Below are positions 1-64,000 of a stretch of 64,000 nucleotides of DNA, in pieces. Positions within the stretch are counted from its first letter, which is position 1; each line of letters opens with the position of its first letter. The stretch spans positions 1-64,000 of the forward strand of contig NZ_PVTE01000019.1 of NCBI RefSeq assembly GCF_003002825.1, read 5' to 3'. The notes under the pieces were generated by a model. That model ran no database searches. It was given only the letters and a program-made list of their open reading frames with translations, and had not been told where the DNA came from. A program made the position numbers and the translations under genes. This DNA is from Spirosoma oryzae (GTDB taxonomy: Bacteria; Bacteroidota; Bacteroidia; Cytophagales; Spirosomataceae).

Positions 1-34
1 CCGTTGATATTCTATGAGTTCCATATTGCTTTAG

Positions 35-78
35 TCGGCTTTAGCCGAATTTTAGTGAAGCCACCGCCTTTAGGCGGT
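35..78. terminator. Two tandem short hairpins after the MazG-like gene
   Basis: Two hairpins sit close together: TCGGC-TTTA-GCCGA (35-48) and ACCGCC-TTTA-GGCGGT (63-78), both with the same four-base loop. They follow the stop of the minus-strand MazG-like gene. They could end the operon transcript or stabilise its 3' end, but neither has a clear U tract on the minus strand. The upstream one is followed by ATTTT on the plus strand. Confidence 0.4.
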
Positions 79-89
79 CGGTACAGTTA

Positions 90-422
90 TCACTTACCAA
101 AAAAGGGTTTTTCTATTTTTACTCGATCCAGCATTTCTATGGCTTGAACCGCTACAGCAGCTAATTGTAACCATTCATTACGAAGCCTCTTTGCCTGTTC
201 GATAGTTGGATATTGGTTACCTAAAAAGTAGTCAACTACTTCCTTTGCCACCTCACCAAACTCTTCTCCAGCTATAGCTACCCAATCCGTTTGAGTACGA
301 AAACTTTGGTCTCCCCACTTAACAAACTGTCTCTTTCGTTCATCACCTACCTCTTTAATCACATTGATCATTTTAAGGTAAGTATCATCAGGCATTTGCC
401 TGGTTTGTGGACTTTCAAGCAT
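90..422 (-). CDS. MazG-like nucleotide pyrophosphohydrolase
   Basis: A 110-residue protein of the all-alpha NTP pyrophosphatase (MazG-like) type often carried by phages. The signature parts are ERKRQFVKWGDQ (residues 28-39), the metal-binding EExxE helix EEFGE (53-57) and a C-terminal helix around LAAVAVQAIEML. The family hydrolyses (d)NTPs or related nucleotides to monophosphate and pyrophosphate. In an element that also encodes a DNA polymerase this could clean the nucleotide pool or remove alarmone or damaged nucleotides; the substrate cannot be read from sequence. It is the last complete gene of the operon, 6 bases after a tiny membrane-protein gene. Confidence 0.75.
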   Translation of the reverse strand: MLESPQTRQMPDDTYLKMINVIKEVGDERKRQFVKWGDQSFRTQTDWVAIAGEEFGEVAKEVVDYFLGNQYPTIEQAKRLRNEWLQLAAVAVQAIEMLDRVKIEKPFFGK

Positions 423-428
423 TTGATA

Positions 429-545
429 TTAAGGTTTACGTTTTCCAAACGTACTTTGGAAGGCCCAATACTGATAACAGAACCAAACAAAAAACAAGCC
501 CAGGTAATAAATTGGTCCTGTTTTTAAATATTCCCAAAAATTCAT
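429..545 (-). CDS. Tiny single-span membrane protein (38 aa)
   Basis: A very short reading frame with start ATG at 545-543 and stop TAA at 431-429. The product begins MNFWEYLKTGPIYYLG and has one hydrophobic, aromatic-rich segment (about residues 11-25), then a basic tail ending KRKP. The layout fits a one-span membrane peptide with a cytoplasmic positive C-terminus. It fills the gap between two operon genes exactly. I do not recognise a family. Small phage membrane peptides include holins, spanins and superinfection-exclusion proteins, but nothing here selects among them. Confidence 0.5.
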   Translation of the reverse strand: MNFWEYLKTGPIYYLGLFFVWFCYQYWAFQSTFGKRKP

Positions 546-564
546 GATTGATTCAACATTTAGT

Positions 565-777
565 TTAATCAGTAGTTCGCAGGCTTAATTCTTCCCGGTA
601 AAACAGTTGCCGGTGACCATCGGAAAAAGCTACCTGGTACTGCTGGTCATCCGGAGCTTCCAGACCTTCTACAACCTGCATAACAACCCCGGATCGGCCC
701 AGGTAATCTTCGTTACTACAGACGTCAACATCATCAACAATTCGAACCAGATCACCCTTGGTAACCGGGTTATTCAT
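565..777 (-). CDS. Small protein, possibly SH3-like (70 aa)
   Basis: The start at 777 is preferred because ATGAATAA overlaps the stop of the upstream gene, the coupling used throughout this operon; a longer frame to 837 would overlap that gene by 68 bases. The product opens MNNPVTKGDLVRIVDD and continues with beta-strand-like alternation and a GRSGVVMQVVEG turn, which suggests a small SH3/KOW-like barrel. The KGDLVRI opening resembles the N-terminus of the array proteins at 10.5-13.9 kb, but the PFQxK tail is absent. Function unknown. Confidence 0.6.
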   Translation of the reverse strand: MNNPVTKGDLVRIVDDVDVCSNEDYLGRSGVVMQVVEGLEAPDDQQYQVAFSDGHRQLFYREELSLRTTD

Positions 778-1150
778 TGATTCTACGGTGGTCAATAGAG
801 GGCTGGCTTTCTCCAGTTGAGATTGGGTAAATGGCATTCGGTGGTTTGGGAAAAAAGATCAGACAGGGTTTTCCGTCGGCAAAAACGTCAGATTCCGAGC
901 AGCCTTCGGCCCGGGCCTGATCGGTCAGTGATTCCGGGTGCATACCAAACTCGATGTCTCCAGCCTGATTATACCGGTAGCGACCCGTGAAGATGTCCGG
1001 ATCCAGCAGGGATACCCTGAGATAGGGTTTCCCGTCCTTGGACTCGTACGGATTGGCAATCAGAATGGCTGTATCAGCCGGAAAGCTGGCCAGAAAAGGA
1101 GTGAGACTACCGGCCGTTTCCAGTTCGGTAGTCAGTTGTTCAACAGTCAT
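770..1150 (-). CDS. Hypothetical phage-type protein (126 aa)
   Basis: The start MTVEQLTTELETAG and the following FPADTAILIANPYES resemble the small phage proteins that begin TVxELIxxL...PxDAxV, a loose group of unknown function. The rest (DGKPYLRVSLL, GDIEFGMHPES) shows no catalytic motif. It overlaps the next gene by eight bases (ATGAATAA) and follows the 149-residue gene by two bases, so it is an operon member. No membrane segment or signal peptide. Confidence 0.6.
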   Translation of the reverse strand: MTVEQLTTELETAGSLTPFLASFPADTAILIANPYESKDGKPYLRVSLLDPDIFTGRYRYNQAGDIEFGMHPESLTDQARAEGCSESDVFADGKPCLIFFPKPPNAIYPISTGESQPSIDHRRINE

Positions 1151-1152
1151 AA

Positions 1153-1602
1153 TCAGAATCGTTCAAAGTGACCGGTTAAAGTATTGTGGTAAAACGATGT
1201 CAGAGCCGGGTTATCAACTGTTGGATCGATCAGATCGTTGGTGGTATCCTGGATTGTCAGCGGCAACAGGGAATAGATAAAGAGGATCATTTCCCGGTAC
1301 AGCTCTGGATTGGTAATGAACCGCCGGGCGTGATCATCCCCTTCCCGGCCGGCATTCTGAATAACCATTACCGGTTGATTCTGATACCAGACAGTAGCCA
1401 GCTGCCAGTACCGGCGGCCGTCGAAGTTGAAAAATTTCAGGGTTTTAATGACAACCCGGTCGTTTTTGTCCAGCACATCCTGGTCCAGGTAATTCCAGAA
1501 CTGATCAATCTCGGGAATATGGTTATAGTAACAACCCCGGAGATCATTCAGGTCTTTGCTTTCTGATTCAACCGGGTACTGATAAAGTTCATTGGCCGTC
1601 AT
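1153..1602 (-). CDS. Hypothetical protein (149 aa)
   Basis: No family is recognised. The protein is acidic and rich in aromatic residues (GCYYNHIPEIDQFWNYL near residue 24; RRYWQLATVWYQNQ near 63), with a hydrophobic stretch REMILFIYSLLPLTI around residues 103-117 that looks like a buried helix rather than a membrane span. It overlaps the upstream gene by four bases, supporting a real coupled gene. Confidence 0.55.
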   Translation of the reverse strand: MTANELYQYPVESESKDLNDLRGCYYNHIPEIDQFWNYLDQDVLDKNDRVVIKTLKFFNFDGRRYWQLATVWYQNQPVMVIQNAGREGDDHARRFITNPELYREMILFIYSLLPLTIQDTTNDLIDPTVDNPALTSFYHNTLTGHFERF

Positions 1603-1970
1603 GACGGAACGATAAAGTCTTTGGTTGAATCAAACGGCTGGAAGTTTCCCCGGTTAGTCTTAACTACTTTTTCCCACCGGTTCATCCGCATGTTATCGAC
1701 CAGGATATCCGTACCACCAACCAATTTTACCTCATCCTGGCTGTAGGTTTTACCGAAATAGTACGTACCCGACACGTTCTGTTTACTACCCGTTAAGGTT
1801 TCAGTACTGGTATTGACAATCGTCTGGTCGTAGAATCGGTAGCCAAAAGGTTCTCCCAGGTAACCATTGGTTTTTACCGGTAGAAAAATGTCCCGGACTA
1901 GGACTTCTTCAATTATCGATTCAGAAAAGAATGAACCGGGATACAGGTATTCAACAAAATGTTTGGTCAT
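1599..1970 (-). CDS. Hypothetical protein (123 aa)
   Basis: The start at 1970 (MTKHFVEYLYPGSFF) is chosen because its ATG overlaps the stop of the macro-domain gene as ATGA. The sequence has KTNGYLGEPFGYRFYDQ and a middle YYFGKTYSQDEVKLVGG, giving a beta-rich profile, and ends FDSTKDFIVPS. No catalytic signature, signal peptide or membrane span is visible. Its neighbours are the macro-domain gene upstream and the 149-residue gene downstream. Confidence 0.55.
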   Translation of the reverse strand: MTKHFVEYLYPGSFFSESIIEEVLVRDIFLPVKTNGYLGEPFGYRFYDQTIVNTSTETLTGSKQNVSGTYYFGKTYSQDEVKLVGGTDILVDNMRMNRWEKVVKTNRGNFQPFDSTKDFIVPS

Positions 1971-2455
1971 GGTTTGTAGTGGACAAGAGTTACGTGACAA
2001 TCCGTCAGTTCAGCTTTCATAATCTGTTTGATTCGGTCGCGATCTCCACCAGCCAGTCCGCCCCCGATAAGGGGTAATCCCAAGTATTTGCCTTTGTAGA
2101 GTCGGTTTAGTTTACGAAGACAAAGAGTTAGAGCCTCGTAATCCAGTTGAACAGCAGTTGCCCCGTAGTTGTACTGGGTATACAGGTTACACACCCACAA
2201 ACCCCGTTCTCTTCCGTACGTAGGAATATGATGGACCTGAACTCGACCCAGCTTGTCAATGGCTCCCTTGTACTGAATAGCTTCCAAAGAAAAATTAGCT
2301 GGGTTATTGGTCCCGAACTGATAATTCATTTGTCTGGCTATACCCGATCCCTGTACACATTGACAGTTACAACCGTGAGCGATAACGTCAAATTCACCCG
2401 CCAGAGCCATAGTGATCAGGTTGCCGTCTACTTCTTGGAATGAGCTAGTCAGCAT
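1967..2455 (-). CDS. Macro-domain protein
   Basis: A stand-alone 162-residue macro domain, the fold that binds ADP-ribose and related nucleotides. Visible elements are GNLITMAL at 11-18, the ligand strand-loop IAHGCNC at 26-32 (in place of the usual IVNAAN), GSGIA at 36-40 and the phosphate-binding loop PLIGGGLAGGD at 128-138. Such proteins remove ADP-ribose from macromolecules or act on ADP-ribose-1''-phosphate or O-acetyl-ADP-ribose. In a phage-like operon it could reverse an ADP-ribosyl-based defence or recycle NAD products; that role is inference. The gene overlaps the upstream gene by 11 bases and the downstream one by four. Confidence 0.8.
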   Translation of the reverse strand: MLTSSFQEVDGNLITMALAGEFDVIAHGCNCQCVQGSGIARQMNYQFGTNNPANFSLEAIQYKGAIDKLGRVQVHHIPTYGRERGLWVCNLYTQYNYGATAVQLDYEALTLCLRKLNRLYKGKYLGLPLIGGGLAGGDRDRIKQIMKAELTDCHVTLVHYKP

Positions 2456-2762
2456 CGTTGAACTCAGGTAAACGATCTAGGTCGTCCAGGTACGGATACC
2501 CTGGAAAGTAATCACAAACCGAACCTTTGACTACAGGTTGATTTTTATTTGCTTCGAAGTACTCTGGATCAACAATTGAAAAATTGTAGAATCCATTATG
2601 GATAGCCTTCTCCAGAATATATTCAAGGTCAACATTTGGTATATCCCGGAGTTTCCTACCGTCCTTCAGTTGTTTGACCTTTTCGGGATTGCGGTACTTG
2701 GTTTTCTTGATAGCCGCAATAGCAAACTCCCGGGTAACCAGATGGGTGGTTTTAATGCTCAT
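2445..2762 (-). CDS. Hypothetical protein (105 aa)
   Basis: The N-terminal half is basic (AIAAIKKTKYRNPEKVKQL, residues about 15-33) and the C-terminal half acidic with YFPGYPYLDDLDRLPEF. The basic helices could contact nucleic acid, but no helix-turn-helix is convincing. It overlaps the macro-domain gene by 11 bases and follows the 144-residue gene by five. Family not recognised. Confidence 0.55.
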   Translation of the reverse strand: MSIKTTHLVTREFAIAAIKKTKYRNPEKVKQLKDGRKLRDIPNVDLEYILEKAIHNGFYNFSIVDPEYFEANKNQPVVKGSVCDYFPGYPYLDDLDRLPEFNDAD

Positions 2763-2767
2763 GAATC

Positions 2768-3202
2768 TTAATAGAAAAGACCGTAGCCAAGACCAAGACT
2801 ACGCCGACCGTTCTGATCCGGACCACAGAAGAAAATAGGTTCTGAGTCGTCCTTGATGACGGTAAGCTGAATCTCCGGGCTGTGAGTTTGAATAAAGTCG
2901 ATGAACAGGTTGGTAATCGATTCTGAATCCATCTCTAGTTTACCATCATCGACGGTTAAGTAGATGGATTCATAGGCTTCGAGTGGTTTGTCGATTCCCA
3001 GCTGACGGAGTTGTTCCTGACTGAGCAGATTGTCTTCGTAGTCTGTACAGGGAAATTCAGTTAGTCCCTGTTTATCCAGTGCTTTCCACATGGCCGCCCG
3101 GACATAATCCCGGTCGTAATTACTAGACAGGTAAACTTGCTGGGTTTTTCCGTGACCATCATCCGAGAAATCACCGATTGTTAAATTAAGCTTGTACGTC
3201 AT
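2768..3202 (-). CDS. Hypothetical protein (144 aa)
   Basis: The product begins MTYKLNLTIGDFSDDGHG, has a central stretch with ESIYLTVDDGKLEMDSES, and ends with PIFFCGPDQNGRRSLGLG, a glycine-rich tail. No known domain is evident. It overlaps the preceding gene by 17 bases, in keeping with translational coupling along the operon. Confidence 0.55.
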   Translation of the reverse strand: MTYKLNLTIGDFSDDGHGKTQQVYLSSNYDRDYVRAAMWKALDKQGLTEFPCTDYEDNLLSQEQLRQLGIDKPLEAYESIYLTVDDGKLEMDSESITNLFIDFIQTHSPEIQLTVIKDDSEPIFFCGPDQNGRRSLGLGYGLFY

Positions 3203-3692
3203 GGTGTAGTTTTTCTTTTAGCCGGTTAAATTCAGATACCGTGATTTCTTCCATACCGTCCAGCGGGGTGTATTCACAGTCTTCTTTCACCGATAACAGG
3301 TGATAATCCGTACCCCAGGTTACCCCGACGGTAGCAATAAACCGGTCTCCAATGGTCTGGTGCTGGTAACCGACAGCCTGATTCAACTCCCAGATAGTTA
3401 CTTTGGGAATCGCTTCGATCCGGGTCAGCAAAGCTTCATTTTTCTTAAGTTTTTTGGGAAAGAAACAGTTCTGGTGTTTACTGGTATACACCGGTTTCCA
3501 CCCGTCCGGTTGACTAGAAAACCGAATCCCCAGCATTCCACCGGTCAGATACGAAAATCCACCGTTCAGCCATTCAGTGGCTCCCAGTTCATCGACCAGT
3601 TGTTTACTGACTTCATCGGATTGGTGGATTCGGTCTTTGATGTGGGTCAAGTCAGTATACGCCTGACTACCCTTCATTACTTTGTACTTCAT
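3186..3692 (-). CDS. Hypothetical protein (168 aa)
   Basis: The frame is open back to 3935, but the likely start is ATG at 3692 (MKYKVMKGSQAYTDL). The extra N-terminal part would cover a small membrane-protein gene that has its own coupled start and stop, and it reads like out-of-frame sequence. The protein contains GGMLGIRFSSQPDGWKPVY and NCFFPKKLKKNEALL, followed by an aromatic, beta-rich C-terminal half. No catalytic motif is recognised. The ATG at 3692 lies 2 bases after the stop of the small membrane-protein gene. Confidence 0.6.
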   Translation of the reverse strand: MKYKVMKGSQAYTDLTHIKDRIHQSDEVSKQLVDELGATEWLNGGFSYLTGGMLGIRFSSQPDGWKPVYTSKHQNCFFPKKLKKNEALLTRIEAIPKVTIWELNQAVGYQHQTIGDRFIATVGVTWGTDYHLLSVKEDCEYTPLDGMEEITVSEFNRLKEKLHHDVQA

Positions 3693-3694
3693 AA

Positions 3695-3838
3695 TCAGTC
3701 TTTTGAATCCGAACTTGGCATCAGCAGAAACGTAATGATCCAGATCCACGGAGAAGCATCTTTCCAATAGATCAGGTAAACCGTTCCACCAATGAGAAAC
3801 ATCAGGTAAATCAGTTGAAACAGACTTCGGTAATTCAT
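3695..3838 (-). CDS. Small two-span membrane protein (47 aa)
   Basis: ATG at 3838-3836 overlaps the stop of the upstream membrane-protein gene (ATGA), and TGA at 3697-3695 falls just before the next start at 3692. The product starts MNYRSLFQLIYLMFLIGG and has two hydrophobic segments (about 7-23 and 31-40) separated by YWKDASPW, then a polar tail SSDSKD. Two closely spaced short spans are a small-holin-like layout, but no homology can be claimed. Its exact fit between coupled genes is the main evidence that it is real. Confidence 0.6.
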   Translation of the reverse strand: MNYRSLFQLIYLMFLIGGTVYLIYWKDASPWIWIITFLLMPSSDSKD

Positions 3839-4191
3839 AGATAGTAGAATTCAATGATCCAGTGAAACCAGCCGATCTGCAGTCCGTAAGCCGCCGGGGA
3901 TCGCTGGTAGGTATCGGAAATGACCGAAAAACCAAGTCCCCGTCGGTGGGGAAAGAACCGGATACCGGTCAGGGTCGGAAAGGCCCAGTAGAGCTGGACG
4001 ATCAGACAGATCAAGCCGAAGAAAATCCAGGCCAGAAAATGCAGCCAGTCACCGGTTAACCAGTTCTCCAGCAGCTTGTAACCCAGCGTCAGACTGAGCC
4101 CGTAACAAAGTATAACCCGGTACCGGCCCGCTAGCCAGTACAGAAACACAACCAGATGTAGCATGATGAAAGGGGTCAATGTGCCCAGCAA
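3835..4191 (-). CDS. Integral membrane protein (118 aa)
   Basis: Three hydrophobic segments are visible: TPFIMLHLVVFLYWLAG (6-22), a weaker VILCYGLSLTLGYKLL (26-41) and LHFLAWIFFGLICLIVQLYW (50-69), followed by a polar region containing FFPHRRGLGFSVISDTY. No family is recognised. It overlaps the end of the DNA polymerase gene by 16 bases and the next tiny membrane protein by four, so the two membrane proteins may be co-translated and could work together. Confidence 0.6.
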   Translation of the reverse strand: MLGTLTPFIMLHLVVFLYWLAGRYRVILCYGLSLTLGYKLLENWLTGDWLHFLAWIFFGLICLIVQLYWAFPTLTGIRFFPHRRGLGFSVISDTYQRSPAAYGLQIGWFHWIIEFYYL

Positions 4192-6101
4192 GGAGCCGTC
4201 ATGAGCTCCGATTCCATGCGGATACCGATTAAATACCGGGAGCCGACTTCTTCCATAATCCGCTTGATTTCCAGGCCCAGTTCGGGTTGAGCCTTGGGAA
4301 TCTGAACCAGGTATTCGTCGTGTACCTGAAGTTTAATTTTACAATCCAGGTTATTGGTTCGGAAATACCGATCTAGCTCGATACCGGCTTCTTTAGCCAT
4401 ACTGGCTGCCCCAGCCTGAATCGGAAAATTACAGGCCTGCCGCTCGATCTGGTGGTCTTCCTTGAGCTTTTTGACGTGCTGGTTAAACCACTTGACCCGG
4501 TTGTACTTGGTACCATCCCGAACCGATTTGGTTCGTACCCCTTGCTGCTTAATCCCCTGCTGGTAACGGCTTAGCTCGGGCAGACTGTTGAGAATGTTCT
4601 GGTAGACCCTTTTGGCTGTGGGCATGTCAATATTCAAGGTACCAGCAATACTACCCGGACCCGCCCCATAAAGAACTCCGAACAGAACCGGCTTGTGGTC
4701 ATTCCGATACTTCTTGTTTTCCGACTTGGACACGATCAGATTCGGATTACCCGTAATAATCCGGTAACTACCCTGAGCCAGGTAGGAGTGTAAATCCAGC
4801 CCGTCGGTAAAGGAAGCCATCAGCATGGGATCCTGGGAATTAGAAGCGGCCAGTCGAAGTTCCTGACCCGAAAAGTCACAGTCGACGAACACGTAATCTT
4901 CTGAGTCCGGGACAAAACAGCTCCGGAGTTCATCCAGATTCGGGATATTTTGAAGATTTGGTGAGCCCGAAGACAATCGTCCGGTGTCGGTAAAACACTG
5001 GGAATAACTGGTATGAATCCGACCTGTTACTGGATTGATGAAGGCAAAAAAGTTCTCTCCGTAGGTCGATACCAGTTTGGCCATACCCCGATACTGTAGT
5101 AGTAGTTCCGTGAACCGTCGAAGTTCCGAGTTCGGGTTATCGATCAGATACTGTTGCAGGAGGTCTTCACCAGTCTGAGTAATCTGGGGAGCTCCGCATC
5201 GGTTGTAAATGGCCTGAATCTGCTGGGTGGAGTTCACGTTGAACTTCTCGATAACCCGGCTTTCCGAGATGGTTTCCCGCAGGACGGTTTCCGAGAATAG
5301 ATTCAGCTGACTTTCGGCTTCGTATTTTCCCCGCTTTTTGGGCTTCAGACTGATTTCACTTCCCAACAGATCCGGAAACAGATTGCTTAGCCGTTCGACT
5401 TCTCCCCGGAGCTGGGTCAGTGCTTCATCGGCTTGACGGGCAAACTCCTGACTGGCAACCAACCACTTTTCCCGGTCCAACCGGATACCTTCCAGTTCTA
5501 CCTGACTGATGATGGGCAAGTACTGGTTCTCTAGTTCGATACAGGCTATCAGCTTCCACTTTTCCGCCCGTTCCCGGTGCCGGTCGTACAGATCCGGTAA
5601 ATACCGTAAATCATTTACCAGGTATTCAATCTCTCCGTCTTCGATGGGCTTAGCTTTATCCCGGTTAATAAATGAAGACCGACCAGACTTATCCAGTTTT
5701 ACCCCGAAATGTCGTTCCAGACAGGCATCCAGACTGTGGCTGAGATCCATGCCATTGTAGAGCACCTGAGAAGACAGCATCGTACACCAGATCCGGGATA
5801 GAGCAGTTCGATACCGACAGGCCAGCAGTTTCCAGTCGTAGTTGACGTTGTGAAACACCCAACGGGCTCCCAGGAGTGGTTCCAGAGCCTGCTGGATTTC
5901 GGTTTCTGAATAACTGGTCAGATCCACGATGTAATACTCCTGCCGATCGTAAATACCAAGCAGGTACGGATATAGCCGGTAGGGATCGAGTCCGTCGGCC
6001 TCCAGATCGGCAAACAACTCATCCCGGCCGATCAACTCGCTTAACGTGGACAGAGGAAGGACCGGCCGGGCTAAATCCGTTTGTGAGCTAATGTATTTCA
6101 T
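4176..6101 (-). CDS. Family A DNA polymerase with 3'-5' exonuclease
   Basis: A 641-residue phage-type DNA polymerase. The exonuclease domain has motif I ADLEADG (D32, E34), motif II HNVNYDW (D89) and motif III around YLVND (Y160, D164). The polymerase domain has TGRLSSGSPNLQNIP (373-387), motif A DCDFSGQELR (407-416), the O-helix KPVLFGVLYG (470-479) with phenylalanine at the position linked to discrimination against dideoxynucleotides, and motif C VHDE (593-596). All catalytic carboxylates are present. There is no 5' nuclease domain, so it resembles T7-like replicative polymerases rather than cellular Pol I. It probably replicates the element. No primase or helicase gene is in view. Confidence 0.95.
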   Translation of the reverse strand: MKYISSQTDLARPVLPLSTLSELIGRDELFADLEADGLDPYRLYPYLLGIYDRQEYYIVDLTSYSETEIQQALEPLLGARWVFHNVNYDWKLLACRYRTALSRIWCTMLSSQVLYNGMDLSHSLDACLERHFGVKLDKSGRSSFINRDKAKPIEDGEIEYLVNDLRYLPDLYDRHRERAEKWKLIACIELENQYLPIISQVELEGIRLDREKWLVASQEFARQADEALTQLRGEVERLSNLFPDLLGSEISLKPKKRGKYEAESQLNLFSETVLRETISESRVIEKFNVNSTQQIQAIYNRCGAPQITQTGEDLLQQYLIDNPNSELRRFTELLLQYRGMAKLVSTYGENFFAFINPVTGRIHTSYSQCFTDTGRLSSGSPNLQNIPNLDELRSCFVPDSEDYVFVDCDFSGQELRLAASNSQDPMLMASFTDGLDLHSYLAQGSYRIITGNPNLIVSKSENKKYRNDHKPVLFGVLYGAGPGSIAGTLNIDMPTAKRVYQNILNSLPELSRYQQGIKQQGVRTKSVRDGTKYNRVKWFNQHVKKLKEDHQIERQACNFPIQAGAASMAKEAGIELDRYFRTNNLDCKIKLQVHDEYLVQIPKAQPELGLEIKRIMEEVGSRYLIGIRMESELMTAPCWAH

Positions 6102-6116
6102 AGCTAACGGTATGGT

Positions 6117-6317
6117 CTATACGTTTACTACAGGTAGTAGCAGATCAGGCAGGTGGACGGAATGATTCAGGTAAATCTCCTGCTCAGCAGGTCCCATCTG
6201 GTTAGTCAGCAGCAGGAGTTGTTCGAGCCGGATAGTAGGAGATTCGTCCAGCAGTTCGTGGTAGGCTACGTAGCCCTTGTAGATCCGGTAGAGCCGGATG
6301 ATTTCACCGACTACCAT
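6117..6317 (-). CDS. Hypothetical small protein (66 aa)
   Basis: Its ATG shares a base with the TAA of the 284-residue gene (TAATG), so translation is probably coupled. The protein is largely helical, with LLDESPTIRLEQLLLLTNQ in the middle and a C-terminal LPDLLLPVVNV. It lies directly upstream of the polymerase gene, where accessory replication factors are sometimes found, but no such motif is visible. Confidence 0.55.
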   Translation of the reverse strand: MVVGEIIRLYRIYKGYVAYHELLDESPTIRLEQLLLLTNQMGPAEQEIYLNHSVHLPDLLLPVVNV

Positions 6318-7171
6318 TAATTGAATTTCTGATTGACGACAATCGGATCACTGGCTTCCGGTCCCCAGGCTGTCAGTACGAGATAACCCCCTTTGACTGG
6401 CTGGAGTACAACGGGATCGAGTATTTCCTGGATGACAGCTTTAGGTTGAATCAAACTGAGAAAAAACCCGGTCTTTTTGGTGTTTTCCTGTTTGAAGTCT
6501 TTACTAGGAGCACAAATCTGGAATTGAGCATTAACTGACGAATACCGTACAGTCTGAACTAAATCGTGATCACCAAGCTCAGTATTGATTCGGTCTTTTA
6601 GGAGACGTTCTAATACGTAATGGCTCCCGTACGACCCTGAACCATACTTGGTCAGATCATAACTACCTATTCCCAACTCGTCGTGTTCAATCAAATGATT
6701 GATTTTGTTTAGATAAGCCACCAACTTTTTCATATTAGCTCCTCTACGAGTACCGACTTCATCAATCTGATAAAAAGTAGGTTCATCAGTACGATTCAAT
6801 CGAAATGATTCGATTTCTTTCAGATTTTTCTCTGGCACAAAACCCGTGTACTGTTTGATGGGACCACAAACCAGCTTATACTTTTCACAGATCTGTTCAA
6901 CCTGGGCTTTTGTGATAAATTTTTGATTTGGGTATCGGAGTGAATAATCCTGGATAATCCGGGCCTGTTTAACGGCCTTTTCCCGTTTTTCCAGTTCTTG
7001 CTGACTATCAACAACCTGAGAACTGGACGTGAATCCCAGCTTTTGCAGTCGAGTCACTTTGTCAACTTTTTGCGGGTCCACCCCGTCAATCAGTAATTGG
7101 CTTTCAGCCAGTAACGTGTCACCAGCCGTACGAAAAGCATGGTGGATTGCTTCAATCTCGGGTGAATACAT
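6317..7171 (-). CDS. Conserved phage-type protein of unknown function (284 aa)
   Basis: The N-terminal third is helical and charged (LLAESQLLIDGVDPQKVDKV, then a coiled-coil-like KREKAVKQARII). The middle has CEKYKLVCGPIKQYTGFVPE and KNLKEIESF, and the C-terminal part carries the hydrophobic strand KGGYLVLTAWGPEASDP. I recall proteins with the pattern HAFRTAGDTLLAE...LGFT...KYxLVCGP...GFVPEKNL from Bacteroidota phages and mobile elements, without known function. The gene starts 26 bases after the stop of the 163-residue membrane-protein gene. Confidence 0.65.
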   Translation of the reverse strand: MYSPEIEAIHHAFRTAGDTLLAESQLLIDGVDPQKVDKVTRLQKLGFTSSSQVVDSQQELEKREKAVKQARIIQDYSLRYPNQKFITKAQVEQICEKYKLVCGPIKQYTGFVPEKNLKEIESFRLNRTDEPTFYQIDEVGTRRGANMKKLVAYLNKINHLIEHDELGIGSYDLTKYGSGSYGSHYVLERLLKDRINTELGDHDLVQTVRYSSVNAQFQICAPSKDFKQENTKKTGFFLSLIQPKAVIQEILDPVVLQPVKGGYLVLTAWGPEASDPIVVNQKFN

Positions 7172-7196
7172 ACGAATTGAGGGTTAAAGGGTGTAT

Positions 7197-7688
7197 TTAT
7201 TTCGATTCCAGGAGTTGTTTGACCAGCTGTTCCTTGGGAAGGGCCAGTAATGAATCCTTTTTAGCCTGAGTAGCATTACCCAGCAGATCACCCAGTTCAG
7301 CTTCCCGGGCTGCCTGCTGAATCTGGACCCGGAGAAACCGGGTAATATCGGCCGGCAAGGCCCGGGCATTGGAATCCGACTGGATAAAAGAACCGATATA
7401 ACCACCGGTCACGATCAGGACTGCTTCCTTCCGGGTTGGGGTTCCAATAAACAGGAGCCAGAAGATGGGACAAAGAAACAGCAGGGATCGCTGCCAGAAC
7501 AGAGTATTGGCAAACCAGCCTTCCAAAGTACCTTCTCCACGGCTTTTGTATTTGGAGTAGTCATCAGTGAATAGTAGGACCAGGGATAGCACTACCAAAC
7601 CAATGGTTGATATAATTACCAAGGCTTTAAACAGGGTATTCAACCGGTCGGCAACCGAGAACAAATAAAATAACCAGTACAGGTTCAT
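7197..7688 (-). CDS. Membrane protein with soluble helical tail (163 aa)
   Basis: The N-terminus MNLYWLFYLFSVADRL is followed by ALVIISTIGLVVLSLVLLF (23-41) and SLLFLCPIFWLLFIG (68-82), each a likely span. After PTRKEAVLIVTGGYIGSFI the protein becomes soluble and helical (FLRVQIQQAAREAELGDLL). This layout occurs in Bacteroidota phage proteins of unknown role. It overlaps the 92-residue gene by four bases. It lies a short distance from the glucosaminidase, so a lysis or envelope role is possible but unproven. Confidence 0.6.
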   Translation of the reverse strand: MNLYWLFYLFSVADRLNTLFKALVIISTIGLVVLSLVLLFTDDYSKYKSRGEGTLEGWFANTLFWQRSLLFLCPIFWLLFIGTPTRKEAVLIVTGGYIGSFIQSDSNARALPADITRFLRVQIQQAAREAELGDLLGNATQAKKDSLLALPKEQLVKQLLESK

Positions 7689-7963
7689 TGAAGAAGGGGT
7701 TCGTCAGGGGAAAGAATACGAAGAGCCGTCGAAAGGTACTCCTGGGGAATCTGGACGGTTTTCAGGATCACGGTATCACCCAGGTAGGTCCAGCCCGATC
7801 GGGTCGGGGGTTCAAGCGTGTCACCCATGGGGGAAAGAACCTTGTAGGTTAGTTCCCGGGTGGTCAGATCAATATCCTTGATCCAGATGGAAGCGTAATG
7901 GTCGAGGGGTAATTTGACCCAGTGGACCAGGCAAATAGTTGGATTGTAATCGATTACGGCCAT
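7685..7963 (-). CDS. Hypothetical beta-rich protein (92 aa)
   Basis: The product starts MAVIDYNPTICLVHWVK and alternates hydrophobic and polar residues (LTTRELTYKVLSPMG, then GWTYLGDTVILKTVQIP), suggesting a small beta barrel. There is no recognised family. The start codon lies inside the end of a 28-codon membrane peptide gene, and the stop overlaps the next gene by four bases. Confidence 0.55.
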   Translation of the reverse strand: MAVIDYNPTICLVHWVKLPLDHYASIWIKDIDLTTRELTYKVLSPMGDTLEPPTRSGWTYLGDTVILKTVQIPQEYLSTALRILSPDEPLLQ

Positions 7964-8040
7964 AGGTAGTGGAAGACCGTCAACAGCAGACCATAGAACA
8001 GCAGGTAGAGAAAAAGCCTGCCGTTAGTAACGGGCTTCAT
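7954..8040 (-). CDS. Micro membrane peptide (28 aa)
   Basis: A frame of 28 codons begins with ATG at 8040-8038, inside the end of the 65-residue gene, and ends with TAA at 7956-7954, ten bases into the next gene. The peptide MKPVTNGRLFLYLLFYGLLL continues to HYLWP and is essentially one membrane span after a short polar head. It fills the only gap between two otherwise spaced genes, which argues for a real gene. Length alone keeps confidence low. Confidence 0.4.
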   Translation of the reverse strand: MKPVTNGRLFLYLLFYGLLLTVFHYLWP

Positions 8041-8221
8041 AAGCAGCCAGCAGCTTAGCCAGATCGACCATGAACTGATTCCGGTTCGGATTGGCTACCG
8101 AGATAGCCGTCGAGAACTGAAGTGTCAGTGATCGACGATCTTCGTAATCCCGAAGCTGCTGGGGATAATCCCGGGCCAGTTGTCCTGGATGATGAAGCCC
8201 GGCTGGTGAGGTGACGGTCAT
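8024..8221 (-). CDS. Hypothetical small protein (65 aa)
   Basis: Starts MTVTSPAGLHHPGQLARDY and has a helical C-terminal half FMVDLAKLLAAYEARY. It overlaps the upstream 106-residue gene by four bases and the downstream micro-peptide gene by 17. No family or motif is recognised. Confidence 0.5.
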   Translation of the reverse strand: MTVTSPAGLHHPGQLARDYPQQLRDYEDRRSLTLQFSTAISVANPNRNQFMVDLAKLLAAYEARY

Positions 8222-8538
8222 GATTTTAGGAAAGGATTGTTGGGTGAATTACTGAACTCACAGTCTCTCATCACACTTGAAAAAGAACCGGAGCCGAAAA
8301 TTTCGCTTAATGCTTTAGCTTTAGATTTTGAGCCTGGTATCCAAAACCGTTTAAAAATGATTGGCTCTACTACAGGTTCACCGGTAGACCAAACTAGTTT
8401 TGTTTTTGGTTCAGGGGTTACACTCCAAACATCAAAAGCTTCGGAGTCATCGTGAAGTCCATCTCCGTGGAGAATGTATTTTCCCTCGAATTTGGCTTTG
8501 ACCAGTTTAGCCAGCCGTTTGTTTTCTTCAGTGGTCAT
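8218..8538 (-). CDS. Hypothetical protein (106 aa)
   Basis: The start MTTEENKRLAKLVKAKF is a charged helix, followed by KYILHGDGLHDDSEAFDVW and KRFWIPGSKSKAKALSEIF. No domain is recognised and no membrane segment is present. It overlaps the end of the frameshift extension of the glucosaminidase by 11 bases. DNA in this gene is visibly more AT-rich than in the glucosaminidase upstream. Confidence 0.55.
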   Translation of the reverse strand: MTTEENKRLAKLVKAKFEGKYILHGDGLHDDSEAFDVWSVTPEPKTKLVWSTGEPVVEPIIFKRFWIPGSKSKAKALSEIFGSGSFSSVMRDCEFSNSPNNPFLKS

Positions 8539-9088
8539 ACGTCAGCTCGACTCCGATAAACCGGTTGTTCAGCCAGACGCCGGCTTGCAGGGTGTTCTGG
8601 GTAGCCGTCTGCTGACCGTAGAAAGCCAGATCTCCTTTTTCAAAGAGCTGAACCAAACTCATCCGGGTCGGCCGGTTGATCTGACCGAACAGACTGACCA
8701 GTTCCTTCAGATCTTCCGGAGCGGCAACCGAGACACGGGTAGCCCGACCGAAGATGCGGTCAAGCGTAGTGGACATAGCGTGACTAAACCGGGTGAACTC
8801 GACGGGCTTCCAGACGGCTTCGGTGGATTTAAGGGTAACTGGGTTAATCCAGGTCCGGGGCTTGTCCAAAAATTTCTCCCGCTGGGTACGGAAGTAGGCT
8901 TCCGAGCCAGGTTCGTGTCTGGGGTATTCCTTTTTGGGTTCTTTGGGAATCGAACGGTCAATCGGGGGCCGTTTGTAGGGACCGGCCGATTTGTAGGGGC
9001 TGTGTTTTTTTGGTTTGCCGGCTGTTTCAGTAACCGGGCCAGTTTCTGTCTGTACCGGGGATCCCGGGCGTAGGTTTGGTAAATCCAA
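8528..9088 (-). CDS. Minus-one-frame extension of the glucosaminidase (186-codon frame)
   Basis: The open frame runs from 9088 to 8528 and overlaps the glucosaminidase frame by about 380 bases. Its first 26 codons look like shadow sequence, but from codon 27 (the KKH at the slippery site) onward it reads like a real protein: KEPKKEYPRHEPGSEAYF, a proline-rich linker, then AAPEDLKELVSLFG and a C-terminal TLQAGVWLNNRFIGVELTY. A minus-one slip at 9004-9010 would fuse these 158 residues to the glucosaminidase domain, giving about 293 residues. The alternative is an independent gene starting at ATG 8779 (MSTTLDRIFGRATR), or a one-base sequence error. Confidence 0.6.
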   Translation of the reverse strand: MDLPNLRPGSPVQTETGPVTETAGKPKKHSPYKSAGPYKRPPIDRSIPKEPKKEYPRHEPGSEAYFRTQREKFLDKPRTWINPVTLKSTEAVWKPVEFTRFSHAMSTTLDRIFGRATRVSVAAPEDLKELVSLFGQINRPTRMSLVQLFEKGDLAFYGQQTATQNTLQAGVWLNNRFIGVELTYDH

Positions 9089-9408
9089 TGGGAATAACGG
9101 GAATAAGAGGTGAGACGGTGTTTACGGATAACGGTTTGCTGCCAGCGGGCAAAATGACTGACAGATGATTCAACCGAGCGATAGCCGGCCCATTTACCGG
9201 CCCGGTAATCCGAATAGGCTCCGTGGATGAAACCATAGGGGTTCAGATGTCTTCGGAATAACCGGGATCGACCGTTGGCCGATTCATGAATCATCTGGGC
9301 TACGGTAAGGGCTTTGTAGCGGATAGCCGGGTGAGATTGAACGAGCCGAACGGCTGAATCAAACGGACTTACCAGCTGGAGCAGCAGGGTACAGCAAAGC
9401 AGGAACAA
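8707..9408 (-). CDS. Glucosaminidase-like phage lysin
   Basis: The start is probably TTG at 9408, giving a hydrophobic leader MFLLCCTLLLQLVSPF. Residues about 26-128 match the glucosaminidase (GH73-like) pattern: VAQMIHESANGRSRLF with candidate catalytic E42, YRSVESSVSHFARW, and TYARDPRYRQKLARLL, the usual YATDPxYxxKL end. Such enzymes cut peptidoglycan between sugars and would act as endolysin or exolysin. After codon 133 the frame continues with low-complexity Pro/Asn/Ser sequence that looks out of frame, while the minus-one frame looks authentic. The slippery heptamer A_AAA_AAC lies exactly at codons 133-135 in the correct phase. Confidence 0.75.
   Translation of the reverse strand: MFLLCCTLLLQLVSPFDSAVRLVQSHPAIRYKALTVAQMIHESANGRSRLFRRHLNPYGFIHGAYSDYRAGKWAGYRSVESSVSHFARWQQTVIRKHRLTSYSRYSHWIYQTYARDPRYRQKLARLLKQPANQKNTAPTNRPVPTNGPRLTVRFPKNPKRNTPDTNLARKPTSVPSGRNFWTSPGPGLTQLPLNPPKPSGSPSSSPGLVTLCPLRLTASSVGLPVSRLPLRKI
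8960..9010 (-). promoter_or_regulatory. Candidate minus-one frameshift site with downstream stem
   Basis: On the minus strand the heptamer A AAA AAC occupies 9010-9004, in phase with codons CAA AAA AAC of the glucosaminidase. A slip of one base back enters the frame that ends at 8528. About twelve bases downstream AATCGG (8991-8986) can pair with CCGATT (8965-8960), extended by CCG/CGG with a bulge. The heptamer fits the X_XXY_YYZ rule exactly; the stem is weaker evidence and its spacing is longer than usual. Confidence 0.55.
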
Positions 9409-9517
9409 ATGTAAGGGAGACCGGATCGACGGGGCGTATCTCCAGGGGGAGAAAGGCAGGATACCGGTTCACTGGTGAAGAGTCCAAAGATACGGGGATT
9501 CACCGGAGAAATCAAAA

Positions 9518-9916
9518 TTAGTCCCAAAGCCGGACCCAATACTTGGCAAACAGATACAGTCCTTCCTGCATGTATTCGTCGGCCAGGACATCATGATCTC
9601 TGGAATCCCGGCTGATAACCAGCTTCATCGCTTCAATCATGTGGTCCAGTAGTTTTTCGGTTCCTTCCTCTCCGAGTTCATGGAAGAAAACATGACTGTT
9701 TTTTTTGTAGGTTTTCAGCCGGGGTAGAACAAACTTGGCAACAGTTAGTCCCAGATCCCAGGCTTCGGTATCATCGTAGCCCCGTTTAATCCGCTGGTTC
9801 TGGTACTTTCTCAGACGAGCTTTAGAAAGATCCTGGGAATCATCGATCAACGAAAAGTTGATGTTAGGAATACCCAGATATTTGGGGTCTTTTGGGTCTA
9901 CTACAAAATCAGCCAC
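9518..9916 (-). CDS. Conserved phage-type protein (132 aa)
   Basis: The middle carries YDDTEAWDLGLTVAKFVLPR followed by LKTYKK and a helical C-terminal half (EKLLDHMIEAMKLVIS, then LYLFAKYWVRLWD). I recall the DDTEAWSL...AKFILPRLKxFK pattern from small phage proteins of unknown role. It overlaps the 67-residue gene by eight bases. The 109 bases between it and the glucosaminidase start are the largest gap in the operon and could hold a regulatory site. Confidence 0.6.
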   Translation of the reverse strand: MADFVVDPKDPKYLGIPNINFSLIDDSQDLSKARLRKYQNQRIKRGYDDTEAWDLGLTVAKFVLPRLKTYKKNSHVFFHELGEEGTEKLLDHMIEAMKLVISRDSRDHDVLADEYMQEGLYLFAKYWVRLWD

Positions 9917-10112
9917 AGTTGATACAGTTTAACTTGAGATAATCACTTTTGATCCGCTCCCAGGGTTCCAGGTTCTTCCGGGGCAGGAAGTATTCTAGGT
10001 AAAGCTGATCGGAGAAGGTTCGTTCCAGACCGAAGGTAAGCCACCACTGAACCGATACGTGGTCCACATGGCTCATGATCTGAACAAGGTTTTCAGGGGT
10101 TAGTTTGTACAT
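9909..10112 (-). CDS. Hypothetical small protein (67 aa)
   Basis: Starts MYKLTPENLVQIMSHVDHV, continues with aromatic WWLTFGLERTFSDQLYL and ends KLNCINCG, a CxxC pair that might bind metal. It overlaps the SLOG-like gene by 13 bases and the next gene by eight. No family recognised. Confidence 0.5.
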   Translation of the reverse strand: MYKLTPENLVQIMSHVDHVSVQWWLTFGLERTFSDQLYLEYFLPRKNLEPWERIKSDYLKLNCINCG

Positions 10113-10573
10113 TGGGTGAATAGATCAGTTAAGAATTGGGTGTATCCGTCCATTTCAGCGGGAGTCAGTTTGGTTTCCCGGTTACCAGCTACATTCAGAA
10201 CCCGGATGTTGTTAGCCTGAAGCCAGTCCAGTACTTCCCAGACGTCGATATAACCCAGACTACCGGAGAACAATGGTTTACTAAGTTGTTTGGCTAACCG
10301 GGTAGTCAACTTTGATCCCTGGCTGTTCAAATCTCCCAGTAACAGGGTTCCGTCGGAGTCGATGATGTTCTGCCGGGTCCGGGGTGGATAGTCCGGGGAA
10401 TTCGATTCAACCAGTCCAAATACGGTACCCAGGAGTGGGTTTGGTCCAAATTCAGTCCGAAAACCTTTGGGAGCTGTTCCCCCGGTTTTGAAACCCAAAG
10501 CCTTGGCTACACTGATTCCGATCGTATCGATTCCTGACTGTCCTCCGGAACGAACTTGATCAAGTTTGTACAT
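10100..10573 (-). CDS. SLOG-fold putative molybdenum-carrier-like protein
   Basis: Start at 10573 (MYKLDQVRSGGQSGID) is chosen over the open frame to 10666 because it gives a 14-base overlap like other junctions and begins at the domain edge. Hallmarks of the YpsA/putative molybdenum carrier group are GGQSGID (10-16), APKGFRTE (34-41), a DSDGTLLLGDL strand (72-82) and the C-terminal NVAGNRETK (127-135). SLOG proteins bind nucleotides or nucleotide-derived ligands, and several act in nucleotide signalling and antiphage systems. The true ligand here is unknown; the molybdenum name is an annotation habit. The gene directly follows the thirteen-copy array. Confidence 0.75.
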   Translation of the reverse strand: MYKLDQVRSGGQSGIDTIGISVAKALGFKTGGTAPKGFRTEFGPNPLLGTVFGLVESNSPDYPPRTRQNIIDSDGTLLLGDLNSQGSKLTTRLAKQLSKPLFSGSLGYIDVWEVLDWLQANNIRVLNVAGNRETKLTPAEMDGYTQFLTDLFTQCTN

Positions 10574-10817
10574 TGGTTTGATTGAGTTTAGCCAGAGCTT
10601 CCAGGACTTTTTCCTGGAAGGGATCAACGAGTCTGAAACATTTTTTGTAATAAGCTGGAGAACCAATTGACTGGTTTTTCAAATCCTTCAATATAATCAA
10701 GTCAACACCAGCCATTTGTACCGTGTAAATATCTCCTACTTTAGCAACTGTATTATTCAGATCCGGATCATCCAAACTAATCACCTGAACCCGATCTCCT
10801 ACTTTAAAGTCCTCCAT
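10560..10817 (-). CDS. Array protein 13 (GDWV/PFQxK family)
   Basis: Last copy of the tandem array in transcription order, 85 residues. It opens FKVGDRVQVIS, has the central GDIYTVQ strand shared by the family and ends CFRLVDPFQEKVLEALAKL, the VDPFQ type of tail. Compared with the consensus, the tryptophan of GDWV is arginine. The N-terminal 60 residues are predicted by eye to be a small beta barrel of SH3 type, and the tail an amphipathic helix. Overlaps copy 12 and the SLOG gene by 14 bases each. Function unknown. Confidence 0.75.
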   Translation of the reverse strand: MEDFKVGDRVQVISLDDPDLNNTVAKVGDIYTVQMAGVDLIILKDLKNQSIGSPAYYKKCFRLVDPFQEKVLEALAKLNQTNVQT

Positions 10818-11067
10818 TGGCGTTATTATTTTCCTGGTAGAGCTGATACACTTTAAGCTGAAACGGATCGACTAGCTTGAAGCATTTACTATCAAGTATG
10901 GTATTCCAACCCCTTTTATTTTTCAATTCTTCAATTCGTAAAAACCAACCCTGTCCGGTAACTTCTTTTACCGTATAGATCTGGCTTAAAACAGCTCCCA
11001 TTTTTAGCAAATCTGTGTCAGACAAATCCAGCAACTGTACTTTATCCCCCGGTTTTAATTCGTTCAT
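10804..11067 (-). CDS. Array protein 12 (GDWV/PFQxK family)
   Basis: Start at 11067 (MNELKPGDKVQLLD) matches the family start; the frame is open to 11244 but that part runs over copy 11. Residues near 30 read SQIYTVKEV, and the tail is CFKLVDPFQLKVYQLYQ. Tryptophan of the GDWV box is lysine here, as in copy 13 where it is arginine, so copies 12 and 13 probably share a recent ancestor. The overlap with copy 11 is 26 bases. Confidence 0.75.
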   Translation of the reverse strand: MNELKPGDKVQLLDLSDTDLLKMGAVLSQIYTVKEVTGQGWFLRIEELKNKRGWNTILDSKCFKLVDPFQLKVYQLYQENNNANGGL

Positions 11068-11284
11068 AGGCTTCTCTGACTTTGGTTTGAAAAGGATCTT
11101 CCCGTTGGAAACGACTGTTACGAAACCAGTGTCCCTGACAAGGGTCTGTAGTAGGGGCATGTAATTGGACATAGCCGTCTTCTTCAATACTAACCTGGTA
11201 CCGACTTCCAATACGTATAAACAGGTCAACACTGTCGTTTTCAATACAAATAACCCAATCTCCGACTTTTAATTCTCGATCCAT
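11042..11284 (-). CDS. Array protein 11 (GDWV/PFQxK family)
   Basis: Start at 11284 (MDRELKVGDWVICIE) is preferred over 11290 because it gives the usual family spacing to GDWV. It has IGSRYQVSIEEDGY in the barrel region and a tail FQREDPFQTKVREAYERI of the HPFQTK type otherwise seen in copies 1-6. It is separated from copy 10 by an unrelated gene, so either a block moved or the foreign gene inserted later. Confidence 0.75.
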   Translation of the reverse strand: MDRELKVGDWVICIENDSVDLFIRIGSRYQVSIEEDGYVQLHAPTTDPCQGHWFRNSRFQREDPFQTKVREAYERIKTGG

Positions 11285-11559
11285 TCCCACATTGTCCAGT
11301 GTCCGTTCAATTCAAAAGCATCCGGGTGATTCTCCGCTCCTTCCAGCCAGAATACCTGCATGTGTTTATACCGGCTGGATTTGGTAATCAGATCGGTTTT
11401 GACCTGTTCCAGATCTCCGCCAACACCCCGGCTAAACTTCTCACCTACCGATAGTAACGACCGTACTTTATCGGCTAGGTTACTGGTATTGTTGAAAGCT
11501 GTATACCCAGTAATCCAGAACAGAATTCGTTCGGCGGGTACGTAAAACAGATTATCCAT
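11269..11559 (-). CDS. Unrelated gene inside the array (96 aa)
   Basis: Start at 11559 (MDNLFYVPAERILFWITGY) gives an eight-base overlap with copy 10; the frame is open to 11616. The product has neither the GDWV box nor the PFQxK tail. It shows NTSNLADKVRSLLSVGEKF, a helical RYKHMQVFWLEG region and the C-terminus WTMWEWIEN. I recall proteins of this look in Bacteroidota mobile DNA but no function. Its position between array copies 10 and 11 suggests insertion into, or retention within, the duplicating block. Confidence 0.65.
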   Translation of the reverse strand: MDNLFYVPAERILFWITGYTAFNNTSNLADKVRSLLSVGEKFSRGVGGDLEQVKTDLITKSSRYKHMQVFWLEGAENHPDAFELNGHWTMWEWIEN

Positions 11560-11794
11560 TGTCGAGTAGTTGTTTGGCTTGTAAAACTTTGAGTTGAAAA
11601 GGGTCAATCTTATCAAATAGCTCAGCAGCTAAGATTATAGATTGATTCTTAACCCGAATAAAATTCCCGTCTGACCAAACAACCTGATGACACGAACCAA
11701 TAGTCACTTGAAGCAGGTCAAACAATTCTTTCAACGATTCTTTTCTTGGTTCCCGCTGTCTTATAACCCAATCTCCTGGTTTAAAGCTGTTCAT
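11552..11794 (-). CDS. Array protein 10 (GDWV/PFQxK family)
   Basis: Eighty residues: FKPGDWVIRQ at the start, a longer variable segment KESLKELFDLLQVTIGSC, then FDKIDPFQLKVLQAKQLLD. The tail is nearly identical to that of copy 9 (FQLKVLQAKQ), making these two the closest pair by eye. The variable middle suggests the barrel loops change faster than the tail. Confidence 0.75.
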   Translation of the reverse strand: MNSFKPGDWVIRQREPRKESLKELFDLLQVTIGSCHQVVWSDGNFIRVKNQSIILAAELFDKIDPFQLKVLQAKQLLDNG

Positions 11795-12026
11795 CGAGTT
11801 GCTGTTTTGCCTGTAGTACCTTTAACTGGAATGAATCTACTGGTTTAAACCGTCCACAGCTTATAAAACCTGTTCTAGTTACCGGAGTATAATCTACACC
11901 GTAAACCTTTATCCAATTGTCATCCCTGACATCCCGGATTTTGTAGAGCTTATTTTCAATTAATAGTTGGTCGGCTCGATCATAGTCAACACACACAACC
12001 CAGTCACCTACGTTCAATTGTTGCAT
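11781..12026 (-). CDS. Array protein 9 (GDWV/PFQxK family)
   Basis: Begins MQQLNVGDWVVCVDYD, with ENKLYKIRDV in the barrel and SCGRFKPVDSFQLKVLQAKQ as the tail. The proline of the PFQ box is serine here. It overlaps copy 10 by 14 bases and copy 8 by 23. Confidence 0.75.
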   Translation of the reverse strand: MQQLNVGDWVVCVDYDRADQLLIENKLYKIRDVRDDNWIKVYGVDYTPVTRTGFISCGRFKPVDSFQLKVLQAKQQLDEQL

Positions 12027-12240
12027 GTTGTTTTGCTAGTTGATAAACCTTTAGTTGGAAGGGATCTACCAATTGAAGTCTGGATTCATCTAAACCCTGA
12101 AAAATACCTACTAGATCTACTATTCCGGGAGTTCGGACGTTTACACCTTCAACCTTATAAATCTTCCCGTACTCTAGTCCATAAGCCGGATCAATACAAA
12201 CCACGTAATCACCGGGCTTGAAGGGATTTGTCGAGTTCAT
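12004..12240 (-). CDS. Array protein 8 (GDWV/PFQxK family)
   Basis: Begins MNSTNPFKPGDYVVCID; the tryptophan of GDWV is tyrosine. The barrel contains YGKIYKVEGV and the tail is LQLVDPFQLKVYQLAKQ, close to copy 12. The gene starts 32 bases inside copy 7, the longest overlap in the array, so the C-terminus of copy 7 has been extended at the expense of spacing. Confidence 0.75.
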   Translation of the reverse strand: MNSTNPFKPGDYVVCIDPAYGLEYGKIYKVEGVNVRTPGIVDLVGIFQGLDESRLQLVDPFQLKVYQLAKQHATIERR

Positions 12241-12484
12241 CCTTGATTTGTTTTACTTTGATTTGGAACGGGTCAACGGGAATAAAACAGACAGGGTTTA
12301 TCCAGAATAAATATGGATCATCCACTATTTCGTTATTTTTGGTTCGACTACCTCTTATGTTACCAAGAACTGATACCTCTGTTATCTGAAAAATATCCCC
12401 TACTTCCAGAATGGTTGAATTACAGAATTCGGCATCTACGTTCACACACTGAACCCAGTCTCCCGGTTTAAATTGATGGTTCAT
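12209..12484 (-). CDS. Array protein 7 (GDWV/PFQxK family)
   Basis: At 91 residues the longest copy: FKPGDWVQCVN at the start, VGDIFQITEV in the barrel, an inserted polar loop GSRTKNNEIVDD, and a tail CFIPVDPFQIKVKQIKDEL. It is the first copy in transcription order with the VDPFQ-type tail, marking the boundary between the two tail subgroups. Confidence 0.75.
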   Translation of the reverse strand: MNHQFKPGDWVQCVNVDAEFCNSTILEVGDIFQITEVSVLGNIRGSRTKNNEIVDDPYLFWINPVCFIPVDPFQIKVKQIKDELDKSLQAR

Positions 12485-12713
12485 CGGTTGGTGGTTTAGC
12501 AGGCATCTTATTACGAGCTTCTCTAATTTTTGTTAAAAAAGGATTCTCTCTGACCAGATTTTCATAGGGGAAGTAAAGCCATTCCAAACCAGACAGCTTC
12601 ACAAAAGCCCAGCCCAATCGAGCAATCTGATACGAACGGTTATTATCAAACTTTGGATCATCAACCGACTTAGTAACTCGAACCCAATCCCCTATTTTAA
12701 ATTCGTCATTCAT
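12468..12713 (-). CDS. Array protein 6 (GDWV/PFQxK family)
   Basis: Begins MNDEFKIGDWVRVTKS, has NNRSYQIARLGWAFVKLSG in the barrel and a tail LVRENPFLTKIREARNKM. It shares the WLYFPYENLV / WLIPMKYLT segment just before the tail with copy 5, so 5 and 6 are close relatives. Ends with a proline-rich extension. Confidence 0.75.
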   Translation of the reverse strand: MNDEFKIGDWVRVTKSVDDPKFDNNRSYQIARLGWAFVKLSGLEWLYFPYENLVRENPFLTKIREARNKMPAKPPTDEPSI

Positions 12714-12939
12714 CGGCTTCAGGTTTAGGTAATAGTTGGTCCCGGGTTAGCCGGACCTTGGTTTGGAATGGGTGTTCCTTTGTCAGGTATTTCATAGGAA
12801 TAAGCCACCGTTCCAACCCTTTAACTTGTACAGCATGTAAACCACGGTATATTATTTTGTAAGGCTTGGCAACAAATACCTCGTTAATAGCTCCCGGCTT
12901 AATGAACACCCAGTCTCCTACCTGAAAGTCAGATCTCAT
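12706..12939 (-). CDS. Array protein 5 (GDWV/PFQxK family)
   Basis: Seventy-seven residues opening FQVGDWVFIKPG; barrel segment AKPYKIIYRGLHAVQVKG; tail LTKEHPFQTKVRLTRDQL. Overlaps copy 6 by eight bases and copy 4 by 11. The EHPFQTK tail defines the upstream subgroup. Confidence 0.75.
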   Translation of the reverse strand: MRSDFQVGDWVFIKPGAINEVFVAKPYKIIYRGLHAVQVKGLERWLIPMKYLTKEHPFQTKVRLTRDQLLPKPEADE

Positions 12940-13192
12940 GTTGCTCTTTTATGGTTCGGATTTTGGTTAAAAACGGGTGTTCTTTTTCAAAGTAGTTGGT
13001 ATACATCCAAGGTGAATAACAACGTCTTTCTTCAGTAGTGAAATTCAACTTTACCCAGTTGTAAGTACCGTCGAAATCGGTATCCAATATCTGGTACCTT
13101 TCTCCTTTGGTCAGTTGCTTGAAAACCTTATCGAGATGGGTTATATCATCCAGAACTACTACCCAGTCTCCAACGGCAAACGGATGATTCAT
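12929..13192 (-). CDS. Array protein 4 (GDWV/PFQxK family)
   Basis: Opens MNHPFAVGDWVVVLDD, has a longer first loop (ITHLDKVFKQLTKGERYQIL) and a tail YFEKEHPFLTKIRTIKEQ. Joined to copy 3 by a four-base ATGA overlap, the only junction between array copies that departs from the usual frame relation. Confidence 0.75.
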   Translation of the reverse strand: MNHPFAVGDWVVVLDDITHLDKVFKQLTKGERYQILDTDFDGTYNWVKLNFTTEERRCYSPWMYTNYFEKEHPFLTKIRTIKEQHEI

Positions 13193-13419
13193 GGTTTGGA
13201 TAAGTTAGCGTCCCGGATCTGACGAACTTTAGTCTGGAAGGGATCCTCTTTTTCAAATCGGATATAACTCATACCCATATCACTGTTTTCTATAACAATT
13301 GGATTACCATAAGCAGATATTCCGTATACTTTGTAAAGTTTACCAATTGTTAAATTTTCCTCTTGACCCTGATTTCTAATACAAACAATCCAATCCCCTA
13401 CTTTAAAGTCATGCTTCAT
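13189..13419 (-). CDS. Array protein 3 (GDWV/PFQxK family)
   Basis: Begins MKHDFKVGDWIVCIRNQ, barrel segment TIGKLYKVYGISAYGNP, tail IRFEKEDPFQTKVRQIRD. A compact copy close to the family consensus, useful as a query for remote homology searches. Confidence 0.75.
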   Translation of the reverse strand: MKHDFKVGDWIVCIRNQGQEENLTIGKLYKVYGISAYGNPIVIENSDMGMSYIRFEKEDPFQTKVRQIRDANLSKP

Positions 13420-13633
13420 GTTGTAATTTGGTGGTTAGTATTTTGGCTCGGAAGAGATCGAGTGGTTCGAATCGGGTAGACCAGAAAAGTTCGGGATTAC
13501 CGGTTATTGTCAGTTTTTCTCCGTCGTAAAATACAGCTGAAACCTGATATATTTTATCCATTTCCAGCTCCTCTTCCCTATCAGAATTATCCCGACAGAT
13601 TACCCAGTCATTTTCCTTTATCACGTCTTTCAA
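13409..13633 (-). CDS. Array protein 2, most diverged copy
   Basis: Seventy-four residues. The GDWV glycine is replaced (ENDWVICRDN), and the tail reads FEPLDLFRAKILTTKLQ, losing the PFQ core while keeping the lysine position. The barrel segment MDKIYQVSAVFYDG is intact. The frame is fully open and coupled to both neighbours, so it is a diverged gene rather than a pseudogene. Confidence 0.7.
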   Translation of the reverse strand: MKDVIKENDWVICRDNSDREEELEMDKIYQVSAVFYDGEKLTITGNPELFWSTRFEPLDLFRAKILTTKLQHEA

Positions 13634-13850
13634 GTTTAGCTTTAGCTTCTCGGATCTTAGTCTGGAACGGATGTTCGGGTTGAAATCGATTGACAGTAAA
13701 TTCTCCCCTTACTCCTTTAAGTTCACACATTTGAAATGTGTAACCATGTATTGCTTTAACCTGGTAGGATTTACCGTTTTCCAGGAGACTGGAATAACCT
13801 ATAGTATTAATACAGATTACCCAGTCTCCCTGTTTAAAGTTGGCTACCAT
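13608..13850 (-). CDS. Array protein 1 (GDWV/PFQxK family)
   Basis: First copy in transcription order. Its ATG shares one base with the TAA of the endonuclease gene (TAATG). Opens MVANFKQGDWVICINT; barrel segment NGKSYQVKAI; tail FQPEHPFQTKIREAKAKL followed by a basic end ERRDKGK. Like all copies it lacks a signal peptide and membrane span, so it should be cytoplasmic. Confidence 0.75.
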   Translation of the reverse strand: MVANFKQGDWVICINTIGYSSLLENGKSYQVKAIHGYTFQMCELKGVRGEFTVNRFQPEHPFQTKIREAKAKLERRDKGK

Positions 13851-14545
13851 TAAGCAGCTTGATTGAAGTCTTCAGGGAATCGATCCCGGTTCAACTGGGC
13901 AAACTCACCCCGAAGTTCCAGACATTTAGTATCGTAGGCAATGGCAGCCAGCTTCTCAGTCGGCTGAGTCGGTAGGATATACCGTTTTCCCTCGTGAGAA
14001 ATAGCGGCCCGCCAGCCTTTCCCCGTATGAGCCAGGTTAACCCCCAGGTATTTGGAGTTACCGGCTTTCCGAGGAGTCGTATTCCACTGGTTCTGAGACC
14101 GGGTAACCCAGCGGCAGTTTTCTCTGCTGTAGGGACCCTTGGAGTCCCGCCGGTCGATCTGCAGATTCTCCCCGTAGCCCGGCAGCATATCCTGGTAGAA
14201 TGTGTCGAACGTATGCCATTCCTCGGCCACGGTAATTCCCTTACCCCCATACCGGCCGTAATCCTTGTTTCCGGGGTTGTAACACCGCCGTTTCATTTCT
14301 TTCCAGACGTCGTAGAGCTTCTGCCGATCGGTTCTGGGCGGGTTCTTCCCATTACAGCCACAGGAAAGCAGTAGGCCGTTACGGAGTCGGTAGGTTTCGG
14401 TTTCCAGTTGTTTTCCACAGATACACTGGCAGTGGTAGAAGACTTTGGGAGATTTACTCTTACCGGATTTGGGATACCGGAGTTCGACTGACAGAATCGT
14501 CAGATCAGCTACCTGTTCACCAGGAGCATAGGCAATATGAGCCAT
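13850..14545 (-). CDS. HNH endonuclease with zinc ribbon and AP2 domain
   Basis: First gene of the mobile-element operon, 231 residues. Residues 39-64 hold a zinc-ribbon-like set of cysteines (CQCICG and SCGC). Residues 76-156 match the HNH proteins of the form LYxxWKxMKxRCYNPxNKDYxxYGGKGI, with DRRDSKGPYSRENCRWV carrying the core Asp and Asn. Residues about 165-215 (KYLGVNLAHTGKGWRAAI) are an AP2-like DNA-binding domain, a combination typical of phage homing endonucleases. It may be a selfish endonuclease or a nicking enzyme used by the element. Translation of the array probably depends on it through the TAATG junction. Confidence 0.85.
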   Translation of the reverse strand: MAHIAYAPGEQVADLTILSVELRYPKSGKSKSPKVFYHCQCICGKQLETETYRLRNGLLLSCGCNGKNPPRTDRQKLYDVWKEMKRRCYNPGNKDYGRYGGKGITVAEEWHTFDTFYQDMLPGYGENLQIDRRDSKGPYSRENCRWVTRSQNQWNTTPRKAGNSKYLGVNLAHTGKGWRAAISHEGKRYILPTQPTEKLAAIAYDTKCLELRGEFAQLNRDRFPEDFNQAA

Positions 14546-14633
14546 CAGGAAATAGCAGAAAAAGACCAGTCAAGAGCTGGCAGGGCCGTGAAGAAGAAAG
14601 GACGGGGACAGAATCCGGGCCGGATGGAGTCCC

Positions 14634-14654
14634 AAAAAAGGGGTAGAGCTACCC
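14634..14654 (-). terminator. Hairpin with U run in the operon leader
   Basis: On the minus strand GGGTA-GCTC-TACCC is followed by CCTTTTTT, the form of a weak intrinsic terminator. It lies about 90 bases before the endonuclease start and about 45 bases after the candidate promoter box, so it could attenuate the operon or end a short leader RNA. Confidence 0.45.
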
Positions 14655-14697
14655 GAAAAATAAAGAAGAAGTAGAGGTCCCGCTGGGATTTCTATAC

Positions 14698-14705
14698 CAA
14701 AGATA
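14698..14705 (-). promoter_or_regulatory. Candidate promoter -7 box for the element operon
   Basis: The minus strand reads TATCTTTG, a match to the Bacteroidota -7 consensus TAnnTTTG. It is the only such box seen in the gap upstream of the operon. A clear TTTG at -33 is not visible, so support comes from the box and position only. Confidence 0.4.
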
Positions 14706-14775
14706 GCAAATTTACCGGGAAACTGGTTGTTCTAAAGATGACCGTTTACTAACAATCAGAGCAGATAAAGCAAGA

Positions 14776-14846
14776 CCCTCGTAGCCAAAAACCGACCCAT
14801 GACAGACCCGTAGTACAGGTTGGTCAGTCGGTTAAGGCCACGAGGG
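14776..14846. repeat. 71-base imperfect palindrome beside tRNA-Arg
   Basis: CCCTCGTAGCC...AACCGAC (14776-14796) is mirrored by GTCGGTT..GGCCACGAGGG (14827-14846), with about 18 of 20 positions pairing. It lies 40 bases beyond the 3' end of the tRNA, towards the element. It could be the tRNA transcript terminator or a recombinase arm site. No T run follows it on the tRNA strand. Confidence 0.55.
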
Positions 14847-14884
14847 CAGTCTTTGTCAGCTGATTGACAGCTAGTTAGGCGTTG

Positions 14885-14958
14885 TGACCCCGAAGCGATT
14901 CGAACGCTTGACCGTCTGCTTAGAAGGCAGATGCTCTATCCAGCTGAGCTACGGGACC
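14885..14958 (-). tRNA. tRNA-Arg (anticodon TCT)
   Basis: The minus strand folds as a full cloverleaf: acceptor GGTCCCG with CGGGGTC (two G-U pairs), T8 A9, D stem GCTC/GAGC, anticodon stem-loop CTGCC-TTCTAAG-... with anticodon TCT, T arm AAGCG-TTCGAAT-CGCTT and discriminator A. CCA is not encoded. The 3' end faces the phage-like block, which is the usual orientation for integration into a tRNA gene. Confidence 0.95.
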
Positions 14959-15063
14959 CACTTGCTCAGTTTTAGCCGACACACCCTACGGATTGTCCTA
15001 AAACTAAGCCAAATGTACGGGCTCAGGCCCTATTTTGCAAACCAATTACCCAGTCTGCGCGTC

Positions 15064-16137
15064 ATGCCCTGTTTCGTCGGTCGCTTTTTATGGCTTGTAC
15101 TGTGCAGCCTTGTCGTTGATCTTCCCACTTGCCTATCCCAGCCAGTCGTACGTGAGCTTGTCGTTTCGGATTCACTGCTGCGAGCGCATGTCTACAATCT
15201 GGCAGCCGATAGCTTGCAAGGCCGTCGAACCGGTACAATCGGGCAGCGTCGGGCAGCCGCTTATTGCCAGCGTGCGTTGCGCGCAAGTCATCTGACGCCC
15301 GTTTTCAAGCTGGATTCCGTTCGAACCTCATACCGGCAAACATTCCCCATTGTCTTTACGAATGTAGCCACGTTCGGTAGCCTGCCTGGTAACAGTACCA
15401 GCTATCGGCAGGCCGAACTAGCCGACGGCCCCTTATCACATCAGGATAGCAGTCGTGCATTGTTCGGCATCAATCTGGGGGGGCTTCTGCCCGGCCTTGA
15501 TCTAAAAAAGGAGATTATCGTCGTATCGGCGCATTACGATCACGTAGGAGCCTCCGGCGGATTGGTTTATCATGGTGCGGACGACAACGCGTCGGGAACA
15601 GCGGCTGTGCTGGGTGTAGCCGCCGTTTTCGACAGCCTGGCCCGAAAGGGACTACGTAGTCGGCGCACGGTGCTGTTCGTGCTGTTTTCCGGTGAGGAAG
15701 ACGGGCTGCTGGGGTCGGCTTATTTTGTCGCCCATCCGCCGGCTTCACTGACTCAATTCGTCTGCGCACTCAATGCGGATATGGTCGGGCGGGTTGACGA
15801 TGACCACAAACGAGCACCAGATTATTGCTACGTATTGACAGACGCCAACGGGAGTAGCCTGAAAAAAACGGTGGAACAGGTCAATGCACAAACGGTACAA
15901 TTGATCTTGAATCGGGGAGGTTACAACACGGACGATGATCCCGAACAGTTCTTCCGTCGTTCCGATCAGTACAGCTTTGCCCGACTTGGTATCCCGGTTC
16001 TTTTTTTCACTAACGGCTCGCACAGCGACTACCACCGGCCTACCGATACCGCCAAACGTATCCGGTATGACGTGTTACGGAAGCGAGCGACGCTACTCTT
16101 TCAAACGGTTTGGGCCCTGGCAAATCCAGCCCCCTGA
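15064..16137 (+). CDS. Secreted M28-family metallopeptidase
   Basis: Start at 15064 gives a signal peptide (MPCFVGRFLWLVLCSLVV... then CLSQ); an in-frame ATG at 15013 is possible, and the open frame further left runs over the tRNA and is not coding. Zinc-ligand motifs of the M28 family are in order: SAHYDHVG, GADDNASGTAA, FSGEEDGLLGS with the catalytic Glu, LNADMVGR and SHSDYH near the C-terminus. Length (357 residues) fits a single-domain aminopeptidase exported to the periplasm or outside. It stands alone, divergent from the tRNA. Confidence 0.9.
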   Translation: MPCFVGRFLWLVLCSLVVDLPTCLSQPVVRELVVSDSLLRAHVYNLAADSLQGRRTGTIGQRRAAAYCQRALRASHLTPVFKLDSVRTSYRQTFPIVFTNVATFGSLPGNSTSYRQAELADGPLSHQDSSRALFGINLGGLLPGLDLKKEIIVVSAHYDHVGASGGLVYHGADDNASGTAAVLGVAAVFDSLARKGLRSRRTVLFVLFSGEEDGLLGSAYFVAHPPASLTQFVCALNADMVGRVDDDHKRAPDYCYVLTDANGSSLKKTVEQVNAQTVQLILNRGGYNTDDDPEQFFRRSDQYSFARLGIPVLFFTNGSHSDYHRPTDTAKRIRYDVLRKRATLLFQTVWALANPAP

Positions 16138-16300
16138 CCCTGTATTGCGTCGCGGCTTCTTCGTGAGCCCAGCAAAAAATAGGTAAGCGGCTTTTTTCGC
16201 GAAGCCTGGTCCCTTACTTTAGCCGTTCGTAAAGTCCATCTTTTTCACTCTTAACCGGCTGTCCGAGCAGATACTACTAATCAAGACGGCTTTTTTCGAC

Positions 16301-16552
16301 ATGAACCAAGACATTAGCCACGAAAACATTGGCCGTCAGTTGGAAGACGAAGCCAACAAAATACAGGATCGTCAGATCGAACAGCAGTTTCGAGACGCAT
16401 TTCTCCAGCTAGACCCCAACATCAATCTTGCAGCGATCACGATCGTCAGCGATATAGCCAACGACAACCTGATGATCGACGGAGTCGACGACGATCTTAT
16501 TGACCGTGCCGTTGAGATCGTGCGCGGGGAGCACGACAATGCAGAGCTATAA
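16301..16552 (+). CDS. Hypothetical acidic protein (83 aa)
   Basis: A soluble acidic helical protein: MNQDISHENIGRQLEDEA, then RQIEQQFRDAFLQLDP and a C-terminal DDDLIDRAVEIVRGEHDN. No family recognised. It is monocistronic and ends before a strong palindromic terminator. Confidence 0.55.
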   Translation: MNQDISHENIGRQLEDEANKIQDRQIEQQFRDAFLQLDPNINLAAITIVSDIANDNLMIDGVDDDLIDRAVEIVRGEHDNAEL

Positions 16553-16560
16553 ATGCAGAA

Positions 16561-16608
16561 ATGGCTACCAATCAGGTCACGCACGGGCGCAACCTGACTG
16601 GTAGCCAT
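16561..16608. terminator. Convergent-gene hairpin
   Basis: ATGGCTACCAATCAGGT (16561-16577) pairs with ACCTGACTGGTAGCCAT (16592-16608), 16 of 17 positions, around a 14-base loop. It lies between two convergent genes and probably ends both transcripts, although no long T run flanks it. Confidence 0.6.
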
Positions 16609-16628
16609 CGTTTGGTCGTTGGTCGACC

Positions 16629-17084
16629 TTACTGCTTGACCTGTACGGGTAGATCTTCCAATTGCGCGTAACTGAGTTTCCAGATTCCGTCGGCTGCTTT
16701 TTTCCAGAGCAGCATATAGTTCCCCTCACCGTAACCGGCTTTCTCCCCGGCAGCCTGTGGTAAAACGTCGACCGAAAACGTCCCCGCTTCGTAGGCGGTC
16801 TGCGTGTCGTTTACCGAACTGATTACGCTGGTTTTCAAACTTTTCGTCGTGGGCATCGTCGCGTTGACCCATTTCTCGGTCACCTCAGATTTGCCTTTGT
16901 AGTGCACTTCGCCTTGAACGAAGTCGACGTCGTCGGCCAGCATTCCGGTCACCTTACCGGCGTCTTTGCTATTCCAGGCACTTATAAACTGCTGATTCAG
17001 CGACTGCACATTTGCGGATTCTTCCTGCTTGTTACAACCTGTCAAGGCAGCGCCAACAAGCAGCGTATAAATCATCGTTTTCAT
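16629..17084 (-). CDS. SnoaL/DUF4440-like lipoprotein
   Basis: Start at 17084 (MKTMIYTLLVGAALTGCNKQ) gives a lipoprotein signal with lipobox LTGC. The mature domain has SLNQQFISAWNSKDAGKVTG, MLADDVDFVQGEVHYKGKSE and a C-terminal DGIWKLSYAQLEDLP, the pattern of the NTF2-like SnoaL/DUF4440 families. These are small cone-shaped domains with varied or no catalytic function, so the role is open. Probably anchored in the outer or inner membrane facing the periplasm. Confidence 0.75.
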   Translation of the reverse strand: MKTMIYTLLVGAALTGCNKQEESANVQSLNQQFISAWNSKDAGKVTGMLADDVDFVQGEVHYKGKSEVTEKWVNATMPTTKSLKTSVISSVNDTQTAYEAGTFSVDVLPQAAGEKAGYGEGNYMLLWKKAADGIWKLSYAQLEDLPVQVKQ

Positions 17085-17197
17085 AACCGTGTTGATTGAA
17101 TGGTGAAGCTTGGTCTCAGCTTTACTGTCCAAGGTATAACGATGGCCCTCAAGCGCGACCTTAAACCCTGAACAATAAACCTGAAACCTAAAAGAAA

Positions 17198-17737
17198 TTA
17201 CCAGCTCCGGCGGAGGTACTGCGACGACGCGTACGGCGTATTCGGCTGACCGTAAGCGGGATTAGGCAGGAATGATGCAGCAATCACTTCCGTCGACGAC
17301 GCTAATGCCATCGGCGCAGCAGCTGCGGCAGCAACGGCCACCGGTACGGTCGACACTGCCCCGAGGCCGTGCTTGGGTTTTTCACGGGCGGCAATGCGTT
17401 CGCGTTCGGCAGCTGCATTGGCTGCGGCTTCGCGCGAGCGCTGCTCCTCAGCAGCTCGATTCGCGGCTGCAATACGAGCCGCTTCTCGTTTGTTTTTATT
17501 GTCCTTGCTTTTGCCGATAGCGTACCCGGCAGCGCCACCAACGGCACCGCCGATCAGACCACCGACCAGCCGGTTACGTTTATTGATAATAGCGCCGGCA
17601 GCGCCACCAATCCCGGCTCCGATAGCGGTTCCTTTAGCCTGCGGACTCCAGCGACGGCGGTTCTGCGCCTGCACAGACTGGGCGAGGGTCAGGATGGTGA
17701 GCAGCACAAGTACGGCAGAAACTTGAATCGTTTTCAT
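17198..17737 (-). CDS. Secreted glycine-zipper protein
   Basis: Signal peptide MKTIQVSAVLVLLTILTLAQ ending near AQA. Residues about 36-75 are a glycine zipper (GAGIGGAAGAI, GGLIGGAVGGAAGYAIG), the YMGG-type membrane-associating repeat. A charged, alanine-rich helix follows (REAARIAAANRAAEEQ), then an alanine run and a Pro/Tyr C-terminus. Glycine-zipper proteins pack helices in or at membranes, often the outer membrane. Specific role unknown. Confidence 0.75.
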   Translation of the reverse strand: MKTIQVSAVLVLLTILTLAQSVQAQNRRRWSPQAKGTAIGAGIGGAAGAIINKRNRLVGGLIGGAVGGAAGYAIGKSKDNKNKREAARIAAANRAAEEQRSREAAANAAAERERIAAREKPKHGLGAVSTVPVAVAAAAAAPMALASSTEVIAASFLPNPAYGQPNTPYASSQYLRRSW

Positions 17738-17868
17738 GGTCTTATCTCGATTAGGTTAAACATTGTAACGTGACTAAGACAGCAAACGTTGTGTATGGTT
17801 TAGTCAACATGCTTGATCAATCGAGCCAGATTAACTCATCTGCCTGACGGTTTGTTTGGCGTAAATGA

Positions 17869-18402
17869 TTATCGCGGCTGTCCTTCACCCATTGATTTTG
17901 CCATAACGACGAATGTCAGCGGCTGTGCAGGAACGCCGAATCGTGGGTCGTCCGGAAACGGTTTTGTTACGCCCGTCGACCGGTAGCCGCGCCGTTCATA
18001 CCATGCAATCAGTTCGTGGCGTTGCGAAATGACTGTCATGGTAATCATCTGACAGCCAAAGCCCTTAGCCATTTCTTCAGCGGCCACCAGCAGACGTTTA
18101 CCGATGCCGCCCGTCTGATGGTCGGGCGACACCGTCAGCATACCCATGTATAGTTCCGCTTCCTTTCGCTCCAAATAAACGCAGCCCAGCAGCCGCCCTG
18201 CAGCGCGGTAGGTCAGGATCTGAGCCTGCGGATTTGCCAGCGATTCGTACAGATCGGCTTCCGTTGTGCGAAGCCCACTGAGCAAGTCGGCTTCGGTTGT
18301 CCAGCCCTGTCGTGAGCTATCGCCCCGGTACGCACTGTTGACCAGCTGATTCAACTCGGAAACGTCAGCTACCGTCGCAGTACTGATTATCGGATCGTCC
18401 AT
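17869..18402 (-). CDS. GNAT-family N-acetyltransferase
   Basis: A 177-residue GNAT domain: LYMGMLTVSPDHQTGGIGKR contains motif A with the acetyl-CoA pyrophosphate loop (TGGIGKRL), followed by LLVAAEEMAKGFGC and the motif B region ELIAWYERRGYRSTG. Substrate unknown. Its start is one base after the end of pyrF, so the two are probably cotranscribed. Confidence 0.85.
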   Translation of the reverse strand: MDDPIISTATVADVSELNQLVNSAYRGDSSRQGWTTEADLLSGLRTTEADLYESLANPQAQILTYRAAGRLLGCVYLERKEAELYMGMLTVSPDHQTGGIGKRLLVAAEEMAKGFGCQMITMTVISQRHELIAWYERRGYRSTGVTKPFPDDPRFGVPAQPLTFVVMAKSMGEGQPR

Positions 18403-18403
18403 C

Positions 18404-19240
18404 TCAGGAAGTATACGCTTTCAGGTAAGTCGCCATTTCAGCCTGTAGTGCCTGTGCTTCCGCCCGCGCCCGATCGGCAAAATCAGGTCCGTCCGACGCG
18501 TAGAGAATGCTCCGCGAGGCATTGACCAGCAGTCCACCCGCTTTGGTCAGGCCACACCGCGACACGTCGGCCAGACTCCCCCCCTGTGCTCCAACGCCTG
18601 GCACGAGCAGGAAATGCTCCGGCGCGATAGCCCGGATTCGTCCGAACACCTCCGCCTGTGTCGCGCCAACGACAAACATCAGCCGGTCGGCGTCGGCCCA
18701 GGTTTTGGCCGTCTGAATAACCGTCTCGAACAGTTCATTCGTACCGTCGGGGTCGGTAGGCAACCGCTGGAAGTCGGCGCTGCCCGCATTGGACGTCAGG
18801 GCCAGCAGGATCACCCATTTACCGGGGTAATCGAGAAAAGGCGTTACGGAATCGTGGCCCATGTAAGGCGCAACCGTTACTGAATCGAAGTCAAGTCCGG
18901 TGGCCGATGGGTCGAAAAAGGCGCGGGCATACAGTCCCGACGTGTTGCCAATATCTCCGCGCTTAGCATCGGCGATCGTGAAACAATCGGCGGGGATGTA
19001 GTCGAGTGTTTTTTGCAGGCTTTCCCACCCTTTCGGTCCCTGCGCTTCGTAGAACGCAATATTTGGCTTGTAAGCCACGGCAACGTCGGCGGTGGCATCA
19101 ATAATTGCTTTGTTGAACGCGAACACCGGATCGGGTTCGGACAGCAGATGGGCGGGCAGTTTGCGCGGATCGGTATCAAGACCGACGCACAGGTAGGATT
19201 GCTTTTTGAAAATCTGATGGCTCAGTTCGTCAAATGTCAT
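18404..19240 (-). CDS. pyrF: Orotidine 5'-phosphate decarboxylase
   Basis: Makes UMP from OMP in pyrimidine biosynthesis. Start at 19240 ([11 protein letters not shown]) gives 278 residues, normal for the second pyrF subfamily. Visible motifs are CVGLDTDP near the N-terminus, [11 protein letters not shown], the catalytic [11 protein letters not shown], and phosphate-binding [11 protein letters not shown] and [12 protein letters not shown] TAnnTTTG box lies 37 bases upstream. It is divergent from the epimerase gene. Confidence 0.93.
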
Positions 19241-19276
19241 GGGCAGTGGGCAACGGATCGGGGTGTAAATATTCCG

Positions 19277-19284
19277 CAAAGGTA
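19277..19284 (-). promoter_or_regulatory. Candidate -7 box for pyrF
   Basis: Minus-strand TACCTTTG fits TAnnTTTG and lies 37 bases before the pyrF start. It is arranged back to back with the box for the divergent epimerase gene. Confidence 0.5.
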
Positions 19285-19315
19285 GACGGTCAGGCATGGC
19301 CTGCGCACTTTTTCG

Positions 19316-19323
19316 TAGTTTTG
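19316..19323 (+). promoter_or_regulatory. Candidate -7 box for the epimerase gene
   Basis: TAGTTTTG fits the Bacteroidota -7 consensus and lies 51 bases before the ATG at 19375. Confidence 0.45.
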
Positions 19324-19374
19324 TCCGGTAACATCATTTTTATCAAACTCGTAGGTCACGTACATTTTTCCACT

Positions 19375-19920
19375 ATGCAAGTTCGGCACACCGCCATCGA
19401 TGGCCTGATTGAACTGATTCCCCGCGTATTTGAAGACGAACGCGGTTACTTTTTCGAGTCGTACAACAAGCCGTTGTTTGCGTCGCTCGGCCTGCCGATG
19501 GATTTCGTGCAGGACAACCAGTCTTTCTCGGTAAAAGGGGTACTACGGGGGCTACACATGCAGACTGAGCCTTTCGCGCAAGGCAAACTGGTTCGGGTGT
19601 CCAGCGGTCAGGTGCTCGACATCGCCGTCGACCTGCGCCCCGACTCGCCTACGTTCGGCCAGTACGAAACATTCCTGCTGGATGCCAAGCTGGCCAATAT
19701 GGCCTACATTCCTGAAGGCTTCGGACACGGTTTCGTAGCCCTCGAAGACAGCATTTTTACGTATAAGTGTACGAACGTGTACAACAAAGCGTCGGAGTCG
19801 GGCATTATCTGGAACGATCCCGACCTGAACATCGACTGGGGCGTCAAAGACCCGCTCGTTTCCGATAAAGATCAGCAGCTACTTACCCTGCGCGAAGTAT
19901 TTCCGCATGTAGCGATGTAA
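19375..19920 (+). CDS. rfbC: dTDP-4-dehydrorhamnose 3,5-epimerase
   Basis: A 181-residue cupin of the RmlC family, acting in dTDP-L-rhamnose formation for surface polysaccharide. Start at 19375 (MQVRHTAIDGLIEL). Family motifs: FEDERGYFFESYN, QDNQSFSVKGVLRGLH with the catalytic His, GQVLDIAVDLRPDSPTFG, and IPEGFGHGFVALED. The rest of the rml pathway is not in the window, so the gene is detached from its operon. Confidence 0.92.
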   Translation: MQVRHTAIDGLIELIPRVFEDERGYFFESYNKPLFASLGLPMDFVQDNQSFSVKGVLRGLHMQTEPFAQGKLVRVSSGQVLDIAVDLRPDSPTFGQYETFLLDAKLANMAYIPEGFGHGFVALEDSIFTYKCTNVYNKASESGIIWNDPDLNIDWGVKDPLVSDKDQQLLTLREVFPHVAM

Positions 19921-19925
19921 GGTTC

Positions 19926-20076
19926 GGTTTACGGTGGTTGACGCGAGGTGTAGCCTGGACCTCCAGGTCCGGGTGGACGCGTAGCGGCCAAATAGCTGCC
20001 GCTTACAGGAGTTGGCCTGACGGCCACCCGGACCTGGAGGTCCAGGCTACACAAGACGCGTCAATCACCGTAAACC
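19926..20076. repeat. Large palindromic repeat, family member 1
   Basis: Two nested inverted repeats: outer 20-base arms (GGTTTACGGT.. at 19926-19945 and 20057-20076, one mismatch) and inner 29-base perfect arms (19948-19976 and 20024-20052) that begin GTGTAGCCTGGACCTCC. The inner arm itself contains the palindrome GGACCT-CC-AGGTCC. It fills the gap between two convergent genes and touches the stop codon of the DJ-1-like gene. The TGTAGCC end recurs at 33.0 and 51.0 kb. Confidence 0.85.
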
Positions 20077-20768
20077 TATTTTTCATACATCTCCTCCAGC
20101 ACCTTCCGCCCTACTTTGCGGGCCGATAGCGGATTTTGACCGGTCACGAGCCGGTCATCGACTTCGATATGGGACAGGAACGGAATCAGGCCCTTGCTAT
20201 ACAGGCAGTTCTTTTCCCGTAGCTTGTCTTCCAGCAGAAACGGCACCTGATCGTCGAGTCGGGCTATTTTTTCCTCCACATTGGAAAACCCAGTAAGCTG
20301 CCGATTGCTAATCAGCGCCGTTCCGTCGGACAGGGTTACGTTTAACAAGCCGCTAACCCCGTGCCCCACGGCCGCGACCATCCCCCCCCGCTCATAAATC
20401 TGCCGGACGATAGCCTGTAGTGCTTCATTTTGGGGGAAATCCCACATGCTGCCATGCCCGCCCGCCAGGTACAGAATCTGGTATTGACTCGGATCGACGT
20501 CATTCAGGCGGATTGAGTTAGCCAGTTTGGTCTGAAACGTTGGGTTGTGCGTCCACTTTTCGTTAGTGGTGTCGCGCCGGTCGACACTTTTTTCGTCAAT
20601 AGAAACCACGCCCCCTTCCGGACTAGCCAGGTCATAGGGCAAGTTCCGGTCAGCCATTTCATCGCAGAAGTGAGTTACCTCACTCAGCCAGAGTCCTGTT
20701 TTTTGCGAACGCAGCGGGTATTGCGTGTGGCTGGTGCAGACAATCAGCACCTTATAAATCGGGTCCAT
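20076..20768 (-). CDS. DJ-1/PfpI (Hsp31-like) protein without catalytic cysteine
   Basis: Start at 20768 (MDPIYKVLIVCTSH). The 230-residue fold matches the Hsp31-type DJ-1/PfpI group: YDLASPEGGVVSIDEKS near residue 50, ILYLAGGHGSMWDFP, and the nucleophile elbow region AAVGHGVSGLLN. The elbow normally reads AxCHGP; here cysteine is glycine (codon GGG), while the following His is kept. The usual glyoxalase or deglycase chemistry should therefore be lost unless another residue takes over. It may work as a chaperone or binding protein, or be in decay. Confidence 0.85.
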   Translation of the reverse strand: MDPIYKVLIVCTSHTQYPLRSQKTGLWLSEVTHFCDEMADRNLPYDLASPEGGVVSIDEKSVDRRDTTNEKWTHNPTFQTKLANSIRLNDVDPSQYQILYLAGGHGSMWDFPQNEALQAIVRQIYERGGMVAAVGHGVSGLLNVTLSDGTALISNRQLTGFSNVEEKIARLDDQVPFLLEDKLREKNCLYSKGLIPFLSHIEVDDRLVTGQNPLSARKVGRKVLEEMYEK

Positions 20769-21000
20769 ACCGCAAGTTACATTTTTTACCGCCACCGCTA
20801 TATGATTGCCCTTCCACCGATTAGCCGATAGCGGGCCAGGTTAGCCTACATACTAGCGGCCTCCGATTAAACCCACGCCCTCCGACATACTCTAACCATT
20901 GGAACAACAGCTAATCAACAAATTAAAATTTTACAATTTTTCGTATTGGCCCAATTTTTCAGACATAAATTGTATATTCGTCTATAATCCGTACTGTACA

Positions 21001-21402
21001 ATGACCATGAAAAACGTTAGTTATGAGTCAATGAAAGCCGAGCATGCCTGGATGGTTGTCTCGGATCAGCTTCAGCAACGCAATAACATGCTTGGGCGGA
21101 GCATTTCTCACCTGGAACGCTTCCCGGCAGAAACGCGCATGGCGGGTCGGCTGACGATTTTGCGGTATCACCTGAAAATGAGCCTTCGTCAGCTTACACA
21201 GAGTGTTCATCAGCCGACACAGGCCACCGCCGACGCGCAGATTCTGGCCCGGCAGTGGCAGCACGTTCACCAACTGTTTTTCCTGCTGCGGCAGATCGAC
21301 ACGGAATTGGGGCGGGCACTTGACGAAAGCCTGACGCTACGCCACTGGCAGGACGCACAGAACGCCCGCGTTTATCGGTCGGCACTGGTTTGTCTAAATT
21401 AA
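21001..21402 (+). CDS. Hypothetical helical protein (133 aa)
   Basis: Start placed at 21001 (MTMKNVSYESMKAEHAWM) although the frame is open to 20899, where the DNA is AT-rich and looks like promoter region. The product is almost all helix with repeated heptad-like segments (GRSISHLERFPAE, MSLRQLTQSVHQ, QLFFLLRQIDTELG). No family recognised. Monocistronic, followed by a very strong terminator. Confidence 0.55.
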   Translation: MTMKNVSYESMKAEHAWMVVSDQLQQRNNMLGRSISHLERFPAETRMAGRLTILRYHLKMSLRQLTQSVHQPTQATADAQILARQWQHVHQLFFLLRQIDTELGRALDESLTLRHWQDAQNARVYRSALVCLN

Positions 21403-21470
21403 ACCTGAATTGAATAAATCCGGGGAATCCACTGGCCAACTACGCCTGACCGACGTGACTGGTTTCCCCG

Positions 21471-21519
21471 AAAAAGTCAAAACCCGGCTACTTAAACCGT
21501 AGCCGGGTTTTGACTTTTT
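21471..21519. terminator. Strong bidirectional terminator
   Basis: Perfect 21-base arms AAAAAGTCAAAACCCGG.. and its complement around loop TTAAACC, with A and T runs on both sides, between convergent genes. Confidence 0.9.
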
Positions 21520-21540
21520 GATCCAATCGCCAATAAAGCA

Positions 21541-22575
21541 TCACCGGGAGAACTCGGCAACCTGTTTGGTTACAGCAGTCTCATCAACGTTGCCAGACTG
21601 AATCAGCAGGCGGTGGCGGAAGGTGACGGACTTGCCCGCCGGGAGCGTGTAATTCAACGCGGGCTCTTTACCACTGCTCAACACCGACCGACCAAGCGGA
21701 TTAGCCGCAAACAAGCCGTAGCCACGGGCGTGCCAATACGTCGGATAGTCAACGTTTTTGGGGTGGTCGAACAAGACGACCGAAATTGGCTCGCCCTCGA
21801 CGGTTCCCGAGAGACTCATCCAGTTGCCACGCGTTCCCCAAACGGCATCGCCCGTCACGCCTTCGCTGCTCCGGTACATACCCGTTACCCCTTCGTTGTT
21901 CATCACCGGCACTTTTGTTTGAACGCCCTGTGCATCCGTGAAGAGTTCCGGCTTCGTCGAGGGTTGCTCCAGTTGCCGGGCCATCCGTAGCGCAATCATG
22001 CCTTCTTTATTGTCTTTGAACAGCACATCCTTACCGTCGGCTTTCAGCGTTGTTATGCGGTCGATTGTACGACTGGCAGCATCCCCCCGGAAGACGTAGG
22101 TCGTTGTTTCTTCCAGCATCCGCTTCCCGTCTTTGTCGAGCCAATCGGCCGTAACTGTTAGTTCTGCTTTGTCTTTGCCGCTCTTCATCGACTTGACGCC
22201 CGTATGTACGATGGTACCGAACGGCCCCTTGTGCTCCGGTCCGATGTCGATCGAATTGTTCCAGAAGTCATGCCCATTGACGTCGCCGTAGTTGAACCAC
22301 ATGCCAACGTGGTGCGGGTGATCGACGCGTTCGCCGGGCCGGGGATCGAGTGGCCAGCCCCGCGTAATAAAGTGCCCCCCTGCCGACTGAATGGGGTACA
22401 GCACCGGTTTTTTCAGCACGTCGGGACCGGGGTAGATGTAGGCCGTGAACGGTTTTCCATCGACGGTCACGCTGACACGTTTGTCCGCTTCGGCATGGGT
22501 GAGTTGAATACGGTTCTGCGCCAGCATGGGTGTGGCCATACTCAGCAGCAAGCAAACGGAAAAAAATTGGCGCAT
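21541..22575 (-). CDS. DUF6807 (PmoA-like) secreted protein
   Basis: Signal peptide MRQFFSVCLLLSMATPMLAQ. The 344-residue protein carries the DUF6807/PmoA hallmarks: PFTAYIYPG near residue 42, ERVDHPHHVGMWFNYGDVNG around 82-101, and FDHPKNVDYPTYWHARGYGL near 268. The name PmoA comes from annotation history and does not imply methane oxidation. Family members occur in Bacteroidota and Planctomycetes near carbohydrate-degrading genes. Biochemical role unknown. Confidence 0.85.
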   Translation of the reverse strand: MRQFFSVCLLLSMATPMLAQNRIQLTHAEADKRVSVTVDGKPFTAYIYPGPDVLKKPVLYPIQSAGGHFITRGWPLDPRPGERVDHPHHVGMWFNYGDVNGHDFWNNSIDIGPEHKGPFGTIVHTGVKSMKSGKDKAELTVTADWLDKDGKRMLEETTTYVFRGDAASRTIDRITTLKADGKDVLFKDNKEGMIALRMARQLEQPSTKPELFTDAQGVQTKVPVMNNEGVTGMYRSSEGVTGDAVWGTRGNWMSLSGTVEGEPISVVLFDHPKNVDYPTYWHARGYGLFAANPLGRSVLSSGKEPALNYTLPAGKSVTFRHRLLIQSGNVDETAVTKQVAEFSR

Positions 22576-22604
22576 AGTGAATCGGTTAAGGAACGGTATG
22601 AGCC

Positions 22605-22635
22605 TAAAAAAGCCCCGGCTGTAAAAGCCGGGGCT
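22605..22635 (-). terminator. Intrinsic terminator of the LEA-like gene... placed after next promoter region
   Basis: On the minus strand AGCCCCGGCT-TTTAC-AGCCGGGGCT is followed by TTTTTT, a classic rho-independent terminator downstream of the gene ending at 22689. Confidence 0.9.
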
Positions 22636-22688
22636 CCTTGTTTATTACCCATAGCATTGCTCAGTGAGGGCAAGCTGCGTTCAGCGAT

Positions 22689-23306
22689 CTAGCGCCCCGT
22701 CAGTATCTTGTTCGTTACATCCTGATCGATCGTGATGTAGCCGGGGTAGTTGATTTGCTTGCTGCCCAGGTCCAGCGTCGGCTTGATCCGGATAGTCAGC
22801 TTTGAGGGTTTGGTATCGGGCGAACCGGCCAGGTTCTGCACCAGTTGCGTGAAGGCATCGCGGGTTTGCGCGTCGGTGAGTAGTTGGTAGGCGTTGGTGT
22901 TGAGCCGCACCGGCACCACTGTTCGTCCACCACCCGGCTGTACTTCAATTCGCTGATTCAGAAAACCGTTGAACAGTTCCCGTCCGGCCAGCAGCACTTT
23001 GTATTCCAGCTGATTGATACCCGCCAGCTTATTGGTCGGGTTTACGATTTGCAAGTTTAGCCGGGCATCAAGCGGTATGTTGCGGGTCAACAGTCCGGCG
23101 GCCAGTCGGGGATACTTCACGGGGTCGAGGTCTTCGATCTTGCGCAGCTTTTGTACGTCGATGCCTGACAGGTAAATACTGTCGGCGGAAAGAATGCTAT
23201 AGCGGCAATCGCCAAGGGTTTTAGCCTGCGAAATCTGTTTATTGATACCGCAGCTGGCCAGCAGCAGTGGTAGAGCCAGCAGGCTCAGGACAAGTACTTT
23301 TTTCAT
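22689..23306 (-). CDS. LEA type 2-like lipoprotein
   Basis: Lipoprotein signal MKKVLVLSLLALPLLLASCG with lipobox LASC. The mature part has NIPLDARLNLQIVNPTNKLA, then LEYKVLLAGRELFNG and VVPVRLN, the pattern of the water-stress/LEA14 beta-sandwich domain. Such lipoproteins are common in Bacteroidota and have no defined biochemical role. A 290-base gap to aat precedes it. Confidence 0.75.
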   Translation of the reverse strand: MKKVLVLSLLALPLLLASCGINKQISQAKTLGDCRYSILSADSIYLSGIDVQKLRKIEDLDPVKYPRLAAGLLTRNIPLDARLNLQIVNPTNKLAGINQLEYKVLLAGRELFNGFLNQRIEVQPGGGRTVVPVRLNTNAYQLLTDAQTRDAFTQLVQNLAGSPDTKPSKLTIRIKPTLDLGSKQINYPGYITIDQDVTNKILTGR

Positions 23307-23597
23307 GGTTTGCGTGAATCGTTTCGTGGTAAACGTTCGACAGGGGGCAAAGGGTTTGGTTTAATTACGTTTCACAAACACCAGTTACGCCAGAACGTGT
23401 CGCGTTACCGACTGGCTTTCTACCCGCAGTCTGATAACGTATAAAGAAACCGTTTATCGAACAGCTGCAACAGGCGCACGTACTTTGACGGGTTTCTCGA
23501 TCTGACTATTAGTCAACTGGCAACAAACTTGCACCGTACAGACGAAGGAAAGTCGCCTTTTTTTTATAATATTTGTCAGCAAGGTGTATTCCGTGCG

Positions 23598-24230
23598 ATG
23601 ATGAGCAAACTGACAGCCGACGAACTGATTTACGGGTATATCAACGGTATCTTTCCGATGGCTGACGCTGACAATACACTCTACTGGTACGCGCCCGATC
23701 CGCGTGCCATCATTCCCATCGACACCTACAAACCCGCCCGCTCGCTGCGCCCCGTGCTGAACCAGAACCGGTTCGAGATTCGGCTCAACACGAAATTTGA
23801 GCAGGTAATGCGGTACTGCTCCTTCCCCCGCTCGCCCGATGACAGCACCTGGATTTCAGATGAGATCGTTCAAGCCTATACCGACCTGCACCGAATGGGA
23901 CTGGCGCATAGCGTCGAGACGTACCAGAACGACGAACTGGTCGGTGGTTTGTACGGTGTGTCGCTGGGGGCAGCCTTCTTCGGAGAATCGATGTTCCACC
24001 GCGTCAGCGACGCGTCGAAGGTGGCGTTTCATTACCTGATTATGACCTTGCGGCAGCAGCGGTTCGAACTGCTCGACACGCAGTTTATCAATGACAATGT
24101 ACGGCGATATGGGGCTATCGAAATACCCAAAGCCGATTATCACAAGCTGCTGAAAGCGGCCCTGCGCAAGAAAGCCCGCTTTACCGAGCCAATTGTCGAA
24201 CATCTGTTTCGCGACCGTCCGACCAGCTGA
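23598..24230 (+). CDS. aat: Leucyl/phenylalanyl-tRNA-protein transferase
   Basis: Adds Leu or Phe to N-terminal Arg or Lys of proteins, marking them for ClpAP (N-degron pathway). Start at 23598 or 23601 (MSKLTADELIYGYINGIFP). Motifs: FPMADADNTLYWYAPDPRAI, FPRSPDDSTWISDEIVQAY, HSVETYQNDELVGGLYGV and FFGESMFHRVSDASK, all family hallmarks. The gene ends 25 bases before proB and may share transcripts with it. Confidence 0.95.
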   Translation: MMSKLTADELIYGYINGIFPMADADNTLYWYAPDPRAIIPIDTYKPARSLRPVLNQNRFEIRLNTKFEQVMRYCSFPRSPDDSTWISDEIVQAYTDLHRMGLAHSVETYQNDELVGGLYGVSLGAAFFGESMFHRVSDASKVAFHYLIMTLRQQRFELLDTQFINDNVRRYGAIEIPKADYHKLLKAALRKKARFTEPIVEHLFRDRPTS

Positions 24231-24242
24231 CGCCGGATGCTG

Positions 24243-24250
24243 TATCTTTG
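24243..24250 (+). promoter_or_regulatory. Candidate -7 box for proB
   Basis: TATCTTTG lies only five bases before the proB ATG (24256). If used, the mRNA would start at or next to the ATG, that is, be nearly leaderless. Confidence 0.5.
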
Positions 24251-24255
24251 CGGGC

Positions 24256-25290
24256 ATGAGTAAGCCCGTTCTCGTGCTTAAATTCGGCACGGCCTCCATT
24301 ACAAAACCGTCTGGTGAACCCAATGAACCGGTCATGGTCGACATTGCCCGGCAGGTTGCTACCTTACATCCACACTACCGCATTGTGCTGGTATCGTCGG
24401 GCGCGGTGGGTGCCGGGAAAGCCCGTATTCGCGACTATCGGGGCGACATTACCCAGCGCAAGGCCGCTGCCGCCGTCGGGAATCTGCTGTTACTGAATCA
24501 GTATTCGCGTTTTTTTGCCATCTACGGTATTCACATTGCCCAAAGCCTGTGCGAACGGCAGCACTTCGCCAACCGCGACCAGTTTCTGCAACTCAAGCAG
24601 ACCTACGAAGAACTGTGGGCCAATGAGCTGATTCCGATTGCCAACGAGAACGACGTTGTCAGCAGTCGCGAATTGAAATTCTCCGACAACGACGAACTGG
24701 CCACGCTCATTGCCGTTGGCTTCGGTGCTGAGGTGCTGATGCTCTGTACGTCCGTTGGCGGGCTGCTCGACGCCAACAACCAGATTATCCGGCGCGTAGA
24801 GCAGTTCGATGAGCGCATATTCGGGGTGGTACGGACCGACAAGTCATCGTTGGGACTGGGGGGCATGGCCTCGAAACTGACGTTTGCCAAGCTGGCCACG
24901 CGTATGGGTATCCGGGTCGTTATTTTCGGGTTGAACGAACCTGACAGCCTGCGCCGGGCCTTACTGGGTGAAACGGGAACAGCCTTTCCGCCCAGCGCCA
25001 GTGCCCTGAGCGCCCGTAACCGCTGGCTGGCGAGTGGCTCGCTGGTCGTGGGCCGAATTCAGGTCGATGCCGGGGCCGTACGTGCCCTGACGCAGCGCCG
25101 GAGCCTGCTGGCAGTGGGCGTCCGATCGATACTCGGCGAGTTTGCGGCTGGCGAGATGGTCGAGATTCTGGACGAGCAGCAGACGCCCGTAGCGGTTGCC
25201 CGCACCCGTATCTCGTCGGAGCAGCTTCAGCAACAGCTTAACCAACAAAACGTTGACGTTGCCAACGCCAGCGATATTGTACTTTTGTGA
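24256..25290 (+). CDS. proB: Glutamate 5-kinase
   Basis: First step of proline biosynthesis. Start at 24256 (MSKPVLVLKFGTASI). The amino acid kinase domain has LVSSGAVGAGKAR, IPIANENDVVS and SDNDELATLIA; GLGGMASKLTFAKLATRMG is the late signature. From about residue 255 a PUA domain follows (ASGSLVVGRIQVDAGAVRAL to DIVLL). The 344-residue length is normal for two-domain ProB. Between it and proA lies a toxin-antitoxin pair. Confidence 0.95.
   Translation: MSKPVLVLKFGTASITKPSGEPNEPVMVDIARQVATLHPHYRIVLVSSGAVGAGKARIRDYRGDITQRKAAAAVGNLLLLNQYSRFFAIYGIHIAQSLCERQHFANRDQFLQLKQTYEELWANELIPIANENDVVSSRELKFSDNDELATLIAVGFGAEVLMLCTSVGGLLDANNQIIRRVEQFDERIFGVVRTDKSSLGLGGMASKLTFAKLATRMGIRVVIFGLNEPDSLRRALLGETGTAFPPSASALSARNRWLASGSLVVGRIQVDAGAVRALTQRRSLLAVGVRSILGEFAAGEMVEILDEQQTPVAVARTRISSEQLQQQLNQQNVDVANASDIVLL
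25280..25287 (+). promoter_or_regulatory. Candidate internal promoter for the TumA-TumE pair
   Basis: TACTTTTG overlaps the last codons of proB and lies 34 bases before the antitoxin start, so the pair may have its own promoter in addition to proB read-through. Confidence 0.45.
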
Positions 25291-25321
25291 CGATAAAGAA
25301 TCACCAGTAAATGCGCCGATT

Positions 25322-25591
25322 ATGGTACAGGTAAGCAAACAGGCCGTACAGCAATGGATGCTGATTGACTGTATGGCAAAAAAAAATCAGTACGAAGAAA
25401 AAATTAACCACTTCGAAAAAAAATACGGTAAACCATACAGCGAATTTGAACAGCATATTGAAACAACTGATCAGGAAGTTTTCGAAGAGTGGGATGATTA
25501 TATAGACTGGGGAGCCTATGTCGAATTTCTTGCTCACGTAAACGAGACGATTCGCGAAATAAAGCTGGGTAACATTCAGATGGAAGCCTAA
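25322..25591 (+). CDS. TumA-like antitoxin
   Basis: Start at 25322 (MVQVSKQAVQQWMLID), 89 residues; the frame is open to 25196 but that part lies in proB. The signature EEKINHFEKKYGKPYSEFEQ and EEWDDYIDWGAYVEFLA matches the TumA antitoxin of the TumE-TumA type II modules. It is expected to bind and neutralise the adjacent DUF6516 toxin. The DNA is visibly more AT-rich than proB and proA, in line with acquisition. Confidence 0.8.
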   Translation: MVQVSKQAVQQWMLIDCMAKKNQYEEKINHFEKKYGKPYSEFEQHIETTDQEVFEEWDDYIDWGAYVEFLAHVNETIREIKLGNIQMEA

Positions 25592-25629
25592 CTCACTGAC
25601 ACCGTCCTCATTACGGCTACATCATTTGC

Positions 25630-26001
25630 ATGACTAATTTGCTACCTGACTTGCTGTTCGATCAGTCAATCGTCAGCTCGTTCACCGTTCTGGAATACGT
25701 CCCGTCTGATCTGGATTTTCTACTAAAATTACGTATCACACTCACAGATCAATCTGCCTTGTTTACGCACGAACGTATCCTTCGGGGTGTCAGAAACTAT
25801 TCGTTCCATTGGCAAACAATGGACAATCGGGCAATCATGCGCTGGGATAATGCACCGCATCACCGTCAGATTACCACGTTCCCGCACCACCTGCACGATT
25901 ACCGGTCAACGCCTGAAACGGTAGGTGACAGTCATAACATTACGCTGACGGAAGTTTTGGACTACATCAGCCGATACCTGAATCAACCCACCAAACCATG
26001 A
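25630..26001 (+). CDS. TumE-like toxin (DUF6516)
   Basis: The 123-residue protein fits DUF6516/TumE: LKLRITLTDQSALFTHE, NYSFHWQTMDNRAIMRWDNA, then HHRQITTFPHHLHDY with the conserved histidines. TumE is a toxin of a type II system; its molecular target is not evident from sequence. It starts 38 bases after the antitoxin and overlaps the proA start by four bases (ATGA), so proA translation is coupled to toxin translation. Confidence 0.85.
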   Translation: MTNLLPDLLFDQSIVSSFTVLEYVPSDLDFLLKLRITLTDQSALFTHERILRGVRNYSFHWQTMDNRAIMRWDNAPHHRQITTFPHHLHDYRSTPETVGDSHNITLTEVLDYISRYLNQPTKP

Positions 26002-27248
26002 CGTCCATAACCCCACTCCTACAGGCAACACAACAGGCCGCTGCGGCCGTTCGGCGGCTTAGCCCAAGCCGTAAAACCGGACTACTCAACCGGATTGCCG
26101 ATGTACTGATCCAGCACAAAACCACCGTACTGGCCGAGAATCAGCACGACCTCGACCGGATGCCTCCGTCCGACCCGAAATACGACCGGCTCAAACTCAC
26201 GGATGCGCGTATCGACGGCCTGGCTGCCAGTCTGCGCGATGTAGCCGTGTTGCCCGACCCGGCGGGGGAAGTGCTGATCGACCGGACAATTGAGCAGGGG
26301 CTACAACTTAAAAAGATTGCGGTGCCGCTGGGCGTTGTAGGGGTGATTTACGAAGCCCGCCCCAACGTGACGATCGACGTAGCATCGCTCTGCCTGCGGT
26401 CGGGTAATGCCTGCGTGCTCAAAGGCGGCAAAGAAGCGGATTCATCCAATCGGTATCTCGTCGGTCTGATTCAATCGGTACTGACGGAGTTCGATGTGCC
26501 GACAGCCGCCGTTACGCTCCTCCCCCCCGACCGGGCCGTAGTCGCGGAACTGCTCACGGCAACCCGCTACGTCGACATTATCATTCCACGTGGGTCCGAT
26601 GCGCTCATTCAGTATGTTCGCCAACATTCACTCGTACCAACGATTGAAACCGGCGCGGGTGTCTGTCACGCCTACGTCGAAGCGTCGGCCGATCTGGATA
26701 AGGCTGTAGCGATTGTCGTCAACGGTCGAGTATCGCGGCCGTCAGTCTGTAATAGCCTCGACTGTGTGCTGGTCGACGAAACGATTGCTGCCCGGTTTTT
26801 GCCCATGCTGGTCGATGATTTCCAGAAATGGAACGTCGAGGTGTTTGCTGACGAATCGTCATACGCCATTTTCAAGCAGGCAGGTTACGCGCAATTACAG
26901 CACGCGCAACCCAACGATTTTGGCCGGGAGTTTCTGGATTATAAATGTGCCGTAAAGGTTGTATCGGGTATCGAGGAAGCGCTTTCGCACATTCAGGTGT
27001 ATTCGTCGCGGCACTCGGAAGCCATTTTATCGCAACGTCAGCCATTGATCGACCAGTTTCTGCGGGAAGTCGATGCAGCCGCCGTTTACGCCAACGCATC
27101 GACCCGTTTTACGGATGGCGGTGTATTCGGATTAGGTGCGGAGATCGGCATATCGACGCAGAAACTGCACGCCCGTGGCCCGTTTGCGCTCGAAAAACTG
27201 GTCACCGAGAAATGGATCGTCATCGGCGATGGGCAGGTTCGGTGGTGA
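25998..27248 (+). CDS. proA: Gamma-glutamyl phosphate reductase
   Basis: Second enzyme of proline biosynthesis, 416 residues. Motifs: VPLGVVGVIYEARPNVTID (about 112-130), RSGNACVLKGGKEA, and the catalytic RPSVCNSLDCVLVDE with the active Cys. The C-terminal region FTDGGVFGLGAEIGISTQKL is also canonical. Its start is coupled to the toxin gene by ATGA overlap. Confidence 0.95.
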   Translation: MTSITPLLQATQQAAAAVRRLSPSRKTGLLNRIADVLIQHKTTVLAENQHDLDRMPPSDPKYDRLKLTDARIDGLAASLRDVAVLPDPAGEVLIDRTIEQGLQLKKIAVPLGVVGVIYEARPNVTIDVASLCLRSGNACVLKGGKEADSSNRYLVGLIQSVLTEFDVPTAAVTLLPPDRAVVAELLTATRYVDIIIPRGSDALIQYVRQHSLVPTIETGAGVCHAYVEASADLDKAVAIVVNGRVSRPSVCNSLDCVLVDETIAARFLPMLVDDFQKWNVEVFADESSYAIFKQAGYAQLQHAQPNDFGREFLDYKCAVKVVSGIEEALSHIQVYSSRHSEAILSQRQPLIDQFLREVDAAAVYANASTRFTDGGVFGLGAEIGISTQKLHARGPFALEKLVTEKWIVIGDGQVRW

Positions 27249-27429
27249 CCCGATTTTCATTGCGGCCCTATCGAGCTGCCGAAGTGCTAAAGATGACATT
27301 TAGCCGTCGGTAGCTGCACAGTTCGCCTGTTTAGCATACAACCAACGGAAAAGTAAAGCTTACATTTACACTCAGGCCGATCAGGGCGTGACTGAGCTGA
27401 AAATTCCTAAAACGCCGTATCTTGCTCTT

Positions 27430-27648
27430 ATGAAAATCGTCCTCGACATTCCAGACGACCAGTTCAGCTTCGTCATGAAACTGGTCCGCAACCTGACCTT
27501 TCTCAAGGCTACGCCCCTGCCTGCGGGAGCCTCGAATGAAAAGGCCCTGTTTCTGGCTGAATTTGGAGAGTCTATTGACGAACTGAACGACGTGCTAGCC
27601 GGAAAAACGCAGGCCGCTGATGCCTACTCGCTGCTCGATGAGTTATGA
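27430..27648 (+). CDS. Antitoxin of a RelE-type pair
   Basis: Start at 27430 (MKIVLDIPDDQFSFVMKLV), 72 residues. A short N-terminal strand and helices followed by an acidic C-terminal half (LAEFGESIDELNDVLAGK) is the usual layout for small antitoxins partnered with RelE/ParE-type toxins. The following toxin start lies 11 bases inside it. No DNA-binding motif is clear. Confidence 0.7.
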   Translation: MKIVLDIPDDQFSFVMKLVRNLTFLKATPLPAGASNEKALFLAEFGESIDELNDVLAGKTQAADAYSLLDEL

Positions 27649-27976
27649 GATCAAGCGCCTGCCGACCTTTGATCGGCAGGCCAAACGACTGGCTAAGAAG
27701 TACCCATCGTTGAAAACAGACCTACGGACTTTATTCGATTCATTGCAGCTCGACCCTACGCAGGGCACTGCCATCGGCAAAGGATGTTACAAAGTACGCA
27801 TGGCCATTGCCAGCAAGAAACAAGGTAAGTCAGGTGGTGCTCGGGTAATCACTTTCGTTAAGATCACTCAGGACGCTGTTTACCTATTGGCACTTTATGA
27901 CAAGTCGGAAAAGGAAACGTTGACAGCTGGCGAGCTAGAAACGTATCTGGAATTGATTAATGAAACAACCGAATAG
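27638..27976 (+). CDS. RelE/ParE-family toxin
   Basis: Start at 27638 (MSYEIKRLPTFDRQAKRLAK), 112 residues. The family pattern is clear: F.R..K.L.KKYPSL..DL, GKGCYKVRMAIASK, SGGARVITFV and VYLLALYDKSEKETL. RelE-type toxins cut mRNA on the ribosome while ParE acts on gyrase; this sequence does not settle which. Overlap with the antitoxin supports a two-gene module. Confidence 0.85.
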   Translation: MSYEIKRLPTFDRQAKRLAKKYPSLKTDLRTLFDSLQLDPTQGTAIGKGCYKVRMAIASKKQGKSGGARVITFVKITQDAVYLLALYDKSEKETLTAGELETYLELINETTE

Positions 27977-28032
27977 TCTTTTCCAACTGCTCATCTTACT
28001 TTGCTTCGGTAACGAATCAAGTACTTCGTATG

Positions 28033-28608
28033 CTACTGCACTGGTGAGAGTGGTCGAAACCGGATCTTTAAGCCGTAATCTTTTCCTTTCGAGACATCTT
28101 TGAGCGTCACCTGTGCGCCATCGGCACCTGTCCAGGTCGTTGTTCCATCGGCGGTCTTTGGCTGCCCGTACCGGGTTGTGAAATAAGGCGTCAGTTCCTG
28201 CTGATAGGTCGTTACGGAAGGCTTACTGTTTAGAAACAAGTCGACGTCGATACCCGACACCTTGTCGTTTTTCCGGTAATACAGCATGTCTGCCGATTCC
28301 AGATTCTTGAATTCGACGGTGTAGCCGACATGATTGGTATCCTGCTCAAATGGCTTCTCAGGCTCATGTTCGGCCACGGCGGTAAACGGGTCGCCGAGAT
28401 TAATACCCCGCCAGTGGCTGTCGCGGGTTAGCCCCAGATTGGCCAGTTGGGGCGGCATCGGCTCGGGTACATAGTCGGTAGCCGGGTCGACTTTATTTGT
28501 GACAGCTACCGAGTCAGCCGTCTGTGTACTCTCCTGCTTTTTCGACTGGCAGGCCAGTTGTGTGACTATCAAACCTGCAAACAACAGGATACCGTAACAG
28601 TGCTTCAT
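28033..28608 (-). CDS. Hypothetical lipoprotein (191 aa)
   Basis: Signal MKHCYGILLFAGLIVTQLAC with lipobox QLAC, then a Lys/Gln/Thr-rich linker. The folded part has SHWRGINLGDPFTAVAEHE, VEFKNLESADMLYYRKNDKV and YFTTRYGQPKTADGTTTW. It resembles lipoproteins with two repeats of a small beta domain, but no named family is recognised. Confidence 0.65.
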   Translation of the reverse strand: MKHCYGILLFAGLIVTQLACQSKKQESTQTADSVAVTNKVDPATDYVPEPMPPQLANLGLTRDSHWRGINLGDPFTAVAEHEPEKPFEQDTNHVGYTVEFKNLESADMLYYRKNDKVSGIDVDLFLNSKPSVTTYQQELTPYFTTRYGQPKTADGTTTWTGADGAQVTLKDVSKGKDYGLKIRFRPLSPVQ

Positions 28609-28716
28609 ATGTGGGCTGGCAACGCATGACCAGTCGCAAACTTACGATGAATTCGTCGTGGTAGTGATATGCGAATCCGTTCAACGCGTATCTGTGGCCA
28701 GCTACCTGTTCGTCGA

Positions 28717-29691
28717 CTACAACGCCGGGCGACGTACGGGCAACCATCGGGGCATCGGCAGGCGAACAACCAGCCAGAAACCTGTGCTTGCCAGCAGGGC
28801 CATACTCAAACAGGACAGATCAGCCACGGTCAGGTACAAAGCGTCGGGAACGTCGAATACGTAATAGCCGGGGTAGCGGTAGCTGTCGGCATACCGCTGT
28901 AGCGTCGCCGAATACACCCGACCCGAGGTAAGCTCCAGAAATGTCGTCAGGATACATAACCCTAACAAACTCACCAGTAGCGTGTTCAGCATCCGAACAA
29001 TCAGTCGTTGCCAGCGCCACAGCCCCGTCCCCAGCAGTACGGAACCCATCAGCACCAGCCAGCGACTACTTTGTTCCAGCCACTGCTCCGGCCATACCGA
29101 CGCGTAATAGCGAACCAGCGCTTTGTACTCGCTGTCGAGCCAGTACTGCGCAGCCACGGACCGTTTATGGCGAAGTGTTCGGTGCTTGGTCTCATACACG
29201 TTCACCTGCTCGGAGACAGGCATGGGGTAGTTCCGGTTAGCCTGTATCCATCGACCAAGCTGACCGGGAACGTTCAGCACCAGCAACGCGATCAGTAGCA
29301 GCACCCAGCGGGCTCGCACAGTTACCATTGCAATTAATAACGTCCCGGCAATGGTCAGACTCAATAGAGTGGTATCGCCCGTCAGCAGATAATATGCGAT
29401 GGCCATTACGCTCAGCACAATCAACCAGCACCAGACAATACTATTGGCGTGTGCGGGTCGGCTTTTGAGTAGCCGCTGATAACTACGGGCCCCCAGATAG
29501 CCGCACACTATCGTCAGCACCAGCATGGCCCGGCTGGTCAACCAAAGCATCAGTTCCTCCGGCTGACTGGGCGTCAGGTCGACCAGTAGGGTTGTCTGGT
29601 AACCCAGCAGGATACCCGTGAGTCCGATTGCAAATAGCCAGATAGCCAGCATGCGCGCGCGGTGGGCCAGTGCATTCGAGACCATGTTCAT
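28717..29691 (-). CDS. Multi-span membrane protein (324 aa)
   Basis: About eight hydrophobic segments, for example MLAIWLFAIGLTGILLGYQ (14-32), AMLVLTIVCGYLGAR, IVWCWLIVLSVMAIAYYL, LLLIALLVLNVPGQ and LLVSLLGLCILTTFLEL. A large loop follows GRWIQANRNYPMPVSEQ and contains KHRTLRHKRSVAAQ. No transport or enzyme signature recognised; probably an inner-membrane protein. Confidence 0.65.
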   Translation of the reverse strand: MNMVSNALAHRARMLAIWLFAIGLTGILLGYQTTLLVDLTPSQPEELMLWLTSRAMLVLTIVCGYLGARSYQRLLKSRPAHANSIVWCWLIVLSVMAIAYYLLTGDTTLLSLTIAGTLLIAMVTVRARWVLLLIALLVLNVPGQLGRWIQANRNYPMPVSEQVNVYETKHRTLRHKRSVAAQYWLDSEYKALVRYYASVWPEQWLEQSSRWLVLMGSVLLGTGLWRWQRLIVRMLNTLLVSLLGLCILTTFLELTSGRVYSATLQRYADSYRYPGYYVFDVPDALYLTVADLSCLSMALLASTGFWLVVRLPMPRWLPVRRPAL

Positions 29692-29825
29692 TTTTTATAG
29701 TTGGGTAGTTGGCAGCCCAGTCACACTAATGACTTTGGGCTACCAAAGCTACACTTTTTTGCAGTCTATACCTTTACCGGATTGCTAGCTATTTTTTTTG
29801 ATTATACGGTAAAAAAAGCTGGTTA

Positions 29826-31808
29826 TTAGTCAGTTTCGCCCTGACGCCAGATTCGGCAACCAACCTCTTCGAAGACGACGTTCCCAACAGGCTCCAGGCC
29901 GGGAATAAAGGCAGGCAGTTCACCCGATAGCGCCACCGCGAAGGTATAGCCCGTTGGCGCGACGTGCGTCCAGGCCAGTACGTTCGTTTGCCGGTCGGGA
30001 CCAATCAGCCATTGGGTAGCTTGCCCGACGATAGCGGGCCAGATCAGTTCGGCGAAGGCGCGTATCCGGCTGATGGCTTCGAACTGCGCGGCATTCTGTC
30101 CCCACTCAAACGGCCCATGCGTAACCTTGTCCGGTTGCCGGTCGTCGCCGATCTGAAATACATATAGTTTGGAATACTCTTCATTGGCACCCCGCTCCAG
30201 GTGCAGATTCCGCACTTCGAAGCCAAGCCCGATGTAGCTGGGCATGTCCGTGAGAAATAAGGCGGTGAAGTAGCGAAACAAGTTTCCTGTGCGGTAAAAC
30301 TCGTCGAAACGGGGATCGTCTTTATCGGCCGTGATGACCGTAAAGTTAGGGGCAAACCGGCGCGTCTTCAGCAGCTGATAGTACCGGTTCAACTGCTGAC
30401 TAAATTCGGGGTCGGTCACGACCATCGATTGCAAATCACCCAGTGTCGAGTCAGCGTCGATCGCGTCGAGGTGATCGTTTTCATCGCCGTAGCCCATCAC
30501 GCCCGGCGGAGCCAGAAACGTTTCGGCGAAGAAACCGAAGTACGGCACGCCCGCCTGCTGCACATAGTGCTTGATGGCCCGCAGCGGATCGTAGTAGCCC
30601 AGGTCACCGGTCAGGTCGATCGGGGCACCCTGCGGACGCATCTGCACATGGGCCATGTCGCCCCGCATAAAATCGAAATTATACGCTTTCTGGCAGTCGG
30701 CCACCTTCTGGCAAATGTATGTCCAGGCGGGCTGATTCGGCTTGTCGAAATCCAGTTCCCAGTCCTGGTTGTCGTTTTTCGACTCGTAGAACCGATAGCG
30801 GGCCAGCGGTCCGAATACGCGCGACATGGCTTCGGGTTTGTCGAAGGCGTATTGATACCAGGTTTGCCCGTATTCATCGACCGTAAAGTCGTCGGCGTCG
30901 ATGTGAATACCGCGATACGGGGGTGCCATCGTCATCGGCAGCGTCTCGAAACCCTGGCTGGTCAAATGCCGGATCAGCTGAATGCGCCGGTATAGTCGTC
31001 CACCGTAATCATGCGGATAACCAAACAGAATCTGTGACCGCTGTTCGTTGGACATCATCGCCAGATCGGTTGAAAAGAAATCCTCCCGTGCAAACGAAAT
31101 CGGCGACCCATCGGCGGCCCCGGCCGACCGGAGAAACTGCCAGATCGACTCCTCCACGTATCGGTATACGAAGCTGCTGTGGTCGGCCAGTGTATCGCCA
31201 TCCCGCCGAACCCACTCAAACAGCGATGGGTTGGCCAGCACCATCTCGGAAAAGCGATCGGTGTGCGGGATGACGTCCATGCCTACCGTGCGCCCCATCG
31301 CGTGCAGCAGATTGACGACCGCCCGTAACTGCTTCTCTACGGTATCGAGCCCCGGTACGTACCGCGCCAGATCGACGTCGAAAAATTCGGGATTAATCTG
31401 CCAGCTTACCATGCCATATAAACTCCCGACAACGCCCGGCTCCCAGATCGGCAGCAGGTGGATACTGTCGTGGTGAGCCGGTAGCGTCAGCGTGTAGCCG
31501 ATCACGCGCCAGAACGAGCCAATCGTTCGCACGTTGATACCGACCATGTTACTTTTCTTCAGCCACGTGCTGTCGGGCTGATTACTCACAGGACTGGCAA
31601 TGGTTTGCTGCGGATCGAGGGCCCGGCGAAGCGTATCGTTGCCCAACCGCTTGTGCAGCATATCCAGAATCTGGTATACCGATAATTGAACAGCCGTCTG
31701 GGGCGGTAACCGGTCGATGTAGGACGTTCGACCAGTCTGATAGTCCGCCGTGTAGGTGGCGTAATTTTTCTGCCAGCGATCCTGTAAGTCAATCATATCA
31801 TAAGTCAT
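29826..31808 (-). CDS. Divergent GH13-like alpha-amylase family protein
   Basis: A 660-residue cytoplasmic (no signal) protein with a TIM-barrel glycosidase plan. HLLPIWEPGVVGSLYG is the early barrel region, VGMDVIPHTDRF corresponds to region I, FDFMRGDMAHV to region II (R and candidate nucleophile D), and YFGFFAETFLAP to region III (candidate acid E). Region IV, usually NHD, appears as ADKDDPRF, with Lys in place of His. A C-terminal beta domain follows. It may act on glucans or a sugar phosphate. A promoter-like TACATTTG lies five bases before 31808, so the start may instead be at 31796 (MIDLQDRW). Confidence 0.75.
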   Translation of the reverse strand: MTYDMIDLQDRWQKNYATYTADYQTGRTSYIDRLPPQTAVQLSVYQILDMLHKRLGNDTLRRALDPQQTIASPVSNQPDSTWLKKSNMVGINVRTIGSFWRVIGYTLTLPAHHDSIHLLPIWEPGVVGSLYGMVSWQINPEFFDVDLARYVPGLDTVEKQLRAVVNLLHAMGRTVGMDVIPHTDRFSEMVLANPSLFEWVRRDGDTLADHSSFVYRYVEESIWQFLRSAGAADGSPISFAREDFFSTDLAMMSNEQRSQILFGYPHDYGGRLYRRIQLIRHLTSQGFETLPMTMAPPYRGIHIDADDFTVDEYGQTWYQYAFDKPEAMSRVFGPLARYRFYESKNDNQDWELDFDKPNQPAWTYICQKVADCQKAYNFDFMRGDMAHVQMRPQGAPIDLTGDLGYYDPLRAIKHYVQQAGVPYFGFFAETFLAPPGVMGYGDENDHLDAIDADSTLGDLQSMVVTDPEFSQQLNRYYQLLKTRRFAPNFTVITADKDDPRFDEFYRTGNLFRYFTALFLTDMPSYIGLGFEVRNLHLERGANEEYSKLYVFQIGDDRQPDKVTHGPFEWGQNAAQFEAISRIRAFAELIWPAIVGQATQWLIGPDRQTNVLAWTHVAPTGYTFAVALSGELPAFIPGLEPVGNVVFEEVGCRIWRQGETD

Positions 31809-31812
31809 ATGG

Positions 31813-31820
31813 CAAATGTA
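31813..31820 (-). promoter_or_regulatory. Candidate -7 box for the GH13-like gene
   Basis: Minus-strand TACATTTG. If used, transcription would begin around 31807, favouring translation from 31808 without leader or from 31796. Confidence 0.4.
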
Positions 31821-31915
31821 AACCGCTTTTCAGAAAACCAAAGGCCTTACTCGCTTGTCCTATGCATAGAGCAAATCAGCCGATTGATAGCCTACTTTAC
31901 TAACCTTAACTGGAC

Positions 31916-33040
31916 ATGATAGATGCAGACGTAGTTGTGGTCGGCGGTGGCCTGGCAGGCCTGGTAGCAGCCCTTGAACTAGCGCGGGCCGGGCACGCGG
32001 TAACACTGGTTGAGCGAAAAACGTATCCTTTTCACCGCGTCTGTGGCGAATACATTTCCAACGAAGTACGGCCATACCTCGAATCGCTGGGCGTCGATCT
32101 GGCGGCACTTGGCGCTGTTAAAATCAATGAGTTTGTCGTCTCGTCACCGTCGGGTCGGCAGATAGCGGCCCCACTCGACCTGGGTGGTTTTGGCCTTAGC
32201 CGGTACCGGCTCGACCATACGCTGTATGGGCTGGGTCAGCAGGCGGGCGTTCGTTTTGTGACCGGCCTTGCCGTCGATGATATTCGCTATCAAAACAACC
32301 AGTTTACCGTGACACTCAGTGACGGACGTGCCGTTCAGTGTCGACAGGCAATTGGAGCCTTCGGTAAACGATCGCGGCTGGATAAAACGCTTGGCCGGGC
32401 GTTTATGCAGAAACCGTCGCCGTATGTGGGCATCAAATACCACGTTCGGATGGACTTCCCGCGCAACCAGATTGCCCTGCACAACTTTTCGGATGGCTAC
32501 TGCGGCATGTCGGCCATAGAAGATGACGCGTATTGCATCTGCTACCTGACAACGCGCCGGAACCTGCGGCAACACGGCAACATTCCGGCGATGGAACGGG
32601 CCATTCTTTACCAGAACCCGCATCTGAAAGCCGCCCTGTCCGACGCGGTTCATCTCTACGCCAAGCCAGAAGTCATCAACGAGATTTCGTTCGCACCCAA
32701 AAAGGCCGTCGAAAACCATATGCTGATGGCCGGCGATTCGGCCGGACTGATTACGCCCCTGTGCGGTAACGGTATGGCGATGGCCATTCACGGAGCCCGG
32801 CTTGCCAGCCGACTGACCAGTGCCTTTCTAGCCGGCCAGTTATCGCGTCAGGCGATGGAAACGACTTACCAACGCGATTGGTCAGCGCAGTTCGGCCGAC
32901 GATTGTGGGTAGGTCGTAGCATCCAGAAGCTGTTCGGTAGTCCGCTGGTGTCTGAACTGGCCCTGACGGCTTTTTCCGTCGTGCGCCCGGCCCTGCGGCA
33001 GGTGATGCAGCAAACCCACGGCGAGGTAATTGCGGTGTAG
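31916..33040 (+). CDS. FAD-dependent oxidoreductase (geranylgeranyl-reductase-like)
   Basis: N-terminal dinucleotide-binding motif VVVGGGLAGLVAALELARAG (6-25), then HRVCGEYISNEVRP typical of geranylgeranyl reductase and related flavin monooxygenases. A second FAD contact MLMAGDSAGLITPLCGNGM lies near residue 275. Relatives reduce isoprenoid chains or halogenate/hydroxylate polyketide-linked substrates. The substrate here is unknown. Its TAG stop forms part of a palindromic repeat. Confidence 0.82.
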   Translation: MIDADVVVVGGGLAGLVAALELARAGHAVTLVERKTYPFHRVCGEYISNEVRPYLESLGVDLAALGAVKINEFVVSSPSGRQIAAPLDLGGFGLSRYRLDHTLYGLGQQAGVRFVTGLAVDDIRYQNNQFTVTLSDGRAVQCRQAIGAFGKRSRLDKTLGRAFMQKPSPYVGIKYHVRMDFPRNQIALHNFSDGYCGMSAIEDDAYCICYLTTRRNLRQHGNIPAMERAILYQNPHLKAALSDAVHLYAKPEVINEISFAPKKAVENHMLMAGDSAGLITPLCGNGMAMAIHGARLASRLTSAFLAGQLSRQAMETTYQRDWSAQFGRRLWVGRSIQKLFGSPLVSELALTAFSVVRPALRQVMQQTHGEVIAV

Positions 33041-33138
33041 CTCAGACCACTTGGTCTGGAGGACGCGGCAGCGTCCAACAAAGTATCCGCGTTACACAAT
33101 TGGCTCGTCGGCCTCCAGACCAAGCGGTCTGGGCTACA
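33036..33138. repeat. Large palindromic repeat, family member 2
   Basis: TGTAGCTCAGACCACTTGG.. (33036-33062) is mirrored by ..CCAAGCGGTCTGGGCTACA (33112-33138), 25 of 27 positions. The left arm overlaps the stop codon of the FAD oxidoreductase gene and the right arm enters the end of the lrp-like gene (stop at 33134). A secondary palindrome GGACGC-GGCA-GCGTCC sits next to the left arm. Confidence 0.8.
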
Positions 33139-33595
33139 TATTAACCGGAACGACAGTCGAGTTTTTGATTTCGGCGATGACGAAAAAACTACTGATGTGG
33201 AGTGTACCGGGAATAACCGACAACTGCTCCTGGTAGAAATCGTTATAGTCGTCCATGTTACGAGCTACCATCTTGATCAAGTAATCGAACGTGCCCGATA
33301 CGCGATTACACTCCAGCACGTTCGGCAACATATGAACAGCCGCTTCGTAGGTTTCGAAACTGTCGCGGGTTTGTTTGTCGAGCGTTACCTGACAATAGGC
33401 CAGCAACGAACTGTCGATTTTCTTCCGGTTCAGAATCGTTACATACCGGTCGATAACACCGTCGCGTTCAAGGCGTCGGATGCGTTCGTGCACGGGCGTT
33501 TTCGACAGATTTATCTGCTGACCAATCTCCTGAATGGTTAGGCGGGCGTTCTGCTGAAGCAGGTCCAGAATTTGCCGATCAATGCGGTCAATCAT
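33134..33595 (-). CDS. Lrp/AsnC-family transcription regulator
   Basis: Winged-helix N-terminus RIDRQILDLLQQNARLTI followed by IGQQINLSKTPVHERIRRL, then the ligand-binding RAM domain (LECNRVSGTFDYLIKMVARN; SFFVIAEIKNSTVVP). 153 residues is normal. It is divergent from ald with 178 bases between starts, so it very probably controls alanine dehydrogenase in response to an amino acid. Confidence 0.92.
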   Translation of the reverse strand: MIDRIDRQILDLLQQNARLTIQEIGQQINLSKTPVHERIRRLERDGVIDRYVTILNRKKIDSSLLAYCQVTLDKQTRDSFETYEAAVHMLPNVLECNRVSGTFDYLIKMVARNMDDYNDFYQEQLSVIPGTLHISSFFVIAEIKNSTVVPVNM

Positions 33596-33726
33596 ACGTT
33601 GCGGGATATTTTACGGTGATCGCTCTATTATTAGCCAGCAATTGGGAATAATTCCTCTTAAACAGGCAACAATAAGACGTATTTCCCAAAAATAAGGCAG
33701 TAGCTAGAAAATAAATACAGTCAACC

Positions 33727-33734
33727 TACTTTTG
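33727..33734 (+). promoter_or_regulatory. Candidate -7 box for ald
   Basis: TACTTTTG lies 39 bases before the ald start in the lrp-ald divergent region. Binding sites of the regulator probably overlap this stretch, but no clear operator repeat is seen. Confidence 0.5.
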
Positions 33735-33773
33735 TACTGTTAGAAGTCACCAACCCCCAATCGGCCCACCATC

Positions 33774-34907
33774 ATGGTTATCGGCGTTCCCAAGGAGATA
33801 AAAAATAACGAAAACCGCGTGGCGTTAACGCCTGCTGGCGTCACTGAACTACGTAAGCACGGTCATACCGTCTATGTACAGGTGAATGCCGGTGTGAGCA
33901 GCGGTTTTGAGGATGCGGAATACATCGCAGCCGGTGCGCAGATGTTACCAACCATCGAGGAGGTCTACGGAATCGCCGAGATGATCATGAAGGTGAAGGA
34001 GCCGATTGCGCAGGAATACGATCTCATCAAGGAAAACCAGTTGCTGTTTACCTATTTCCACTTTGCGTCGTCGGAAGAACTGACGCGGGCAATGCTGGCA
34101 AAAGGAGCGGTTTGTCTGGCCTACGAAACCGTTGAGCGGCCCGACCGCAGCCTGCCGCTGCTCGTGCCGATGTCGGAAGTAGCCGGCCGGATGGCGGTGC
34201 AGGAAGGCGCTAAATACCTGGAGAAACCGCTGAAAGGCCGGGGTATCCTGCTGGGTGGCGTGCCGGGCGTAAAACCAGGCAACGTACTTATACTCGGCGG
34301 TGGTATCGTAGGTACACAGGCCGCTAAGATGGCCGCTGGTCTGGGCGCGCACGTGACGATCATGGACGTAAGCCTGGCGCGGCTGCGCTACCTGTCGGAC
34401 ATCATGCCGCCAAACGTGCAGACAATGATGTCGAACGAGTACAACATCCGGGAAATGATCAAGGTGAGTGACCTGATTATCGGGGCAGTACTGATTCCGG
34501 GTGCGAAAGCCCCTCACCTCATCACCCGCGACATGCTGAAACTGATGCGGGCGGGTACGGTACTGGTTGACGTAGCTGTCGATCAGGGCGGCTGTATCGA
34601 AACCTGTCACCCAACGACGCACGAAGATCCGACATTCATCATCGACGATGTCGTCCACTACTGTGTCGCCAACATGCCGGGTGCGGTACCCTATACGAGC
34701 ACGGTGGCGCTGACCAACGCGACGCTTCCCTACGCGCTGCAACTGGCCAACAAAGGCTGGCAGCAGGCCTGCCGCGACAATATGGACCTGCGCCTGGGTC
34801 TGAACGTGGTCGAAGGCAAAGTGCTGTACCAGGGCGTAGCCGAAGCGTTTGGCCTGCCCCTCACCGACGTAAATTCCGTGCTGACCCGCGAAGCGGAGTT
34901 AGCCTGA
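33774..34907 (+). CDS. ald: Alanine dehydrogenase
   Basis: Reversibly deaminates L-alanine to pyruvate with NAD. The 377-residue protein starts MVIGVPKEIKNNENRVAL (substrate-binding Arg), has MKVKEPIAQEYDLI with catalytic Lys, YFHFASSEELT with catalytic His, and the NAD-binding LILGGGIVGTQAAKMAAGLG. The ending NMPGAVPYTSTVALTNATLP is the family signature. Monocistronic with its own strong terminator. Confidence 0.97.
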   Translation: MVIGVPKEIKNNENRVALTPAGVTELRKHGHTVYVQVNAGVSSGFEDAEYIAAGAQMLPTIEEVYGIAEMIMKVKEPIAQEYDLIKENQLLFTYFHFASSEELTRAMLAKGAVCLAYETVERPDRSLPLLVPMSEVAGRMAVQEGAKYLEKPLKGRGILLGGVPGVKPGNVLILGGGIVGTQAAKMAAGLGAHVTIMDVSLARLRYLSDIMPPNVQTMMSNEYNIREMIKVSDLIIGAVLIPGAKAPHLITRDMLKLMRAGTVLVDVAVDQGGCIETCHPTTHEDPTFIIDDVVHYCVANMPGAVPYTSTVALTNATLPYALQLANKGWQQACRDNMDLRLGLNVVEGKVLYQGVAEAFGLPLTDVNSVLTREAELA

Positions 34908-34938
34908 TTATAGCATTACTTTTTCATCGACAGACGAT

Positions 34939-34970
34939 GGCCACTCTCAACCGGGAGTGGCCTTTTTTTT
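34939..34970 (+). terminator. Terminator of ald
   Basis: GGCCACTC..GAGTGGCC hairpin followed by eight T. Confidence 0.93.
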
Positions 34971-34975
34971 GACTT

Positions 34976-35054
34976 GAGAAGCAAGAGGTAAGACACAAGG
35001 AGAAAGACGGTTTGCACCAGCATCTTTACTTCTGTGTCTTACCTCTTGCTTCTC
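34976..35054. repeat. Perfect 22-base inverted repeat
   Basis: GAGAAGCAAGAGGTAAGACA.. (34976-34997) and its exact complement (35033-35054) flank 35 bases. It lies right after the ald terminator and 18 bases before the end of the minus-strand 97-residue gene. It does not have a T run of its own and looks like a mobile or RNA-level repeat rather than a second terminator. Confidence 0.8.
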
Positions 35055-35072
35055 TTATCTGTTTTCTTTCTT

Positions 35073-35366
35073 CTACCCCTTCAACCACTGCTTCGCCAAC
35101 GCAAGCCATTCGTCGTCGAGCGAACCGGTAAATACGGGGGTTTTGGCCCGGCGGTACCAATAGCCAGCATTCCAGTCGTCGCCCTCTTTGCGGTGCAGGT
35201 AAGCGTGCAACCGGTCGTGATTAGCCTCCCCTTCCCGCGCTTGGGCAATGTTATGGGCTTCTTCCCACTGTTCGTTGGCGTCGTGCCAGAGTGCCCGAAG
35301 CAGGGGCGACACGTTGGCGGGGGGCTGTGCCTGTAACAGCGATGTGCGAAATTCGTCAATGGTCAT
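35073..35366 (-). CDS. Conserved hypothetical protein (97 aa)
   Basis: A small soluble protein with EANHDRLHAYLHRKEGDDWN (about 47-66) followed by AGYWYRRAKTP, a pattern I recall from uncharacterised proteins of many bacteria. The conserved His, Arg, Trp and Tyr residues suggest a binding or catalytic site, but no activity is known. Start MTIDEFRTSLLQ at 35366. Confidence 0.65.
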   Translation of the reverse strand: MTIDEFRTSLLQAQPPANVSPLLRALWHDANEQWEEAHNIAQAREGEANHDRLHAYLHRKEGDDWNAGYWYRRAKTPVFTGSLDDEWLALAKQWLKG

Positions 35367-35546
35367 GGATGGCCTGATTTACATAGGGTTCATAAGCCGG
35401 CTTGCGTATACGTTGTACTTGCTTACCTGTATCCGTCGGTATGGTTGTTTCATCACCACCGGTAGATGCCTGGTTCAGAATCTTGCAACTAGTACTATCG
35501 ACGTTGATCGATTCACTTATTGACACTCAGGTCCACTCACCCGATC

Positions 35547-36341
35547 TTATCGCCAGCCCGTGCGGAGAATGCCGTTTAGCTGCTCGTAGGGAACTGTTAT
35601 TTCGATAGGGCCCAGTGCATAGGCTGCTATCTCATATGGGTTGTAGTAGAACGTCAGTCCTTTCCGGTCGATGCCGACATTGGCAGGCAGGAAAAATTTA
35701 CCGTCGCGCAGGAAGTAGCCGCGTTCTTCGAGATTGTGTTGGGGAAGCAGGCCCTGCTCTTTGCGGAAGGCCCGCTCCACGATTTTCAGTAACGCGGTCG
35801 TATCCGACACCATATCGTTCAGGGTCAGCGTATTACCGGTCCGTCGGTCGAAGTTCATGAACGTGGTGTTGGAATTCGGGTGCGCCCCGCCCGTGTAGGC
35901 GTAGTTGTCCAGTTGCACCGTCATCACCTTCGGGCTGGTATACAGCGTATCGAGCTTGGTTTCAAGATCCCAGCAGCCGCCCATACCGTCCAGTTCAGAA
36001 ACGACCTGTTTGTAATCAGCCAGAAACAGCTGTCCTGCTTTTGCCAGATTCGTACGGGCGTCGGGGTTACCCGCCAGCGCGGCACTGTCGAGCCAGCTTG
36101 TCACGCTGCCCGCACTGAGCCGCTGTAAACTATCGTTGATGCGCCGACCCGCGTCCGACTCGTCGACCAGCTGAAAATACGACACCGACACGTCAATCCC
36201 CTTGTTGGTGGTTGTATCACAAGGGTACGGACTGTCGAGCGTATACTGCTCGCGTTTGAGTTGAGGTGGTCCCGAGGGTGTATTCGTGCAGGCAACTAAA
36301 AAGAGGAAACAGCCTGGTAGCAGGCGGAAGAGCGTAATCAT
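35547..36341 (-). CDS. DUF3298/RsiV-like lipoprotein
   Basis: Start at 36341 gives the signal MITLFRLLPGCFLFLVACTN with lipobox LVAC. The domain has VMTVQLDNYAYTGGAHPNS followed by TFMNFDRRTGNTLTLNDM, the DUF3298 signature found in RsiV-type lysozyme-sensing proteins, preceded by a DUF4163-like N-terminal part. It lacks the transmembrane anti-sigma portion. It could be a periplasmic lysozyme-binding or peptidoglycan-related lipoprotein. Confidence 0.8.
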   Translation of the reverse strand: MITLFRLLPGCFLFLVACTNTPSGPPQLKREQYTLDSPYPCDTTTNKGIDVSVSYFQLVDESDAGRRINDSLQRLSAGSVTSWLDSAALAGNPDARTNLAKAGQLFLADYKQVVSELDGMGGCWDLETKLDTLYTSPKVMTVQLDNYAYTGGAHPNSNTTFMNFDRRTGNTLTLNDMVSDTTALLKIVERAFRKEQGLLPQHNLEERGYFLRDGKFFLPANVGIDRKGLTFYYNPYEIAAYALGPIEITVPYEQLNGILRTGWR

Positions 36342-36437
36342 ACTGACGGTAAGAAGCGATCCGAACTCGTGCTGTCGGTACCGCATAGCGAGCTGAGGGA
36401 CCGATCGATTCGCCAGACTGTACGCTGACCGCCCTCT

Positions 36438-37175
36438 TTACAAACTTAATAAATCTTTGAACCGAATCGCCTGCCGTCGGCTAATTTCGATCTTATCTCC
36501 TCCGCGTAGGGTTACCAGCAAACCACCGCTAAACCAGGGTTCGATCTTCTCGATCCATTGCAGATTAATGATATGTTTCCGGTTGGCCCGGAAGAACGTA
36601 ACCGGGTCGAGCCGATCTTCCAGGGCGTTCAGCGATTTCAGTACCAGCGGTTTCTGATCGTCGAAATAGAGCCGGACATAGTTACCCATCGACTCGAACA
36701 GCCGCACTTTCCCCAGCTTCACAAACCAGCATTTTTCGCCGTCTTTTACGAACACCTGATCGTTTTCACCGAGCAGTTTATGCCCACTCGACTGACCCGC
36801 CGATGTGCTTGGCTCGGTTGCGTGCTGCTCTTCTTCAACCCGGTGAATCGCTTCCGACAGCCGCGCCAGCTCGACGGGCTTGAGCAGGTAATCGAGCGCA
36901 TTGAACTCAAAAGCTTTGATCGCGTATTCGTCGTAAGCCGTCGTAAAAATGACTTCCGGCGCTTTTCCCTCGATAGACTGTAACAACTCGAACCCGTTTT
37001 TGCCGGGCATCTGTATATCCAGAAAGAGCAGTTCAGGCTCCAGTTCGTCAATCATCGGCAGGGCTTCGTCGGCATTGGCCGCTTCACCAACAATCTGAAT
37101 TTTAGGGAAATTTTCCAGCAATCGACGCAGTTCGTTACGCGCCAGCCGTTCATCATCAACGATAAGTGTTTTCAT
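36438..37175 (-). CDS. LytTR-type response regulator
   Basis: Receiver domain 1-118 (MKTLIVDDERLARNELR; phosphorylation site in LFLDIQMPGKNG; TAYDEYAIKAFEFNALDYLLKP) and a C-terminal LytTR DNA-binding domain (FFRANRKHIINLQWIEKI to EISRRQAIRFKDLL). It works with the kinase gene just upstream at 37262-38332. The target genes cannot be read here; this pair type is very common in Cytophagales. Confidence 0.93.
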   Translation of the reverse strand: MKTLIVDDERLARNELRRLLENFPKIQIVGEAANADEALPMIDELEPELLFLDIQMPGKNGFELLQSIEGKAPEVIFTTAYDEYAIKAFEFNALDYLLKPVELARLSEAIHRVEEEQHATEPSTSAGQSSGHKLLGENDQVFVKDGEKCWFVKLGKVRLFESMGNYVRLYFDDQKPLVLKSLNALEDRLDPVTFFRANRKHIINLQWIEKIEPWFSGGLLVTLRGGDKIEISRRQAIRFKDLLSL

Positions 37176-37261
37176 AAGGATTGGTTTGAGGTTTCTGTTT
37201 CCGGTTTACAGTATACGGTTTAAAGGAAGTCGGCTTCTGTAAACTGTGCACCGAAAACCGG

Positions 37262-38326
37262 TCACCGGAGTGCGGCCTCCCGCCGGCGGAAGATGGTATC
37301 GGATTGAATGGGAATGATAATATCGGCCCGGACAGTCGTGTCGTCCTCCTGCCCGATGGTAAACGTCGCTTCGGGACCGTAGAGCAGGTCGAGTCGCTGT
37401 GCTGTATTTGCCAGACCGAAGCCGCCCGACGCTTCCTTATCGCCCAGCACGCCGGTGTTTCGAATCGAGAGGTGAAGTTTCTCGTCATCGAGCCGCGACG
37501 TTACGTCGACGAAGCCCCCGCTGACGCCCTTCGACACGCCATGCTTGATTGCATTCTCGACCAGTGTCTGTAACATCATCGGCGGTACCTGCCAGAACAG
37601 CGTACGCGGGTCCAGCTCGATATGCGACTGCAACCGCTCTTCGTACCGCACCTTTTCCAATGACAGGTAATCTTCGACGGTCTTGATTTCTTCACGCAGC
37701 TCAACGGTTTTACGCCGGTCGGCCAGCAGCGAATTACGCAGTAGATTCGACAACTGCGTAATGCTTTGCTGCGCTTTGGTGGGATTTTCGTAGACCAGCG
37801 CCCGGATGCTGTTGAGCGCGTTGAACATAAAATGCGGGTTCAGCTGCGAGCGTAAGACTTTTGCTTCGGTATCCCGAATGCTCGTTTTCAGCAGAATCTG
37901 TTCGATTTCAGCGTCGCGCGTCCGTTCCACATAATGGTAGACGGTATAGCTCAGGACCCACGCCAGCATGGTTTTCCCCCAGGTCATGATGTAGCCCATC
38001 ACAATCCAGGGTTCATCGGCGAAATAGGTGGGAACGATAATCCGGTCGATGGGCAGGTTGACGGCGGTCATGATGAGCGCCAGTACAAACACGGACAGCA
38101 ACACGCGGGGTGCCAGTTGCAGAAACGGCAACCGAACCCAGTTGAGCCGCCGGATCATCAGCCGGTACAGGTGCGTAAGGGAGATACCCAGTCCGATATT
38201 GGCAATGGCCAGGTACAGGGCATTTGGGTCGAAACCATCCTGGAACAGATAGGCCAGATACTCCACCAGAATCAGGAGTGTCCACCCAAAAATCTGACAA
38301 GTCCAGTATATTTTTCGCTTCGACAT
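37262..38326 (-). CDS. LytS-like sensor histidine kinase
   Basis: Start at 38326 (MSKRKIYWTCQIFGWTLL) or two codons earlier. Four hydrophobic segments occupy the first 150 residues, then the HisKA_7TM/LytS-type kinase core with LRSQLNPHFMFNALNSIRAL (phosphoacceptor His) and an ATPase domain with MLQTLVENAIKHGVSKG and GGFGLANTAQRL. It phosphorylates the LytTR regulator downstream, 86 bases away. The spacer contains an imperfect inverted repeat (37192-37263). Confidence 0.9.
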   Translation of the reverse strand: MSKRKIYWTCQIFGWTLLILVEYLAYLFQDGFDPNALYLAIANIGLGISLTHLYRLMIRRLNWVRLPFLQLAPRVLLSVFVLALIMTAVNLPIDRIIVPTYFADEPWIVMGYIMTWGKTMLAWVLSYTVYHYVERTRDAEIEQILLKTSIRDTEAKVLRSQLNPHFMFNALNSIRALVYENPTKAQQSITQLSNLLRNSLLADRRKTVELREEIKTVEDYLSLEKVRYEERLQSHIELDPRTLFWQVPPMMLQTLVENAIKHGVSKGVSGGFVDVTSRLDDEKLHLSIRNTGVLGDKEASGGFGLANTAQRLDLLYGPEATFTIGQEDDTTVRADIIIPIQSDTIFRRREAALR

Positions 38327-38458
38327 ACCCATTTCTACACGCTCCTGTTTTCCAGTCTAAAGGCGAATGTACAACGATCGAACCGTACACCCGGCATTTT
38401 TACAGTAATGGAAATATAGGGGGAGGAAAGGGTAAATACGTCAAAGGGAGGAAACCGA

Positions 38459-39094
38459 TCAGACCAGGGCCAGCGACAGCAGATGCGCGGTATCGTTGGC
38501 CAGTTCGACGGTAAACGTTTTTGTCTCGTAGTTATACTGAAGCAGGTACAGGCACAGGTTGCTGTGTTCAAACTGATCCATATCCGACAGCGGACGGCCT
38601 GTCAGCCAGCAAAGCAGTATCCGAATGGCCCGGCCGTGCATGGCAATCAGAATGGGATTTTCGTCAGGGTGCGACAGAATAACGTCCATTGCTTCGCGTT
38701 GCCGGACAACAACCTGCTCCGGGCTTTCTCCGCCCTCGGTCGTGCGGGCCGTGTTACCCGACGACCAGGCATCGGTCAGGCTCCGGTAGTACTCGTCGTC
38801 GGTATTTCCCGGCGCGCGGCCTTCCATGATGCCCCAGCTGATCTCATTCAGCCCCGTCAGTTTTTCGTAGGGAATGCCCAGGTTGATAAACGGCTCGGCG
38901 GTCTGGTAGGTCCGTTTCAGGCCCGACACGTATATCTTCTCGAAGGGTACGTGCTGGTAGGCCTGAAAAAAAGCCTGTGCCTGCGCCCGGCCCATGTCGT
39001 TGAGGTCGGAGTCGACGCCACTGCCCTGTACCACGCCCCGGCGGTTGAAATCGGTTTCGCCGTGGCGAATCAGGTAGATCGTTTTTTGCTGCAA
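38459..39094 (-). CDS. Histidine phosphatase family protein
   Basis: The RHG motif YLIRHGETDFNRRGVVQG at residues 7-24 with the phospho-accepting His, the second half GLKRTYQTAEPF and the late motif IAMHGRAIRILLCWLTG mark the phosphoglycerate-mutase-like phosphatases. 211 residues. Substrate could be a sugar phosphate or nucleotide such as alpha-ribazole phosphate. Confidence 0.88.
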   Translation of the reverse strand: MQQKTIYLIRHGETDFNRRGVVQGSGVDSDLNDMGRAQAQAFFQAYQHVPFEKIYVSGLKRTYQTAEPFINLGIPYEKLTGLNEISWGIMEGRAPGNTDDEYYRSLTDAWSSGNTARTTEGGESPEQVVVRQREAMDVILSHPDENPILIAMHGRAIRILLCWLTGRPLSDMDQFEHSNLCLYLLQYNYETKTFTVELANDTAHLLSLALV

Positions 39095-39099
39095 GCCTG

Positions 39100-39107
39100 T
39101 AGATTTG
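39100..39107 (+). promoter_or_regulatory. Candidate -7 box for the thioesterase gene
   Basis: TAGATTTG, 45 bases before the ATG at 39153, in the divergent region with the phosphatase gene. Confidence 0.4.
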
Positions 39108-39152
39108 TCAATCCTGGAATCAGGAGACGAAATTACGCAAAAACCCGCCTTT

Positions 39153-39569
39153 ATGAAAACAGGCTTTGACTTAAGTCGCCTTCAGTTTGCCGACATCGAC
39201 ACAATTACCAAGCACCTGGGCATTGAATTTACCGAAGCTGGTGAGGGCTATCTGACGGCCCGCATGCCCGTCGATGGGCGTACGCATCAGCCGTTCGGCA
39301 TCCTGCACGGCGGGGCTTCCGTGGTGCTGGCGGAGTCGCTAGGCAGTGTGGCGTCATGGATGCTGCTCGACGATCCGGCCAGGCAGCGGGCCGTCGGACT
39401 CGAAGTCAATGCCAACCACCTGCGGGCTGTCCGGTCGGGATGGGTGTATGGCCGCTGCACGCCGATTCACACCGGTCGCACCACACACGTCTGGGATATA
39501 CGCATCACCGACGAACAAGGTAAACTGGTCTGCATCAGCCGCCTGACGGTGGCGATTATCAGTGCGTAA
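39153..39569 (+). CDS. Hotdog-fold thioesterase (PaaI/MenI-like)
   Basis: Start at 39153 (MKTGFDLSRLQFADI), 138 residues. The hotdog core has QPFGILHGGASVVLAESLGS, the PaaI/YdiI signature with the catalytic Glu, and VGLEVNANHLRAVRSGWV. Members hydrolyse acyl-CoA, including 1,4-dihydroxy-2-naphthoyl-CoA in menaquinone biosynthesis. The nearby menF makes that role attractive; it is inference from context. Confidence 0.85.
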   Translation: MKTGFDLSRLQFADIDTITKHLGIEFTEAGEGYLTARMPVDGRTHQPFGILHGGASVVLAESLGSVASWMLLDDPARQRAVGLEVNANHLRAVRSGWVYGRCTPIHTGRTTHVWDIRITDEQGKLVCISRLTVAIISA

Positions 39570-39575
39570 ATGTCG

Positions 39576-39583
39576 TATGTTTG
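39576..39583 (+). promoter_or_regulatory. Candidate -7 box for the MNT-HEPN pair
   Basis: TATGTTTG, 17 bases before the ATG at 39601. Confidence 0.4.
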
Positions 39584-39600
39584 TCTGAACTAGTTTGGCT

Positions 39601-39924
39601 ATGAATGTACTTGCGTCAACAGTTGGTCATGAATTGAAGCTGGCTCTTCGGCAATTGTATGGCCCCCGATTCAGCGACCTGATCCTGTTCGGCTCTTACG
39701 CCCGGAATACATTCCACGACGAATCTGACGTCGATTTTGCTGTGGTGCTACAGGATGACGCGTTCTCTGCGTCGGCGGAGATTCTACGTATCACACCATT
39801 CAGTACTGAAATCGGAATCCGGCACCACGTTGCGGTATCGATATTACCCGTTTCGTCGAACAAACTCCAGCAATCAGCCTTCCCGGTTTATCAAGCAATA
39901 CGCACAGAAGGTATCCGTATCTGA
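39601..39924 (+). CDS. MNT-type minimal nucleotidyltransferase (antitoxin)
   Basis: Start at 39601 (MNVLASTVGHELKLAL), 107 residues. The nucleotidyltransferase motif LILFGSYARN (28-37) and the metal pair DVD (43-45) are intact. In MNT-HEPN modules this protein neutralises the HEPN ribonuclease, in studied cases by AMPylating it. Here the partner following at 39926 is broken, so the gene may be an orphan antitoxin. Confidence 0.85.
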   Translation: MNVLASTVGHELKLALRQLYGPRFSDLILFGSYARNTFHDESDVDFAVVLQDDAFSASAEILRITPFSTEIGIRHHVAVSILPVSSNKLQQSAFPVYQAIRTEGIRI

Positions 39925-39925
39925 T

Positions 39926-40304
39926 ATGAGCCCCGTCCACGAATCACAACTCGCCCTGGAAGAAGCAGCAGATTCGCTTTCAGACGCCGATTTTAACTTT
40001 GCTGATGGCCGTGTTACAGCCGCAGTCAACCGCGCCTACTATGGTATGTATTATTGTTTATGCGCGCTATTCTTTTCTGAAAACACGCACACTAAAACTC
40101 ATAAAGGAGCGCAGCAATGATTCTACGATCTGTTTAATCGTCACGGCCAAGTGGGTTAGCGACGCCTATAACTTACGCCAACTGGGCGACTACGATTTTG
40201 AGTCAACCATTTCAGATGATACAGCGATACAACTCCTCCAACACGCTCACCAGTTCTATGAGTTAGCAGAACAGTACTTAACAAACGGTAAAGGACAGTC
40301 ATAA
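39926..40304 (+). pseudogene. HEPN-domain toxin gene with stop and frameshift
   Basis: Starts MSPVHESQLALEEAADSL one base after the MNT stop. The HEPN sequence runs through NRAYYGMYYCLCALFF and THKGAQQ, then meets TGA (40118-40120). In the same frame it continues FYDLFNRHGQVG, as expected for HEPN, so TGA probably replaced TGG. The remaining C-terminus (WVSDAYNLRQLGDYDFEST to ELAEQYL) lies in the plus-one frame, ending at 40304. Two independent lesions indicate decay of the toxin, unless one is a sequence error. Confidence 0.8.
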
Positions 40305-40381
40305 GAAATGACTTGTTTCCGCACAAAAATGCGATACATGCTGTTACACTATCGGCCGTCTACTAATGGCGGCTGTTTAGC

Positions 40382-41620
40382 ATGCACGTAGACGTAACCA
40401 CCGATACAACCGTAACGAGTCGGCCCACCGCCGTTGATCTTTGGGAAACTGCCCGCAGTCTGGGTATGCCCGCTGCGCTCTGGCGGTTACCGAATCAGCG
40501 TGAAAAACATAGCATCGTTTCGTTCGAAGAGACCCTACCCCGCGTTGTTGTCGACCTGGATGAGCTGCCCGCCGGTTTTGTCGTCAGTCGGTTCGACAGT
40601 CAGGATGAAGGGCCAGACAAGCCCGCCCGCTCACTGTTTATACGAGCCGACGTGCAGGCAATTTTTCCCGATGACGGACCGGCGCGGGTAAACTATACGA
40701 CGCAGCCATCGCACGCCTTTCAGCAATCATTAGCTCACCCACCCCTCCGCCCTACCCCCGCTCCGTCGCGCGTGACGGTTCGCCCCGACACCCAGCACGC
40801 TGCGTATGTCGACGGTGTTACGCAGGCAATCGACGCCATGCAGCAGGGTAGTTTACGGAAGGTAGTGCTGTCGCGCACGAAGCAGGTCGATTTCGCCGAC
40901 GTCCCGGACGCCGTTGCTTTGTTTGATCGTTTGTGCGTTAAATACCCGACTGCGTTTGTCTCGGCCGTGTCGATTCCTGAACTTGGTCAGATCTGGTTGA
41001 GCGCAACACCCGAACGGCTCATCAGCCAGCGGGCCGATGGTATTTTCGAGACGATGGCGCTGGCCGGAACACAGTCAGCTACCTTTCCTGATGGTACGCC
41101 CAAGCGTCCGGCTGAAGCCATGTGGTCGCAGAAAGAGATTGAAGAACAGGCGATGGTGTGTCGATACATTATCGAATGCTTCAAGAAAATCCGGCTACGC
41201 GAATACCTTGAAGTAGGGCCAAAAACGATCATTGCCGGTAACCTGATGCACCTCAGCACCTGCTTTACCATCGATACGCAGGCCGTGCATTACCCGCAGT
41301 TGAGCACGGTCATGCTGCGGCTGCTACACCCGACGTCAGCCGTTTGCGGCACCCCCCGCGATAAAGCGATGGATTTTATTCAGCAGCACGAACCGCACGA
41401 CCGCGAACTGTATGCGGGCTTCATTGGCCCTGTCAACTGTCCGATGAGTGAGGACGGTCCTGCCAGCCATTTATTTGTGCACCTGCGCTGTATGAAACTG
41501 GAGGGGAAACTGGCAACGCTCTACGCGGGTGCTGGCTTGACTGAAGATTCGGTTCCCGAGCGCGAATGGCAGGAGACCGAAATGAAGTGTCAGACACTAT
41601 TGTCAGTTCTGAACGAGTAA
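40382..41620 (+). CDS. menF: Isochorismate synthase
   Basis: Chorismate-utilising enzyme of 412 residues. The catalytic half has LRKVVLSRTKQVDF, ATPERLISQ, TMALAGTQ, SQKEIEEQAMVCRYI and the C-terminal YAGFIGPVNCP and LYAGAGLTEDSVPEREWQET. It lacks the glutamine amidotransferase partner of anthranilate or aminodeoxychorismate synthase, so isochorismate for menaquinone is the best fit; DHB-type EntC is the alternative. Single gene, ended by a strong hairpin. Confidence 0.87.
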   Translation: MHVDVTTDTTVTSRPTAVDLWETARSLGMPAALWRLPNQREKHSIVSFEETLPRVVVDLDELPAGFVVSRFDSQDEGPDKPARSLFIRADVQAIFPDDGPARVNYTTQPSHAFQQSLAHPPLRPTPAPSRVTVRPDTQHAAYVDGVTQAIDAMQQGSLRKVVLSRTKQVDFADVPDAVALFDRLCVKYPTAFVSAVSIPELGQIWLSATPERLISQRADGIFETMALAGTQSATFPDGTPKRPAEAMWSQKEIEEQAMVCRYIIECFKKIRLREYLEVGPKTIIAGNLMHLSTCFTIDTQAVHYPQLSTVMLRLLHPTSAVCGTPRDKAMDFIQQHEPHDRELYAGFIGPVNCPMSEDGPASHLFVHLRCMKLEGKLATLYAGAGLTEDSVPEREWQETEMKCQTLLSVLNE

Positions 41621-41634
41621 CGATCAGCTACCAT

Positions 41635-41682
41635 ATCAAAGAAGGCGGCTACCGAATTAATTTGGTAGCCGCCTTCTTTGAT
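41635..41682. terminator. Strong bidirectional terminator
   Basis: Perfect 19-base arms ATCAAAGAAGGCGGCTACC and complement around a ten-base loop, between convergent menF and the DinB-like gene. Confidence 0.9.
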
Positions 41683-42215
41683 TAGAACAACTTTTCCTGT
41701 GGTGGTTTGACGCCTGCCAACCGGAGGTAAACGGTTGTCTGTCCACGGTGGTGGGTCTGGTGTTCAAACACTTTGGCTAGGGCCATGCCCCGCGTCATGT
41801 CGAAGCGGCCGAACAGTTTTATGGGTTCTGCCAGTTGAGCCGGGGTCATCTTTTTGATGCCATCGATGACGAAATCGTAGCCTGCCAGCACAACCTTTGT
41901 TACGTTGGCCTTCGACTTATCGGTCGTCGATTTTTCCAGTTCACCCATACCATACGGACTTTTGACACCGGTAGCCGCAGCACCCATACCGTAGTTACCA
42001 TCGGTCAGGTGGAGCATCTGATCGGCAAAGGAACGCATGTCGGGCGTCGGTTTCAGGCCATAGCCCGACTCCGGCATCGTATCCAGGTATTCTTTAGTGT
42101 ACGCCCTGGCCCGCTCCCATTCCTTCACCAGTTCGTCAGTCGTCGTTTGGGCCTGCGCGGCTGAAACAAAGCTCAGTAGCAGGCACAGCATGGTCAGTAC
42201 ATTAATCACTTTCAT
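41682..42215 (-). CDS. Secreted DinB-like protein
   Basis: Start at 42215 gives a signal peptide MKVINVLTMLCLLLSFVSAA ending AQAQ. The mature part is a DinB four-helix bundle: TTDELVKEWERARAYTKEYL, FADQMLHLTDGNYGMG and KVFEHQTHHRGQTTVYLRLAG with histidines of the metal site. DinB-superfamily members are metal-dependent thiol-linked enzymes or of unknown role; a periplasmic version is common in this phylum. Confidence 0.85.
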   Translation of the reverse strand: MKVINVLTMLCLLLSFVSAAQAQTTTDELVKEWERARAYTKEYLDTMPESGYGLKPTPDMRSFADQMLHLTDGNYGMGAAATGVKSPYGMGELEKSTTDKSKANVTKVVLAGYDFVIDGIKKMTPAQLAEPIKLFGRFDMTRGMALAKVFEHQTHHRGQTTVYLRLAGVKPPQEKLF

Positions 42216-42288
42216 ACGTATGATGGTTGGTTTTGGGCGCAAGGTAGACACGCTTCGCCGAATCTGTCCATCGAATCAGTTGTACCTA

Positions 42289-42322
42289 AAAACAAAACCC
42301 CTCTCCTGGTCGGGAGAAGGGT
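42289..42322 (-). terminator. Terminator of the acidic 59-residue gene
   Basis: Minus strand CCCTTCTCC-CGACCA-GGAGAGGG followed by TTTTGTTTTT. Confidence 0.7.
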
Positions 42323-42348
42323 CGGGGTTTCTTGCTTGTGACGGCTGA

Positions 42349-42528
42349 TTAAGCACCTTCGGCCGGATCGTTTGGCGCACGGGAACCGCCGGGAGCGGTG
42401 CGATCGCCGTCCTGACTGGCAGCCGACGATTGTGTTTCAGAATCAGGTGCCGTGCCGTCCGGCCCATCGTTTGTCGATGCAGGGGCTACCTTTTCTACTT
42501 CCGTAGCGTCTTTTTCCTCGGGTGTCAT
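42349..42528 (-). CDS. Small acidic disordered protein (59 aa)
   Basis: ATG at 42528-42526 and TAA at 42351-42349. The product MTPEEKDATEVEKVAPASTN and onward is rich in Asp, Glu, Ser, Thr, Ala and Pro with no hydrophobic core, so it should be disordered. It lies between another very acidic small gene (42594-42854) and a terminator, suggesting a two-gene unit of acidic proteins. No family recognised. Confidence 0.5.
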   Translation of the reverse strand: MTPEEKDATEVEKVAPASTNDGPDGTAPDSETQSSAASQDGDRTAPGGSRAPNDPAEGA

Positions 42529-42593
42529 AATGCTGTTGCGTTAATTAACCAATAAACACCGAAACCAGACAGATGTTCGGTTTCGACCGTACA

Positions 42594-42854
42594 CTACAGG
42601 CTATCGTCGTCGTCCAGATCGTCGTCGATGTCATCATCCAGATCGTCCTCCAGATCGCTTTCATCGAATTCTTCGTCTTCGATATCGGCCAGGTCATCTT
42701 CACCGTAACCGCTGGTAGCGCCTGAACCAAGTTCGTCGAACTCGGCACCTCCATCGAAATCGTCGTCATCATCGTCCTCGAAAGCGGCAGTCTCTGGATC
42801 GGGGTTCATCATCAGCACGTCTTCGTCCCGGTCAAACGCAGGCTGGTTTCTCAT
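42594..42854 (-). CDS. Aspartate-rich protein (86 aa)
   Basis: More than a third of the residues are Asp or Glu, with runs such as FEDDDDDDFDG and a C-terminus DLDDDIDDDLDDDDSL. The DNA shows a GAT/GAC-based near-repeat. It starts MRNQPAFDRDEDVLMMNP. Such proteins may bind cations or mimic nucleic acid, but low complexity prevents assignment. It precedes the 59-residue acidic gene on the same strand. Confidence 0.6.
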   Translation of the reverse strand: MRNQPAFDRDEDVLMMNPDPETAAFEDDDDDDFDGGAEFDELGSGATSGYGEDDLADIEDEEFDESDLEDDLDDDIDDDLDDDDSL

Positions 42855-43024
42855 GGCTAAACAGATTCGTTATAATTGAAAGTACGCTGCAATTTACCCA
42901 GCAGCAATGGGGAAGTAAGGCAGACGGCCCGGCAGATTAAACTCCAAGTGGTGTTTTTGGTTTACAAATCAACGTTTCCGTTGACTGAGCGGCACTTTTC
43001 GCTGTTCTGAAGGCACTAACTACT

Positions 43025-44068
43025 ATGCAAAACTATAAACTTCGCCGACTTTCCGACCAGCCAATCATAAAAACAAGCGATGTTCGTCCGGCCGTAGCAG
43101 GCTTCGAGGTCCTTGGCGCATTCAACCCGGCCACGTGCCTGGTTAATAATGAAGTAATTATGCTGCTGCGGGTCGCCGAAGCGCCCCTGGCAACGCAGGG
43201 CTACATTAACGTACCGCTGCTGGAAGAACACGACGGCGTGCCGACACTGACTGTAAAACACTTCCCCGAACCCGAACAGCCGTATGATCCGCGTGTCATT
43301 ACGCTCGATGGGAAAGTGTACCTAACGTCGCTGAGCCACCTCCGCCTGGCTCGCAGCACCGATGGCATTCACTTCACGATCGACGATCAGCCATTTCTAT
43401 TCCCGACCCGGATGGATGAGTCGTTCGGTATTGAAGATGCCCGGATTACACTGCTGGATGGTAAGTACTGGATAACCTACACGGCCGTATCGGAGCATGG
43501 ACCCGGCGTTGGGCTGGCCGTCACGACCGACTTCAAGACCGTCGAACGAGTCGGCATGATTCTTCCCCCACCCAACAAAGACGTAGCCTTATTTCCGCAA
43601 CGTATCAACGGGTTGTATTACCTGCTGCATCGACCGATGGTATCCGACATTGGTAAGCCCTCGGTATGGCTGGCGCAGTCGTCCGACGGTGTTCACTGGG
43701 GCAATCACCAGTTCCTGTTTGGCGGGCGTGGTCTGGTCGATGCCCGCTACGAATGGGAAGGTGGTAAGATTGGGGCCGGTTCCGAACCGCTATTGACCGA
43801 CGAAGGCTGGCTCGTCTGTTACCATGGTGCCGACCCGACACACGCCTATTCATTAGCACTCGCCCTCCTCGATAAAGACGATCCATCGGTGGTACTCGAT
43901 CGCTCACAACACCCGCTGCTATTTCCCGAGTTGCCCTGGGAGAAAGAAGGCTTTTTTCCCAACGTTGTCTTTGCCAACGGCTGGGTACGCTGGCCCGACG
44001 GTCGCATCTGGGTCTACTACGGAGCAGCCGACTCCGGCGTTGGTGTAGCCGAACTGGTACGAGGGTGA
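43025..44068 (+). CDS. GH130-family glycoside phosphorylase/hydrolase
   Basis: A 347-residue five-bladed propeller protein. Family signs: LGAFNPATCLVNNEVIMLLR near the N-terminus, EPEQPYDPRVITLDGKVYLT, SFGIEDARITLLDGKYWITY and GAGSEPLLTDEGWLVCYHG. GH130 enzymes phosphorolyse or hydrolyse beta-mannosides. No signal peptide is seen, so it is cytoplasmic, which favours phosphorolysis. A strong candidate for beta-1,4-mannosyl phosphorylase, substrate unproven. Confidence 0.88.
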   Translation: MQNYKLRRLSDQPIIKTSDVRPAVAGFEVLGAFNPATCLVNNEVIMLLRVAEAPLATQGYINVPLLEEHDGVPTLTVKHFPEPEQPYDPRVITLDGKVYLTSLSHLRLARSTDGIHFTIDDQPFLFPTRMDESFGIEDARITLLDGKYWITYTAVSEHGPGVGLAVTTDFKTVERVGMILPPPNKDVALFPQRINGLYYLLHRPMVSDIGKPSVWLAQSSDGVHWGNHQFLFGGRGLVDARYEWEGGKIGAGSEPLLTDEGWLVCYHGADPTHAYSLALALLDKDDPSVVLDRSQHPLLFPELPWEKEGFFPNVVFANGWVRWPDGRIWVYYGAADSGVGVAELVRG

Positions 44069-44221
44069 GCGATCGGCCACGCCGAATAAACCAGCTCGGA
44101 TTCGCCCGCACGAACCATAGATTCGGGCGGTCATTCCGGCTATTCAGCAACAAATCGCCGGCAAAAAGCGGCTTTTTTCGTAGCTTCGGGTTGTTTCGTC
44201 CCATTAACCCGAATTCGCTTC

Positions 44222-47194
44222 ATGCAACGACTTCTATTGGCCCTGCTGTTGGTTCCCCTTTTTGTCACAGCGCAGAAACGGCCACTCAACGCGTCTGACT
44301 ACGATCGCTGGCAAAGCGTTCGGGCAGAGAAAATCTCGAACGACGGCCGCTGGATCGCCTACCAGATCGATGTCCAGGAAGGCGATGGTCGGCTGGAGGT
44401 AACACCGGCGGGGCAGGCTACCCCTAAGTATACCTTCGCACGGGGTTACATGGCGCAGTTTACACCCGACAATCAGTTTCTGGTGATGCGTCTAAAGGCA
44501 CCGTATGCCGACACGCGCAAGGCGAAGCTGAAAAAGAAGAAAGCCGACGAACTACCCCGCGATAGTATGGTTGTCCTGAACCTGTCGACGGGTAAAACCA
44601 CCAAACTACCCAACGTGAAGTCGTTTACGCTGGGCAAGGACGCCGGCAACTGGGTGGCGGTGTTGCAAGAGCGTAAAGACGAGAAGGCAGGACGCGAATC
44701 AGCATCGGCCCGGCCGACACCACGCCGGGACACGAAAGACACGCTGAATCCGCTGCCGCCCGTATCGACAACGGCGACGGCCCGAAAAAGCACGCGCAAA
44801 CCTAAAGGCGACGATCTGGTCCTGCTCAATATGGCCGATGGCACTCGCCGAACCACCCGTTATGTGTCGGGCGTAGCCGTTGCCGACAATGGCCGGGTGA
44901 TCTTCTACAGTAAAGATTCCGCCAGCGACTCGCTCAAAACCGGCGACGCACCCGTTCCCGGCGTCTTTATGTTCTCGCCCGCAACCGGGCAGACGACGCT
45001 GGTCGACACGAGTTCGACCCGTAAGATTTACAAAGGGCTGACGGTCGACAAGACGGGACAGCAACTGGCGTGGATGGCCTCGGCCGACAGTGCCGGTTCC
45101 GACGTGAAAGTGTTTACGCTGTACTACAAAAATCTTCAGCCGGCCACGCCTTCGAAAGGCAAGCGGGCGAAGATGACTCCGCTCGAAGCGCCCTTCCGCA
45201 TACTGGCCGATACGACGACGAAAGCGTTGCCCAAAGGCTGGTCGGTAAACGAGTACCGCGAGCCGAAATTTTCCGACGACGGCAAACGGCTGTACTTCTC
45301 GACCTCGCCCATTGCGCCTAAGCCAACCAAGGATACGCTGACGCCCGACGATGAGAAGGTGAAGATGGACATCTGGAGCTGGACCGACACGCGGCTGCAA
45401 CCCATGCAACAGAAGCGGCTCAAGGAAGAAAAAGAACGCGGCTTCCTGACGGTGTTCGACTTACCCACGGGCAAAACCATTCCGCTTGCCAGCCGCGAAG
45501 TACCTACGGTTTCGTTCGATCCCAAAGTCAACGCCCGCTACCTGCTGGGCCTGAGCGACCTGCCATACCAGGTACAGGCATCGTGGGACCCCGGCCATAC
45601 GGATCTGTACCTGATCGACGCGCAGACGGGCGAGAAAAAGCGTATTGCCAATGACGCGATGGCATCGCAGCCCAAGCTGTCGCCGGGTGGCAAGTATGCC
45701 TACTGGTTCGACGAGCGCGACTCCCTCTGGCGCGCCTGGGACATTGCTGCCAACAAGCGCATCGACCTGACGAAAGGCCTACCCAACAAATTCTTCGACG
45801 AAGAGCACGACACACCGAATCTGCCCGGTGCGTATGGATCGGCGGGCTGGACTAAAGACGACAGGCATGTCTGGCTGTACGATCGTTATGACATCTGGCA
45901 GATCGATCCGGCGGGCCGGGAAAAGCCGCTGAACCTGACGGCGGGCTGGGGCCGCAAAAACCGTGTCCGGCTGCGCTACGCCGAACTCGACAACGACGAC
46001 ACACCGGGCCGGTTTGCGCCCGAAAAAGCCATTGACCCAAAAACCGAACTATTCCTGACCGGTATCTGGGAAAGCGATAAATCGACGGGAATTCTGAAAA
46101 GTAAAAACGGACTGACTGCCAGCGAGCCGACCACGCTGACCCATAGCAACCACCGGTACTTCGGACTTAACAAAGCGAAGAATGCCAGCACGATGACCTT
46201 CTATCGGGGCAACTTTCAGGAATCGACCAACCTGTTCCGCACCGACACCACATTGACTTCGCCCGTACAGCTGACCCGCACCAACCCGCAGCAGGACAGC
46301 ATCCGCTGGGGCTCGGTCGAGCTGGTAAAGTGGATGGGTACGAACGGCGTACCGCTGGAAGGACTGCTCTTCAAACCGGAAGGGTTCGACCGCAACGGCG
46401 GCCCGGCCAAGAAAAAGTACCCCATGCTGACGTACTTCTACGAACGCAATGCCGAAACGCTGAACGACTACCGCGCGCCGTCGCCCAGTCGCTCGACCAT
46501 CAACATACCGTACTGCGTGTCGAACGGCTACCTCGTCTTCGTGCCGGATATCGTCTACACCACCGGACAGCCGGGACCGAACGCCTACGATTGTATCGTA
46601 CCGGGCGTGTTGAGCCTGATCGATCGGGGCTTTGTCGACCGCGACCGGCTGGGTGTTCAGGGGCAAAGCTGGGGTGGTTACCAGACGGCTTACCTCATCA
46701 CCCGCACCAACCTGTTCCGCGCGGCTGAAGCTGGTGCACCCGTTGCCAACATGACCTCGGCTTACGGTGGTATCCGCTGGGAAACGGGAATCGTGCGGCA
46801 GTTTCAGTACGAAAAAACGCAGAGCCGAATCGGTGGTACACTCTGGGATCGGCCCATGAACTACATCGAAAACTCGCCGTTGTTCTACGCCAACCGGGTC
46901 GAAACGCCCCTGATGATGACGCACAATGACGCCGACGGGGCCGTTCCCTGGTACCAGGGAATCGAGTTTTACTCGGCCCTCCGCCGGTTGAATAAACCCG
47001 TCTGGATGCTGGTGTACAACGGTGAAGGCCACAACCTGACCCAGCGTCACAACGCCAAAGACCTGAGCGTTCGCCTGTACCAGTTCTTCGATTACTATCT
47101 GAAAGATGCGCCCATGCCGCTCTGGATGAAAGAAGGGCGCACGGCCGTAGAGAAGGATCGGGGCGAAATGAAATACGAACTCGACGGGAAGTAA
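44222..47194 (+). CDS. Secreted S9-family serine peptidase
   Basis: Signal peptide MQRLLLALLLVPLFVTAQ. Residues to about 620 form a beta-propeller with WD40-like repeats and a lysine-rich insert (KLKKKKADELP). The catalytic alpha/beta-hydrolase domain has GVQGQSWGGYQTAY with Ser816, HNDADGAVPWYQG with the Asp, and NGEGHNLTQ with the His. At 990 residues it is a large prolyl-oligopeptidase/DPP-type enzyme that probably works in the periplasm on peptides. Confidence 0.92.
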   Translation: MQRLLLALLLVPLFVTAQKRPLNASDYDRWQSVRAEKISNDGRWIAYQIDVQEGDGRLEVTPAGQATPKYTFARGYMAQFTPDNQFLVMRLKAPYADTRKAKLKKKKADELPRDSMVVLNLSTGKTTKLPNVKSFTLGKDAGNWVAVLQERKDEKAGRESASARPTPRRDTKDTLNPLPPVSTTATARKSTRKPKGDDLVLLNMADGTRRTTRYVSGVAVADNGRVIFYSKDSASDSLKTGDAPVPGVFMFSPATGQTTLVDTSSTRKIYKGLTVDKTGQQLAWMASADSAGSDVKVFTLYYKNLQPATPSKGKRAKMTPLEAPFRILADTTTKALPKGWSVNEYREPKFSDDGKRLYFSTSPIAPKPTKDTLTPDDEKVKMDIWSWTDTRLQPMQQKRLKEEKERGFLTVFDLPTGKTIPLASREVPTVSFDPKVNARYLLGLSDLPYQVQASWDPGHTDLYLIDAQTGEKKRIANDAMASQPKLSPGGKYAYWFDERDSLWRAWDIAANKRIDLTKGLPNKFFDEEHDTPNLPGAYGSAGWTKDDRHVWLYDRYDIWQIDPAGREKPLNLTAGWGRKNRVRLRYAELDNDDTPGRFAPEKAIDPKTELFLTGIWESDKSTGILKSKNGLTASEPTTLTHSNHRYFGLNKAKNASTMTFYRGNFQESTNLFRTDTTLTSPVQLTRTNPQQDSIRWGSVELVKWMGTNGVPLEGLLFKPEGFDRNGGPAKKKYPMLTYFYERNAETLNDYRAPSPSRSTINIPYCVSNGYLVFVPDIVYTTGQPGPNAYDCIVPGVLSLIDRGFVDRDRLGVQGQSWGGYQTAYLITRTNLFRAAEAGAPVANMTSAYGGIRWETGIVRQFQYEKTQSRIGGTLWDRPMNYIENSPLFYANRVETPLMMTHNDADGAVPWYQGIEFYSALRRLNKPVWMLVYNGEGHNLTQRHNAKDLSVRLYQFFDYYLKDAPMPLWMKEGRTAVEKDRGEMKYELDGK

Positions 47195-47197
47195 ATT

Positions 47198-47229
47198 AAA
47201 CGGGGCAGGGAGTGATCGCTGCCCCGTTT
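47198..47229. terminator. Convergent-gene terminator
   Basis: AAACGGGGCAG and CTGCCCCGTTT arms around a ten-base loop between the S9 peptidase gene and the DUF1573 gene. Confidence 0.85.
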
Positions 47230-47244
47230 GCTTGTTCATCAATA

Positions 47245-47637
47245 CTAGTGGGCCACTACCGGCTCCGCGACCACTTCGCCTTTGATCGATAGCATCTGCA
47301 CACCCGTTTCGGCATTCGACTCGACCGTGACGCTTTTGCTGAACGCACCCGCTACACCCGCGTTAAAGGTAGCCGTTATCTCGCCCGATTGTCCCGGTAG
47401 CACAGCCGCCTTGGGGTAGTCGACACCAGTGCAGCCGCAGGACCCTTTCGCCGAACTGATTATTAGCGGCAGTTCACCCTTGTTGACAAACGCAAAGCGG
47501 GCGGTAACTGGTTTGTTCTGCGCGATTCGGCCAAAATCGTGGCTGGTCTTACTCCAGTTGAACAGAGCCGTTGTGTGCGTCATCGCAACAGATAGCAACA
47601 GTACACACGGCAGGGCAACAAGCAGGATACGTTTCAT
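47245..47637 (-). CDS. DUF1573 secreted protein
   Basis: Start at 47637 gives a signal peptide MKRILLVALPCVLLLSVAMT. The mature part has FNWSKTSHDFGRIAQNKP, VNKGELPLIISSAKGSCGCT and LPGQSGEITATFNAG, the DUF1573 immunoglobulin-like domain with the conserved CGCT. These periplasmic or surface proteins are abundant in Bacteroidota, role unknown. 130 residues. Confidence 0.88.
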   Translation of the reverse strand: MKRILLVALPCVLLLSVAMTHTTALFNWSKTSHDFGRIAQNKPVTARFAFVNKGELPLIISSAKGSCGCTGVDYPKAAVLPGQSGEITATFNAGVAGAFSKSVTVESNAETGVQMLSIKGEVVAEPVVAH

Positions 47638-47826
47638 AAACAGACTGGTTTTAAGATGTAGAAAATCGTTCACCCGAACGACCTGACAAACCTATTCGAC
47701 AAATCAGCCCAGGCCTGTTAATGGCTGCCTAACGTTTGTTAATGAGTTGTTAACGGACCTTTCGCCCATTGAGCGGAGCTATAAATAGTGCGTATTTTAC
47801 GGCTGGGTAATTGACCGCTATTCACC

Positions 47827-49092
47827 ATGTCCCGCCGATTGATTCGTATCCTGGTTGTCCTGTCTGTTTTGTCCATCATCGGTATTCTGCTCGTGCAGGC
47901 GATATGGCTGCGCAACGCCTACGCCCTGCGGGAGCGACAGTTCCGGCAGTCAGCGTTCATTGCCTTACAGGAAGTGGCGAATGAGGTTGCACGGCAAAAT
48001 CAGTTTACGCTCAAACGCTACGCCGTCACGCAGTTATCGCCGGATTACTTCATCGTCAATACGGATGCGCCGATCAACCCCAACAGCCTGGAAGTACTGA
48101 TCGATCAGTCATTGCAACGGCACAAGCTGTTCACCGATTACGAATACGGCATCTACGACTGTGAAACCGACCGGATGATGTACGGGGCGTATGTCAGTCT
48201 GAGTAGTTCGACCCACCAATCCCGCAACCTGCCAAAATTCCCCCGCTACACCTATTACTTCGGCATCCGATTCCCCAGTCAGTCGGGTTTCATAGCGGGT
48301 CAGTTAACGGGTCTTTTCTGGTCGACGGGGGCGGTACTGCTGCTGGTCATTTTCTTTGGCTATACGCTGGTGATCGTGCTGAAACAGCGACGCCTGACCG
48401 AAATACAGCGCGATTTTATCAACAACATTACGCACGAGCTACAAACACCCGTAGCCACTATTCGCATTGCTGCGGACGTGCTTGCGTCAGACAGCATCAG
48501 TCAGCAGCCGGCCCGGCTCAACCAGTACGCGCAGATCGTCAGTCAGGAAAGTCAGCGTTTACAGCGGCAGATTCACGCGGTCTTACAGTTGGCCCGTTCC
48601 CGAAGGCAGGGGCTTACCATGGCGCTAACGCATGTCGACCTGCACGAGCTAATGACGGTAGCCGCCCAACGCTACGCTCCGCACGTCCGGCTCGATCTAC
48701 AGGCACCGGACGCTCGTATTCAAACGGACCGGTATCATCTCGAAACAACCCTGAACAACCTGATCGACAACGCGCTGAAGTACTGCACCGAACAGCCGTG
48801 CGTGACCTTGGCGACACGACAGGATAAAACGGGCCTTGTCTGGTCGGTGCGCGACAACGGAATCGGCATTGCACCGGCTCACCAGAAAGCCGTTTTTCAG
48901 CAGTTTTTTCGGGTACCGTCGGGCCGTACGCAGCAGGCCAGCGGTTTTGGGCTGGGGCTGTATTACGTTCGGCAGGTCATCAGCGCGCATGGCTGGCACA
49001 TCCGGCTTGTCAGTACGCCGGGGCTGGGCAGCACGTTCTCGGTATACCAGCAGGCACCGGCTGGTTCACGCTTTTTCCGGCTATCCGTATGA
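47827..49092 (+). CDS. Sensor histidine kinase
   Basis: Two membrane spans (LVVLSVLSIIGILLVQAIWL near 10-29; TGAVLLLVIFFGYTLVIVL near 166-184) flank a periplasmic sensor region. HisKA motif NNITHELQTPVATIRIAADV, then ATPase N box LIDNALKYC, WSVRDNGIGIAPAHQ and FGLGLYYVRQVISAHG. It overlaps the response-regulator gene by four bases (ATGA), a typical pair. Confidence 0.93.
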   Translation: MSRRLIRILVVLSVLSIIGILLVQAIWLRNAYALRERQFRQSAFIALQEVANEVARQNQFTLKRYAVTQLSPDYFIVNTDAPINPNSLEVLIDQSLQRHKLFTDYEYGIYDCETDRMMYGAYVSLSSSTHQSRNLPKFPRYTYYFGIRFPSQSGFIAGQLTGLFWSTGAVLLLVIFFGYTLVIVLKQRRLTEIQRDFINNITHELQTPVATIRIAADVLASDSISQQPARLNQYAQIVSQESQRLQRQIHAVLQLARSRRQGLTMALTHVDLHELMTVAAQRYAPHVRLDLQAPDARIQTDRYHLETTLNNLIDNALKYCTEQPCVTLATRQDKTGLVWSVRDNGIGIAPAHQKAVFQQFFRVPSGRTQQASGFGLGLYYVRQVISAHGWHIRLVSTPGLGSTFSVYQQAPAGSRFFRLSV

Positions 49093-49760
49093 GTCCCGCC
49101 CGCATCCTGTTTGTCGAAGACGATATTAACCTGGGATTCGTCGTGCGCGACACGCTGGAAAACGTACCCTTTCAGGTCACGCACTGTACCAGCGGCCCAA
49201 CGGGCTGGGCTATGTTTCAGTCGCAGCCCTTCGACCTGTGCCTGCTCGACGTGATGCTGCCCCAAACCGATGGTTTTACCCTGGCCCGTCAGATACGGGC
49301 CGTCAACACGCAGATTCCGATTTTGTTTCTCAGTGCGCTGACCGACCGCGATGACCGGCTGGAAGGTTTGCGGCTCGGCGCTGACGACTACCTGCCCAAG
49401 CCGTTTAGTATCGACGAACTGATTCTCAAGATCAACGTCTTTCTCCGTCGTACGATCATCAGCCAGACACCCGCCGTACCGGTCGGTACCTGGCTGGACC
49501 GGGACAACCTGACGCTATCGGTCAATGGGCAACCACAGGTACTGACCCACCGGGAAGCCGCCACACTGGCTTACCTGCTGGACCGGCCCAACCTGCTGAT
49601 CCGGCGCGACGACATGTTGCGGGCCGTCTGGGGCGACGACGATTATTTTATGGGCCGCAGCCTGGACGTATTCATTTCCCGCCTGCGCAAACGCCTGGCT
49701 ACCGATTCGTCCATCCGCATCGAGAACGTCCACGGGGTTGGCTTCGTTTTACGTCGATAA
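49089..49760 (+). CDS. OmpR-family response regulator
   Basis: Receiver domain with RILFVEDDINLGFVVRD and phospho-site LCLLDVMLPQTDG, then LRLGADDYLPKPFSIDEL; C-terminal winged helix with LTHREAATLAYLLDR and RSLDVFISRLRKRLATD followed by NVHGVGFVLR. Partner of the kinase encoded just upstream. Followed by a good terminator. Confidence 0.94.
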   Translation: MSPARILFVEDDINLGFVVRDTLENVPFQVTHCTSGPTGWAMFQSQPFDLCLLDVMLPQTDGFTLARQIRAVNTQIPILFLSALTDRDDRLEGLRLGADDYLPKPFSIDELILKINVFLRRTIISQTPAVPVGTWLDRDNLTLSVNGQPQVLTHREAATLAYLLDRPNLLIRRDDMLRAVWGDDDYFMGRSLDVFISRLRKRLATDSSIRIENVHGVGFVLRR

Positions 49761-49793
49761 AGACCCCTCATACGAGTACGTACCCGCTCAACA

Positions 49794-49831
49794 ACAAACC
49801 CGGCTGTCTCCATCGGGTTTGTCTTTATTTT
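49794..49831 (+). terminator. Terminator of the two-component operon
   Basis: ACAAACCCG..CGGGTTTGT hairpin followed by CTTTATTTT. Confidence 0.85.
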
Positions 49832-49864
49832 CGGGCATTCGCTTTTACAGCACGACACCTAACC

Positions 49865-50965
49865 ATGACGACACAGTATACCCGTTTCACTGCCCTTTCA
49901 TTGCTGCTGCTGACAGTAGCCTGTCAACGCATCCACCTCCCCTTTTCACGTAAGCTACCCACGGCGGGAGCAATCACGCAGGAAGGGCTGCTAACCTGTT
50001 TCGCCCCCGGTACAGCAGTTGGCGGGAAGCCGGTCTGGTGCGAAACGTCGGCGGTCTGGTTCGATGGTTCCAACCTTTTCTTCGCCAACGACAAAGACAT
50101 GCCTGCCGGCCAGTCGCCGGTTTTTACGAAGTCGCTGGCAACGCTGGACGACTCGACCCGATTGCCGGAGTACAAACCGCAACAGCCATTCAGCAACGCG
50201 ACGAAATATGAAGACTTTGCCCAGATACCCGACCAGAAATTTGTGTTGCTGAGTACGGCCTTCGACCGCGTCAAACCGGACGGCGGCTGGGACAGTTACA
50301 ACACGATTCTGTACTGGCGTAAAGGCGACGAGCAGCACCCGCGCGTATTATCGCTGGGCAATTCAGACCGTACGTCAGTGTCGCTGCGGAAACCATTGGC
50401 TGCGGCTCTGGCCGACGATGAATACCCCGGTTCGCTACCCTATTTCAAGATCGAAGGTTTGGCCGCGACAGAGACGAAACTGCTATTCGGCGTTCGGGAA
50501 GCCGGGAAGGCATTCGACAACTTCCGCCATGTCGACAAAATCGTCGCGGTATCGTACACCGTTGCCGGCGATCGGATTCAACTGAAGAACGACTGGAAAG
50601 TCGTGGCCGATTTCAAACCCGAAACGGCTGACGAAAAGCTACCCCGTCCGCTGGGTCTGTCGAGTCTGGAATATGACCCCGCCCGGCGTTGTTTCTGGCT
50701 GCTAACCTCGCTGGAAATCAAGGGGCAGGTTGACGCGTATTTGTGGGTTATTTCAAAAAATGACCTGTTTGCCAACAAACCGTTTCGCCTGATTCGTACC
50801 GTCAACGGTGAGCCGCTGCATTTTAACCACAAAGCCGAAGATCTGACCTTCCTCGACAAGGACCGGTTACTGCTCATCCACGACGACGACCGTTTCCAGA
50901 CGCGGGTCGGTCGGCGCGTCCGGCAGGCCAATCAGGCAGCGTACACGATTGTTACGGTGAAATAG
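49865..50965 (+). CDS. Lipoprotein with propeller-like domain (366 aa)
   Basis: Signal MTTQYTRFTALSLLLLTVAC with lipobox TVAC. The rest contains WCETSAVWFDGSNLFFAND, YFKIEGLAATETKLLFGVRE, and NHKAEDLTFLDKDRLLLIHD, short repeated strand patterns with acidic turns as in esterase-like phytase or DUF3616-type propellers. The KxEGLA and KAEDLTF elements recall these families. No firm assignment; probably outer-membrane anchored. Its stop TAG is followed directly by a palindromic repeat. Confidence 0.65.
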   Translation: MTTQYTRFTALSLLLLTVACQRIHLPFSRKLPTAGAITQEGLLTCFAPGTAVGGKPVWCETSAVWFDGSNLFFANDKDMPAGQSPVFTKSLATLDDSTRLPEYKPQQPFSNATKYEDFAQIPDQKFVLLSTAFDRVKPDGGWDSYNTILYWRKGDEQHPRVLSLGNSDRTSVSLRKPLAAALADDEYPGSLPYFKIEGLAATETKLLFGVREAGKAFDNFRHVDKIVAVSYTVAGDRIQLKNDWKVVADFKPETADEKLPRPLGLSSLEYDPARRCFWLLTSLEIKGQVDAYLWVISKNDLFANKPFRLIRTVNGEPLHFNHKAEDLTFLDKDRLLLIHDDDRFQTRVGRRVRQANQAAYTIVTVK

Positions 50966-51127
50966 TGTAGCCTAGACGTCCACGTCTGGAGGGCGCGAAG
51001 CGCCCAATCGAGTATCCTCCTGACATAGTTGGGGTGAAGGGCACATGGACCCGCACCCGTAGATCGTCAGCATCATATGTAGCCTGGACGTGTACCACCG
51101 CGTAGCGCGGGTCCACATCCACGCTAC
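50966..51127. repeat. Large palindromic repeat, family member 3 (composite)
   Basis: Begins TGTAGCCTAGACGTCCACGT immediately after the preceding stop codon. A palindrome GGGCGC-GAA-GCGCCC follows. A second unit starts TGTAGCCTGGACGTG at 51078 and closes with CACATCCACGCTACA at 51127. It looks like two joined or degenerate units of the family seen at 19.9 and 33.0 kb. Confidence 0.75.
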
Positions 51128-51186
51128 ACCGGTATAAAGAAGCATCGACTGGCTTTTGCGGCTGTACAACGCTCCTGCTCAGCCTT

Positions 51187-52131
51187 ATGTCTACTCACTC
51201 AACATTCCGCCGGATAAATTTCGCAACTGCCTGTTTGCTTACCGGTCTGTCGGTAGCGGCATTCGCGCAGAAACCAGTCGTTAGTCGACTGGAAATTTAC
51301 GATCTGGCTACGAATAGCCGTCGGGTGGTGCGGCAGGACAGTGTTCGGTTCGAAGCGCCCAACTGGACCCGCGACGGTCGGCTCATCATCAATCAGGAAG
51401 GACTACTTTATAGCGTTCGTATCAGCGACGGGCTAAAAACAACGATCAACACCGGTTCGGCGACGGCCTGCAACAATGACCACGGTCTGACACCCGACGG
51501 CAAAACGATCATCATCAGCAACAACGTTAAAAACACGGCCGGGAAAGGCAGCACCTCAACCGTAATGACGCTGCCCCTGACCGGCGGTCAGCCCCGGCAG
51601 TTGACCGACCCGGCCGTCGGTCACGCCTACTGGCACGGCGTATCGCCCGACGGAAAAACGCTGGCCTTCGTTGGCGAACGACAGACCGAATCGGCAGGCA
51701 AAACCGATTTCGAGATTTACACGATTGCCAGCACGGGTAGCCCCGAAACTCGCCTGACCCACTCGCCGGGCCTCGACGACGGTCCTGAGTATTCGCCTGA
51801 TGGCACCTATATTTATTTCAACTCGATGCGGTCGGGCCGGATGCAGCTCTGGCGGATGCAGGCCGATGGTTCGCAGCCCAAACAGCTGACTAACGACGCT
51901 TACGCCAACTGGTTTGCCCACCCCTCCCCCGACGGAAAATGGCTGGTGTTCATCAGCTACCTGGTCGATCAGGGCTCGAATCATCCCGCCGACAAGGCTG
52001 TGATGCTGCGGCTCATGAACGTAAAAACGGGCCAACTCCGCGAATTGGCCCGTTTTACCGGTGGTCAGGGAACGATCAACGTGCCAAGCTGGTCGCCCGA
52101 CAGCCAGTCGTTTGCCTTCGTAAGTTATTGA
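51187..52131 (+). CDS. TolB-like periplasmic propeller protein
   Basis: Signal peptide ending SVAAFAQ. Four or more WD40-like PD40 repeats are visible: FEAPNWTRDGRLIINQEG, HGLTPDGKTIIISNN, YWHGVSPDGKTLAFVGE, GPEYSPDGTYIYFNS and WFAHPSPDGKWLVFISY. It resembles the propeller of TolB without its N-terminal domain, so it is a secreted or periplasmic scaffold rather than TolB itself. Its stop overlaps the stop of the convergent gene by seven bases. Confidence 0.85.
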   Translation: MSTHSTFRRINFATACLLTGLSVAAFAQKPVVSRLEIYDLATNSRRVVRQDSVRFEAPNWTRDGRLIINQEGLLYSVRISDGLKTTINTGSATACNNDHGLTPDGKTIIISNNVKNTAGKGSTSTVMTLPLTGGQPRQLTDPAVGHAYWHGVSPDGKTLAFVGERQTESAGKTDFEIYTIASTGSPETRLTHSPGLDDGPEYSPDGTYIYFNSMRSGRMQLWRMQADGSQPKQLTNDAYANWFAHPSPDGKWLVFISYLVDQGSNHPADKAVMLRLMNVKTGQLRELARFTGGQGTINVPSWSPDSQSFAFVSY

Positions 52132-53333
52132 AGCGAGTTAAAGAAATCGTACGTACCAGTGATATACCCCAGAATACCCGTCGCATGATTGGCTCCGCTG
52201 AGTCGGATCAGTTGCACGTTGGTTGCACCGCGCGCCCGCATGGCATCGTATGCATTCTGCGAGTTCAAAAACAGCACCGTGTCGTCGGCATCGCCGTGGT
52301 ATAGCCGTGTGTTGGTACGGGGTTTCCAGTCGTGAATGTCGTTGTCCTGCACGGCCTTCAGGAAGTCGGTATCCGTGCCGTTGTTGATGGCCTGCTTAAA
52401 GCTGTCCGTCACGACCTGATTGAAACTTAGTCCGCCAAGGTTGGCCGTGTAGCCACTGGCCGCAATCCGCGTTGCATACGGTTCCTTGAAATAATACGTA
52501 GCCGGACGGTTCAAATTGTAAATCCGGTCGTAGGTCAGCAACACCCACAAATACAGCCGACTGATACTGGGGTCCGTACTGGTCGTGTTGTTTAGAATCT
52601 GCTTCATAAACGCCGGTTTGTCATAGGCCCCGGCCCCACAACTCGACGCGACCAGGTTGAACTCCGACCCCGTTTCTTCTTCAATTTTCTTCTGCAATGC
52701 CAGCGTCGCATAGCCACCCTCCGAATAGCCGGCAATCATCAATCGTTTGTCCCAGTTGGCGTTCTGACTCGTCAGAACCTGGCGGGCGGCCCGGAGCATG
52801 TCGAGCGAAGCCGTGGCCAGTCCGCTGCGGTGCTCATACGTATGCGGTACGTTTTTCGAGGCACCGTAGCCAATGTAATCGGGGGCTGCGATGATATAAC
52901 CCTGCGAAGCAAACACCGACCCGAAGGTGTATGCTTCACTGCCCGACTGGTAATTCGACGGTGCCCCGTCGTCGCTGGTAATTGTTCCGTGCTGAATGCT
53001 AAGCATGGGGACACTCGTACCGGCATTTACCGTTGGGATCAGCAGCGCCCCCGACGCCGTGATCGACTTACCGTCGGTGTTGGTTGTTGTGTACGTTATA
53101 CGGTATACGCTGATCGGATAGCGTATGAATAGCTGAAACGCGACGTTAGTCCCCGTAAATCGGCTGCGTAGCTGGTCGGTTGTGAATTGGCCGATCAGGG
53201 TACTGCTAACGAGTGTGTTGGGCACGTTCGGCGTGACAGCGTCGCCCCCACCCGCCATTTTACAACTACTGGGAGCCAGCAGCAACAGGCTGCTCATTAG
53301 CAGCAACAGTACACTTGTCTTAAAAAAACGCAT
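52125..53333 (-). CDS. Lipase-like alpha/beta-hydrolase lipoprotein
   Basis: Start at 53333 gives a signal MRFFKTSVLLLLMSSLLLLA with SSC as lipobox. The hydrolase domain has a nucleophile elbow MIAGYSEGGYATLALQ, an oxyanion-side motif APDYIGYGASKNVPHTYEH, and late DTVLFLNSQNAYDA with Asp and GANHATGILG with His. This resembles the secretory lipase/LIP family of about 400 residues. Probably hydrolyses esters at the cell surface. Confidence 0.85.
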   Translation of the reverse strand: MRFFKTSVLLLLMSSLLLLAPSSCKMAGGGDAVTPNVPNTLVSSTLIGQFTTDQLRSRFTGTNVAFQLFIRYPISVYRITYTTTNTDGKSITASGALLIPTVNAGTSVPMLSIQHGTITSDDGAPSNYQSGSEAYTFGSVFASQGYIIAAPDYIGYGASKNVPHTYEHRSGLATASLDMLRAARQVLTSQNANWDKRLMIAGYSEGGYATLALQKKIEEETGSEFNLVASSCGAGAYDKPAFMKQILNNTTSTDPSISRLYLWVLLTYDRIYNLNRPATYYFKEPYATRIAASGYTANLGGLSFNQVVTDSFKQAINNGTDTDFLKAVQDNDIHDWKPRTNTRLYHGDADDTVLFLNSQNAYDAMRARGATNVQLIRLSGANHATGILGYITGTYDFFNSLQ

Positions 53334-53642
53334 CTGGAAAAGCGGTAGACTGAGTTGTGATTGTACACAATTAACGCTACACCTACTCAATTCGTTTGTT
53401 TTCCGTTACGCACTCGATTCAGTGTGGAGCATGTTCCACAAATTAGGTCTCTCACTTCCCACCGGCTACTTGCTGATTCTCGTACAGAAACGGCTATCAA
53501 CGTGCCCTCACAATTCTTTCATATTAACAAGCCACTGACTTACAACCACTTACTGCCAACTATTAAACCCACTACCGTCTACTATACTCTATACTGGTAT
53601 AAGGTTTGGCCGATCAGGTCACGGATTAACCATTCATATCAC

Positions 53643-54353
53643 ATGAAAATGAACATGAAGTCAATGTATGCAAAACCCTTTTTGGTACTGATGGCCGTCA
53701 GCATGCTGTCGGGAAACGTACTAACAAGCTGTAAGTCGGGCAAACCGATGAACAAGACGCAGAAAGGTGGCGCAGTGGGTGCCGGTGGTGGTGCGCTAGT
53801 AGGCGGTATTATCGGCCGTAAAACGGGCAACACGGCCATCGGCGCAATTATCGGTGCTACAGTCGGCGGTGCCGCCGGTGCGATTATCGGTCGGCGGATG
53901 GACAAGCAGGCAGAGGAAATGAAGCGCGAGTTACCCAACGCTCAAGTAGAGCGTGTCGGCGAAGGGATCAAGATCACATTTGGCTCGGATATTCTGTTCG
54001 ACGTCAACTCGTACGCATTGAAGCCCGAGACAAAGCGCCAGCTCACCGAGTTCGCCCAGACCCTGAACAAATACCCCGACACGGATATCCGTATCGAGGG
54101 GCATGCTGACGCAACCGGTCCGGACGATTACAACCTGAAACTATCGCGTGAGCGTGCGAAAGCGGTGGGAGATTACTTGCAGGCACAGAGCGTGTCGTCG
54201 GGTCGGGTCGACGAAATCGGATACGGTGAAGAACAACCAGTTGCCGATAATTCAACCGAAGCGGGCCGTCGGAAAAACCGTCGGGTCGACATTGCCGTTT
54301 TTGCCAATAAAAAGATGCAACGGGACGCGAAAGATGGTAAATTAGAGAATTAA
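53643..54353 (+). CDS. OmpA-family lipoprotein with glycine zipper
   Basis: Start at 53643 (MKMNMKSMYAKPFLVLMA) with lipobox LTSC. After a short linker comes a glycine zipper (GGAVGAGGGALVGGIIG, GAIIGATVGGAAGAIIG), then an OmpA-type peptidoglycan-binding domain: ILFDVNSYALKPETKRQL, IRIEGHADATGPDDYN, LSRERAKAVGDYL and RRKNRRVDIAV. It anchors the outer membrane to peptidoglycan; layout resembles YiaD. Confidence 0.93.
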   Translation: MKMNMKSMYAKPFLVLMAVSMLSGNVLTSCKSGKPMNKTQKGGAVGAGGGALVGGIIGRKTGNTAIGAIIGATVGGAAGAIIGRRMDKQAEEMKRELPNAQVERVGEGIKITFGSDILFDVNSYALKPETKRQLTEFAQTLNKYPDTDIRIEGHADATGPDDYNLKLSRERAKAVGDYLQAQSVSSGRVDEIGYGEEQPVADNSTEAGRRKNRRVDIAVFANKKMQRDAKDGKLEN

Positions 54354-54466
54354 TTCTAGCGATTTATTAGACAATTGACTGCCACAGCCAGTTACTAAAG
54401 CAGCGTGTCTACATTCGGTTGCACCAGAACACACTCACTTTTTTTAAACTTAAATAGTTCAACGTC

Positions 54467-54922
54467 ATGAATGTCAAAGAAACACGGGGTGAAATCCTCG
54501 ATCAGCTTAACCGTCTGTTGACCATCAGCCACGATTCTGAAGAAGGCTATCAGGAAGCGGCTAAAAACGTAAAAGAAAGCGAGCTGCAAAGCCTGCTTAG
54601 CAAGCAAGCCCAACAGCGGGGCGAATTCGCTACGGAACTTGACCGCGAAATCCGGGCACTCGGTGGCGAACCCGACGGTGGTACCAGCTTCACGGCCGAT
54701 CTGCACCGGGCCTGGATCAACCTGAAAACAGTATTTACATCGAACGATGATAAAGCAACCGTAGAAGAGTGCCAGCGTGGCGATAAAGAAGCGCTGGACA
54801 CTTACAACAACGTGTTGCAGGAAACCGATCTGGCAGCCAGCACCCGCGAGTTGCTGCTGCGCCAGAAGCAGAGCATCGATAGCGCCCACGCGTCGATGGC
54901 CCGTCTGGCAATGACAGTGTAG
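54467..54922 (+). CDS. DUF2383 four-helix-bundle protein
   Basis: 151 residues of helical sequence with LNRLLTISHDSEEGYQEAAK, LLSKQAQQRGEFATELDREI and CQRGDKEALDTYNNVLQETD, the PA2169/DUF2383 ferritin-like pattern. Such proteins are often induced by stress, and their biochemical role is unknown. Two terminators follow. Confidence 0.88.
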   Translation: MNVKETRGEILDQLNRLLTISHDSEEGYQEAAKNVKESELQSLLSKQAQQRGEFATELDREIRALGGEPDGGTSFTADLHRAWINLKTVFTSNDDKATVEECQRGDKEALDTYNNVLQETDLAASTRELLLRQKQSIDSAHASMARLAMTV

Positions 54923-54940
54923 TGAATGGTGGGATCGGAA

Positions 54941-54969
54941 AGCCACCTCCGGTTGGGGGTGGGCTTTTT
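54941..54969 (+). terminator. Terminator of DUF2383 gene, first
   Basis: AGCCACCTCC-GGTT-GGGGGTGGGCT with one bulge, followed by TTTTTC. Confidence 0.7.
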
Positions 54970-54975
54970 CTAGTG

Positions 54976-55015
54976 AATCGCTGCTTCGACCTGGTTGAAG
55001 CAGCGATTTCTTTTT
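54976..55015 (+). terminator. Terminator of DUF2383 gene, second
   Basis: AATCGCTGCTTC..GAAGCAGCGATT perfect 12-base stem followed by TCTTTTT. Confidence 0.85.
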
Positions 55016-55100
55016 CAGCACCGCGCTAAACATTACACTTTCTCAGCAGGTTCAAACGCTATCTATTGGTACATTCATTCACAACGCATACCTGATTAAC

Positions 55101-57212
55101 ATGGCTGGACATGCCGAGCCAAAGGCGGCTCAAGACTACTCAACAAAACCCGGTAAATCATATCCACTTGGTGCTACGTACGACGGCGAAGGCGTAAACT
55201 TCGCTCTGTTCAGCGAACACGGTACCGGTGCTTATCTGTGCCTGTACGACACCGCTAAACCCGACAAGGAAATAGCCCGTATCCCGATGATGGAGTATAC
55301 CGAGCTGGTATACCACGTTTACGTCGACGGCCTACAGCCAGGTCAGTTATACGGTTTCCGTGTCGAAGGGCCGTACAACCCACAGGAAGGTGATTTCTTC
55401 AACCCGAACAAGCTGCTGCTCGACCCATACGCGAAAGCTATCAATGCGCCGATCAACGACGACAACAGCCGCCTGGGTTATGATTACAAGCACAAGGCCG
55501 ACGATCGTCACCTCGTTATGAGCACCGAAGACAGCGGTCCCGGCATGGCCAAGTGCGTAGTTGTCGATCCAACCTTCGATTGGGAAGACGACAAGGCCCC
55601 TGACACCCCACTGCATCGCTCGGTGATTTACGAAATGCACGTGAAAGGCTTCACGCACCTCCACCCCACCATCGATAAGTCGATCCGGGGGACGTATGCG
55701 GCCCTGGGTACGCCCGAGAGCACCGACTATCTGAATAAGCTCGGCGTCACAGCGGTTGAACTGCTACCCGTTCATCAGTTCACGAACGAAAGCTATTGGG
55801 GATACAACAGCATCGGTTTCTTCGCACCGCAAAACACGTATTCCTCGTCGGGGATGGCTGGTCAGCAGGTTACGGAGTTCAAGCAGATGGTAAAAGATCT
55901 GCACAAAGCCGGCATCGAAGTCATTCTGGACGTTGTCTACAACCACACGGCGGAAGGCAACCACCTCGGCCCTACCCTGTCGTTCCAGGGTATCGACAAC
56001 AAAGTGTATTACCGGCAGATGAGTGAGAAACCCGAGTACTATCGGGACTTCACCGGCACGGGTAATACGTTTGACCTGACTCAGCCACGGACATTGCAAC
56101 TGGTAATGGACAGTCTGCGGTACTGGGTGACGGAAATGCACGTCGATGGATTCCGGTTTGACCTGGCCGCTACGCTGACGCGCGACGACGAAGAAGCCGG
56201 CCGTATTTCCTCGTTCCTTGATACCGTCGCGCAGGACCCGATTCTGGCGCGCGTGAAGCTTATCGCTGAACCCTGGGACATCGAATCGTACAACGTAGGT
56301 GGCTTCCCGGTACAGTGGTCGGAATGGAACGGTAAATTCCGCGACACCTTCCGGGCGTTCTGGAAAGGTGACGAAGGCAAGGCCAACGAGGTGACGCTGC
56401 GTATGCTGGGTAGCCCCGATTTGTACGCATCCGACGGTCGCTCGCCGGCCAACAGTGTCAACCTCATTACGGCGCACGACGGCTTTACGCTGAACGATCT
56501 TGTCAGCTACAACGAAAAGCACAACGAAGCAAACGGCGAAGACAATAACGACGGCTCAAACGATAATATGAGCTGGAACTGTGGCGCCGAAGGGCCAACC
56601 GACGACCCGGCCGTCAACGAACTTCGTGAACGTCAGAAGCGCAATTTCCTCTCGACACTGTTGCTGAGTCAGGGAACGCCGATGATTGTTATGGGTGATG
56701 AGTGCGGCCGTACACAACACGGCAACAACAACGGATATAATCAAGACAGCGAGATCAGCTGGATGAGCTGGGATTGGAATGAGAAACAGCAGGCCCTGTT
56801 CGACTTCACCAGTCAGTTGACCGCCCTGCGTCAACAGATGCCGCTGCTAAGTCGTCGCAAATTCTACGGTAACGAACAGATTTCGTTCCTGCGCCCGGAC
56901 GGCTCAGAAATGAACGAACACGACCTGCAAAATCCGGATACCCGCTGCGTGGCCCTGTTCATCGACGGTGTACGGGTTGACGAGCAAACGGAAGACGGCC
57001 AGGAAGTCGGCGACGAGCAGTTGATCTGGGTGTTGAACGCCTATTGGGAGGACATTCCGTTTATGCTGCCCAAAATAGGCCGTAAGAAGTCAAACTGGAA
57101 GGTTGTTGTCGATACCTCGACGGGCGAGTTCAATCCGGAGTGGAACCCCGTGCTGGGCGGTCATGAGTACGTAATTCCGTCCCGTTCGTCGGTGCTGCTT
57201 AGCCTGAGCTAA
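55101..57212 (+). CDS. glgX: Glycogen debranching enzyme (isoamylase type)
   Basis: Hydrolyses alpha-1,6 branches in glycogen or limit dextrin. N-terminal CBM48-like domain (YPLGATYDGEGVNFALFSEH; GQLYGFRVEGPYNPQEG), then a GH13 barrel: region I VILDVVYNHTAEGNH, region II GFRFDLAATL (nucleophile Asp), region III LIAEPWDIESY (acid Glu), region IV ITAHDGFTLND. Full length at 703 residues. No other glycogen gene adjoins it. Confidence 0.95.
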   Translation: MAGHAEPKAAQDYSTKPGKSYPLGATYDGEGVNFALFSEHGTGAYLCLYDTAKPDKEIARIPMMEYTELVYHVYVDGLQPGQLYGFRVEGPYNPQEGDFFNPNKLLLDPYAKAINAPINDDNSRLGYDYKHKADDRHLVMSTEDSGPGMAKCVVVDPTFDWEDDKAPDTPLHRSVIYEMHVKGFTHLHPTIDKSIRGTYAALGTPESTDYLNKLGVTAVELLPVHQFTNESYWGYNSIGFFAPQNTYSSSGMAGQQVTEFKQMVKDLHKAGIEVILDVVYNHTAEGNHLGPTLSFQGIDNKVYYRQMSEKPEYYRDFTGTGNTFDLTQPRTLQLVMDSLRYWVTEMHVDGFRFDLAATLTRDDEEAGRISSFLDTVAQDPILARVKLIAEPWDIESYNVGGFPVQWSEWNGKFRDTFRAFWKGDEGKANEVTLRMLGSPDLYASDGRSPANSVNLITAHDGFTLNDLVSYNEKHNEANGEDNNDGSNDNMSWNCGAEGPTDDPAVNELRERQKRNFLSTLLLSQGTPMIVMGDECGRTQHGNNNGYNQDSEISWMSWDWNEKQQALFDFTSQLTALRQQMPLLSRRKFYGNEQISFLRPDGSEMNEHDLQNPDTRCVALFIDGVRVDEQTEDGQEVGDEQLIWVLNAYWEDIPFMLPKIGRKKSNWKVVVDTSTGEFNPEWNPVLGGHEYVIPSRSSVLLSLS

Positions 57213-57240
57213 GTCGCTGTCAACGGGCCCATTTTTTCAT

Positions 57241-57281
57241 AAAACGACTGGCCGCTGGTACTATCAGCGGCCAGTCGTTTT
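57241..57281. terminator. Strong bidirectional terminator
   Basis: AAAACGACTGGCCGCTG and exact complement around GTACTAT, between convergent glgX and DUF3891 genes. Confidence 0.9.
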
Positions 57282-57313
57282 ATACCCTGCAAACATCTAC
57301 CTCCGTTCAGCCA

Positions 57314-58039
57314 TCAGCGTTTAAACGTCCACTCGCAACGCTGCACCGGCGCGTCCTGAATTGCCCGATACAACTCATCATCGGATGTAAACACGACCTG
57401 AGCAACAGCGAAGGCTTCAACGTACACGGTAAATGAATCCGTCGCGAACGGCCAGGGATCAACGTTTAACGTACTATCATCCCGTTGCGCAATGTAGTAC
57501 GGAACACCATCGGGACCAACGCTGATTTCCAGCCGCCGACCGTTCATCGGCACCAACTGCTGACATAGTATCAGCGATAGCGCATCGCACCATTGCACAA
57601 AGTCGTAGCCATACTGAGCCGCTTTCTTCGTTGCTTTGTACTGCTTACGCCACTTCTCCTGATTGTCGGCCTGCTGATTCAGGAACTCATCCAGTTCTTT
57701 GTCCGTCCCGCGTTTTTCCTCGTACAAGAATGTCGTGTGCATCGACGCCATCAGCGCGTTCCAGCGGCTTTTCTGAAGCGCCACCCCAATCAGATTACGG
57801 CATTGCTCAGCGGAATACGCCAGAATCTTGAAATCCAGCGGTGTACCGGCAGCCGTCAGGTGGTTTTGTCCGTCCCAGGCAGGTTGGCCGTCGTCGTGCT
57901 CGGTTAGCGCAATCAGCGTTTCAGGCCAGAAGTCAGGGCGCTTCGATTCGCTCCACTGCAACGCCAGACTAAACGCCAGTAGTCCATGTGCGGGTTGATT
58001 GATAATCAGCCAACCGGTATCACTCTGTTTGACAATCAT
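57314..58039 (-). CDS. DUF3891 family protein
   Basis: Start at 58039 (MIVKQSDTGWLIINQPAH) gives 241 residues. Signature elements are HGLLAFSLALQW, LIALTEHDDGQPAWDGQNHL with the conserved EHDDG, and FVQWCDALSLILCQQ. The histidine and aspartates suggest an HD-like or metal site. Function unknown; found across bacteria. Confidence 0.85.
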   Translation of the reverse strand: MIVKQSDTGWLIINQPAHGLLAFSLALQWSESKRPDFWPETLIALTEHDDGQPAWDGQNHLTAAGTPLDFKILAYSAEQCRNLIGVALQKSRWNALMASMHTTFLYEEKRGTDKELDEFLNQQADNQEKWRKQYKATKKAAQYGYDFVQWCDALSLILCQQLVPMNGRRLEISVGPDGVPYYIAQRDDSTLNVDPWPFATDSFTVYVEAFAVAQVVFTSDDELYRAIQDAPVQRCEWTFKR

Positions 58040-58059
58040 ATAGGGGTCTATAAACGAAT

Positions 58060-58091
58060 AAGGCAGGAGCCACCTGCGCAACTCCTGCCTT
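58060..58091 (-). terminator. Terminator of the PNPOx-like gene
   Basis: AAGGCAGGAG and CTCCTGCCTT arms around a 12-base loop, between the minus-strand PNPOx-like gene and DUF3891 start; minus strand continues TATTCG with no long U run. Confidence 0.6.
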
Positions 58092-58109
58092 ACTCTTCAT
58101 TGGGGGTAC

Positions 58110-58613
58110 TTAGTTATATACTTTTTCGTTTTCGCCCATCTTCGGGGGTGTCCCGGTGATGGCACCGGTAACCATCTGGAACAACCGGACGATGCGGCTT
58201 GAGTTAGCGTCCCAGTACTCGGCCATTTCGGTAGTCACTTTCAGCAGCACCAGTTCGGGATCTTCCTTCCCCGCCGGAAACCAAGGTTTTGCTTCCTCGG
58301 TCCAATACTCCTCGATTTTTGCCCGGTCATCGACTTCCGATGCCGTACCCGATACAGATACGTAGGTCGAATTGTCGGTGTCAGCGAATGCGATATTCAC
58401 ACGGCTGTCGTTTTCCTCAATCTGATCGACTTTGGGCGATGACTTCTTAGTGAAAAACCATAACGACCCATCGGCGCTCGCGTGAATCAGGGCCATTGGG
58501 CGACTAACCAGGTTTTGCTGTTCGTCGACAGTGGTCATCATGGCAACGTGAATATCCTTGATGAGATCGAGAACTTTCTCAATTGATTTTGGGTCTTGTG
58601 CAATCGTGCTCAT
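58110..58613 (-). CDS. PNPOx-like general stress protein
   Basis: Start at 58613 (MSTIAQDPKSIEKVLDLI), 167 residues. The split-barrel flavin fold shows VAMMTTVDEQQNLVSRPMAL, SLWFFTKKSSPKVDQIEE, VNIAFADTDNSTYVSVSG and a C-terminal EEYWTEEAKPWFPAGKEDPE typical of the general stress protein 26 group. Such proteins bind FMN or related flavins; enzymatic role undefined. Confidence 0.88.
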   Translation of the reverse strand: MSTIAQDPKSIEKVLDLIKDIHVAMMTTVDEQQNLVSRPMALIHASADGSLWFFTKKSSPKVDQIEENDSRVNIAFADTDNSTYVSVSGTASEVDDRAKIEEYWTEEAKPWFPAGKEDPELVLLKVTTEMAEYWDANSSRIVRLFQMVTGAITGTPPKMGENEKVYN

Positions 58614-58672
58614 AACGTGTAGTATCAACTTGGTGTATTCAACAAAACAGGCGAGAAGCGGTCTTGTTTGGC

Positions 58673-59080
58673 TTACGCCCGATAAATGCTGGCGGGTAGT
58701 GTTATTCCGTAACAAACGGTCGCTGTCGGGTAGCTGATCGAATGACTACTAACCCAGGGCTGCGCTGCAATTTCGCTGCAACACCGTTTGGCTTTCAGGC
58801 AGCAATCAGACAGCCGGTGCGCGTAGTCACTTGTATCATCCGTCAAGTGGCGGATTAGTTGGTCGCATGCTTCCACGCACTGTAAAGCAATCGCCTTTGT
58901 TTTTTCTGATTTGCTGCGCCAAAGCATCGACGTTTGCCGACACAAGTCGGCGCAATCCAAACTGAGTATGATTAGTTCGCTGCGATGGTCAACATCCCGA
59001 CAATGCTCGTAAGCGACTGTACGACACTCACTGGCACAGGCAGTTAACGCCTTGTCGCATGTCAACTGCGCGTTTGCCAT
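58673..59080 (-). CDS. Cysteine-rich DUF326/Csp-like protein
   Basis: At least 14 cysteines in 135 residues, spaced along helices: LTCDKALTACASECRT, YEHCRDVDHR, LDCADLCRQTSMLW, CVEACDQLI and CCLKAKRCCSEIA. This is the DUF326 pattern of four-helix bundles, of which the Csp copper-storage proteins are studied examples. Copper storage or detoxification is likely. The C-terminal 30 residues are extra. Its ATG overlaps the TGA of the upstream small gene. Confidence 0.82.
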   Translation of the reverse strand: MANAQLTCDKALTACASECRTVAYEHCRDVDHRSELIILSLDCADLCRQTSMLWRSKSEKTKAIALQCVEACDQLIRHLTDDTSDYAHRLSDCCLKAKRCCSEIAAQPWVSSHSISYPTATVCYGITLPASIYRA

Positions 59081-59298
59081 CAGAACGTACGTTGGGAATG
59101 AGAAGAGACGAACACGCGTTCATTTCGTTGTGCATGCTCGCGCGCCCAGCGCCGGGCTTCCGATACGCTGTGCTGAATTATCTCGTTTTTATCTGTGTAC
59201 CCCTGCCCAATCAGTTGGTTGGCAAGTTCTATTGCCTTTGCCCGCGTCGTTGCATTAAGCGATCGCATAGCAGCCGGGAAGTGAGTTGGGGTCCACAT
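59080..59298 (-). CDS. Hypothetical small helical protein (72 aa)
   Basis: Contains TRAKAIELANQLIGQGYTDK followed by IIQHSVSEARRWAREHAQ, a pattern of uncharacterised small stress-associated proteins (RAxEIANxLLxxGYxxxxAIxxAxxxAxxW). The TGATG junction with the cysteine-rich gene supports coexpression. First gene of this small operon. Function unknown. Confidence 0.65.
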   Translation of the reverse strand: MWTPTHFPAAMRSLNATTRAKAIELANQLIGQGYTDKNEIIQHSVSEARRWAREHAQRNERVFVSSHSQRTF

Positions 59299-59513
59299 AA
59301 TCGTACTTATACTTTGTTTGACCTATCGTGTTCGATTTTTGTGCCACATAGTAGCTAGGTAGCAAGTCACTACTCATATGCGGTAGCAACCACCTATAAA
59401 TCAATACATTGTCAATAAATACAGCGCAAATTAAATTATTTGCTTAATACATTTTTCGTAAATCAACGGAACCAGTGTGTAAGAAAATACTCACTCAGCA
59501 AGGAATTTTTCCA

Positions 59514-59548
59514 CAAAAAAAGAGTCAGCCTTGTAGACTGACTCTTCT
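59514..59548 (-). terminator. Terminator of the REC-PAS-kinase gene
   Basis: AGAGTCAG..CTGACTCT stem followed on the minus strand by TTTTTTT. Confidence 0.9.
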
Positions 59549-59564
59549 TGTGACGCGATCCGGT

Positions 59565-61040
59565 CTACTTGGGAAATGAAAGCCGGAAAGTTGTTCCCCG
59601 CCCTACTTCACTTTCCACCTCGATCGATCCTTTGTGACTCCCGACTATATTCTGCGTTGCTGTCAGTCCAAGCCCCATACCGCCTGATTTGCCGGTAAAA
59701 AACGGGTCGAACAGCCGTTGCCGAACCGTAGGACTGATTCCCCCACCATTGTCGGTAATCTGCACGTATACTTTGTCAGCCGAACAATCCGTCCGCACCT
59801 GCAACACGCCTTTGCCTTCTTCCATAGCTTCGACAGCGTTAACCAGCAGGTTGAGGATAGCCGTCTTGATCTGCTCCCGGTCGATCAGCGTTTGGCAATC
59901 GCCGGCTACGTAATCCGTCTCAAGCCGCATCCGTTTCAGCTTGATACGGTCGTTGACCATCATTACTGTCGAGCGAACGACTTCATTGAAATCCTGCCGA
60001 CGACGCTCCGGTTCGCGCGGTTTCGATGAATTGAGCATCTCCGTAATCAGTTGCCCTATCCGGTCGACGTTGCGACCGATGATATCGGTAAACATGGTTA
60101 CGTATTCATTATCTACTTCCAGCTCGTCTTTAAGCTGTTCGAGCGCCAGACTCAGGTTCGTCAGGGGATTGCGTACTTCGTGCGCGATGCTTCGGGCAAT
60201 TTTACCCGTCATGCTCAGTTTCTCGGCCAGGATCAGGTCCTGCTGCGCCTTTTTCTGTTCGGTGATGTCGCGTACAATTCCCTGAAACCACTCGGGTTGC
60301 CCCCGGCTATCGTCCACGGCCCAGATCGACAACTGACAGATTCGTTTTCGCCCTTCCCGTGTCAGCAGAATGGCTTCGAAATCCTTAATCTGTCCGTGTT
60401 CGCGCACGTTAAAGCGCAGTTCACGCAGGCAGTTCAGATCGGCAAACAGACGGGCCGGGTTCATACCGCACAGCTGTTCCCGTGTGTACCCCAACAGCCG
60501 CTCGACGGATGAATTGGCATCCTGAAACCGAAGGTCATGATCGATTACAAAAATGGCGTCGATCGACCGTTCGAAGAGCGAGCGGTATTTGTTTTCCTTA
60601 TCGGCAACTTCCGACAGTACGCTGGCCTGTCGGAGTGCGTACCGGATGCTGCGGCCCAGCAACTGCGCGTCGATGCGACCTTTCACCAGGTAATCAGCCG
60701 CCCCCATTTCCAGCGCCGACTGATCGACCGTAAGATCGTCCTGACCAGTCAGCAGAATCATGGGTGCCCGGCACCCCATCTGTGTTGCTTCCTGAATCAG
60801 ATTAATGCCGGTATGCGGCCCCAGGCGGTAATCGACCAGGTAAACGTCGTGTTTACCTGTCATAATCATGTCGATAGCCCGTTCATAACTATCGACCCAG
60901 TCGAGTCGGATGTTGGCATTCTCACGCGACGATACCAGCGCCCGCGTAAGCATGTAATCGTCTTCGTCGTCTTCGACCAGCAGTACGTTAATCTTGTTTT
61001 GTTTTACCGGCGCATCAAGCAGCGAATCGTTACTCATCAT
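59565..61040 (-). CDS. REC-PAS histidine kinase
   Basis: A 491-residue soluble kinase. Residues 18-130 are a receiver (LLVEDDEDDYMLTRAL; YLVDYRLGPHTG; GAADYLVKGRID). Residues 150-270 are a PAS domain (RYRSLFERSIDAIFVID; GYTREQLCGMNP; WFQGIVRDITEQ). The kinase core follows: ARSIAHEVRNPLTNLSLALE, LLVNAVEAMEEGKG, and GMGLGLTATQNIVGSHKG. With no membrane span it senses a cytoplasmic signal. It follows a single-domain regulator by 30 bases. Confidence 0.93.
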   Translation of the reverse strand: MMSNDSLLDAPVKQNKINVLLVEDDEDDYMLTRALVSSRENANIRLDWVDSYERAIDMIMTGKHDVYLVDYRLGPHTGINLIQEATQMGCRAPMILLTGQDDLTVDQSALEMGAADYLVKGRIDAQLLGRSIRYALRQASVLSEVADKENKYRSLFERSIDAIFVIDHDLRFQDANSSVERLLGYTREQLCGMNPARLFADLNCLRELRFNVREHGQIKDFEAILLTREGRKRICQLSIWAVDDSRGQPEWFQGIVRDITEQKKAQQDLILAEKLSMTGKIARSIAHEVRNPLTNLSLALEQLKDELEVDNEYVTMFTDIIGRNVDRIGQLITEMLNSSKPREPERRRQDFNEVVRSTVMMVNDRIKLKRMRLETDYVAGDCQTLIDREQIKTAILNLLVNAVEAMEEGKGVLQVRTDCSADKVYVQITDNGGGISPTVRQRLFDPFFTGKSGGMGLGLTATQNIVGSHKGSIEVESEVGRGTTFRLSFPK

Positions 61041-61070
61041 AGGATAATAGCAATCAGGTCAGATCCTGCG

Positions 61071-61505
61071 CTAAGGCAGTTTTACAATATCCATCCAGTA
61101 CATTTTCAGCGCCCCGATCATTTCGACTAGCTTACTGAAATGAAACGGCTTCGTAACAAACGAATTTACGCCCAGATTGTACGATTTAACCACGTCCTCA
61201 TCGGCCGTCGACGTCGTCATAACGATCACTGGCAACCGTCGCAGCGATAAATCATCCTTAATCTCTTTCAAAGCCTGAAAGCCGTTCTTTCTGGGCATAT
61301 TCAGATCAAGGATGAGCAAGCTGGGCCAGGGCGCATTGTCTTCTGTGTAATTACCCCGCCGGTAGAGGTAATTCATCAATTCTTCCCCGTCATCGACAAA
61401 GTGGATGCTCTGCGAATAGCCGCATTTACGCATCGCCTGTTCGAGAAACATGCGATCGTCCTGGTCGTCGTCGGCAATCAGAATTGTTGTCACTTTACGG
61501 TCCAT
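61071..61505 (-). CDS. Single-domain response regulator (Rcp1-like)
   Basis: CheY-like protein of 144 residues: TTILIADDDQDDRMFLEQA, phospho-site LLILDLNMPRKNG, and PVIVMTTSTADEDVVKS then SFVTKPFHF. The DDQDDRMF and PRKNGFQAL features are those of phytochrome-associated Rcp1-type regulators. It has no output domain and likely relays phosphate to or from the REC-PAS kinase encoded next. Confidence 0.92.
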   Translation of the reverse strand: MDRKVTTILIADDDQDDRMFLEQAMRKCGYSQSIHFVDDGEELMNYLYRRGNYTEDNAPWPSLLILDLNMPRKNGFQALKEIKDDLSLRRLPVIVMTTSTADEDVVKSYNLGVNSFVTKPFHFSKLVEMIGALKMYWMDIVKLP

Positions 61506-61986
61506 AAACTTCAGCTAAGTATTGCTACGGGCGTGGTGGCTGTGCACAATTGATAAACGGTGCTAAGCATCCATTTCCACCTCAGATGCGCGATCGCGTG
61601 GCAACGATGGATGCGATTCCGCAACCAATCCTGTTTCAAAAATAACGGGAATACACCGGACTATCGCAAGTGCTACCTATTAATTCCAGTTAAGCGTACA
61701 GATGAATTCGAATTGCTCCCCCATCGAAGTGTTTCGTTGATTCCAGCGGCACAAACGAAAGCTATTCAAGCACGCCCATTTTTCGTTTTACTGACTGTGT
61801 TGTTCCCCAAGTTGTGGAGCTGAATCCGCAGTATAAAAGAGAAGCTACAATTCTACTTTTTCTGACACTGAATTGATTTACAGGTCATCAGCTCTGGCAA
61901 AACCAGTTCCGCTTACTATGGCATGATATTACGAACACTGAGCGAATTGTAGAAACGTGTTTTCTATGCATCAATTCACTAATACT
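61506..61986. other. Long intergenic region
   Basis: About 480 bases between divergent genes. A plus-strand frame 61560-61823 (87 codons) is open but its composition (many Arg, Cys, Pro and Trp) looks non-coding. The right half turns AT-rich and should hold the promoter of the PorT-like gene; TACTTTTT near 61853 is a near match to the -7 box. No hairpin of note. Confidence 0.5.
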
Positions 61987-62628
61987 ATGAAATTTTCAGC
62001 TAAACTGATCGCTACAACGCTGTTTACCGCAGGCACCCTTTTCTTCACTAATTCACAGGTTGCCGCACAGAGTACAGCTCGCATTGGTTTGAAAGGTGGT
62101 TTAAACGCCAGTTCACTATTTTATGATAATCAGGGAGTAACCAATAAGAACGAACGAATCGGCTTTAACCTCGGTGTATTTGCTCAGGCACCACTGGGCG
62201 AATTTCTAGCCATTCAGCCTGAATTATTGTACACAACGAAAGGCGCATCTGCCGATTACAACGTGCTTGGTCTCAATGGTCGCAACACGTTTAGACTCAA
62301 CTACGCCGAGTTGCCCGTACTGCTGACGTTTAAACTAGGGCAAGCCGTTGAGTTACAAGCGGGTCCATATGCCGCCTACCTGGTCAATTCGAACGTGAAT
62401 TCGAATGGTTCGTTTGGAACAGGAACAGCTGCCATCAACGCGGATAACTTCAATCGGTTTGACTACGGTCTTGCCGGTGGTATAAACTTCTATTTCGGCA
62501 AAGCATTCATTGGTGCCCGCTACGGGCAGGGCCTGCAAAAAATCGCAAACAGTGGTGCGGCATCTACCCTGCTTGGCAATGCTAAAAACTCGGTGGGTAT
62601 GTTATCCGTTGGCTTCAGCATCAACTAG
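61987..62628 (+). CDS. PorT-family outer membrane beta-barrel protein
   Basis: Start at 61987 (MKFSAKLIATTLFTAGTLFF) with signal cleaved near QVAAQ. The mature protein has RIGLKGGLNASSLFYD, GFNLGVFAQAPLGEFLAIQP, LLYTTKGASADY and repeated glycine-aromatic strands ending MLSVGFSIN, an outer-membrane barrel with C-terminal strand. Members of this family have diverse, mostly unknown roles. Confidence 0.85.
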   Translation: MKFSAKLIATTLFTAGTLFFTNSQVAAQSTARIGLKGGLNASSLFYDNQGVTNKNERIGFNLGVFAQAPLGEFLAIQPELLYTTKGASADYNVLGLNGRNTFRLNYAELPVLLTFKLGQAVELQAGPYAAYLVNSNVNSNGSFGTGTAAINADNFNRFDYGLAGGINFYFGKAFIGARYGQGLQKIANSGAASTLLGNAKNSVGMLSVGFSIN

Positions 62629-62635
62629 TCAGACT

Positions 62636-62690
62636 GACCCCATAACGCACAAGGCCCGGCGATGAACCGGGCCTTGTGCGTTATGGGGTC
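62636..62690. terminator. Very strong bidirectional terminator
   Basis: Perfect 24-base arms beginning GACCCCATAACGCACAAGG around a seven-base loop, between convergent genes. Confidence 0.88.
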
Positions 62691-62699
62691 GATTGTATG

Positions 62700-64000
62700 C
62701 TACAGATGAATATCGTACGCTTTGAGTTTGTTGTACAGCGTTTTCCGATCAATGTTCAACACTTCAGCGGCCTTCGTTTTGTTGTAGCCTGTTTTTTCCA
62801 GAACACGCAGGATAGCGGCCCGTTCGGCATTCTCCGACACGGATTTCAGGTTAGCGCCGGCCTGTCCGTTTGCCGGCGCACCGGTCCGAAGCGGCTCAGC
62901 ACTGATCTGCGCACTGGGCACGGCATCCTCAACCGTAAGGTACTGCGGGGACACAATTTCCCGGGGCAGCACGTCCATTTCGATCATGTCTCCCTGCGTC
63001 AGCAGCACTGATCGCTTGATCACGTTCTGAAGTTCTCGCAGGTTGCCATGCCAGTAGTAGTCTTTCAATTTCTCCCGAGCCCCCTCGTCGAAACCAGCAA
63101 TCTGTTTTTCCAGTTGCCGGTTAGCCAGTTCGAGAAAATGATCGGCAAAGATCATGATATCGGCCTTCCGGTCGCGCAGCGGTGACAGGTGAATCTCAAA
63201 CTCATCGATCCGGTGGTAAATATCCTCCCGGAAGCGGCCCTGCCGGACCGCATCGCGCAGGTCTTCGTTGGTAGCAGCAATAATCCTGACGTCGACAGCG
63301 ATATCTTGGTTCGAACCGATCCGGCGGATCTTTCGCTCCTGTAATACGCGCAGCAGTTTGATCTGATTGTCGTACGACAGGTTGCCGATTTCGTCCAGAA
63401 ACAGCGTTCCTCCGTTTGCGTATTCGAAGCTACCGGCTTTGTCGGACATTGCTCCGGTAAAGGCCCCCTTCACGTGTCCGAACAGCTCGCTGCCCGCCAG
63501 GTCTTTACTCAACGCACCACAGTCGATGGCGACAAATGGTTTATCAGCCCGCTTGCTGCGCAGGTGGATGGCGTTGGCAACGAATTCTTTACCGGTTCCT
63601 GTCTCACCCGTAATGATGACCGACATATCGGTCGGGGCAATCAGATCAATGTGTTTTTGCAGTTGGTCGGCTACGCGGCTTTTTCCGAAGATAAACCGCT
63701 TTCCATCCGAGGTGGTGGCAACTTTGCCCGTAGCTGGCTTTGTCGCAGTAGGTCGCGCGGTAGCGGGTCCCTCCGTCGTTTGCTGCTTGAGGGTTTTGGC
63801 ACGCCGTTCCAGGGCGCTTTTTATTGTCAGCAGGATTTCGTCTGGATAGAGCGGTTTGGTTACGTAATCATACGCGCCATGCTTCACACTCTGTACGGCA
63901 ATACGAACGTCTGAATAGCCCGTTATGATGATAACGGCCGTGGCCGGATTCAGCACCTTTATTCGACGAAGCATTTCCAGCCCGTCGATATCAGGCAGCT
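62700..64000 (-). CDS. NtrC-family sigma-54 response regulator, cut by window edge
   Basis: The frame continues past 64000 into a receiver domain (visible part LPDIDGLEMLRRIK, TGYSDVRIAVQSVKHGAYDY, VTKPLYPDEIL). The AAA+ domain has Walker A GETGTGKE, the sigma-54 loop GAFTGA, Walker B GTLFLDEIG and sensor GNLRELQNVIKRSVLL. A Fis-type HTH ends the protein (YNKTKAAEVLNIDRKTLYNK). It activates sigma-54 promoters on phosphorylation. The cognate kinase is not in the window. Confidence 0.94.
   Translation of the reverse strand, partial: LPDIDGLEMLRRIKVLNPATAVIIITGYSDVRIAVQSVKHGAYDYVTKPLYPDEILLTIKSALERRAKTLKQQTTEGPATARPTATKPATGKVATTSDGKRFIFGKSRVADQLQKHIDLIAPTDMSVIITGETGTGKEFVANAIHLRSKRADKPFVAIDCGALSKDLAGSELFGHVKGAFTGAMSDKAGSFEYANGGTLFLDEIGNLSYDNQIKLLRVLQERKIRRIGSNQDIAVDVRIIAATNEDLRDAVRQGRFREDIYHRIDEFEIHLSPLRDRKADIMIFADHFLELANRQLEKQIAGFDEGAREKLKDYYWHGNLRELQNVIKRSVLLTQGDMIEMDVLPREIVSPQYLTVEDAVPSAQISAEPLRTGAPANGQAGANLKSVSENAERAAILRVLEKTGYNKTKAAEVLNIDRKTLYNKLKAYDIHL

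What the first reader, a model, noticed from the sequence alone, without database searches (positions are those of the whole stretch)
10560..13850. Thirteen tandem diverged paralogous mini-genes in a phage-like operon
Seen in sequence: thirteen consecutive minus-strand genes of 74-91 codons, all with an N-terminal FKxGDWVxC box (glycine, aspartate and hydrophobic strand kept), a central YxV/IxxV strand and a C-terminal [DH]PFQxK[VI] tail. Identity between copies is low outside these boxes, so they are old or fast-evolving. Separate genes rather than one repeat protein implies separate small proteins, perhaps a combinatorial set that share a partner through the constant tail and differ in ligand through the barrel loops. 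This layout recalls anti-defence or receptor-diversifying arrays, but I know of no described system with these features.
Basis: partly seen in the sequence, partly recalled or inferred. Interest (0 to 1): 0.85.

Follow-up and report, generated by a model that had tools for sequence, protein, structure and literature searches.

The report
29 tandem SH3-like mini-genes in prophage
A crAss-like phage lying dormant in a bacterium carries, at its two ends, arrays of 13 and 16 small related but very different genes that appear to make the same barrel-plus-helix protein; such a large gene family is unusual among its relatives, and its job is unknown but may be to handle the host.

Summary
The 13 mini-genes (10560-13850, minus strand) belong to a 29-member family; 16 more copies lie on contig C9 beside a tyrosine integrase. 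Two att cores, one in an intact tRNA-Arg (window 14881-14929) and one at C9:108030, and collinearity with a congener's prophage, make C9:108030-228862 plus window 1-14929 one temperate crAss-like prophage of about 136 kb (contig join inferred), with an array at each end. Each copy scores 36-90 bits against a profile of the other 28, yet mean pairwise identity is 27%. AlphaFold2 gives the same SH3-like barrel plus C-terminal helix for the two copies modelled. Loops are about 13% identical, the N-box 47%, the tail 56%. The tail is not constant: residues 59/64/67 form two exclusive codes (E/T/R in 12 copies; I, L or V at 59 without T or R in 17). A collinear Spirosoma terrae prophage lacks the family; of 18 other related phage records one matched, weakly. 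The nearest full-length homologues found are chromosomal genes of another Bacteroidota genus. Best guess: an old, selected host-interaction or counter-defence multigene family. Function is untested.

The parts
13608..13850 (-). mini-gene B01, 80 aa, tail class T
13409..13633 (-). mini-gene B02, 74 aa, TTG start, divergent tail (DLFRAKI), class L
13189..13419 (-). mini-gene B03, 76 aa, class T
12929..13192 (-). mini-gene B04, 87 aa, class T
12706..12939 (-). mini-gene B05, 77 aa, class T
12468..12713 (-). mini-gene B06, 81 aa, class T
12209..12484 (-). mini-gene B07, 91 aa, class L
12004..12240 (-). mini-gene B08, 78 aa, class L
11781..12026 (-). mini-gene B09, 81 aa, class L
11552..11794 (-). 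mini-gene B10, 80 aa, class L
11269..11616 (-). unrelated 115-aa ORF interleaved in the array; no Pfam or PHROG match
11042..11290 (-). mini-gene B11, 82 aa, GTG start, class T
10804..11067 (-). mini-gene B12, 87 aa from the internal ATG (the longer ORF runs to 11244), class L
10560..10817 (-). mini-gene B13, 85 aa, class L
10100..10666 (-). downstream gene: circularly permuted YpsA SLOG family (PF12694, 3.9e-28); as called from its TTG it overlaps B13
13850..14545 (-). first gene before the array: 231-aa protein, weak homing-endonuclease profile match (E 0.0048), no Pfam match
14881..14929 (+). att core (49 bp, second copy at C9:108030-108078), inside the 3' part of the tRNA gene
14884..14958 (-). 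intact tRNA-Arg (tct), inferred integration target; host DNA to the right (inferred from GC content and genes)
4176..6101 (-). phage DNA polymerase A, 58% identical to its S. terrae prophage counterpart; ties window 1-14929 to the prophage

Best explanation
SHOWN: a 29-member family of 74-105-aa proteins in two arrays of mostly overlapping genes (13 + 16), with an SH3-like barrel plus C-terminal helix predicted for both members modelled. The arrays lie beside the two att sites of what is best read as one temperate crAss-like prophage, so in the excised circle they would flank attP and the integrase. The family is old, all 29 copies are open, and protein change is below saturation while synonymous sites are saturated. 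A collinear congeneric prophage has other small genes at the same places. INFERRED: tandem duplication in an accessory, att-flanking region built a host-interaction (most likely counter-defence or host-takeover) repertoire. Each barrel would bind a different host protein or nucleic acid through its variable-length loops, while the conserved tail helix docks on a shared partner or on another copy through one of two interface codes (E59/T64/R67, or hydrophobic 59 without T64 or R67). Duplication would first raise dosage, and divergence would then track changing host targets.
For: Copies and fold. One element: a 30-bp part of the att core, allowing 3 mismatches, occurs only twice in the genome, within a 49-bp identity; the S. 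terrae prophage has counterparts of C9 genes and of the window's PolA on one contig in nearly one order; one integrase. crAss-like kinship. Selection: 29 of 29 ORFs open; mean pS 0.77 against mean pN 0.52 over all pairs. Loops 13-14% against N-box 47% and tail 56% identity; loop regions 8-20 and 16-38 residues. Two tail codes: E59 against T64 and against R67, 12/0/0/17 each; the three pairs among 59, 64 and 67 are the top APC pairs, z 7.2-7.4 against 4.95 for the next. Accessory position: family not found in the S. terrae prophage. Precedent that phages amplify an 85-aa counter-defence gene in tandem: T4 tifA (PMC9391042, passages read).
Against: Nothing ties any copy to a defence or a host target: 1 of 29 copies (B01) was tried against PADLOC without a match. 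The two tail codes could be inheritance rather than two partners: on the barrel tree the class needs 6 changes against 9.4-9.5 for shuffles, so it is clustered (8-12 of 500 shuffles as low), and the test against one clade is only p-AU 0.031 and was chosen after seeing the classes. The T-before-L order is significant in array A (p 0.0075) but not in array B (p 0.10). No promoter signal above chance was found at the array. Purifying rather than diversifying selection dominates. Expression, dimerisation and binding are untested. The contig join C9-C19 is inferred, not sequenced.
Confidence: 0.4

Rival explanations
1. The copies are subunits of one heteromeric assembly (ring, filament or nucleic-acid coat). 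The conserved helix tails drive assembly, perhaps T with L class, and the barrels bind DNA or RNA in a KOW/Tudor-like way.
For: SH3-like/KOW-like fold (weak matches only); two exclusive tail codes, 12 and 17 copies, both present in both arrays; overlapping genes favour matched output.
Against: Loop lengths vary widely; a close relative phage lacks the family; no PDB match at E 0.001 or better.
Confidence: 0.2
2. The arrays are largely non-adaptive: a small accessory gene was tandem-duplicated by recombination near att and most copies are tolerated, with purifying selection only against misfolding.
For: Other small paralogous families also occur in this prophage (sizes 7, 3, 2, 2, 2), and the S. 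terrae prophage has a tandem three-copy family on its array-B side.
Against: 29 of 29 ORFs stay open at saturated synonymous divergence with core and tail kept; no long near-identical DNA repeats mark recent duplication.
Confidence: 0.2
3. Lysogenic-conversion or superinfection-exclusion set: the proteins act in the lysogen against other phages rather than on entry.
For: Both arrays sit near att, a common place for lysogen-expressed cargo (general knowledge, recalled); homologues in one other genus are chromosomal genes.
Against: No defence-family match (B01 only); by eye no membrane or secretion pattern in the translations (not tested with a program).
Confidence: 0.15
4. Two separate elements, not one prophage, each carry an array.
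For: The two arrays are on different contigs and no overlap of the contig ends was found.
Against: Only two att cores in the genome, same orientation, one in an intact tRNA; PolA of the window and the genes at the end of C9 have neighbouring counterparts in S. terrae; only one integrase among the 205 ORFs of both parts.
Confidence: 0.05

Closest known systems
Uncharacterised small SH3-like phage proteins (PHROGs 4927, 15694, 31982 and others; N-terminal barrels of some DUF3310 and diphosphohydrolase-like proteins)
   Same: Barrel fold: 6 BFVD models at E 0.001 or better; single-member PHROG matches down to 2.6e-6.
   Different: No PHROG matched more than 2 of 29 members at 0.01; whether those families carry the PFQxK helix tail or form arrays was not tested; most have no known function.
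Chromosomal 94-103-aa proteins of one Bacteroidota genus (G653, G1045), two of them adjacent genes in G653
   Same: Full-length homology, barrel plus helix (hhalign probability 97.3%, E 2.3e-11); HMM E 2.6e-10.
   Different: 3 and 2 copies per genome, among what look like chromosomal genes, in 2 of 120 genomes of that family; function unknown.
T4 dmd-tifA and neighbouring anti-toxin genes (PMC9391042, passages)
   Same: Small accessory phage proteins; tandem amplification of an 85-aa gene gives counter-defence dosage.
   Different: T4 amplification is experimental and recent; here copies average 27% identity. No sequence link was tested.
Terminal multigene families of large eukaryotic DNA viruses (recalled, no call)
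   Same: Diverged tandem paralogues near genome ends serving host interaction.
   Different: Unrelated viruses, proteins and replication; not compared here.
Crassvirales, epsilon-like phages (csAssE-Sib, phi17:2)
   Same: Portal, terminase and (csAssE-Sib) major capsid and neighbouring structural genes homologous and in order.
   Different: Integration at tRNA-Arg with an integrase; mini-gene family not found in the csAssE-Sib, phi17:2 and Lbo-JY46 records.

Membership tests
Crassvirales (crAss-like phage) | Homologous portal, TerL and MCP in conserved order | tested here: met
   Against csAssE-Sib: portal 28%, TerL 27%, annotated MCP 25% identical, collinear; TerL 30% and portal 25-26% to phi17:2
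Crassvirales (crAss-like phage) | IHF homologue and the conserved uncharacterised genes 74/75 named in PMC7886860 | not tested
   Feature taken from passages of PMC7886860
Temperate integrated phage | Tyrosine integrase plus att direct repeats at a tRNA gene | tested here: met
   Integrase, 49-bp core, tRNA-Arg; congener likewise with an 82-bp core and an integrase; excision itself untested
SH3-like barrel proteins | Five-strand small barrel | tested here: met
   AlphaFold2 mean pLDDT 90.9 and 85.9 for two of 29 members, five strands in the same order; PDB matches only weak, best E 0.067
PHROG 4927 / 15694 / 31982 | Members match the family profile as a set | tested here: not met
   1-2 of 29 members match any one PHROG at 0.01
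Proteins of defence systems in PADLOC-DB 2.0.0 | Profile match | tested here: inconclusive
   1 of 29 copies was scanned (B01), no match at 0.01
Counter-defence (anti-defence) protein | Blocks a host defence | not testable with these tools
   No assay; no dedicated anti-defence library on hand
Heteromeric assembly subunits | Copies bind each other | not testable with these tools

The most novel reading that the evidence does not exclude
A phage-encoded combinatorial adaptor set: 29 barrel proteins that differ in the ligand-binding loops and plug, through one of two exclusive tail codes (E59/T64/R67, or hydrophobic 59 without T64 or R67), into two partner surfaces or into each other, giving the phage an interchangeable repertoire against host targets, held at both sides of attP.
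Probability: 0.2. Interest if true: 0.85.

Novelty: new variant of a known kind. Interest (0 to 1): 0.6.

Why it matters
Of nine crAss-like genomes or parts of genomes compared by one method, the eight others have no paralogous family above 6 members, while this one has 29 copies of one family (25 of them picked by that method). It offers a natural library of one scaffold with a two-state tail for studying how phages diversify host-directed proteins. It also documents two prophages of about 136 and 144 kb with integrase and att repeats in a phage order for which the papers seen here report incomplete prophages (PMC11054128, passages) or only suggest them (PMC7886860, passages).

Tried and rejected
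Pfam and PHROGs for the 29 copies, NCBIfam for 2 of them: no set-wide family. PDB sequence search with the 29-row profile: best E 0.31, a ribosomal S17 stretch, not meaningful. tblastn of one copy in phages: none at 0.01; of seven copies joined: 4 phage records, best E 0.6, and no plasmid record at E 5 or better. Viral-contig scans with a single copy or subset alignments found only the same prophage, IMGVR_UViG_2728369482_000003. The idea that the gene next to the S. terrae integrase is a single-copy ancestor: not supported, hhalign probability 0.5%. Recent amplification: not supported, no long near-identical DNA repeats. dN/dS: saturated. Covariation C13-C55: p 0.25, dropped. Structural look-up by VIA-align: library absent. 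Sigma-70-like and Bacteroidota-type promoter patterns: not above chance at the array.

Limits: one search scored at most 24 candidates per genome, at most 13. cluster 25 of the 29 copies, because the ORF picker dropped four overlapping ones. In one search the virus records were read in pieces of up to 20 kb, so ORFs across piece borders are lost; phi17:2 was compared only in part (99 of 145 kb); the IMG/VR records may be fragments. In one search Lbo-JY46, csAssE-Sib and phi17:2 were represented by the fetched pieces only. The genome-contig scan and the viral-contig scan for relatives used the portal, not the mini-genes. Paper searches were judged from titles and abstract starts of the rows listed.
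Full report
CHECK OF THE OBSERVATION. Six-frame ORFs give thirteen minus-strand genes at 10560-13850 with the stated boxes. An unrelated 115-aa ORF (11269-11616) is interleaved. Alignment of the thirteen: D9, F62 and K65 invariant, mean column identity 34%. The same genome holds a second array: single-copy and profile searches list C9:109472-113735, and ORFs there give 16 copies at C9:109460-113756. Leave-one-out HMMs: each of the 29 copies scores 36.4-89.6 bits; 50 shuffles per copy reach at most 12.8 and the 228 decoy ORFs at most 6.7. So the family is real.

WHERE IT LIES. The phage-like, lower-GC part of the window ends at an intact tRNA-Arg (14884-14958). A 30-bp stretch of that tRNA, allowing 3 mismatches, occurs once more in the genome; the identity extends to 49 bp, C9:108030-108078 and window 14881-14929, same orientation. 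At C9 a tyrosine integrase lies next to it. From there C9 carries phage genes to near its end at 228862: terminase, portal, a DnaB-like helicase. The C9 part is 120.8 kb and the C19 part 14.9 kb. A congener, G033, carries a nearly collinear prophage on one contig between two tRNA-Arg copies (82-bp repeat, C33:414985-559521). Its polymerase gene (58% identical to window 4176-6101, the only window gene with a match there) is followed 3.6 kb on by the counterpart of the last C9 gene, which supports joining C9 to C19; the contig ends themselves share no overlap. A contig of the same length with the same portal is named Spirosoma terrae KCTC 52035, so the window's genus is Spirosoma by inference. 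The portal's best matches are Leptolyngbya phage Lbo-JY46 (37%), csAssE-Sib (28%) and Cellulophaga phi17:2 (26%), then gut crAss phages. TerL, MCP and four further proteins of the structural block match csAssE-Sib in the same order. This is a crAss-like prophage. In the circle the two arrays would lie on either side of attP and the integrase.

THE FAMILY. Mean pairwise identity of the 29 copies is 27%, minimum 13%. Arrays are not separate clades: holding array A together is rejected on the barrel tree (p-AU 0.0019), so duplications predate the present split or copies moved between arrays. Neighbours are more alike than random in array B (p 0.018) but not in array A (p 0.19); the best array-A partners of the 13 B copies follow the array order (rho 0.63, p 0.02, points not independent). 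Synonymous differences are saturated (mean pS 0.77), while pN averages 0.52: old, and under constraint. No long near-identical DNA repeats remain. 25 of 27 junctions overlap by 4-32 nt.

STRUCTURE. AlphaFold2 on the 29-row alignment gives mean pLDDT 90.9 and pTM 0.74 for copy B01: strands 10-13, 28-36, 40-44, 50-52, 56-58, helix 61-78. The divergent copy A04 gives the same order of elements at pLDDT 85.9. The best viral matches by Foldseek are phage proteins mostly of unknown function, some of them longer; PDB matches are weak. Identity by region: N-box 47%, first loop 13%, strand-3/4 region 14%, tail 56%; the two loop regions vary from 8 to 20 and from 16 to 38 residues.

TWO TAIL CODES. E59 occurs with T64 and R67 in 12 copies, and I, L or V at 59 occurs without T64 or R67 in 17; there are no mixed copies (Fisher p 1.9e-8 for 59-64 and for 59-67). 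The three pairs among these columns are the strongest of all column pairs tested after APC correction (z 7.2-7.4; next 4.95). On a tree of the barrels alone the classes need 6 changes (shuffles 9.4-9.5), and one clade of class T is mildly rejected (p-AU 0.031). Because the class was defined after looking and the tree is poorly resolved, shared inheritance remains possible. In array A the T class comes before the L class in transcription order (p 0.0075); in array B the trend is not significant (p 0.10).

DISTRIBUTION. Profiles of the family found it in 1 of 36 genomes of the genus, 1 of 222 of the family, 1 of 390 of an order sample and 2 of 395 of a phylum sample, the window's own genome being one each time. 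The other, G653, has three copies among chromosomal-looking genes, two of them adjacent, full-length homologues; another species of its genus has two (2 of 120 genomes). Of 20 related phage records searched, one is the own prophage and one (G534) is probably the S. terrae prophage, without match; of the 18 others, 17 had no match at E 1 and G539 matched weakly inside a 785-aa protein. By one paralogue count the largest family in each of eight relatives is 2-6 members, against 25 picked of 29 here. In the S. terrae prophage the two places hold other small genes, with one three-copy family on the array-B side.

NEIGHBOURS. Downstream of array B is a cpYpsA SLOG protein (PF12694, 3.9e-28), and beyond array A a HAD_SAK_2 protein (5.6e-25). 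SLOG proteins are thought to bind nucleotide-derived ligands (recalled); this is suggestive company for counter-defence but no test. A gene at C9:118729-119370 carries a barrel like these fused to a different C-terminal domain (profile match E 7.6e-8).

MECHANISM. What is shown stops at predicted fold, constraint, layout and the two codes. The adaptor and counter-defence reading is inference from the accessory position, the loop variability, the conserved tail and the T4 tifA precedent, in which tandem amplification of an 85-aa gene overcame a defence (PMC9391042, passages). I give it 0.4, against 0.2 for a heteromeric assembly, 0.2 for mainly non-adaptive duplication, 0.15 for lysogenic conversion and 0.05 for two separate elements.

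LITERATURE. PMC11054128 (passages) reports two incomplete epsilon crAss-like prophages in Parabacteroides. PMC7886860 (passages) only suggests crAss-like prophages and mentions tandem duplication of gene 74 in two groups. PMC12629997 (passages) uses Crassvirales as reference genomes; the passages shown mention no induced member. PMC11323111 (passages) does not treat anti-defence small proteins. The rows listed by searches named no paper on such arrays, judged by title and abstract start; other papers were seen as listings only.

Noticed in passing
L078-L085 (G033:C33:414985-559521): Complete-looking 144-kb crAss-like prophage in Spirosoma terrae between two tRNA-Arg(acg) copies (82-bp repeat), nearly collinear with the window's prophage.
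   Followed up: yes
C9:115233-115937, 210242-211635, 220794-221322: A second family of 7 small paralogues in the same prophage, three of them in tandem near array A.
   Followed up: no
L009:17032-18371: Three tandem paralogues; the first in transcription order (213 aa) fuses a barrel like the mini-genes' to a different C-terminal domain.
   Followed up: partly
L165:9520-10201 and L168:9824-10135 (G653): Full-length homologues in another Bacteroidota genus, one near genes that look like prs, L25 and pth (names judged from translations, not searched).
   Followed up: partly
L155:13499-15856 (G539): 785-aa protein of a related phage record with several weak matches to the mini-gene profile, as if barrels were fused in one chain.
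   Followed up: partly
window 10100-10666: cpYpsA-type SLOG protein directly downstream of array B.
   Followed up: no
window 1967-2455: Protein 42% identical to the macro-domain gene gp002 of Cellulophaga phage phi17:2 and weakly like DarG (E 7.8e-5).
   Followed up: no
window 565-837: Another possible SH3-like small protein (CarS-type SH3_18, E 0.0028, below cut-off).
   Followed up: no
L044:5043-7166: Tail-fibre-like protein with GDSL lipase and CBM5/12 domains.
   Followed up: no
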